This document shows positions 1 through 21,499 of a stretch of 21,499 bases of DNA, in pieces. Made by a program: the position numbers and the translations under genes. The stretch comes from a virus: positions 1 to 21,499 of IMG/VR virus record IMGVR_UViG_3300023115_000122; one strand, written 5' to 3'. The notes beneath the pieces were generated by a model, which saw only the letters and a list, made by a program, of their open reading frames with translations, had not been told where the DNA came from and searched no databases. The number at the start of each line of letters is the position of its first letter. The first letter of the stretch is position 1.

Positions 1-37
1 GCCCCTCAGATCACACACAATCACAAGGAAAATAAAA

Positions 38-262
38 ATGACAAATAAAAACCCATTTGAAATCAGAGCAGATATGCTCAAACTTGCAAAAGACTATATG
101 GATCAACAGTATCATATGAATGTAGACTTTTGGAGACAACAGTTTGATACAAACAAAGCAACAGCTGAAGAATTTCAAAAAGCAATCCAAGAATATTATA
201 CAATGGATGATCTAATGGATAAAGCAAAAGAAATGTATTCTTTTGTTTCAAAGAAAGATTAA
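38..262 (+). CDS. Small conserved-type phage protein, function unknown
   Basis: Encodes 74 residues, preceded by an AAGGA-type ribosome binding site at about 25-29. The protein is charged and predicted mostly helical (ADMLKLAKDYMDQQY near residues 11-25, then a Glu/Lys-rich second half), with no signal peptide or membrane segment. It looks like short soluble proteins common in marine T4-like phages, but I cannot assign a role. It is the first gene in the window, so upstream operon partners are not visible. The next mini-gene begins one base after its stop codon, suggesting co-transcription. Confidence 0.75.
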   Translation: MTNKNPFEIRADMLKLAKDYMDQQYHMNVDFWRQQFDTNKATAEEFQKAIQEYYTMDDLMDKAKEMYSFVSKKD

Positions 263-263
263 T

Positions 264-416
264 ATGAAAGGCTGGCTTAACTGGTGGCTATATTTAAGGA
301 AAATGGGCTATCCTTTTTTCTACAGTATAGAATGGGCTTATTATAATAATAAGTACTGGCATCCAGAAGGTATTTGGCCATATGATATGAAAAAAAGACG
401 TTTACAATCTTTCTAA
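264..416 (+). CDS. Trp/Tyr-rich mini-protein, function unknown
   Basis: A 50-codon frame starting with ATG one base after the stop of the preceding gene. The product is unusually aromatic: WLNWWLYLRKMGYPFFY near the start, then WAYYNNKYWHPEGIWPYD, ending in a basic tail KKRRLQ. The spacing fits a coupled phage operon, and the aromatic, non-random composition supports a real gene. The polymerase promoter -35 box (401-406) lies in its last codons. No family is recognised. It could be membrane-associated, although there is no clean transmembrane helix. Confidence 0.55.
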   Translation: MKGWLNWWLYLRKMGYPFFYSIEWAYYNNKYWHPEGIWPYDMKKRRLQSF

Positions 417-429
417 TTTATGATATAAT
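401..429 (+). promoter_or_regulatory. Sigma70-like promoter for the DNA polymerase gene
   Basis: TTTACA at 401-406 and TATAAT at 424-429 are separated by exactly 17 bases, a near-perfect host-type promoter. The predicted start is near 436, giving an 18-base leader that holds the GGAGG site at 441-445. It is one of five TTTACA-N17-TATAAT copies in the window. Confidence 0.75.
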
Positions 430-453
430 AATTCCAAACTGGAGGTTATTATT

Positions 454-3036
454 TTGAATTCATTCTACACTTCAGTGAACCGTTATGGCAATTCCATTCT
501 TTATCGTGGATATTCACCTAACGGTTCACCTATTAATCAACGCTATAAATTTAAACCAAAATTTTGGTTACCATCTAAAAATCCAACAGAGATAAAATCC
601 TTTGATGGTACGAATATTGCACCAGTCGAATTTGAAAAAATGAGCGATGCTAAAGAATTTCTTGAGCAATATTCGGAAATGGAAGGTGCAAAAATATATG
701 GCACCCGTAATTATATTCATCAGTTTATTACAGAAAAATTTCCTGATGATATTAAATTTAATCCAAAAAATACAAATGTAGTTAATTTTGATATAGAAGT
801 TGCTTCTGATGATGGTTTCCCTACACCAGAAGCTGCAGCTTATCCTATTATATCAATTGCGCTTAAATCTAGTAAATCTTCCATATATCAAGTATGGGGT
901 TTAGATAATTATGATCCGTCTAAAACTGAAATTAATTTAGATGGTGGACAAATCCAATATCATCAATTTAATTCAGAAGAAGCCATGATGGTTTCGTTTC
1001 TAACATACTGGACTAAAAATTATCCAGATATTATAACTGGCTGGAATACCAGATTTTTTGACATACCGTATCTCGTTAATCGGATCAAGATTATTGGAAC
1101 ACAGGAAGCTGCTAATAAATTATCACCGTGGAAACTTGTTAATGAAAGAAATACCACAATCATGGGTCGACCACAGGTTAACCATGAAATTGTTGGTATT
1201 CAACAAGCCGACTATCTTGAATTATTTAAAAAGTTTGGATACTCATATGGTACTCAAGAATCGTATAGATTAGATCATGTTGCAAATACGGTACTTGGAG
1301 AAAAGAAATTATCTTATGAAGAACATGGTAATCTTTATACTTTATATAAACAAGATCATCAAAAATTTATTGACTATAATATTAGAGATGTACAACTAAT
1401 TGATAAAATGGATGCCAAGATGGGTCTTATTAATCTGGCTATGACTATGGCATATAGGGCTGGAACTAATTTATCTGATACTTTTGGCACGACTTCAATT
1501 TGGGAATCTATCCTTTATCGCAGATTACTTTCTAAAAATATTGTTTCTCCTATTGAACAAATAAAAAGAGTTGCTTATGAAAATAATTCTAATCCCAATG
1601 TTATTGAAGGTGGTTATGTAAAAGATCCTCAAGTAGGAGCACACGATTGGGTAGTATCTTTTGATTTAAATTCTCTGTATCCAAATATTATTGTTCAATC
1701 TAACATATCACCGGAAACTATTATTCGCAATAAAACTTGGAGATTTTTCCCTCAAGGTGTTGATCATTATCTAAACGGAGAAGATAAAATTGATGAAGAA
1801 TTTTCTGTTTGTGCTAGTGGTGTTCCTTTTTCAAGAGAAAAACAGGGTATTATTCCAGAACTTATTGTGGATTATTATTCAGAAAGAACACAAATAAAGA
1901 AGAAAATGTTAGATGCAAAATCTCAGTATGAAAAAACAAAATCTTCATATCTCGAGTCTGAGATTAATCAGCTAGAAAATAATCAGATGGCAATTAAAAT
2001 TTTGCTTAATTCTCTTTATGGTGCTCTTGCTAATAAACACTTTAAATATTTTGATAATGCTCTTGCTGAAAGCGTAACTTTAACTGGTCAGCTTTCGATC
2101 AAGTGGGCGGAAAGAGCAATAAATGAAGAAATGAATAAAATCTTAAAAACAGAAAATACCGATTATGTTATAGCAATTGATACTGATTCTGTTTATATTA
2201 ATTTTGGTCCTCTTATTGAAAAATTAAATCCTAAAGATCCCGTAAAAGCCATTGATAAATTATGTAAAGACCACTTTGAAAAAATTATTGCTATGGCATA
2301 TGATAAACTATTTTACAGACTTAATGGTTATACTCCAAGAATGGAAATGGGTAGAGAAGTTATTGCAGATCGTGGAATATGGACTGCTAAAAAACGCTAT
2401 ATACTTAACGTACATAATAACGAAGGAGTACAATACGCAGAACCTAAACTAAAAATGATGGGTATAGAAGCAATTAAATCTTCAACACCTCAAGTTGTAA
2501 GAGATAAATTCAGAGAAATATTTAAGATTATTATTAGTAGCACAGAAACGGAAACACGTAATTATATTAATAATTTTAAATCTGAATTTAAATCTTTACC
2601 TCCAGAAGCGGTCGCTTTTCCTAGAGGTGTTTCAGATATTAATAAATTTTCACATAATAAAAATATTTATTGTAATTCTGCCCATTCTAAAAAATGGACA
2701 GAAGGTTCTAAACAAATAGATGTAAAAACAACACCTATTCATGTTCGTGGTGCTCTTTTATATAACTATCATGTAAAAGATAAAGCTTTAGATAAAAAGT
2801 ATATTATGATACAAAACGGAGAAAAAATTAAATTTACTTATATGAAACTTCCTAATCCTATTCGTGAAAATGTTATTTCTTTTCCAGATTATTTACCTGA
2901 AGAATTAAATTTACATAAATATGTGGACTATGATATGCAATTTGAAAAAACATTTATCGAACCTCTTAACCCTATACTTGAAGCTGTAGGGTGGTCGGTA
3001 AAAGATGTTCAAACTTTGGAGGACTTTTTTGGATGA
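454..3036 (+). CDS. 43: Family B DNA polymerase, T4 gp43 type
   Basis: Replicative DNA polymerase with 3'-5' proofreading; 860 residues against about 900 for T4 gp43. Exonuclease motifs: Exo I FDIE near 112-115, Exo II NTRFFD 198-203, Exo III YNIRD 308-312. Polymerase motifs: A DLNSLYP 404-410, B KILLNSLYG 515-523, C DTDS 576-579, and KKRY 646-649. The C-terminus TLEDFFG resembles the T4 polymerase tail that binds the gp45 sliding clamp. The start is TTG at 454, eight bases after GGAGG (441-445); no closer ATG fits. All catalytic acids are present, so it should be active. Its own promoter lies at 401-429. The next gene overlaps the stop as ATGA. The family assignment is very secure. Confidence 0.98.
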   Translation: MNSFYTSVNRYGNSILYRGYSPNGSPINQRYKFKPKFWLPSKNPTEIKSFDGTNIAPVEFEKMSDAKEFLEQYSEMEGAKIYGTRNYIHQFITEKFPDDIKFNPKNTNVVNFDIEVASDDGFPTPEAAAYPIISIALKSSKSSIYQVWGLDNYDPSKTEINLDGGQIQYHQFNSEEAMMVSFLTYWTKNYPDIITGWNTRFFDIPYLVNRIKIIGTQEAANKLSPWKLVNERNTTIMGRPQVNHEIVGIQQADYLELFKKFGYSYGTQESYRLDHVANTVLGEKKLSYEEHGNLYTLYKQDHQKFIDYNIRDVQLIDKMDAKMGLINLAMTMAYRAGTNLSDTFGTTSIWESILYRRLLSKNIVSPIEQIKRVAYENNSNPNVIEGGYVKDPQVGAHDWVVSFDLNSLYPNIIVQSNISPETIIRNKTWRFFPQGVDHYLNGEDKIDEEFSVCASGVPFSREKQGIIPELIVDYYSERTQIKKKMLDAKSQYEKTKSSYLESEINQLENNQMAIKILLNSLYGALANKHFKYFDNALAESVTLTGQLSIKWAERAINEEMNKILKTENTDYVIAIDTDSVYINFGPLIEKLNPKDPVKAIDKLCKDHFEKIIAMAYDKLFYRLNGYTPRMEMGREVIADRGIWTAKKRYILNVHNNEGVQYAEPKLKMMGIEAIKSSTPQVVRDKFREIFKIIISSTETETRNYINNFKSEFKSLPPEAVAFPRGVSDINKFSHNKNIYCNSAHSKKWTEGSKQIDVKTTPIHVRGALLYNYHVKDKALDKKYIMIQNGEKIKFTYMKLPNPIRENVISFPDYLPEELNLHKYVDYDMQFEKTFIEPLNPILEAVGWSVKDVQTLEDFFG

Positions 3037-3764
3037 TTAATTATGTTTTTGATGTGGATGGAACTCTTACACCCAGTAGAATGAAAATGGATAAAGAGTT
3101 TCAAAAATTCTTTTTAGAATTTATAGAAAAAAACAACGTCTATCTTGTTACGGGTTCAGATTATATAAAAACGGTCGAACAGGTTGGTAAAGAGATATGT
3201 GAAAAAGTTATTAAATGCTATAACTGTTGCGGCAATAGTATTTGGCAGAATGGAGAAGAAATTTATAAGTCTGATTGGAAACTTTCAGAAGAAATTGTGG
3301 ATTGGCTAAAAAAAGAATTAAAGAATAGTAAATTTAGTATAAGGACTGGAAATCATATAGAACAGAGACCAGGCTTGGTAAATTTTAGTATTCTTGGTAG
3401 AAATGCTTCTTTTGAAGAAAGATTCATATATACACAATGGGACGATCAAATAGATGAAAGAATAACAATTGCCAAAAAATTCAATCAGAGGTTTTCCTAC
3501 TATAAAGCACAAGTTGCAGGAGAAACCGGAATTGATATTACTCAAATAGGAAATGATAAAAGTCAAGTTGCAAATCATATAGATGGTCCTATTGTATTTT
3601 TTGGTGATAAAATGAAAGCCGGTGGCAATGATTATCCTTTAGCATTAGAAGTTAAAATGAGACCAGACTCTTGGAATCATGAAGTAAAAGACTGGAAAGA
3701 AACATATAAAATATTAACTAATTTATCATATAAAGGTTTACAAAAAGTCGAATATAATGTATAA
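3033..3764 (+). CDS. HAD-superfamily phosphatase, eukaryotic phosphomannomutase-like
   Basis: A 243-residue HAD-fold protein. HAD motif I is FDVDGT, with nucleophile D7 and acid/base D9; VTGSD is at 39-43. The signature resembling eukaryotic PMM-type phosphomannomutases is a GNxI segment near 67, RPGLVNFSILGR near 112-123, GETGIDIT..GNDKSQV near 163-178, and GDKMKAGGND at 191-200. PMM enzymes interconvert mannose-6-P and mannose-1-P, so this could feed a sugar-nucleotide pathway; a plain sugar phosphatase is the alternative. I chose ATG 3033, overlapping the polymerase stop as ATGA, because motif I then sits at the usual N-terminal position. The downstream cupin and cytidylyltransferase-like genes support a sugar context. 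Confidence 0.85.
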   Translation: MINYVFDVDGTLTPSRMKMDKEFQKFFLEFIEKNNVYLVTGSDYIKTVEQVGKEICEKVIKCYNCCGNSIWQNGEEIYKSDWKLSEEIVDWLKKELKNSKFSIRTGNHIEQRPGLVNFSILGRNASFEERFIYTQWDDQIDERITIAKKFNQRFSYYKAQVAGETGIDITQIGNDKSQVANHIDGPIVFFGDKMKAGGNDYPLALEVKMRPDSWNHEVKDWKETYKILTNLSYKGLQKVEYNV

Positions 3765-3765
3765 T
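3737..3765 (+). promoter_or_regulatory. Sigma70-like promoter for the cupin gene
   Basis: TTTACA at 3737-3742 and TATAAT at 3760-3765 are separated by 17 bases, overlapping the last codons of the HAD gene. The predicted transcription start is near 3772, 22 bases before the cupin ATG. A second TATAAT at 3753-3758 is too close to the -35 box to be the main -10. Confidence 0.7.
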
Positions 3766-3793
3766 ACTATTAATATTATGAAAGATAAAAACA

Positions 3794-4153
3794 ATGAGTA
3801 AAGCAGGAAAAGTGTGGGGTGTAACAGAACTTATTGAAGCGAATGGTTCTTTAGAGTTTCATCGTATTCAAATGAATAAAGGAGGTGTTTGTTCTAAACA
3901 TCTTCATGAGTTTAAATGGAATGGGTTCTATGTCGAAAAAGGTGTAATGTTGGTTCGTGTCTGGCAGAAGGATTATGATCTTGTGGACGAAACTATTTTA
4001 TATGAAGGAGATTATACAAAAGTCAAACCAGGTCTTTATCATCAGTTTGAATGCCTAGAGTCCGGTGTTGCTTACGAACTCTATTGGGCTGAGTTTAATC
4101 ATAACGATATTGTAAGAGAAACTGTAGGGTATAATGAAAAAAATAAAAAGTAA
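3794..4153 (+). CDS. Cupin-fold protein
   Basis: A 119-residue single-domain cupin. Cupin motif 1 is visible as GGVCSKHLHEFKWNGFYVEKG-like spacing near residues 30-50, with H36 and H38 as candidate metal ligands; motif 2 is KPGLYHQF near 78-85, with H83. Cupins of this size include sugar epimerases/isomerases and small-molecule binding proteins. Lying between a phosphomannomutase-like gene and a nucleotidyltransferase-like gene, a sugar-phosphate isomerase or sugar-binding role is reasonable, but this is inference. It starts at ATG 3794 behind its own promoter; the upstream Shine-Dalgarno match (GAAAGATAAA) is weak. The following gene begins inside its 3' end in another frame. Confidence 0.8.
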   Translation: MSKAGKVWGVTELIEANGSLEFHRIQMNKGGVCSKHLHEFKWNGFYVEKGVMLVRVWQKDYDLVDETILYEGDYTKVKPGLYHQFECLESGVAYELYWAEFNHNDIVRETVGYNEKNKK

Positions 4154-4313
4154 TAGTTGGACTTTAGAAGTACAAGAAAATGGAAAAACTAAGGAACTAT
4201 TTATTGAATTTCCTCCTGAAGCTCTTAGTCAAGTAGGCTGGGATGAAGGAGATACTTTACTTTGGGAAGAATTAACTGATGGTGTTTGGAGTATAACAAA
4301 GAAAGATGACTAA
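4134..4313 (+). CDS. Small conserved-type phage protein (AbrB-like pattern possible)
   Basis: A 59-residue frame beginning inside the cupin gene (20-base overlap) and ending inside the next gene through ATGACTAA. The sequence contains LSQVGWDEGDTLLWEEL followed by DGVWSITKK. This 'GW..GD.L.W....DG.W.L.K' pattern resembles small phage proteins with a swapped-hairpin AbrB/MazE-like look. No catalytic residues are apparent. Overlap on both sides implies translational coupling to the cupin and cytidylyltransferase-like genes. A DNA-binding or antitoxin-like role is only a guess from the pattern. Confidence 0.65.
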   Translation: MKKIKSNSWTLEVQENGKTKELFIEFPPEALSQVGWDEGDTLLWEELTDGVWSITKKDD

Positions 4314-4728
4314 AATGAAAATCGGTTTAACGGCTAGTACATTTGATTTACTACACGCTGGTCATATAATGATGTTAAGAGAAGCCAAATCAAAATGTGA
4401 CTGGCTTATAGCAGCACTACAAGTAGATCCTTCATTAGATAGAAAAGAAAAAAATTCTCCCATACAAACTATAGTTGAAAGACAAGCTCAACTTGAAGCA
4501 GTAAAGTATGTAGATGAAGTCATTATTTATTGTACTGAAAATGATCTTTTAGATATTATTAATATGTACCCAATTGATATAAGAATACTTGGTGAAGAAT
4601 ATAGACAAAAAGATTTTACAGGTAAGGACGAATGCCGTAATCGTGGAATTGAACTATACTTTAATAAAAGAGATCATAGATTTAGCTCAAGCGGATTAAG
4701 ATCAAGAGTTTGCGAAAATCATAAATAA
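4306..4728 (+). CDS. Cytidylyltransferase-like nucleotidyltransferase (HIGH superfamily)
   Basis: A 140-residue nucleotidyltransferase with TFDLLHAGH at 12-20, the HxGH catalytic signature, and RFSSSGLRSR at 125-134, which corresponds to the second nucleotide-binding motif of glycerol-3-phosphate and related cytidylyltransferases. PIQTIVER near 52-59 matches the conserved central segment. Such enzymes couple CTP (or ATP) to an alcohol or sugar phosphate, producing a CDP- or ADP-activated compound. The exact substrate cannot be read from sequence; glycerol-phosphate, ethanolamine-phosphate and heptose-phosphate types are all possible. Start ATG 4306 overlaps the upstream stop; ATG 4315 is an alternative that loses three residues. 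Confidence 0.85.
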   Translation: MTKMKIGLTASTFDLLHAGHIMMLREAKSKCDWLIAALQVDPSLDRKEKNSPIQTIVERQAQLEAVKYVDEVIIYCTENDLLDIINMYPIDIRILGEEYRQKDFTGKDECRNRGIELYFNKRDHRFSSSGLRSRVCENHK

Positions 4729-4731
4729 TAC

Positions 4732-4760
4732 TTTACATATCAGTAAAAATAGGATATAAT
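4732..4760 (+). promoter_or_regulatory. Sigma70-like promoter, apparently giving a leaderless mRNA
   Basis: TTTACA at 4732-4737 and TATAAT at 4755-4760 are separated by 17 bases. The expected +1, seven bases after the -10 box, is 4767, exactly the A of the next gene's ATG. No Shine-Dalgarno sequence exists between the promoter and the start codon. Confidence 0.7.
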
Positions 4761-4766
4761 ATAAAA

Positions 4767-5060
4767 ATGAACTATGTAGAAAAAATTATTCAGTGGCATC
4801 ATGATAGAAATCTTATTGAAGGTTCTACAGATAAAGACCAATATATGAAACTTATTCAAGAAATGGGTGAGCTATCGGACAGTATCTGTAAAAATAAAGA
4901 CATTAGAGACGATTGTGGTGATATTATGGTTGTTCTAATTAATATTATGGAAAGAAACAATATAAGTTTTGAAGAATGTCTTGAAGTAGCCTATAATGAT
5001 ATTAAAGACCGTAAAGGTAGAATGGTGGATGGTGTGTTTATAAAGGAAGGTGATAATTAA
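4767..5060 (+). CDS. MazG-like nucleotide pyrophosphohydrolase
   Basis: A 97-residue all-alpha protein of the MazG/dUTPase-like NTP pyrophosphohydrolase type. The metal-binding motif is E32-M-G-E35 (QEMGEL) followed by DDCGD at 48-52, giving the ExxE...(E/D)xxD arrangement with Asp in place of the usual Glu. MVVLINIM continues the second metal helix. Such enzymes cleave (d)NTPs to monophosphates and, in marine phages, have been linked to nucleotide recycling or alarmone control. The gene appears to be transcribed from the promoter at 4732-4760 as a leaderless message. Its TAA stop overlaps the next ATG (TAATG), so the following glycosyltransferase is probably coupled. Confidence 0.85.
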   Translation: MNYVEKIIQWHHDRNLIEGSTDKDQYMKLIQEMGELSDSICKNKDIRDDCGDIMVVLINIMERNNISFEECLEVAYNDIKDRKGRMVDGVFIKEGDN

Positions 5061-5995
5061 TGCAACCAAAATACCCAATCTATATAATTTCTAAGGGTAG
5101 AGCGGACTCACGTCTTACTTCAAAAACTCTTGAAGAAATGAGAGTACCATACAGAATTGTTATTGAAGATAGTGAATATGATGATTATGCTAAAGGTATA
5201 TCACCCGAAAAAATTATAACTCTGCCTACAGATTTTAGAGAAAATCCAAAGTATGCAATTCCAGATAACAAAGGCAGAATTGGCGGTTCTATTCCTGCAC
5301 GTAACTTTGTTTGGGAACATTCTATTAATGAAGGTCATAAGCGGCATTGGATTATGGATGATAATATTAAACATTTCTATAGATTACATAAGAATAGAAA
5401 AACTAAAGTAACCTCTGGAACTATTATTAGATTATGTGAAGATTTTACCGACCGATATACTAATGTAAAAATGTCTGGTATGAATTATCAATATTTTGCC
5501 CCAGCTTCTCAGAAAAAAAAGCCATATACACTTAATACCAGAATTTATTCTTGTATTCTATTATCTAATGATTTGAAACATCGCTGGCGTGGTAAATACA
5601 ATGAAGATACAGTTCTAAGTCTTGATATTCTAAAAGATGATTGGTGTACAATTTTATTTAATGCATTCTTATGTGGTAAAATTACAACTCTTGTTATGGG
5701 CGGTGGTAATACTGATAATGTGTATGTTGACGGAGACAATCGTTTACAGTTTGCACAAGCACTTGTAGAACAACATCCAGATCTGGTTAAAGTTGTACAT
5801 AGATATAATAGATGGCATCACCATGTAGATTATAGTCCGTTTAAAAAGAATAAGCTTATCTATCGTGATGACTATGTTATTAAAGGTGGTGTAAACGAAC
5901 ACGGTATGAAATTACATAAATTAACTATGGAACAATATAAAAAAGCAACTACAGAATTTGGAAACGCGGAGAACCCCTACTATGAGCAAACCTAA
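5060..5995 (+). CDS. TET-associated-type glycosyltransferase (TAGT-like)
   Basis: A 311-residue GT-A-like protein with the pattern of the TET-associated glycosyltransferase family: IYIISKGRA at 7-15 near the N-terminus, SIPARN with the RN pair at 81-82, and WIMDDNI at 97-103 in place of a DxD metal site. Viral members of this family attach sugars to oxidised (hydroxymethyl) pyrimidines in DNA, although many phage relatives are uncharacterised. The protein is soluble, with a basic middle section (LHKNRKTK). No base hydroxylase or dCMP hydroxymethylase is seen in this window, so the acceptor is unproven. It overlaps the MazG-like gene by one base and the next small gene by 14. Confidence 0.75.
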   Translation: MQPKYPIYIISKGRADSRLTSKTLEEMRVPYRIVIEDSEYDDYAKGISPEKIITLPTDFRENPKYAIPDNKGRIGGSIPARNFVWEHSINEGHKRHWIMDDNIKHFYRLHKNRKTKVTSGTIIRLCEDFTDRYTNVKMSGMNYQYFAPASQKKKPYTLNTRIYSCILLSNDLKHRWRGKYNEDTVLSLDILKDDWCTILFNAFLCGKITTLVMGGGNTDNVYVDGDNRLQFAQALVEQHPDLVKVVHRYNRWHHHVDYSPFKKNKLIYRDDYVIKGGVNEHGMKLHKLTMEQYKKATTEFGNAENPYYEQT

Positions 5996-6263
5996 AGGAG
6001 CTAACCTATTTGTATTAGACGGACAAGAAGATGATCTTGATCCTATGGGTTGGGATGATATGCCAGAATTTGAACAAGAGAATAGAGAGGATTATGCTGC
6101 TCTTGTTATTAGATTTAGGACAGAGGAAGATTTAAAAGAATTTGCACAAAAGATTGGACAACCTAATCTTACTAAAAAATCACGTGGGACATTTTATCCT
6201 GCGGTAGAATTTAATGAGGCAAATCTTTTGCGTTGGATGGATGAAGAACAAATACCGAGCTGA
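5982..6263 (+). CDS. Small acidic phage protein adjoining the TAGT-like gene
   Basis: A 93-residue protein starting at ATG 5982. The upstream in-frame ATG at 5958 is less likely because it lengthens the overlap with the preceding gene and the GGAG at 5968-5971 suits 5982 better. An acidic N-terminal half (DGQEDDLDPMGWDD) is followed by ALVIRFRTEEDLKEFAQKIG and KSRGTFYPAVEF. The 'FR..ED...FA..IGQ..T.K....FYP' pattern recurs in small phage proteins near ParB-like or DNA-modification genes, which may tie it to the glycosyltransferase. I do not recognise a defined function. Confidence 0.7.
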   Translation: MSKPKGANLFVLDGQEDDLDPMGWDDMPEFEQENREDYAALVIRFRTEEDLKEFAQKIGQPNLTKKSRGTFYPAVEFNEANLLRWMDEEQIPS

Positions 6264-6265
6264 TT

Positions 6266-7204
6266 ATGCAAGTTTCTGCAACATTCTTTAAATCTATTTA
6301 TGATAATAAGACTCATAAGAATATGAGTTTTTCTGATTTTTCACAGTTTGAAAAATTTTTATATAAGTTGTCAGAAAGAAAGTTAAAGGATAAAAAAGAT
6401 GCTCAACTTATATCTCCAGCTTCATATATTGAAGATACAACCAGAGCAAATAAAAATGTGATAGACTGGGCTGGCTGGGCAGCTATGGATGTAGATGATC
6501 ACGAGTTTAAAGGGGATTTAAAAAATGAGCTTATTCGTATATATGGTAAGTACTATTTCGTTTGCTATAGTACTGCTAGCAGTCGAGAAAGTTTACCAAA
6601 GTTTCGTCTGGTCTTCCCACTTACAAAAAGAGTTAGATCAGATAATATCAGACATTTTTGGTACGCACTCAACACACAACTTAAGGCTATCGGCGATGCG
6701 CAAACTAAAGATTTATCACGAATGTATTATATCCCTGGTTCGTACTCTGGCGCTTTCAACTTTATTTTTACTAACACTGGTGGTTCTTATATAGATCCAG
6801 AAGAACTGATGAGTGCTCATCCTTATCAGGAAAAGAAAACTGGAACATTCTTAGATAGATTACCAACAGAAATGCAAAAATCCATTATAGAATATCGTAA
6901 GAATAAAATGGAAAATAATAATGTCAATTGGACTAATTATGAAGATTGCCCATTTGTAAATAAGAATCTTATCAGAGATTTTAAAAATATAGCATATGTA
7001 GATAATACCGGAAGATATGCTATGGTTTATAAAATAATGGTTTCTATAGCAAGTAATGCAATTAAGAAACAATATCCTATAAATACGTTTGAAATTGTAG
7101 AACTAATTAAACAACTTGATGCAGATACAGCAAAGAGATATGAAAATAGACCTCTTAATATAGAAGCTGATCGTGCTATAGAATATGCGTATAGAAATAT
7201 TTAA
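6266..7204 (+). CDS. Primase-polymerase (AEP)-like domain protein, putative
   Basis: A 312-residue protein whose N-terminal two thirds resembles archaeo-eukaryotic primase/RepB-like domains. Visible are WAAMDVDD (D75 and D77, candidate metal-binding DhD motif I), CYSTASS at 100-106 (small-residue motif II region), PKFRLVFPL at 111-119, and KDLSRMYYIPG at 148-158 (candidate motif III aspartate D149 followed by the Arg/Pro/Gly segment). The C-terminal part from about 205 is charged and helical. Such a domain would synthesise primers or initiate replication, fitting the nearby polymerase and helicase; no gp61-type primase is in this window. The fold call rests on motif pattern alone. ATG 6266 follows the upstream stop by two bases. 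Confidence 0.5.
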   Translation: MQVSATFFKSIYDNKTHKNMSFSDFSQFEKFLYKLSERKLKDKKDAQLISPASYIEDTTRANKNVIDWAGWAAMDVDDHEFKGDLKNELIRIYGKYYFVCYSTASSRESLPKFRLVFPLTKRVRSDNIRHFWYALNTQLKAIGDAQTKDLSRMYYIPGSYSGAFNFIFTNTGGSYIDPEELMSAHPYQEKKTGTFLDRLPTEMQKSIIEYRKNKMENNNVNWTNYEDCPFVNKNLIRDFKNIAYVDNTGRYAMVYKIMVSIASNAIKKQYPINTFEIVELIKQLDADTAKRYENRPLNIEADRAIEYAYRNI

Positions 7205-7281
7205 AAAAAATGTATTTTAGGGGTTTACAAGTGATGATTTTTAGTATATGTTGTAAGAGTAAATAGAATCGGAGACTTCTT
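7203..7281 (+). promoter_or_regulatory. Promoter/leader module A (GGGG-TTTACA class)
   Basis: An A-tract and TGTATTTTAGGGG element leads into TTTACA at 7224-7229, with TATGTT at 7247-7252 after 17 bases; predicted +1 is about 7259. The short leader carries AGAATCGG at 7265-7272 and a GGAGA site before the ATG at 7282. The upstream A-tract through TTTACAA is nearly identical to that at about 17277-17305, and the core and leader recur at 7541-7606. Confidence 0.75.
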
Positions 7282-7542
7282 ATGGCTTACTGGACTCACA
7301 CAAATTCACCAATCGGCATTTTTACTGAAAAAGAGGTTGGCAATTGTTTTGAATACTCTATTAATGATGATCCGATTACTTCATTTAATGAAGATTTTCC
7401 TCATAAAATCTGGGTCTGCAATGGATACCGTTACGGAACGGTAAAGAAAACCGTTGTAGTAATCTGTATAGATGAAGACGAATACGGTCTCCCTGTGACA
7501 CAAACGTGGCACATTAAAAATAATCGTATATATGCAAATTAG
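7282..7542 (+). CDS. Small unknown protein from promoter module A
   Basis: An 86-residue soluble protein, beta-rich by appearance, with no recognised domain. It contains three cysteines (CFEYS, WVCNG, VICID) and a hydrophobic strand KKTVVVICIDEDE near 53-65, ending TWHIKNNRIYAN. It is monocistronic-looking: promoter module A lies in front and module B starts at its own stop codon. Because this promoter class drives only three small genes in the window, an early host-directed role is possible, but this is inference. Start ATG 7282 follows GGAGACTTCTT. Confidence 0.75.
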   Translation: MAYWTHTNSPIGIFTEKEVGNCFEYSINDDPITSFNEDFPHKIWVCNGYRYGTVKKTVVVICIDEDEYGLPVTQTWHIKNNRIYAN

Positions 7543-7606
7543 GGGTTTACAAACTCCTAAAAATATAGTATGTTGATTATATAAAGAGAATCGGAAAGGA
7601 ACTAAA
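7541..7606 (+). promoter_or_regulatory. Promoter/leader module B (GGGG-TTTACA class)
   Basis: TTAGGGG precedes TTTACA at 7546-7551, and TATGTT lies at 7569-7574 after 17 bases, the same -10 as module A. Predicted +1 is about 7581. The leader segment at 7579-7594 (ATATAAAGAGAATCGG) is identical to that at 17332-17347. An AAGGA site follows before ATG 7607. Confidence 0.75.
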
Positions 7607-8116
7607 ATGTCTAACGTTGCTACAAATCTTAAAAAAGTTGGAACTTATCTCGGATATTTTACAATTCAAAAACATACAACAAACGTAAATAATAACAAGC
7701 CTTCTCGTACTTATGAAAAGCTTGTATTTACAAAAGCCGATGGTATGGAAACTCGTGACTTTAAAGCCATGGGTGATATTGTATATGGTATGTATGTTAA
7801 CGGCGATCTTGTTAAGATTGGCAAAGCAGGTTCAACAAACGGTTGGGCTGGACGTATTAGTACCTATGGTGTTGATCCAAAAGGTGAAGCAACTAATCGT
7901 AAAATCATTACACATCTAAAAGAAGATTTTACATATGAAACTCGTGTAGAAGTATATGGCATTTCAGTTCCTCGTGTTCACTCAGAATATTTTTGCCCAG
8001 TAACACGTGAAACGGTTTCCATTGAACTTCCGCAAAACCATCAGGTAGAAACTCATTTAACTGCTGAAGCAGAAGCCGAGGGTGTTGATCTTATGTTCTG
8101 TACGCAAAAAGTTTAA
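7607..8116 (+). CDS. GIY-YIG-fold nuclease-like protein, putative
   Basis: A 169-residue protein. The segment DIVYGMYVNGDLVKIGKA at 57-74 has the spacing of GIY-YIG/T5orf172-type cores (Tyr, then a KIGK turn), followed by GRISTYG with R83. A candidate catalytic glutamate lies in QVETHL (E148). The family cuts DNA in restriction, repair and homing enzymes, and small phage members could attack host DNA. The call is by pattern; the canonical GIY triplet is modified. It is driven by promoter module B, and the next gene follows after four bases. Confidence 0.5.
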   Translation: MSNVATNLKKVGTYLGYFTIQKHTTNVNNNKPSRTYEKLVFTKADGMETRDFKAMGDIVYGMYVNGDLVKIGKAGSTNGWAGRISTYGVDPKGEATNRKIITHLKEDFTYETRVEVYGISVPRVHSEYFCPVTRETVSIELPQNHQVETHLTAEAEAEGVDLMFCTQKV

Positions 8117-8120
8117 TATA

Positions 8121-9302
8121 ATGAAAATATTCATAATTCCATATACATTCTATACTTATTTTTCTTTTAAAGAAAGAGTAAGTGGCGTTGATGAGAGTAT
8201 GTTGAAACAGATAGAAGTTTTAAGAGAAAGAGGTCATGACGTAAAAGCATATACTATTTTTGGTAATCTACATGAATATTTAAATGATGTTTATTATTAT
8301 GATGATAAAGTTCCTGAAATAGGAATAAAATCATATTTAAAAAGTACTAAAAATAGAAAAAAAATTGTAACAGATATTATAATTAAAATAAAAAAATTTA
8401 AACCTGATATAATTTTATCAAATGCATATTTTCAACGCGGTTTTTATAATGAATTACAAAAAATAAATATACCTATAATTTATATGTGTCACGCTGCACC
8501 CGGATTTTTATCAGATCTTATGTCTGCAAATAAATTATCAAGTTTCAGTGAAAGACATTCTATTTGCGCAATGTCGGAATATCATGCAAAAACTATAAAA
8601 CAATTTTATGGCAGAAAAAGAAAAAACTGGGACTTTGAAGGTAAAATAAGTGCAGACTCAATAGTATTTTCTTCATATAGTAATAAAGAAAATGTATTGG
8701 GTTCTGACGGTATTGTTAGACATGTCTCTGCTGCAAATAAAGATAAACAGACTTTTTTGATACATGACTTTTTAAGCAAAACAGATTTTAAAACCGAAGT
8801 ATATACTACTTTAAATCATATGACTAAAGATAATGAAAAATTAAATTCTTATGTTGAAAAAGCATTTAAAAATTTTAATACTTCAGATAGATTAATCAAT
8901 CTTGATATTGAACATAAAATCATTATGGAAAATATAGCAAAATCGGCGTGTTGTTTTGTAGGATTAGCATATTATGATAGTTTTACAATTACCTCACTTG
9001 AAGCGCTTTCTCGTGGTATACCAATTATTGTAAAAGGGATAAAAAACTCACATCCTGCAAAAGAAATGGTAGAACCAGAATATCAAAAATATGTTCATAT
9101 ATACGAAAATAAAAAAGATTTTATTGATAAGGTAAAAGAGTTTTCAAATGTTACAATAGAAGAAAGACATCAAATTGCCAATTCTTGTTATAAAATTACT
9201 TCAAAAAATATGTATGGAAATAAATTAGAAAAGGCATTAAATAGTGCCGTACTTAAATTTAATAATAAAAATAGTTTACACTTAGAAAATTTTATGATAT
9301 AA
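8121..9302 (+). CDS. GT-B glycosyltransferase (GT4-like)
   Basis: A 393-residue two-domain glycosyltransferase. The N-terminal Rossmann-type half begins MKIFIIPY, with SGVDESMLKQIEVLRERGHDV at 21-41 typical of acceptor domains. The C-terminal donor domain carries GLAYYDSFTITSLEALSRG near 281-299, the E-containing signature of GT4 enzymes, followed by IPIIVKG. It would move a sugar from an activated nucleotide donor. The epimerase and UDP-glucose dehydrogenase downstream suggest a uronic-acid donor. The acceptor could be DNA (T4 AGT is a GT-B enzyme of similar length), virion or host glycan. Start ATG 8121 is chosen over 8082, which lies inside the preceding gene. The gene looks even richer in A and T than its neighbours, hinting at separate acquisition. 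Confidence 0.85.
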   Translation: MKIFIIPYTFYTYFSFKERVSGVDESMLKQIEVLRERGHDVKAYTIFGNLHEYLNDVYYYDDKVPEIGIKSYLKSTKNRKKIVTDIIIKIKKFKPDIILSNAYFQRGFYNELQKINIPIIYMCHAAPGFLSDLMSANKLSSFSERHSICAMSEYHAKTIKQFYGRKRKNWDFEGKISADSIVFSSYSNKENVLGSDGIVRHVSAANKDKQTFLIHDFLSKTDFKTEVYTTLNHMTKDNEKLNSYVEKAFKNFNTSDRLINLDIEHKIIMENIAKSACCFVGLAYYDSFTITSLEALSRGIPIIVKGIKNSHPAKEMVEPEYQKYVHIYENKKDFIDKVKEFSNVTIEERHQIANSCYKITSKNMYGNKLEKALNSAVLKFNNKNSLHLENFMI

Positions 9303-9303
9303 T
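9275..9303 (+). promoter_or_regulatory. Sigma70-like promoter for the epimerase gene
   Basis: TTTACA at 9275-9280 and TATAAT at 9298-9303 are separated by 17 bases, overlapping the end of the glycosyltransferase gene. Predicted +1 is about 9310. The 19 bases from 9298 to 9316 are identical to 10327-10345 in the next promoter. Confidence 0.75.
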
Positions 9304-9325
9304 ATAAGTGTAGAAGGAGAAAAAT

Positions 9326-10282
9326 ATGTCACATATTACAGTAACTGGCGGCGCTGGTTTTATCGGTTATCATCTTATTCAAAAATTAGTAGACGAAGGT
9401 CATACGGTTTCGGCATTTGATAACTTTAATGATTATTATGATGTTTCTTTAAAAGAAGATAGAGCAAATAATTTAAAAAATCTTGGTGTTGAAGTAACAC
9501 GTCTTGATCTAAAAGAAAAAGCACATTTAAAATTTTTTCTTGCTTCTACAAAACCTGATGTTGTTATTCACTTAGCTGCATACGCAGGTGTTCGTCATTC
9601 ATTAGAAAATCCTCAAAAATATATTGATAATAATATCACTGGATCACAAAATTTAATAGAAGCTTGTATAGAAAATAATATTGAAAATGTGGTATATGCA
9701 TCTACATCATGTACCATGGCTGGAAATCCATTACCATGGAATGAAGATGAAAAAACTGGTTATCAACTAAACCCATACGGTTTTACTAAATCCACCAACG
9801 AATGCCAATTTATTTCAAGTAAAATTCCTAAAACCACCGGTCTTCGTTTCTTTACTGTTTATGGTCCTTGGGGCAGACCTGATATGGCTTTATTTGATTT
9901 TACAAAAAATATTATTGCTGGCAATGAAATTGAATTATTTAATTATGGTGATATGATTCGTGACTTCACTTATATAGATGACATTGTAAGTGGTATTATT
10001 ATTGTTGTTAATCAAACATTATCTGAAAATAATGAATTTAATGAAATATATAATATCGGTTATGGTGAACAAGTAAAATTGGTTGACTTTGTTGATAATA
10101 TTGAAAAACAATTAGATCGTAAAGCTAAACGTAAACTTGTACCAAAACATCCGGCAGATACTCAAGCAACTTGGTCTGATACAACTAAACTACAAAAACT
10201 CGGATATAAACCTACTACACCAATTGAAGTTGGTGTAGAAAAATTTGTTTCCTGGTATAAACTATATTATGGAGTAAACTAA
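9326..10282 (+). CDS. NAD-dependent sugar epimerase, UDP-glucuronate 4-epimerase-like
   Basis: A 318-residue extended short-chain dehydrogenase. The NAD site is GGAGFIG at 8-14; catalytic residues are Y151 and K155 (YGFTK) with S126-T127-S128. DNFNDYYDVSLK, AAYAGVRHSLENP near 85-96, VYGPWGRPDM near 178-187 and NYGDMIRDFTYIDD near 206-219 match UDP-glucuronate 4-epimerases, which convert UDP-GlcA to UDP-GalA. UDP-glucose 4-epimerase is the less likely alternative. Together with the dehydrogenase at 10415 it gives UDP-Glc to UDP-GlcA to UDP-GalA. An AGAAGGAG ribosome site at 9312-9319 sits before ATG 9326, behind a dedicated promoter. Confidence 0.93.
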   Translation: MSHITVTGGAGFIGYHLIQKLVDEGHTVSAFDNFNDYYDVSLKEDRANNLKNLGVEVTRLDLKEKAHLKFFLASTKPDVVIHLAAYAGVRHSLENPQKYIDNNITGSQNLIEACIENNIENVVYASTSCTMAGNPLPWNEDEKTGYQLNPYGFTKSTNECQFISSKIPKTTGLRFFTVYGPWGRPDMALFDFTKNIIAGNEIELFNYGDMIRDFTYIDDIVSGIIIVVNQTLSENNEFNEIYNIGYGEQVKLVDFVDNIEKQLDRKAKRKLVPKHPADTQATWSDTTKLQKLGYKPTTPIEVGVEKFVSWYKLYYGVN

Positions 10283-10284
10283 TA

Positions 10285-10425
10285 ATGGATAGCGTAGAAA
10301 AACTTTACAAAAATGTTGCACTATATTATAATATAAGTGTAGAAGAATTATTGGATCGACTCACTAAAAACGGAGAACCTCTAATTCATAATTATTATAA
10401 GGAAGTGTATCCAAATGGGTTCTAA
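10285..10425 (+). CDS. Mini-protein between the epimerase and dehydrogenase genes
   Basis: A 46-codon frame starting two bases after the epimerase stop and overlapping the next ATG (ATGGGTTCTAA). The product MDSVEKLYKNVALYYNISVEELLDRL... is helical and acidic, with a possible helix-turn pattern, ending in NYYKEVYPNGF. Its first half also contains a perfect promoter (10304-10332), so the frame might be partly fortuitous. The tight junctions on both sides argue that it is translated. No family recognised. Confidence 0.5.
   Translation: MDSVEKLYKNVALYYNISVEELLDRLTKNGEPLIHNYYKEVYPNGF
10304..10332 (+). promoter_or_regulatory. Sigma70-like promoter upstream of the UDP-glucose dehydrogenase
   Basis: TTTACA at 10304-10309 and TATAAT at 10327-10332 are separated by 17 bases and lie inside the mini-gene at 10285-10425. 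Predicted +1 is about 10339. Its -10 region and start site, 10327-10345, are identical to the epimerase promoter, suggesting duplication. Confidence 0.65.
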
Positions 10426-11254
10426 ACTAAGAATTGCTATTGTCGGTCATGGTTTTGTAGGAAAAGCCATTGATCATGGGTTTAATGACTATAACTGCGA
10501 TAAAATAATTATTGATCCAAAATATGGAAATAGTATTGATAATATTAAATCACTAGTAACAGATGTAGCTTTTGTTGCTGTTCCTACACCTATGGGAAAG
10601 AATGGAGAAATTGATTCATCTATTGTTGTTGAAACAGTAAAGAAACTTAAACAAAGAAGAACTGGTATTATTGTAATCAAATCTACAGTAACTCCTGATA
10701 TTATTAAGAGTCTTACTAATGGTTCTGGTTCAAGTACAAGAGTAGTTTACAATCCAGAATTTTTAACAGAGATAAATGCTAATTCTGATTTTATAAATCC
10801 TGATATGCATGTATTTGGAGGTCACAAAGAAACCACTCAAAGATTGGAAGAAATATATAGAGAGTATAGTTTATGTAAACCATGTCCAGTTTTTCATATG
10901 TCCGCTACGGAAGCAAGCTTTGTAAAATATGGACTTAATTGTTTTCTTGCTACAAAAGTTTTATGGTTTAATCAGTTCTATGATGTAATAGAAAAGTTTG
11001 GTGGTAATTTCGGTCACATTGTAAATGCTATTGGAACAGATCCTAGAATAGGAACATCCCACACCAGAGCACCAGGGTTTGATGGCAAAAGAGGGTTTGG
11101 AGGAGCTTGTTTCCCAAAAGATACAGCAGCATTTAATAATTTTTCAAATAAAGAATTTACGGTATTAAATGAAGCAATTAAAGCAAACAATGAATATAGA
11201 AAAGAATACGAAAAAGATTCAAGAGAATTGGAACAAAACGTAAGCTATGCTTGA
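10415..11254 (+). CDS. UDP-glucose 6-dehydrogenase-like protein, short form
   Basis: A 279-residue member of the UDP-glucose/GDP-mannose dehydrogenase family. NAD-binding GHGFVG is at 11-16, VPTPMGKNGEID near 56-67, a central helix KYGLNCFLATKV near 171-182, and the catalytic cysteine C232 in GFGGACFPKD at 227-236. Typical enzymes have 390-450 residues with a C-terminal UDP-binding domain; here that domain is essentially missing after about residue 265. It may be a phage-minimised enzyme or have altered specificity. The expected reaction is UDP-glucose to UDP-glucuronate with two NAD+, supplying the adjacent epimerase. Start ATG 10415 follows AAGGAAG at 10400-10406. Confidence 0.88.
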   Translation: MGSKLRIAIVGHGFVGKAIDHGFNDYNCDKIIIDPKYGNSIDNIKSLVTDVAFVAVPTPMGKNGEIDSSIVVETVKKLKQRRTGIIVIKSTVTPDIIKSLTNGSGSSTRVVYNPEFLTEINANSDFINPDMHVFGGHKETTQRLEEIYREYSLCKPCPVFHMSATEASFVKYGLNCFLATKVLWFNQFYDVIEKFGGNFGHIVNAIGTDPRIGTSHTRAPGFDGKRGFGGACFPKDTAAFNNFSNKEFTVLNEAIKANNEYRKEYEKDSRELEQNVSYA

Positions 11255-11396
11255 ATTATTAATATATGCTATTGGTATATATCTGCTAATGATTATATTA
11301 CAATTTTTATTTAAACCTATAATTACAATAGCAATTATTTTTATCATACTATTTTATTTACAAAAATATGATATTTTTACTATCTATCTGTTGTAA
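11247..11396 (+). CDS. Two-helix small membrane protein
   Basis: A 49-codon frame whose ATG lies inside the end of the dehydrogenase gene (8-base overlap). Almost the whole product is hydrophobic: MLELLIYAIGIYLLMIILQFLF, then KPIITIAIIFIILFYLQ, consistent with two transmembrane helices separated by a short basic-proline turn. It could act at the inner membrane, for instance as an accessory lysis or exclusion factor, but no family is recognised. Strong hydrophobic bias in AT-rich DNA can arise by chance, so confidence is moderate. Confidence 0.5.
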   Translation: MLELLIYAIGIYLLMIILQFLFKPIITIAIIFIILFYLQKYDIFTIYLL

Positions 11397-11403
11397 TTTA
11401 GTT

Positions 11404-11420
11404 TATAATATATAAATTAA
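11404..11420 (+). promoter_or_regulatory. Possible -10/late-like box before uvsX
   Basis: TATAAT at 11404-11409 is followed by TATAAATT at 11411-11418, seven of eight matches to the T4 late box. No good -35 box lies at the right distance. It is the only non-coding AT-rich box before the strong AAGGAG site of uvsX, so it may hold a weak or activator-dependent promoter. Confidence 0.3.
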
Positions 11421-11441
11421 TACTATACAAAGGAGTATTGT

Positions 11442-12488
11442 ATGTCAATTATGGACAAACTCAAAAAGAACTCAAAGCTATCCCACACTTCAGTTCTTTC
11501 TGAGTCTAAATTTTTTACCGAAAAAGATATGGTTCCAACAGAAGTCCCTATGATTAATGTTGCATTATCTGGTTCAGTAGATGGTGGGTTAGCACCAGGT
11601 CTTACAGTTCTTGCAGGACCTTCAAAACACTTTAAGACATCATTTGCATTACTTATGGCTGCAGCTTATATGAAACATTATTCAGATGCAGTTATGCTAT
11701 TTTATGATTCAGAATTTGGTTCACCTCAAACTTATTTTCAACAATTTGGAATTGATACATCTCGCGTATTACACACGCCTATTACAAATGTTGAAGAATT
11801 AAAGTTCGATATTATTGGTCAACTTGAAGAACTTGATCGTGATGATAAAGTTGTTGTAGTTATTGATTCAATTGGAAACTTAGCATCTAAGAAAGAAATG
11901 GAAGATGCACTGAATGAAAAATCAGTTGCTGATATGTCAAGAGCAAAAGCACTTAAGGGTCTTTTCCGTATGACAACACCATATCTTGCCATGAAGAATA
12001 TTCCGCTTCTTGCTGTTAACCATACTTATAAAGAAATTGGTCTGTTTCCGCGTGATATTGTTGGTGGTGGTACAGGTATTTACTACTCAGCAGATAATAT
12101 CTGGATTCTCGGTAGGCAACAAGATAAGAAAGGTACAGAAATTCAAGGTTATCACTTTGTAATCAATGTGGAGAAATCACGATATGTTAAAGAAAAGTCT
12201 AAAATTCCTATCACTGTTAGTTGGGACGGTGGTGTACGTAATTTTTCTGGTTTACTCGATTGTGCTCTTGCCGGTGGTTATGTTACTAAACCTTCTAACG
12301 GTTGGTACGCTGCAGTTGATAGAGAAACTGGAGAAATCGGCGCCAAAGTCAGACATGAACAAACCTTAGAAAAAAAGTTTTGGGATCCTATTTTTGCGGA
12401 AACAGATTTCAAAGATTTTTTAAAGAAACAATATTCTATTGGTCATCAATCTTTGGTTGAGATGGATGATATTGTGGCAGAAGAATAA
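11442..12488 (+). CDS. uvsX: UvsX, RecA-like recombinase
   Basis: A 348-residue T4 UvsX-type strand-exchange protein. Walker A is GPSKHFKTS at 59-67 (T4 has GPSKSFKSN), a catalytic glutamate lies in DSEFG (E91), and Walker B is VVVVID at 137-142. NHTYKEIG near 193-200 and VGGGTGIYYSADNIW near 206-220 cover the loop-2/core region. It coats single-stranded DNA and drives recombination-dependent replication and repair. Start ATG 11442 lies six bases after AAGGAG; ATG 11451 is possible. The C-terminal EEMDD-like acidic tail fits the family. Its stop overlaps the next ATG (TAATG). Confidence 0.97.
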   Translation: MSIMDKLKKNSKLSHTSVLSESKFFTEKDMVPTEVPMINVALSGSVDGGLAPGLTVLAGPSKHFKTSFALLMAAAYMKHYSDAVMLFYDSEFGSPQTYFQQFGIDTSRVLHTPITNVEELKFDIIGQLEELDRDDKVVVVIDSIGNLASKKEMEDALNEKSVADMSRAKALKGLFRMTTPYLAMKNIPLLAVNHTYKEIGLFPRDIVGGGTGIYYSADNIWILGRQQDKKGTEIQGYHFVINVEKSRYVKEKSKIPITVSWDGGVRNFSGLLDCALAGGYVTKPSNGWYAAVDRETGEIGAKVRHEQTLEKKFWDPIFAETDFKDFLKKQYSIGHQSLVEMDDIVAEE

Positions 12489-12799
12489 TGAAATATATAG
12501 AAAATAAAGATTATGAATTAATACCAGACGAAAATGGTGATGATGTATGGAATGTTAGAATACTTGAAGGTGAATTTAATGAAGTTGTAGTTAGATTTGG
12601 TTCTATTAGAATTGATGGTAAAAATGTAGATAATGAAGAAGATGTTAAACTATCCTTTGATTTTGATGTAATTACAACACCAGACGAAAATCTAACTCCA
12701 GAAAATATTGATTTACAATTGTTTGCTGGTGATATATTATTAAGCATAATAGAATCTTCTATAGAAAATAAAGAAGAAGTACATTTTAAAGAGGTATAA
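12488..12799 (+). CDS. Acidic conserved-type phage protein after uvsX
   Basis: A 103-residue acidic protein, overlapping uvsX by one base. MKYIENKDYELIPDENGDDVWNVRILEGEF is followed by EVVVRFGSIRIDG and a helical LQLFAGDILLSIIE segment. Its position between uvsX and the gp41-type helicase and its pattern are familiar from marine T4-like phages, where such proteins remain unnamed. No catalytic motif is visible; a structural or replication-accessory role is possible. Confidence 0.75.
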   Translation: MKYIENKDYELIPDENGDDVWNVRILEGEFNEVVVRFGSIRIDGKNVDNEEDVKLSFDFDVITTPDENLTPENIDLQLFAGDILLSIIESSIENKEEVHFKEV

Positions 12800-12803
12800 A
12801 AAT

Positions 12804-14180
12804 TTGAATACAAATATAGAACAAGTCGTTCTTAAAAATATCCTTACTAATGAAAAATACATGAGAAAGGTTCTTCCTTTCATTAAACCAGATTACTTTG
12901 AAGGCGTTTATAAAATGCTATTTAAACAAGCAGGAATGTTTGTTGCAAAGTATAATAAACTTCCTACAGCAGAAGCATTTAAAATAGAAATCGATCAATC
13001 AGATAATTTTAATGATGAACAATATAGACATGCTATTGAAATTATACCTAGTCTATTTGAAATGGAAAAATCCGACGAGACTTGGTTAAATGATACTACA
13101 GAAAAATGGTGTCAAGATCGTGCTTTATATAATGCTGTTATGGAATCAATCTCCATTATAGATGGAAAACATCAGAGTCTTACAAAAAATGCTTTACCGG
13201 ATATTCTCACGAAAGCGCTCGGAGTCTCATTCGACGCCAACATCGGTCACGACTATATTGAAAACTTTGAAGAACGATTCGAGTTCTACCACCGTGACGA
13301 GGAAAGATTACCTTTTGATCTTGACTACTTTAACAAAATTACAAAAGGAGGTATTCCAAACAAAAGTCTTAATGTCTGTCTTGCTGGTACTGGCGTTGGT
13401 AAATCTTTATTTATGTGCCACTGTGCTGCTGCTAATCTAAATCGGGGTAATAATGTTTTATATCTTACTATGGAAATGGCAGAAGAAAGAATAGCAGAAA
13501 GAATAGATGCTAATTTACTTGATATACCTATTGATCAGTTAGAACATCTTAGTAAAGAAATGTTTGCTGAAAGAGTAAGAGGGCTTTCATCTAAAACTAA
13601 TGGTAAGTTAATCATAAAAGAATATCCAACCGGATCTGCTCATTCTGGTCATTTTCGTGCCCTTTTAAACGAATTAAAACTAAAGAAATCGTTCGAGCCT
13701 GATATTATATACATTGATTATCTTAATATTTGTGCATCAAGTAGAATGAAAGGAATGGGAGGTGCCATTAATTCATACAACTACATTAAGGCAATTGCTG
13801 AAGAATTACGAGGTCTTGCGGTGGAGTTTGACTTACCGATCGTTACTGCAACGCAGACGACTAGGTCTGGTTATAGTAACTCGGATATTGGGCTTGAAGA
13901 TACGTCCGAGTCTTTTGGATTACCCGCAACCGCGGACCTCATGTTCGCTCTTATCTCGACAGAAGAACTTGAAGGAATGGGACAGCTTGCGGTAAAACAA
14001 TTAAAGAATAGATATAACGATCCAACATATAAGAAAAGGTTTGTAATCGGGGTTGATAGATCAAAGATGAGACTATTTGATGTTCACGAAGGAGAACAAA
14101 CTCTAATAGATGATACTCCAGTATTTGATAAAACAAAAACTGGTATAAATGTAAAGAAATTTGAAGATTTTAAATTATAG
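12804..14180 (+). CDS. 41: DnaB-type replicative helicase, T4 gp41
   Basis: A 458-residue hexameric helicase of the gp41/DnaB family. The N-terminal helical domain is about 1-130. RecA-type motor motifs are Walker A AGTGVGKS at 194-201, TMEMAEERIAERI with E224 in the catalytic-glutamate position, Walker B IIYIDYL at 301-307, and a DLPIVTATQTTRSG motif H3 near 340-355. It unwinds DNA 5'-3' ahead of the polymerase. Translation starts at TTG 12804, four bases after the upstream stop, with a weak GAGG. T4 gp41 is 475 residues, so this is full length. Two other replication-linked genes here (polymerase, thyX) also use TTG. Confidence 0.96.
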   Translation: MNTNIEQVVLKNILTNEKYMRKVLPFIKPDYFEGVYKMLFKQAGMFVAKYNKLPTAEAFKIEIDQSDNFNDEQYRHAIEIIPSLFEMEKSDETWLNDTTEKWCQDRALYNAVMESISIIDGKHQSLTKNALPDILTKALGVSFDANIGHDYIENFEERFEFYHRDEERLPFDLDYFNKITKGGIPNKSLNVCLAGTGVGKSLFMCHCAAANLNRGNNVLYLTMEMAEERIAERIDANLLDIPIDQLEHLSKEMFAERVRGLSSKTNGKLIIKEYPTGSAHSGHFRALLNELKLKKSFEPDIIYIDYLNICASSRMKGMGGAINSYNYIKAIAEELRGLAVEFDLPIVTATQTTRSGYSNSDIGLEDTSESFGLPATADLMFALISTEELEGMGQLAVKQLKNRYNDPTYKKRFVIGVDRSKMRLFDVHEGEQTLIDDTPVFDKTKTGINVKKFEDFKL

Positions 14181-14189
14181 GAGTTAAAT

Positions 14190-14474
14190 ATGGCTAAAGG
14201 CAAAGGTGGTAAATCAAGCGGAAATATCTCTCAAGGTATTCATTCTAATATTTCTCAGAATACAAAAAGACTTATGAAACAGGGATATAAATCTTCTATT
14301 CATAGAGTTTTAAATCAACAGAAAGCTTTACTTCAAGGTAAAGATATTGTTGTAACTATTCCTAATCCGAATACCAATGAAACTAATAAACCTTTTATTC
14401 GGCAAAAAGTATCCGGTAAAAATTATTTAAATGCTCTTAAGAATCGTACATATGTAATGAAAGAAGTACAATGA
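14190..14474 (+). CDS. Basic small phage protein, function unknown
   Basis: A 94-residue, strongly basic protein beginning MAKGKGGKSSGNISQGIHSNIS, preceded by ATAGGAG at 14178-14184. The Gly/Ser/Lys-rich start is flexible, followed by helix KSSIHRVLNQQKALLQG and a strand DIVVTIPNPNTNETNKPF. The net charge suggests nucleic-acid contact. It sits directly behind the helicase gene and overlaps the next ATG (ATGA), so it belongs to the replication operon. No family name can be given. Confidence 0.75.
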   Translation: MAKGKGGKSSGNISQGIHSNISQNTKRLMKQGYKSSIHRVLNQQKALLQGKDIVVTIPNPNTNETNKPFIRQKVSGKNYLNALKNRTYVMKEVQ

Positions 14475-14719
14475 ACTGGGAAGATTTTGAAGAAAAGGCC
14501 TTTTCGGAAGTTTTTAATCACTATATTAATTTAACAAATGATTTAGTTGAAGAAGATCAAGATCCCTTACTGATTGCAGCTATACTTGTCACTACGGGTC
14601 TTAGCATGTATAGAACATTGTTAAATGAATACGATTATGATAAAATGGTAGAACAGATTAGTCTTTTTAAAGATGATATTACTAGTTTTGAACAAGCAAA
14701 GAAAGGCCAGTTACATTGA
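14471..14719 (+). CDS. Small acidic phage protein upstream of thyX
   Basis: An 82-residue protein, MNWEDFEEKAFSEVFNHY..., largely helical, with one hydrophobic segment DPLLIAAILVTTGLSMYRTLL near 32-52 that could be a buried helix rather than a membrane span. It overlaps the preceding gene as ATGA and the thyX TTG start as TTGA, so it is translationally coupled on both sides. No domain is recognised. Confidence 0.75.
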   Translation: MNWEDFEEKAFSEVFNHYINLTNDLVEEDQDPLLIAAILVTTGLSMYRTLLNEYDYDKMVEQISLFKDDITSFEQAKKGQLH

Positions 14720-15405
14720 AAGTTAAACTTTTATCATATAGCCAACCAGCAGATCGTATTCATTCGGGAGAAGCTGGTTATGCTGGTTTACAAAATATTC
14801 AAGATTTAATTGCTTATTGTGCAAGAGTATCAAATCCAGGTAATCAAGCTAATACTAAAACAACTGCAAAATTACTTGATTACCTTGTTAAACATAAACA
14901 TTGGTCACCTTTTGAAATGGCTTCTGCTACTCTTGAAATAGAAACTACAAGAGATATTGCAAGACAGTTTTTAAGACATAGATCATTTTCTTTTCAGGAA
15001 TTTTCTCAAAGATATGCAGATCCTAATGATATGGGTAATGCATTTGTTATCCGTGAAGCAAGACTTCAAGATGAAAAAAATAGACAAAATAGTATTGAAA
15101 CATCTGATACAGCCTTACAGGCTTGGTGGCATGCCCAACAAGAATTTTTAATTGAACATACTAAAAGAATATATAAAGAAGCAAGAGAAAGGGGTATAGC
15201 AAAAGAACAGGCACGGGCAATTTTACCAGAAGGTAATACAGTTTCCCGTTTATATGCAAGTGGTACAATTAGATCATGGATTCATTACATAGAGTTACGT
15301 TCCGCAAACGGGACTCAAAAAGAACATATGGATCTAGCTATAGGTATTGCAAAAGCAATCTCTAAGATTTATCCTTCAGTAGAAAACTTTATTCAAGAGG
15401 AGTAA
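14716..15405 (+). CDS. thyX: ThyX, flavin-dependent thymidylate synthase
   Basis: A 229-residue ThyX converting dUMP to dTMP with FAD and methylene-tetrahydrofolate. The ThyX signature RHRSFSFQEFSQR at 87-99 matches RHRxxSxxxxSxR exactly. HWSPFEMASATLEIE near 62-76 and the C-terminal ARAILPEGNTVSRLYASGTIRSWIHYIELR region match the flavin/dUMP site. Size is normal for the family. Start is TTG 14716 overlapping the upstream stop (TTGA); no in-frame ATG is nearby. Phage ThyX secures dTTP for AT-rich genome replication. Confidence 0.97.
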   Translation: MKVKLLSYSQPADRIHSGEAGYAGLQNIQDLIAYCARVSNPGNQANTKTTAKLLDYLVKHKHWSPFEMASATLEIETTRDIARQFLRHRSFSFQEFSQRYADPNDMGNAFVIREARLQDEKNRQNSIETSDTALQAWWHAQQEFLIEHTKRIYKEARERGIAKEQARAILPEGNTVSRLYASGTIRSWIHYIELRSANGTQKEHMDLAIGIAKAISKIYPSVENFIQEE

Positions 15406-15409
15406 TTTA

Positions 15410-15628
15410 ATGGGAAGAAAACTTTCAACTTATTATTCGGACCACGGTAAAGGTTACTGTGAAATACATTTTGATTTCAAAGAAGAATATGGTTATATAA
15501 AGTATTTTGATAATAATGAAAAGCTATTTTTTGTTGAAGATTATAAAGGTAAATCAATGAGATATATTGAAGATGCTGCAGAAAACTGGGCTCTTGGTAT
15601 AAAACTCTTAGAAGCGGATTATCATTGA
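15410..15628 (+). CDS. Small phage protein after thyX, function unknown
   Basis: A 72-residue protein, MGRKLSTYYSDHGKGYCEIHFDFKEEYGY..., with alternating hydrophobic strands (YIKYFDNNEKLFFVEDYKGK) followed by a C-terminal helix IEDAAENWALGIKLLEADYH. This small alpha/beta pattern is common among marine T4-like phages, without known function. AGAGGAG at 15395-15401 precedes ATG 15410. The next gene may overlap its stop as TTGA. Confidence 0.75.
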   Translation: MGRKLSTYYSDHGKGYCEIHFDFKEEYGYIKYFDNNEKLFFVEDYKGKSMRYIEDAAENWALGIKLLEADYH

Positions 15629-15633
15629 CTTTT

Positions 15634-15801
15634 ATGGCGTTTCAAGGTAGTAAAGAAATAATCTGGCATATAACATGTTCTTGTTGTAAGTTTTATTTTA
15701 CTCTTCCCACTATGGAAGAAAATTATAGAATAGATAGGGGAAGTTTTTATTGTCCAAGCTGCGGAAAAAATCAAAGTGTAAAAATTATAAAAGAGGAATA
15801 A
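15634..15801 (+). CDS. Small zinc-ribbon protein
   Basis: A 55-residue protein with two cysteine pairs, TCSCC (C15, C17, C18) and CPSCG (C40, C43), spaced as in a zinc ribbon. An upstream in-frame TTG at 15625 overlapping the previous stop (TTGA, as at thyX) would add three residues and may be the true start. Small phage zinc ribbons often bind nucleic acid or stabilise partner proteins. The next ATG immediately follows the stop codon, indicating coupling to the PRTase gene. Confidence 0.7.
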   Translation: MAFQGSKEIIWHITCSCCKFYFTLPTMEENYRIDRGSFYCPSCGKNQSVKIIKEE

Positions 15802-16224
15802 ATGCCACATAAAACTAATTCAGATTTATTTGAAGCTGGTGAATTTATAAGTCACGCTAAACTAAAACTTAATTGGAAAATAGAATGTGATGCAATTAGA
15901 CCAAAAGAATGGCATGTACTTGCTCAGATTATAAAAGAGTTTGAACCACAACCCTGGAGAAAAGCAGTAGGTATACCACGTGGTGGTATATCTTTAGGTA
16001 ATGCACTTGATAAATATTCAACAAATAATCCTAATGATCCTATTCTAATTGCTGATGATGTATATACCACTGGTACGAGTTTTAAAGAATTTATAAAAGA
16101 ATTTTATCCTGATGTTGCAACAATACAGTGGTGTGTTTTTGCTAGAAAACCTACAGAAGGTAGAGTAAAGGCTTTATTTACAATGCCAGATAAAGGTAGA
16201 CATGGCTTAAATTGGAGAAAATAA
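15802..16224 (+). CDS. Phosphoribosyltransferase (type I PRTase fold)
   Basis: A 140-residue PRTase. The PRPP loop is ILIADDVYTTGTS at 81-93, with the paired acidic residues and TTGTS of type I enzymes; the pyrophosphate loop is GIPRGG at 57-62. It transfers ribose-5-phosphate from PRPP to a base, probably in nucleotide salvage or synthesis alongside ThyX and the MazG-like protein. It is shorter than orotate or hypoxanthine PRTases (about 180-210), lacking most of the hood, so the base is unclear. ATG 15802 abuts the upstream stop, with AGAGGA at 15791-15796. Confidence 0.85.
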   Translation: MPHKTNSDLFEAGEFISHAKLKLNWKIECDAIRPKEWHVLAQIIKEFEPQPWRKAVGIPRGGISLGNALDKYSTNNPNDPILIADDVYTTGTSFKEFIKEFYPDVATIQWCVFARKPTEGRVKALFTMPDKGRHGLNWRK

Positions 16225-16227
16225 ATT

Positions 16228-16785
16228 ATGAAATATTATAAATTAGAACCATCAGTTAAAAAATCAGTTATAGAATGGCATACATTTAAAAGAAAAGATG
16301 CTGACGGAAATAGTATTTTTCTTCGTAAAGAATTAGGGTGGAGATATGGTGCTTGGTTAATTAGAGTTCCAGAAACAGAAGATGAAATTAAAGAATTTCT
16401 TTCCGATAAAGGAGACTATGATTCAATTCAAGAATATCTTGCAGATTATTATGGAGAGGAAGATATTATCACAGAAGAAACAAATTTGGAAGATTATCTT
16501 TTACCTAAGATAACAGATGAATTTGTAGATATAAGCGAAGACTATGAAGATGCTGAAATGCTAGAAACATGGGACGGCTGTTGGGAAGAATGGTCTCTTA
16601 TTGGTGCAGAACTTCGTGGTATTTCAGAGGAACAACAGGAACAATGGGTTGAAGAAGCGGCCGCTGCATATGATGAAGATTATGAAGATGGTGTAGAAGG
16701 TCTAGGTTGGCAGTTTATAGATTGTTTTTATGAAATGCATTGTAATCCAGAAATAACTCCATGTGATGAATATGGGAATACTTGA
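16228..16785 (+). CDS. Highly acidic phage protein, function unknown
   Basis: A 185-residue protein with a basic N-terminal quarter (YYKLEPSVKKSVIEWHTFKRKD) and a strongly acidic remainder rich in Glu/Asp (DYYGEEDIITEETNLEDY, EEAAAAYDEDYEDGVEG). Trp-rich segments LGWRYGAWLIRVPE and TWDGCWEEWSLIG suggest a folded core. Extreme acidity recalls DNA-mimic or protein-partner proteins, but no family is recognised. It overlaps the methyltransferase-like gene start by about 14 bases. Confidence 0.75.
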   Translation: MKYYKLEPSVKKSVIEWHTFKRKDADGNSIFLRKELGWRYGAWLIRVPETEDEIKEFLSDKGDYDSIQEYLADYYGEEDIITEETNLEDYLLPKITDEFVDISEDYEDAEMLETWDGCWEEWSLIGAELRGISEEQQEQWVEEAAAAYDEDYEDGVEGLGWQFIDCFYEMHCNPEITPCDEYGNT

Positions 16786-17278
16786 TGTTTTAAAAGTGGT
16801 TGGTCGTAATGAAGAAAGTGACGAATGTTACACTCCAGTAGAACAGATAAAACCGCTACTAAATTATCTTGATAAAGATAAAACTTATTATGAACCCACT
16901 TCTGGTATATCTTCAAATATAGTACAAGCTTTTACCGATAACGGCTATAAAATGAAAGGAAGTAACGGTAAAGACTTTTTTACTTGTAATTCAGACGATG
17001 TTTATGATGGTATTATAACCAATCCCCCGTATAGTAAAAAAGATAAATTTATTAGACATTGTTATAAATTAGAAAAACCTTTTGCATTACTTCTCCCGGT
17101 ATCTTCATTTCAAGGAGTAAGAAGGGGCGCTCTTTTTAGTAAATATGGTATGTCTGCATTAGTATATAATCATAGAGTTGATTTTACAGGCAATGGTAAC
17201 CCACATTTTGGTGTAGCATGGTTTATTCATGGTTTTTTACCACCAAATCAAATATTTTGGATTGATAATAAAATTTAA
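16772..17278 (+). CDS. Short N6-adenine methyltransferase-like protein
   Basis: About 168 residues. The catalytic motif IV is IITNPPYS at 81-88 (NPPY 84-87), typical of N6-adenine DNA methyltransferases, and DECYTPVEQIKPLLNYL near 17-33 matches the region before motif I. Motif I is YYEPTSGISS at 39-48 in place of the usual DxFxGxG, so the SAM-binding glycine loop is weakened. Typical Dam-type enzymes have 250-280 residues with a target-recognition domain that is absent here. It may be minimal, partner-dependent or inactive. ATG 16772 is preferred; GTG 16763 and ATG 16766 are in frame. None has a strong ribosome site. Confidence 0.75.
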   Translation: MGILDVLKVVGRNEESDECYTPVEQIKPLLNYLDKDKTYYEPTSGISSNIVQAFTDNGYKMKGSNGKDFFTCNSDDVYDGIITNPPYSKKDKFIRHCYKLEKPFALLLPVSSFQGVRRGALFSKYGMSALVYNHRVDFTGNGNPHFGVAWFIHGFLPPNQIFWIDNKI

Positions 17279-17361
17279 AAAAAAATGTATTTTAGGGGTT
17301 TACAAACGAGTTTAAATATATTATATTAATAATATAAAGAGAATCGGTTAGGAGACTTACT
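17277..17361 (+). promoter_or_regulatory. Promoter/leader module C (GGGG-TTTACA class)
   Basis: The same A-tract, TGTATTTTAGGGG and TTTACA (17299-17304) as module A, with TATATT at 17322-17327 after 17 bases; predicted +1 is about 17334. The leader at 17332-17347 is identical to that of module B and includes AGAATCGG. TAGGAGACTTACT then precedes ATG 17362, close to GGAGACTTCTT in module A. Confidence 0.75.
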
Positions 17362-17778
17362 ATGGGTACCGCATCAATGATCGGAGTTTATAATAAAGAC
17401 GGATCAGTCACAGCATCTTACTGCCATTATGACGGCTATCTTTCTTATAACGGAAGACTTTTAGTTGAAACATATAACACAACAGAAGCCGCAAATGCAG
17501 TTGCAAATTGTGGTTATCTTTCAGGTTTAACTAATGATCTTGATAATGATCTTAAAGAAGCTGTACATAAAAATGAAGAACCCCGAATTTATAATTCAGT
17601 TGATACCTTCCTAAAAGTTGGTGATCGTTATGCTGGAGCGGATTATCTTTATCTTTTTGATGGAAAAACATGGCTCTATACCGATACATATGGTAACCGT
17701 AAAGACCGTAAGTTTAAAGAAGTCGAAGCAGATTTGGTAGATCATGATGCTCCCAAATTCAATCAGGTAGCAGTATAA
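17362..17778 (+). CDS. Conserved-type phage protein beginning MGTASMIGV
   Basis: A 138-residue protein with the recurrent phage start pattern 'MGT.S.IGV...DGSV.A.YCH.DGY' seen here as MGTASMIGVYNKDGSVTASYCHYDGY. After a helical middle with AANAVANCGYLSGL, the C-terminal part VGDRYAGADYLYLFDGKTWLYTD resembles a small beta domain. Many lytic phages carry relatives, all of unknown function. It has its own strong promoter (module C) and couples to the lysis-type gene by TAATG overlap. Early expression is plausible from the promoter class. Confidence 0.8.
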   Translation: MGTASMIGVYNKDGSVTASYCHYDGYLSYNGRLLVETYNTTEAANAVANCGYLSGLTNDLDNDLKEAVHKNEEPRIYNSVDTFLKVGDRYAGADYLYLFDGKTWLYTDTYGNRKDRKFKEVEADLVDHDAPKFNQVAV

Positions 17779-18335
17779 TGAAACTTAGTAATTTATTATC
17801 TGGTATTATAAACGGTATTACTGCAACAGCTATTATAGTTGTTGCAGGCACTCAACTCTATGCCAATGATCATAGCTGGGATAAAAAACAAATAAGTAAA
17901 ATCACAAATAATGATTTACATTGTCTCCAGCAAAATATTTTCTTTGAAGCAAGAAATCAAACAGTAAAGGGACAAGTTGCCGTAGCATGGGTAACACTCA
18001 ATCGTTTAGATGATACTCGTTATCCAAATACAATTTGTGGAGTTGTAAAGCAAGCTAATCGTGATTCAAATGGTAATATCATTAAACATAAATGTCAGTT
18101 CAGTTGGTATTGCGACGGCAAATCGGATAAAATACCCAGTAATAAAATATCACAAAATGCTTGGAAACAAGCTGGTATTGTAGCCGAGGTTGTTCTAATG
18201 GATAGAATGTCTGGATATATCTTTAAGGATCCTACTAAAGGTTCAACTATGTATCATGCCGATTGGGTATCACCATACTGGAAAGTAAAGTATGATCAGG
18301 TAGCTTATATTGAAGACCATGTTTTCTACAAGTGA
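17778..18335 (+). CDS. Cell wall hydrolase, SleB family (endolysin candidate)
   Basis: A 185-residue exported SleB/Hydrolase_2-type peptidoglycan hydrolase. The N-terminus has a hydrophobic signal or signal-anchor (GIINGITATAIIVVAGTQLYA, about 9-29). The domain follows: LHCLQQNIFFEARNQ with catalytic candidate E57, GQVAVAWVTLNR, YPNTICGVV, CQFSWYCDG, and a C-terminal STMYHADWVSPYW. The family cleaves glycan strands. With a secretion-type N-terminus it could act in the periplasm without a holin channel, like signal-arrest-release endolysins, though the segment ends in a cleavable-looking LYA-ND. Likely the phage lysin. Start overlaps the upstream stop (TAATG). Confidence 0.9.
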   Translation: MKLSNLLSGIINGITATAIIVVAGTQLYANDHSWDKKQISKITNNDLHCLQQNIFFEARNQTVKGQVAVAWVTLNRLDDTRYPNTICGVVKQANRDSNGNIIKHKCQFSWYCDGKSDKIPSNKISQNAWKQAGIVAEVVLMDRMSGYIFKDPTKGSTMYHADWVSPYWKVKYDQVAYIEDHVFYK

Positions 18336-18342
18336 GGAAAAA

Positions 18343-18627
18343 ATGAAAAATAAAATTGACTATCGTTTTAACGAAGAAAACTATATCAAGGAGTTTAAAG
18401 AATATATTGACGCTACTTATAGTCAACACTATTCTCAGAATAAATTCCAATCCACTGAAGTAATCATGGATCGTGGTCATGGTACAGGTTTCTGTATGGG
18501 AAATGTTGATAAATATTCCAATAGATATGGAAAGAAAGGTACTGCAGCAGATGCTCGTAAAGACCTTATGAAAGTTTTACATTACGCTCTCCTTCAACTA
18601 TATGTGCATGACAATGATCTTGGATAA
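18343..18627 (+). CDS. DUF3310/SaV-like protein
   Basis: A 94-residue protein. The segment SQHYSQNKFQSTEVIMDRGHGTGFCMGNVDKY at about 27-58 followed by SNRYGKKGTAADARKDLMKVLHYALLQL fits the DUF3310 pattern (HY...eVI....FC.GN..KY..R...K....D..K...Y). The family is widespread in phages, with no firmly established function; links to nucleotide metabolism have been suggested. ATG 18343 preceded by GTGAGGA is chosen over an upstream in-frame ATG at 18310 that lies inside the hydrolase gene. Confidence 0.8.
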   Translation: MKNKIDYRFNEENYIKEFKEYIDATYSQHYSQNKFQSTEVIMDRGHGTGFCMGNVDKYSNRYGKKGTAADARKDLMKVLHYALLQLYVHDNDLG

Positions 18628-18940
18628 TCACGTTAATGAAATCTTTAAAGATAATATAAATATGATGGTACCATGGTATCTTATGGCTTCATATGCTTAT
18701 TATGTAGAAGATGATCCGATCTTAACTGATAATTTTTTCGATAATATGGGTAAAAGAATCCTAGAAAACTGGGAAAAAATTACACATTTTCATAAACACT
18801 ATATCAGTAAAGACGAATTAAAAGCTGGAAGTTTTCTGGGAAAATATCCTAGCAGAGTTTCAGATTCTGTTAATGCTTTAAGAAAATATGGTTTTATTAA
18901 GAAAGAAAAGAAAGAAGTAACACTGGAAGATTTTTTCTAA
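18614..18940 (+). CDS. Clamp-tailed protein, candidate late-transcription co-activator (gp33-like)
   Basis: About 108 residues from ATG 18614 (in-frame ATGs at 18602 and 18608 are alternatives). The body reads VPWYLMASYAYYVEDDPILTDNFFDNMGKRILENW, then HFHKHYI and GKYPSRVSDSVNALRKYGF. The C-terminus EVTLEDFF nearly repeats the last residues of the DNA polymerase here (QTLEDFFG). In T4, gp43, gp55 and gp33 all end in such hydrophobic sliding-clamp-binding tails (gp33 ends TLDFLL) and gp33 is 112 residues. I infer a gp45-binding protein, most likely gp33-like, recruiting the clamp to RNA polymerase for late transcription. Body similarity to T4 gp33 is not evident. Confidence 0.55.
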   Translation: MILDNHVNEIFKDNINMMVPWYLMASYAYYVEDDPILTDNFFDNMGKRILENWEKITHFHKHYISKDELKAGSFLGKYPSRVSDSVNALRKYGFIKKEKKEVTLEDFF

Positions 18941-19132
18941 ATGAAACAAGAAATAATTAAATTTAAAAGTACAAATTATTATCGAAATAAAAAAAGAAAT
19001 GAACTTGTACGAAAAAGATTAAAAATAAAATACCAGAAAAGGGCAGGCACTTATCTTCTGGATCCTATGAATAAGAAAGAAGATAAAAACACACTTGAAT
19101 TTAATATTGATTCTGATTATATTATGATGTAA
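18941..19132 (+). CDS. Small basic protein, function unknown
   Basis: A 63-residue protein starting with the ATG immediately after the upstream stop. The first half is very basic (KSTNYYRNKKRNELVRKRLKIKYQKRAG), the second acidic (NKKEDKNTLEFNIDSDYIMM). The charge split suggests a nucleic-acid or ribosome contact, but no family is recognised. It is the last coding gene before the tmRNA and the immediate abutment supports co-translation. Confidence 0.6.
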   Translation: MKQEIIKFKSTNYYRNKKRNELVRKRLKIKYQKRAGTYLLDPMNKKEDKNTLEFNIDSDYIMM

Positions 19133-19152
19133 CATATTTACTACAATAAAAA

Positions 19153-19183
19153 ATGATTAATAAATCTTATAGTTATTAATCAT
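19153..19183 (+). repeat. Perfect 11-bp inverted repeat (hairpin) before the tmRNA
   Basis: ATGATTAATAA at 19153-19163 and its exact complement TTATTAATCAT at 19173-19183 enclose a nine-base loop. No T-run follows on the + strand, but an A-run precedes it, so it looks like an intrinsic terminator only for the minus strand. It could instead stabilise the upstream mRNA end, direct processing of the tmRNA precursor, or bind a regulator. Confidence 0.65.
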
Positions 19184-19201
19184 CATATAATACTATATAA
19201 T
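19173..19201 (+). promoter_or_regulatory. Possible tmRNA promoter
   Basis: TATAAT occurs at 19186-19191 and again at 19196-19201. For the second, TTATTA at 19173-19178 is a weak -35 box at 17-base spacing, within the hairpin arm. The predicted start near 19208 would lie just inside the acceptor piece, before the P2 strand at 19217. Weak compared with other promoters in the window. Confidence 0.35.
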
Positions 19202-19256
19202 CTGTAGACGTTATAAAGACTATATGGACCTGGGGGCGGCACCCAGCAGCTCCACC

Positions 19257-19344
19257 ATAAACACTTGATAGAGGACGCTCGAAAATTCTGGGAAGCAGAT
19301 AGGGAAGTAGCTACCTGATTCTGTGGAGAAATTCAAGTGTTTAT
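19257..19344 (+). repeat. 12-bp inverted repeat clamping the tmRNA intervening segment
   Basis: ATAAACACTTGA at 19257-19268 is perfectly complementary to TCAAGTGTTTAT at 19333-19344. These arms begin at the CCA end and stop just before the coding-piece GGGG, so they extend the acceptor stem and close the 90-base intervening segment (19258-19347) that is cut out during maturation. The interior holds a smaller hairpin around CAGATAG/CTACCTG (about 19296-19317). Confidence 0.9.
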
Positions 19345-19394
19345 GATGGGGCTGAAATAGGATCGACATGTATTCTAGTTTACAAAATACAAAT

Positions 19395-19439
19395 GCAAAC
19401 GATAACTTTGCACCATCTGGTTACGCACTAGCTGCATAA
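19395..19439 (+). other. tmRNA proteolysis-tag reading frame
   Basis: From the resume codon GCA at 19395 the frame reads ANDNFAPSGYALAA, followed by TAA at 19437-19439. With the alanine carried by the tmRNA the peptide added would be AANDNFAPSGYALAA. ANDNFA is typical of alphaproteobacterial tags (Caulobacter AANDNFAEEFAVAA), and the ALAA end suits ClpXP/ClpAP recognition. An A lies four bases before the resume codon, as in other tmRNAs. Confidence 0.92.
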
Positions 19440-19517
19440 CACAGGGGGTTGGCCACTTACCTAGCAACAGAAATAGTGGCACATTAATTTTAAAAATTCA
19501 TTAAGGGAATAAAACAA

Positions 19518-19898
19518 ATGAAAATCGCAGCACTCACAGTAGCAGCAACAATTGCAGCAACATCAGTATCAGCAATGGACCTTGGTTCAACAGGTCTTTC
19601 ACTTAACACAGAAGTAGACGCATCATGGGATCTTGATGCTGATACGAATAACCTTCTCGTTACTCTTGAGCCAGAGTTGGGTTACAGCATTGTTGGTGTG
19701 AGCCTTACGGCTGGTATGGATCTTAATGTTTATCAGAATGAAGAATTTGTTCTTGGTGATCAGTTTGACGCTCTTTCAATTGACTTTGGTGCGTCTTATC
19801 AAATTATGGAAGGCCTTTCCGCTTATGGTGAAACAACCTGGGACGTAGAAGCTAGTGAACTCGAAGCATCAAAAGTTGGTGTTACTTTTTCATTCTAA
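19518..19898 (+). CDS. Small outer-membrane beta-barrel (porin-like) protein
   Basis: A 126-residue exported protein. The signal peptide is residues 1-19 (MKIAALTVAATIAATSVSA, cleavage before MD). The mature part alternates polar and hydrophobic residues in strand-length runs (GLSLNTEVDASWDLD, LLVTLEPELGYSIVG, VSLTAGMDLNVY, LSIDFGASYQI, GLSAYGETTWDV, KVGVTFSF) and ends in Phe, the C-terminal signal read by the BAM machinery. It resembles short porin/OMP-like proteins. It lies 37 bases after the tmRNA, with no promoter of its own seen. Base composition and codon choice (many GCA, CTT, TTC) look richer in G+C than neighbours, hinting at host origin. A phage OMP could mask receptors or change permeability. 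Confidence 0.85.
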   Translation: MKIAALTVAATIAATSVSAMDLGSTGLSLNTEVDASWDLDADTNNLLVTLEPELGYSIVGVSLTAGMDLNVYQNEEFVLGDQFDALSIDFGASYQIMEGLSAYGETTWDVEASELEASKVGVTFSF

Positions 19899-19914
19899 TA
19901 AAATGAATTTCGAG

Positions 19915-19922
19915 TATAAATA
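19915..19922 (+). promoter_or_regulatory. T4-type late promoter box
   Basis: TATAAATA at 19915-19922 is the exact T4 late-promoter consensus, in the short intergenic space after the outer-membrane gene. Transcription would begin near 19928, upstream of the terminator-like hairpin at 19954-19980. Confidence 0.6.
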
Positions 19923-19953
19923 GTATTATCGGGTTGTTACGAAATAAACACGT

Positions 19954-19980
19954 GAGGGGCCACGGTTAGCCCCTCTTTTT
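19954..19980 (+). terminator. Intrinsic terminator after the outer-membrane gene
   Basis: GAGGGGC at 19954-19960 pairs perfectly with GCCCCTC at 19969-19975 across an eight-base loop, followed by TTTTT at 19976-19980. It is the most GC-rich hairpin in the window's intergenic DNA and should end transcripts from the tmRNA/OMP unit. Confidence 0.88.
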
Positions 19981-20001
19981 CGTTTAATGGAGGTAGCACT
20001 G

Positions 20002-20379
20002 ATGAAAAAGTTTATACTTATTTTAGCAGCTGCGATAGGCTTATCCATTCCAGCTTATGCGCAGCAGACGGATCAATCTAGTGGCAGGGGAGTTTTAATT
20101 CAAGCTCCTTGTGATTATTATCCTGTCGTATTTGAAGTTCAGAGACAAAGTAACGAAAGATTGATGTTTGTAGGTAACGGAGCAATAAAGGAATCCACTA
20201 GTAACAAATACTTTAGAGGAGCTGTTGCTGTTTGGTGGAATATGGAAACAGAAAATGCTTCTATAACAATTCAGTTTCCGGATGGTATGATATGTCTACT
20301 TTCTCCTGCTGGAAAATTTCAACCTTGGACTGGGTCACAGCCTTGGGAACCACCAAAAGAAAAGAAACAAAGTTTCTAA
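20002..20379 (+). CDS. Exported small protein, function unknown
   Basis: A 125-residue protein with a clear signal peptide (MKKFILILAAAIGLSIPAYA, cleavage before QQ). The mature part has two cysteines (APCDYY and GMICLL) that could form a disulphide, strands PVVFEVQRQ and ASITIQFPDG, and a Pro/Trp-rich, basic C-terminal tail (WTGSQPWEPPKEKKQSF). Start ATG 20002 lies eight bases after GGAGG (19989-19993), and is preferred over ATG 19987, which would spoil the signal peptide. Similar exported small proteins sit near structural genes of marine T4-like phages. No function can be given. Confidence 0.8.
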   Translation: MKKFILILAAAIGLSIPAYAQQTDQSSGRGVLIQAPCDYYPVVFEVQRQSNERLMFVGNGAIKESTSNKYFRGAVAVWWNMETENASITIQFPDGMICLLSPAGKFQPWTGSQPWEPPKEKKQSF

Positions 20380-20380
20380 G

Positions 20381-20656
20381 ATGTTTCAGACAATATTTCT
20401 ATACGCTATAATATCTTCACTTACTGGTGAACCAGAAACTTTTTATTTTAACGGTAAAGTTTTTCCTAATCATATTGAGTGTACACACTTTTATTACACG
20501 TATGAAAGCAATATTAAAAACGGTATCTTGGAACACGCTACACGAAAATTTAATAGCGATGCTGCATTAGTACATGAAATCGGTTGTGTTACAAGAGAAG
20601 TTGATCAATTTTATAATGAAATCTATAAGAATAAAAGAGCACTGTACAGTAAATGA
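20381..20656 (+). CDS. Small exported or membrane-associated protein with Cys pair
   Basis: A 91-residue protein with a short hydrophobic start (MFQTIFLYAIISSLTG) and then a strand ETFYFNGKVFPNHIECTHFYY, ending with IGCVTREVDQFYNEIY. The layout hydrophobic strand, 'F....EC..F', helix, 'GCV' recurs in the next two proteins, suggesting paralogues. The cysteines (about residues 34 and 69) may form a disulphide in the periplasm. It starts one base after the upstream stop and its end overlaps the next gene's ATG. Confidence 0.7.
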   Translation: MFQTIFLYAIISSLTGEPETFYFNGKVFPNHIECTHFYYTYESNIKNGILEHATRKFNSDAALVHEIGCVTREVDQFYNEIYKNKRALYSK

Positions 20657-20895
20657 AATGGTTAGTTGTAGTTTTATTTGCCACCATACACGGTGATGTG
20701 TATATCTTCACTGATCCACACTTTGAAGACAGAGAAAGTTGCATAGCAAGTATTTCTGATGCAGAACAAGCTCAGAAATATGTCGCAAAGTTAGTTATGG
20801 AATATAAAAGATTGATGCCTATTAGAGCATTAAACTGTGTTGATGAAGCTACCATAAATAAAATATTAAAAGACATGGATAAAGATAACGTATGA
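20653..20895 (+). CDS. Small Cys-pair protein, second of a series
   Basis: An 80-residue protein, MKWLVVVLFATIHGDVYIF, then FEDRESCIASISDAEQAQKYVAKLV and ALNCVDEATINKILKD. It shares with its neighbours a hydrophobic N-terminus, a first cysteine in a helix start after an F-rich strand (C30), and a second cysteine about 30 residues later (C62). It overlaps both neighbours by four bases (ATGA type). Probably exported or inner-membrane attached. No family assigned. Confidence 0.7.
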   Translation: MKWLVVVLFATIHGDVYIFTDPHFEDRESCIASISDAEQAQKYVAKLVMEYKRLMPIRALNCVDEATINKILKDMDKDNV

Positions 20896-21095
20896 AGTGG
20901 ATACTAGTTTATATTGTTGTGGAAGGAACTACACCAGTAGCAGTAAACGCTATGGGTCCAGACCACACGTTTGATTCTATGATAGATTGTTTTGCCAAAA
21001 GAGAACAACTTGCCTTAAAAGTAGGTGGAAAAGCCGGATATTATCCATCAAGAAAACAAGCAATCTGCATTAAAATTGCGGATGAATCTATTTAA
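20892..21095 (+). CDS. Small Cys-pair protein, third of a series
   Basis: A 67-residue protein beginning MKWILVYIVVEG, nearly the same start as the preceding gene (MKWLVVVLFATI), followed by TFDSMIDCFAKREQLALKVGG and QAICIKIADESI. The 'F.SM.DC..K' and 'A.C.K' segments parallel the two upstream proteins. The translated product looks like a shortened paralogue. It overlaps the preceding gene by four bases, and a late promoter follows its stop. Confidence 0.7.
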   Translation: MKWILVYIVVEGTTPVAVNAMGPDHTFDSMIDCFAKREQLALKVGGKAGYYPSRKQAICIKIADESI

Positions 21096-21098
21096 AAA

Positions 21099-21106
21099 TA
21101 TAAATA
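21099..21106 (+). promoter_or_regulatory. T4-type late promoter box
   Basis: TATAAATA at 21099-21106 matches the T4 late consensus exactly and lies 29 bases before the next start codon, the usual distance. It implies late expression of the secreted repeat protein, under sliding-clamp-dependent transcription. Confidence 0.75.
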
Positions 21107-21135
21107 TATCTAAGAAACACTAAAAGGTAAACGAC

Positions 21136-21499
21136 ATGAGAAAGTTCTTGTTAAGCGCTTTCTTTGTTATGACCGCTGCTATGGTTCAAGCACAGGTTGC
21201 TAATGATGCAGACGGTAATTTTGATAGTACTAGCTATGTAGAAACAAACAATGATAGTACTACAACCACAAACAGTACTGTGACTACTGATAATACGAAT
21301 ACTAATGATACGACGATCACTAGTACAAACACGAATACAAATACAAACACGAATACTAGCACTATAGATAGTACGACTACTTCTACAAATACGAACACTA
21401 ATACTAGCACTATAGATAGTACAACAACATCGACAAACACTAATACCAATACGAGTACAATTACTAATACTACAGATAGTACTATCAATAGTACCAGTA
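21136..21499 (+). CDS. Secreted Thr/Asn/Ser-rich repeat protein (3' end outside window)
   Basis: At least 121 residues, continuing past the window. A signal peptide (MRKFLLSAFFVMTAAMVQA, cleavage before QV) is followed by ANDADGNFDSTSYVETNND and then an almost pure Thr/Asn/Ser/Asp/Ile array built of units like TNTNTNTSTIDSTTTS, 16 residues long (48 bases; compare 21352-21374 with 21400-21422). Low-complexity T/N arrays suggest an extended beta-solenoid, curli-like or adhesin-like surface polymer. AAAAGGTAA at 21122-21130 may be the ribosome site. A late promoter at 21099 points to a virion- or lysis-stage role. No catalytic domain is visible in this portion. Confidence 0.8.
   Translation, partial: MRKFLLSAFFVMTAAMVQAQVANDADGNFDSTSYVETNNDSTTTTNSTVTTDNTNTNDTTITSTNTNTNTNTNTSTIDSTTTSTNTNTNTSTIDSTTTSTNTNTNTSTITNTTDSTINSTS
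21340..21445 (+). repeat. 48-bp tandem coding repeat
   Basis: Two adjacent copies of a 48-base unit are clearest at about 21352-21399 and 21400-21447, with the 23 bases from 21352 and from 21400 identical. Surrounding shorter AATAC/ACGAA steps blur the array edges. The repeat lies in frame within the secreted repeat protein gene. Confidence 0.75.

Follow-up and report, generated by a model that had tools for sequence, protein, structure and literature searches.

A marine T4-like phage gene island combining a TAGT glycosyltransferase with uronic-sugar enzymes, with a probable role in DNA hypermodification

The window studied here (the whole 21,499-nucleotide stretch of DNA that was analysed, a genome fragment of a marine T4-like phage) contains a gene island at positions 3033-11254, bordered on the left by a gp43-type DNA polymerase gene (454..3036; PHROG 262, E=3e-298) and on the right by UvsX (11442..12488; PHROG 97, 2e-89), all genes discussed being on the plus strand. 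UvsX is followed by a gp41-type replicative helicase (12804..14180; PHROG 19, 2e-121) and by the flavin-dependent thymidylate synthase ThyX (14716..15405; PHROG 85, 5e-73), in which the motif RHRSFSFQEFS can be read directly. The island begins with a HAD protein of the eukaryotic-type phosphomannomutase (PMM) family (3033..3764; PF03332, E=1.5e-23), a predicted sugar-phosphate mutase with directly readable motifs DVDGTLTPSR and FFGDK..GGND. Next come a small, putatively sugar-isomerase-like cupin with an HxH..H metal motif (3794..4153; PF07883, 1.7e-5, under the Pfam cut-off; WbuC cupin, 5e-4) and a nucleotidyltransferase similar to RfaE domain II and TagD (4306..4728; PF01467, 1.2e-11; TIGR02199, 4e-20, under its cut-off), which may serve in sugar activation and which is found again together with the UDP-glucose dehydrogenase (UGD) in relatives. 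A MazG-like pyrophosphohydrolase (4767..5060; PHROG 1992, 4e-40) precedes the TAGT glycosyltransferase and the small p101 protein described below, after which lie a primase-like N-terminal protein (6266..7204; PHROG 9765, 1.4e-53) and a possible GIY-YIG-like nuclease (7607..8116; PHROG 1111 endonuclease, only E=0.004). The remainder of the island encodes a GT-B glycosyltransferase, an SDR epimerase and a short UGD. The genes named in a first-pass annotation of this DNA are all present where it had placed them, with matches to the corresponding profiles (PF20691, PF03332, PF01467, PF03721/PF00984).

The protein encoded at 5060..5995 can be assigned to the TAGT family from its sequence and its predicted GT-A fold, and would transfer a sugar to DNA. 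It matches PF20691 over the full domain (2.2e-40; 139 bits against a cut-off of 27.5) and PHROG 842, annotated as "beta-glucosyl-HMC-alpha-glucosyltransferase" (E=1.6e-43), and the acidic residues DD100-101 and D183 are invariant in the alignment. Its AF2 model (pLDDT 87) has GT-A matches and resembles the beta-glucosyl-HMC-alpha-glucosyltransferase of phage PKO111 (E=3e-11). The PDB fold matches, headed by heparosan synthase, were dropped as a guide to the donor sugar, being too weak at TM about 0.4. We termed the clade of this protein TAGT1; a local profile gave no match between TAGT1 and the T6 TAGT. The adjacent p101 (5982..6263), characterized by the pattern W..MPxF...TxKT(K)S..(W/F)YP, is the detached N-terminal domain of TAGT, as fusions in isolates reveal: it is fused N-terminally to TAGT in Aeromonas, Vibrio, Tenacibaculum and Pectobacterium phages, it adjoins TAGT1 in 17 of 20 clusters, and in siphophage loci from IMG/VR it is found C-terminal to ParB_N. 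Single-sequence searches of phage records for p101 apart from TAGT returned TAGT fusions only.

The SDR epimerase (9326..10282; PF01370, 1e-48) is an extended SDR with the YxxxK motif, predicted to be of the UDP-glucuronate 4-epimerase type; its best PDB match is 5u4q (2e-80), followed by 6zl6 (3e-41), which we take to be a UDP-GlcA epimerase. The short UGD (10415..11254; PF03721, 3.7e-17; PF00984, 3.8e-16) retains the NAD and central domains and the catalytic Cys motif, with GFGGACFPKD (active-site motif GGACFPKD) aligned to 4a7p. The C-terminal UDP-binding domain PF03720 is missing from the window protein and from the relatives G001-G005, and a search for a separate gene encoding it found none; other TAGT1 islands have a full-length UGD in the slot occupied here by the short one. 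The GT-B glycosyltransferase (8121..9302; 393 aa) is GT4-like, with weak matches to PF13439 (2.5e-6) and PF00534 (6.9e-6). The first-pass annotation had noted a length similar to that of T4 AGT; the sequence matches only GT4-type models and neither the AGT nor the BGT family (GT63/GT72), so the likeness is one of length alone. A relationship to AGT was thus ruled out by sequence; the structure model (pLDDT 51) is too poor to judge the fold. In a 177-kb relative, a PF20691 protein, i.e. a second TAGT, occupies the GT-B slot.

Analysis of related contigs reveals that many of them, although divergent, carry the gene set in this slot, and that TAGT, UGD and SDR are linked outside it in at least four contexts (L019, L021/L022, L144, L180), a recurrence that exceeds chance. 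UGD and SDR lie near TAGT1 in 14 of 20 clusters, four of these 14 outside the pol-uvsX slot. Some islands contain UGD without TAGT, with a gp42-like enzyme or a C5-methylase alongside the same UGD. Among isolates with TAGT, UGD is found only in Kuja, where it does not adjoin the TAGT gene.

A set of sister islands has the order polymerase, gp42-like dCMP hydroxymethylase, dCMP deaminase, TAGT, C5-cytosine methylase, SDR, UGD, uvsX. In L146 and L188-L209 the genes from gp42 to UGD (TAGT: PF20691, 2.7e-19; C5-methylase: PF00145) form a single run, and in L193 those for TAGT, C5-methylase, SDR and UGD overlap by 1-4 bases. The gp42-like proteins share 44-57% identity with T6 gp42, the dCMP-specifying Asp of gp42-type enzymes (PMC8670742) being conserved in 54 of 55. 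The profile of the sister TAGTs matches the T6 TAGT at 2e-21. Because gp42 and dCMP deaminase are encoded together with them, TAGT and the uronic-sugar enzymes are directly linked in these islands to hydroxymethylcytosine synthesis. The open-access literature searched contained no previous description of an island combining gp42, TAGT and UGD.

The first-pass annotation had found no hydroxylase or hydroxymethylase in the window, and this observation holds and extends to larger relatives. A gp42-type PF00303 domain is absent from the window, from G001-G005 and from the other TAGT1 contigs, while the same search does detect gp42-like genes among the sisters. In G003 and G004 (177 and 151 kb), two near-complete relatives with TAGT1, there were no matches to either PF00303 or PF00383 (gp42 and dCMP deaminase), and no other hydroxylase common to the two was found; the enzyme that was hoped for elsewhere in the genome is not found there. 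In G003, the closest near-complete relative, no recognizable hydroxylase family appeared among the ORFs scanned with Pfam. The search with PF12851 (TET/JBP) gave no match in 15 records, its positive control likewise remaining without a match. Among isolates with TAGT, gp42 was rejected as a candidate, the readable thymidylate-synthase homologs lacking the Asp (that of henriette, with an unreadable motif, was left out). A replication-module gene of the 177-kb relative that is specific to TAGT1 genomes encodes a PEPCK homolog.

In T6, alpha-GT and TAGT act in turn. The T6 gene order is gp43, imm.1, imm, gp42, TAGT (ggt), uvsX, 40, gp41; thus T6 has a glycosyltransferase gene of the same PF20691 family in the gp43-uvsX slot, and shares gp42 with the sister islands. 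T6 differs in using host UDP-glucose, whereas the phages studied here encode UGD, SDR and sugar-activation genes; in the window clade, gp42 is missing and p101 is encoded apart from the divergent TAGT1. RB69 and other Mosigvirus members likewise have a sugar-nucleotide module between polymerase and UvsX that feeds DNA glycosyltransferases, in RB69 with UDP-arabinose (PMC6024577, PMC13390438); it comprises, however, an isomerase, an epimerase, a sugar kinase and an NTP-transferase instead of UGD and a UDP-GlcA-epimerase-type enzyme, and a 5-hodCMP synthase of the gp42 family is present in the RB69 group but not in the window clade. A uronic-acid-decorated base, which the first-pass annotation thought would be novel, has a precedent in Bacillus phage SP-15, where a phage UGD is implicated in placing uronic acid on DNA and phosphoglucuronate and glucose are carried on dihydroxypentyluracil (PMC5977210), although that system is uracil-based and phosphate-linked, with an hmdUMP synthase and other transferases. 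With the TET-associated systems of Iyer and Aravind the islands share the TAGT family and, in the sisters, a C5-cytosine methylase adjoining TAGT; the TET/JBP search of the relatives gave no match, nor did its control.

We consider it probable that the island serves DNA hypermodification with its own supply of UDP-GlcA/GalA-type sugars. UGD would convert UDP-glucose to UDP-glucuronate and SDR would epimerize it to UDP-galacturonate, the pool of activated sugars probably being fed or diversified by the PMM-like, cupin and nucleotidyltransferase proteins. TAGT, together with p101, would transfer such a sugar onto phage DNA. There it would be supplemented or extended by the other transferase (GT-B, or the second TAGT in relatives), as in the alpha-GT/TAGT pair of T6. 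The acceptor in the sister islands would be 5-hydroxymethylcytosine made by the gp42-like enzyme; in the window clade, gp42 and dCMP deaminase are gone. Only tentatively do we suggest the more specific possibility that the TAGT1-p101 clade puts a uronic-acid-type sugar on DNA without a thymidylate-synthase-fold hydroxymethylase, dCMP deaminase or TET, by an undescribed base-hydroxylating or direct base-glycosylating step, while the gp42 sisters make uronyl-type hydroxymethylcytosine. A recent study (2026) found a solitary TAGT of unassigned function, without alpha- or beta-GT, in 288 of 753 phage genomes (PMC13216743). For such TAGTs the islands provide a definite gene setting, with UDP-uronic sugars supplied by the phage itself and, in the sisters, with a dCMP hydroxymethylase; the question of the TAGT substrate thereby becomes directly testable. 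If the proposal is true, charged sugars on cytosine are a new base chemistry among abundant marine phages, auxiliary metabolic genes (AMGs) labeled as LPS functions need rereading, and the gp42-less clade points toward an undescribed way of readying a base for glycosylation.

The link to DNA hypermodification put forward in the first-pass annotation is well supported by the slot position shared with T6 and RB69 and by the gp42-TAGT-SDR-UGD linkage in the sisters; the p101 fusions, the recurrent association of TAGT with UGD and SDR, and the gp42-like or C5-methylase genes beside UGD in TAGT-free islands also speak for it. The missing base-preparing enzyme, the existence of UGD islands without TAGT, the near-absence of UGD from TAGT isolates, the LPS-type genes of the islands and the distance of TAGT1 from the T6 TAGT speak against it. 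The main rival is glycosylation of the host surface or virion, in which the GTs decorate virion proteins or, for superinfection exclusion, host LPS with uronic acids or heptose-like sugars, and the location in the replication block reflects early expression only. Genes of the UGD, RfaE-like, PMM-like, cupin and GT4 kinds belong to the classical repertoire of LPS or capsule pathways, a KdsA-like gene is present in one related island (L128), and the TAGT1 genomes yielded no acceptor-making enzyme. Genes of the same names in marine T4-like pelagimyophages (rfaE, UGD, GTs) have been attributed to modification of the host O-chain, and SAR11 hosts seldom carry restriction systems (PMC7029224). We nevertheless find this rival unlikely: the islands differ from the pelagimyophage case in the linkage to gp42, C5-methylase and TAGT, the sister TAGT, SDR and UGD genes even overlapping with the C5-methylase gene; the TAGT family is associated with phage DNA (PMC13216743); siphophages have p101 joined to ParB_N; and the 177-kb relative has its surface-type GT cluster elsewhere, at 83-94 kb, near tail genes. 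A division of labor, with TAGT and p101 modifying DNA with host UDP-glucose and UGD, SDR, PMM and nucleotidyltransferase serving surface glycans made by GTs elsewhere, would fit the occurrence of UGD in the slot without TAGT (in C48C1 and several contigs) and the lack of UGD in the majority of TAGT isolates; it appears very improbable in view of the TAGT-UGD-SDR linkage outside the slot and the overlap of these three genes in TAGT3 islands.

Compatible with DNA hypermodification, but in our opinion rather doubtful, is the variant in which TAGT1 acts on a thymine-derived base and not on cytosine, the pyrimidine being hydroxylated by a host or another phage enzyme (e.g. a 2OG oxygenase, or a side activity of ThyX giving hydroxymethyl-dUMP). 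ThyX looks like an ordinary enzyme and is found in gp42 lineages as well, and PF13640 oxygenase domains are absent from the closest relative, G003. On the other hand, ThyX is present in G001-G005 and G011, PF13640 domains are found in G004 (three) and G005 (one) only, and Kuja, with its two TAGTs, carries a thymidylate-synthase homolog without the Asp.

The window, a 21.5-kb IMG/VR fragment of a T4-like phage whose polymerase is nearest to that of phage C48C1 (53%, filed under Kyanoviridae), with cyanophages next at ~46%, carries an island between gp43 (454-3036, + strand) on the left and uvsX (11442-12488) on the right. The interval, whose genes are all on the + strand, opens with a PMM-family HAD protein, a small cupin, an RfaE-II/TagD-like nucleotidyltransferase and a MazG-like protein, continues with a TAGT-family glycosyltransferase, the 94-residue protein p101, a primase-like protein and two small proteins, and ends with a GT-B enzyme, an SDR epimerase and a short UDP-glucose dehydrogenase (UGD). 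The coordinates and gene identities of the first-pass annotation proved correct; the GT-B enzyme, whose length it compared with that of T4 AGT, is GT4-like rather than AGT-like. As in nearly all related islands, the UGD (10415-11254) keeps the NAD domain, the central domain and the catalytic Cys motif and lacks the usual C-terminal UDP-binding domain, which a search did not find encoded elsewhere in the larger relatives. At 21136-21498 begins a low-complexity secreted-type protein with Thr/Asn/Ser/Asp repeats, where the reverse strand is open too.

The window's TAGT (its clade termed here TAGT1) is encoded in 50 IMG/VR loci, and contigs of 82 kb and 63 kb contain the window genes at 100% identity. 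In the close relative G003 (177 kb, TAGT 91%) the place of GT-B is occupied by a second TAGT (PF20691, 2e-28), so the second transferase is exchangeable; G004 (151 kb, 74%) is more distant. Divergent contigs (TAGT ~58%) retain TAGT, p101, GT-B or the second TAGT, UGD, SDR and the nucleotidyltransferase between gp43 and uvsX; their SDR is shorter and, as in other TAGT1 islands, a full-length UGD (here 394-398 aa) replaces the short form. TAGT, UGD and SDR also cluster outside this interval in four clusters (L019, L021/L022, L144 and L180), and in L144 the neighboring gene is dCMP deaminase. G003 additionally encodes, between gp46 and gp45, a phosphoenolpyruvate carboxykinase homolog (131622-132815, equivalent to L059:11622-12815; PDB match 1ygg, 2e-57), with a homolog in G004, and, apparently at ORF 90856-91734, a protein weakly matching class-I fructose-bisphosphate aldolase; these look like a gluconeogenic push, from which sugar phosphates could come. 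It also has a PnrA-like periplasmic substrate-binding protein (L059:17748-18803; Bmp, 8e-52; homologs in L126 and L138) and a plastocyanin/azurin-type protein.

Searches with UGD also retrieved sister contigs without TAGT1, several of which encode a protein 44-57% identical to the T6 dCMP hydroxymethylase, gp42; the dCMP-selecting Asp (for the Asn177/Asp rule of substrate choice, see PMC8670742) is present in 54 of 55 gp42-like proteins. L146 and 22 further loci, as far as each contig extends, unite gp42-like, dCMP deaminase, TAGT (PF20691, 2.7e-19), C5-cytosine methylase (PF00145), SDR and UGD genes in one island. Neighboring reading frames in the L193 run from TAGT through methylase and SDR to UGD share 1-4 bases, so they are very probably co-translated. 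The gene order in T6 is gp43, gp42, TAGT, uvsX, and its TAGT matches the profile of sister TAGTs (E=2e-21). Sister islands thus link uronic-sugar enzymes and a TAGT with hydroxymethylcytosine synthesis much more strongly than the window does by itself. The L128 island, with gp42, dCMP deaminase, UGD and SDR, also has a KdsA-like DAHP/KDO8P synthase (374-1147; PF00793, 7.5e-48), possibly for a KDO-like sugar meant for DNA. A recurrent trio of putative modification enzymes (~330, ~300 and ~340 aa; the second is weakly PALP-like) adjoins gp42 and dCMP deaminase ahead of uvsX in L128 (2968-5846) and L214-L219. In L153, an island without TAGT, a DruA-like protein (4075-5211; PF14236, 3e-9) adjoins UGD.

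A gp42-like gene is absent from the window's clade: the PF00303 search that detects it in sister contigs found none in the TAGT1 contigs searched, including G003, G004 and G005 (165 kb). With clusters grouped by UGD similarity, gp42 occurs in 0/17 TAGT1 clusters and 13/22 others (Fisher p ~8e-5, descriptive because sampling was query-driven, many contigs are fragmentary and lineages are non-independent). Batched Pfam scans of G003 ORFs revealed no hydroxylase families; G004 and G005 have PF13640 oxygenases and G003 has none. G005, G034 and the L144 record carry a dCMP deaminase, and none was found in G001-G004; ThyX, ordinary in appearance, occurs in both TAGT1 and gp42-bearing phages. Therefore, either an unrecognized enzyme makes the acceptor in the window's clade, or the chemistry of TAGT1 differs.

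Alongside the observed identities, order, recurrence, linkage and absences of these genes, we infer activities, donor, acceptor and DNA as the target. Most likely, UGD would convert UDP-Glc to UDP-GlcA, SDR would epimerize this to UDP-GalA, TAGT with p101 would transfer the sugar to a DNA base, and GT-B or the second TAGT would add a second sugar, by analogy with the T6 disaccharide, built by alpha-GT and then TAGT (PMC13216743, PMC13390438); in sister phages hmC would be the acceptor for the same steps. Counting against this reading are the classical LPS gene types, islands that lack TAGT, isolates that lack UGD, and the interpretation of such genes in pelagimyophages as serving O-chain modification (PMC7029224). 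As for DNA glycosylation, a TAGT (T6) and a sugar-nucleotide module (RB69) in the pol-uvsX interval, and uronic acid on phage DNA (SP-15, PMC5977210), were already known. New is that TAGT, SDR and UGD recur together as an island, one branch of which has gp42 and another of which lacks any recognized hydroxymethylase; the open literature searched contained no earlier report of such a combination.

In TAGT1 isolates (phages of Aeromonas, Vibrio, Tenacibaculum and Pectobacterium) a domain homologous to p101, with the motif W..MPxF ... TxKTKS(I/L)W(F/Y/H)P, forms the TAGT N-terminus, and ParB_N-like proteins encoded next to TAGT and terminase genes in siphophage loci carry it at their C-terminus. 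A partner common to the transferase and a DNA-associated domain suggests a DNA-directing role for p101. In one locus (L045:9741-14450) the run of p101, TAGT and SDR continues with genes for an Amidoligase_2 protein, for a class-II glutamine amidotransferase and for an apparent gamma-glutamylcyclotransferase, ahead of small-terminase-like and terminase genes; this set possibly performs a peptide-type addition onto the sugar or base.

Follow-up and report, generated by a model that had tools for sequence, protein, structure and literature searches.

The window, a virus record of 21,499 bases, carries a tmRNA gene on the plus strand between a gene for an endolysin and one for a candidate beta-barrel protein (Table 1). 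Two Rfam families match it, alpha_tmRNA (RF01849; positions 19163-19483, 84.6 bits against a threshold of 50, E 6e-22) and tmRNA_permuted (RF04321; 19200-19439, 77.5 bits against a threshold of 47), and the best estimate of the gene boundaries is about 19200-19483, with inferred mature ends. The preliminary description had read this stretch as a permuted two-piece tmRNA and proposed the alpha_tmRNA covariance model as a check; the model was run, both scores lie above the gathering thresholds, and the core elements are all present in permuted order, far above chance. The precursor fold is 3.4 sd more stable than its dinucleotide shuffles (n=200). The window gene escapes ARAGORN, and phage tmRNAs of this sort have probably been under-counted as a result. 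Promoter-like sites upstream of the tmRNA are not enriched relative to shuffled sequence, and a search for a terminator-like site at the gene found none. A search of related phage sequence, also suggested in the preliminary description, showed that the locus recurs in independent assemblies: an identical tmRNA is present in contigs of three other metagenome assemblies, each with an identical neighbouring endolysin gene, which for practical purposes excludes a chimera, a doubt raised in the same description. As judged from its sequence, the element is a real gene, correctly identified as a tmRNA, and of a known kind.

The neighbouring genes include those for a T4-type DNA polymerase (phrog_262), UvsX, a gp41-like helicase, ThyX, MazG and the endolysin, and the T4-like setting originally proposed is borne out. 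No integrase was found among the 20 window ORFs scanned, which are part of the ORFs of this 21-kb fragment. The DNA polymerase is closest to those of Phage C48C1 and marine cyanophages; C48C1 itself gave no permuted-tmRNA hit. An ORF at 21136-21499 that runs off the end of the record contains an Asn/Thr/Ser-rich repeat tract.

The elements of the gene follow the order P2 3' strand, T arm and CCA, then a 90-nt spacer, then GGGGCTG and the tag frame. Folded together, the two pieces form P2, the T stem and a 7-bp acceptor stem that includes G3-U70, the alanine identity pair. The window tag ends in ALAA.

Table 1. Features of the tmRNA gene and its two neighbours (window positions).
Feature	Position	Strand	Basis
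Cell-wall hydrolase / phage endolysin, upstream neighbour	17778..18335	+	Pfam PF07486, 79.9 bits; PHROG 938
Small outer-membrane-like beta-barrel protein (candidate), downstream neighbour	19518..19898	+	PF24653, 19.9 bits, below cut-off 27
P2 helix, 3' strand	19203..19226	+	Two-strand fold
Distal P2, 3' part UGUAGAC	19203-19209	+	Two-strand fold; distal helix covaries in AGUC family
P2 3' side, internal loop, then proximal strands	19217-19219, 19221-19226	+	Two-strand fold
T arm, stem CUGGG/CCCAG, loop GGCGGCA	19230..19246	+	Rfam alignment, fold
Acceptor 3' strand CAGCUCC	19247-19253	+	Rfam alignment, fold
Discriminator A and encoded CCA (19255-19257)	within 19247..19257	+	Rfam alignment, fold
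G3-U70 pair of acceptor	partner base 19350	+	Rfam alignment, fold
Intervening segment, exactly 90 nt, presumably cut out	19258..19347	+	Fold
Spacer terminal stem, 11 bp, prolonging the precursor acceptor helix	19258-19268/19333-19343	+	Fold
Acceptor 5' strand GGGGCUG, 5' end of coding piece	19348..19354	+	7/7 pairs with 19247-19253
P2, 5' strand (proximal 19367-19372, 19374-19376)	19367..19384	+	Fold and permutation tests
Distal P2, 5' part GUUUACA	19378-19384	+	Fold and permutation tests
Linker AAAUACAAAU, 10 nt, P2 to resume codon	19385..19394	+	Sequence; long/compact comparison
Tag frame ANDNFAPSGYALAA + UAA, resume codon GCA	19395..19439	+	Translation
3' pseudoknot	19446..19480	+	Stem 2 covaries
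Pseudoknot stem 1 GGGU/ACCU	19446-19449/19459-19462	+	By eye
Pseudoknot stem 2 GCCACU/AGUGGC	19452-19457/19475-19480	+	Covariation
Conserved AACAGAA in 3' pseudoknot	19466-19472	+	

Two-piece tmRNAs are already on record in phages. The Methylophilales phage Melnitz (MZ577097), described in 2022, carries one of the alphaproteobacterial type together with a glutamine riboswitch, and 53 two-piece tmRNAs were counted among the 18,146 phage genomes of a 2021 database, 50 of them marine or aquatic (PMC9004378). A phage-borne two-piece tmRNA as such is therefore not new, and the novelty that the preliminary description saw in an alphaproteobacterial form in a T4-like phage falls away; the two roles it suggested, freeing ribosomes and targeted proteolysis, are likewise those proposed for the Melnitz tmRNA (PMC9004378). 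Melnitz is a T4-like marine methylophage of the Kyanoviridae, the same family as the phage nearest the window by DNA polymerase. The two tmRNAs share the permuted alphaproteobacterial type, a similar tag (ANDNYVPVDYALAA in Melnitz), a similar spacer stem (CCAUAAACACUU...AAGUGUUUAUGAUGGGG in Melnitz) and a position in a T4-like phage genome close to the genes for endolysin, ThyX and replication. However, Melnitz has a PK1 region, its resume codon lies much further into the coding piece, and a glutamine riboswitch follows its tmRNA (RF01739 in L002, 52.8 bits), whereas a search of the window for RF01739 returned nothing even at E 5.

The two-piece tmRNA of Alphaproteobacteria (RF01849, Caulobacter type) agrees with that of the window in order, tRNA-like domain, tag design and the 3' AACAGAA, but possesses PK1 and has an additional segment downstream of the tag. 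Its coding piece is also longer, the median distance from the 5' end to AACAGAA being 195 nt in bacteria, 155 nt in the viral long form and 118 nt in the compact form to which the window belongs; viral tmRNAs are thus reduced as a whole. Five further isolates, phages of the Roseobacter, Rhodobacter, Sinorhizobium and Mesorhizobium groups (DSS3_MAL1, DSS3P8, RcXuper, Phosso and Cp1R7A-A1), harbor phage-borne permuted tmRNAs like the window (RF04321; Rfam hits of 99-119 bits), but all five are of the long form with a readable PK1. The genes of Phosso (L318, PV764938), Cp1R7A-A1 (L319), DSS3P8 (L320) and RcXuper (L321) score above the Rfam thresholds and lack a tmRNA annotation in the phage entries as deposited. 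In the Roseobacter phages DSS3_MAL1 (L317, 194-657) and DSS3P8 (L320, 14-447), a GOLLD RNA adjoins the two-piece tmRNA.

Counted from its 5' end, the coding piece of the window reaches the resume codon after only 47 nt, as compared to 82 nt in Melnitz and 85-87 nt in bacterial loci with a tag read. The missing stretch corresponds to the distal part of P2 and the pseudoknot PK1. The resume codon follows P2 after a mere 10 nt, too few for any pseudoknot, so PK1 is absent from the window tmRNA, and the PK1 model positions are deleted in its Rfam alignment. On these spacings and alignments, the loss of PK1, overlooked in the preliminary description, is what is new in the window tmRNA. PK1 has long been regarded as the most important tmRNA pseudoknot. 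According to reviews, tagging in Escherichia coli requires PK1 and not the other pseudoknots, and a hairpin or a single strand can stand in for it (PMC3968760, PMC4236655); the former attributes to Nameki 2000 the finding that PK1 is the one pseudoknot needed. The same reviews report engineered E. coli tmRNAs (Tanner 2006, Wower 2009; PMC3968760, PMC4236655) in which, as in the window, P2 is joined to the tag linker without PK1, but these are one-piece laboratory constructs that keep PK2-PK4. In a 2005 survey of 274 tmRNAs, only Oenococcus oeni and a partial plastid sequence are named as without helix 4, and the shortest tmRNA with a tag measured 250 nt (PMC1168896); the compact form would be about 195 nt long by its predicted ends. 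No description of a PK1-less phage tmRNA was found in the literature covered, which leaves out many tmRNA papers, for example on reductive evolution and on a third two-piece lineage.

IMG/VR scans and earlier loci together yielded at least 88 viral locus entries of the compact form (some contigs being counted twice), with at least 53 distinct tRNA-like domains and a spacing to the resume codon of 46-49 nt. The strict short pattern was found in none of 385 alphaproteobacterial genomes and the strict long pattern in 35. With relaxed patterns, applied to 142 of these genomes, 97 had long matches, nearly all with the usual PK1 sequence, versus a single spurious short match; this one (G068) does not resemble a tmRNA, and a normal tmRNA of the long form is present in the same genome. 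In the genome collection a single compact copy turned up (L218); it is on a 9.3-kb contig from a Rhodobacteraceae MAG in which eight tmRNA hits were counted, and was rejected as a host gene and read as phage DNA binned into the MAG. The eight permuted hits of this genome (G003, Rhodobacteraceae Water_Bin34) are on separate contigs, suggesting that many phage contigs were binned with the host. Candidates whose apparent tag was A, AKS or ANVRCKR, or whose first TGCA lay at 51-53 nt, were left out, as their first codon is a chance TGCA inside long-form RNA. A BLAST search of the window tmRNA against phage isolates, which has low power for a short RNA, gave short matches only and no compact relative in 50,697 records. 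Within the samples scanned, the compact form is apparently restricted to phages. Several genes of the window are common neighbours in 80 compact loci, namely those for DUF3310 (62/80), the endolysin (46/80), thyX (46/80) and the gp41 helicase (39/80), which places the compact class in T4-like phages; relatives of the downstream neighbour are present in 16 of the 80.

Conservation in the compact set was assessed in gapless fixed registers with permutation of partners, in place of MAFFT and RNAalifold, which misaligned P2 because the length of its internal loop varies; these permutation tests treat the compact sequences as unrelated, ignoring kinship. None of the 52 distinct compact sequences has lost pairing in the acceptor or the T stem, for which 44 and 65 double-change cells were counted, respectively; the G3-U70 pair never varies (52/52). 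For the distal P2 of the AGUC family (n=31), a single fixed register gives 95% pairing, a value that none of the 5000 strand permutations reached (kinship ignored), as against 30-59% in slid registers. In the AGUU family (n=17, including the window), pairing in one fixed register was 67% and not significant, 882 of 5000 permutations being as good, owing to its variable internal-loop length. Over all compact sequences, the best P2 duplex with its own partner has -9.5 kcal/mol versus -7.5 with permuted partners (sd 0.28). Pairing in stem 2 of the 3' pseudoknot amounts to 85%, whereas permutations gave no more than 64% (kinship ignored); the stem is built from more than a dozen different helices at a near-constant spacing from AACAGAA. 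For the tag, the pN/pS computed from 35 distinct compact tags of 14 codons is 0.26; Ala-Ala closes every tag of this length, and LAA is the ending in 45 of 54 distinct sequences. Between phages the tags differ in the middle (S/V/T, G/D/E/N) and are fixed at both ends. By these patterns of substitution, the compact class is under selection.

The window gene probably gives a T4-like marine phage a working two-piece tmRNA of the compact form, which would most likely act in trans-translation together with the SmpB of the host. No smpB was identified in 17 phage records, several of which are fragments, while the control search was positive in 10 of 14 genomes. The spacer would be removed by host RNase P and other tRNA-processing nucleases, and the acceptor and coding pieces would stay joined by the acceptor and P2 helices. 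Charged by the host AlaRS, the molecule could be brought by host SmpB and EF-Tu to ribosomes stalled on truncated mRNA, which may build up when infection leads to breakdown of the host mRNA. Translation would then resume at GCA, add (A)ANDNFAPSGYALAA and stop, releasing the ribosome, and the tagged fragment would pass to host ClpXP. Lacking PK1, P2 would run straight into the linker, as in the engineered E. coli tmRNAs. The net effect might be that ribosome recycling is kept going after host takeover. Extended to the whole group, the proposal that a PK1-less, phage-only minimal class (about 195 nt, one pseudoknot) in marine T4-like phages performs full trans-translation with host SmpB has in our view an even chance of being right.

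Missing PK1 might impair tagging, and a tmRNA-like domain alone can inhibit the endogenous tmRNA (PMC4131195, PMC11915505), so the phage RNA could instead be a decoy that occupies host SmpB or stalled ribosomes and blocks host trans-translation. This has been suggested for the tmRNA of mycobacteriophage DS6A (PMC4131195), which is also phage-encoded and reduced, but consists of the tRNA-like domain only and is an inhibitor candidate without a tag frame, whereas the window keeps a selected tag. A decoy would need neither the tag, nor the A-rich linker, nor the 3' pseudoknot, yet purifying selection acts on the tag, whose frame is complete and whose AA end never varies, and the conserved linker and pseudoknot are kept; we consider a decoy improbable. 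A main role in tagging particular host or phage proteins, rather than in general ribosome rescue, has been put forward for Melnitz (PMC9004378), and could fit tags whose middles vary between phages. It is about equally improbable here, as no feature that would give target selectivity was seen and the LAA end is an ordinary ClpX signal.

The absence of PK1 and a length below that of bacterial forms, a trait of other viral tmRNAs as well, might also be expected of a captured host gene in decay that lost PK1 by drift. Such a relic is very unlikely, since the compact form is present in at least 53 distinct sequences in which acceptor, T stem, P2, tag and 3' pseudoknot are all intact. Finally, integration often takes place at host ssrA (PMC11915505), and the element could in principle be host DNA, either the remnant of an attachment site or part of a chimeric assembly. 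The recurrence of the locus in independent assemblies, the T4-like neighbours common to compact loci and the lack of the strict compact pattern in the 385 alphaproteobacterial genomes make this extremely unlikely, and add to the grounds on which the preliminary description had already denied an attachment-site remnant.

Trans-translation with host SmpB, the reading that we prefer, would have several consequences. If a large natural class without PK1 is kept under selection, PK1 would not be intrinsically needed, and if the class works, it may serve structural studies and reporter design as a minimal tmRNA. Full trans-translation, if true, would show from nature that a tmRNA can dispense with PK1, and the phage molecule would possibly be adapted to replace the host tmRNA in ribosome rescue during infection. 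The compact class strengthens the case for marine phages maintaining their own ribosome rescue in infection.

Some variants were observed among the viral tmRNAs. In two compact tmRNAs (L261 and L265) the spacer from CCA to GGGG is only 5 nt long. A 31-aa tag, ANDNVAQPKFMKKRNTFARKVGFTKGMALAA, is present in the compact tmRNAs L238, L284, L288 and L294, and a 24-aa tag, ANDNFAPEAFTSLDMSMDRELIAA (or one residue different), in the long-form viral tmRNAs L145, L162 and L184. In a second reduced viral form (L236, L241, L243, L249, L253, L255, L259, L260 and others), 57 nt lie between the 5' end and the resume codon, more than in the compact (47 nt) and less than in the long form (80-91 nt), and the tags are mostly ANDNFAPEMRLAA.
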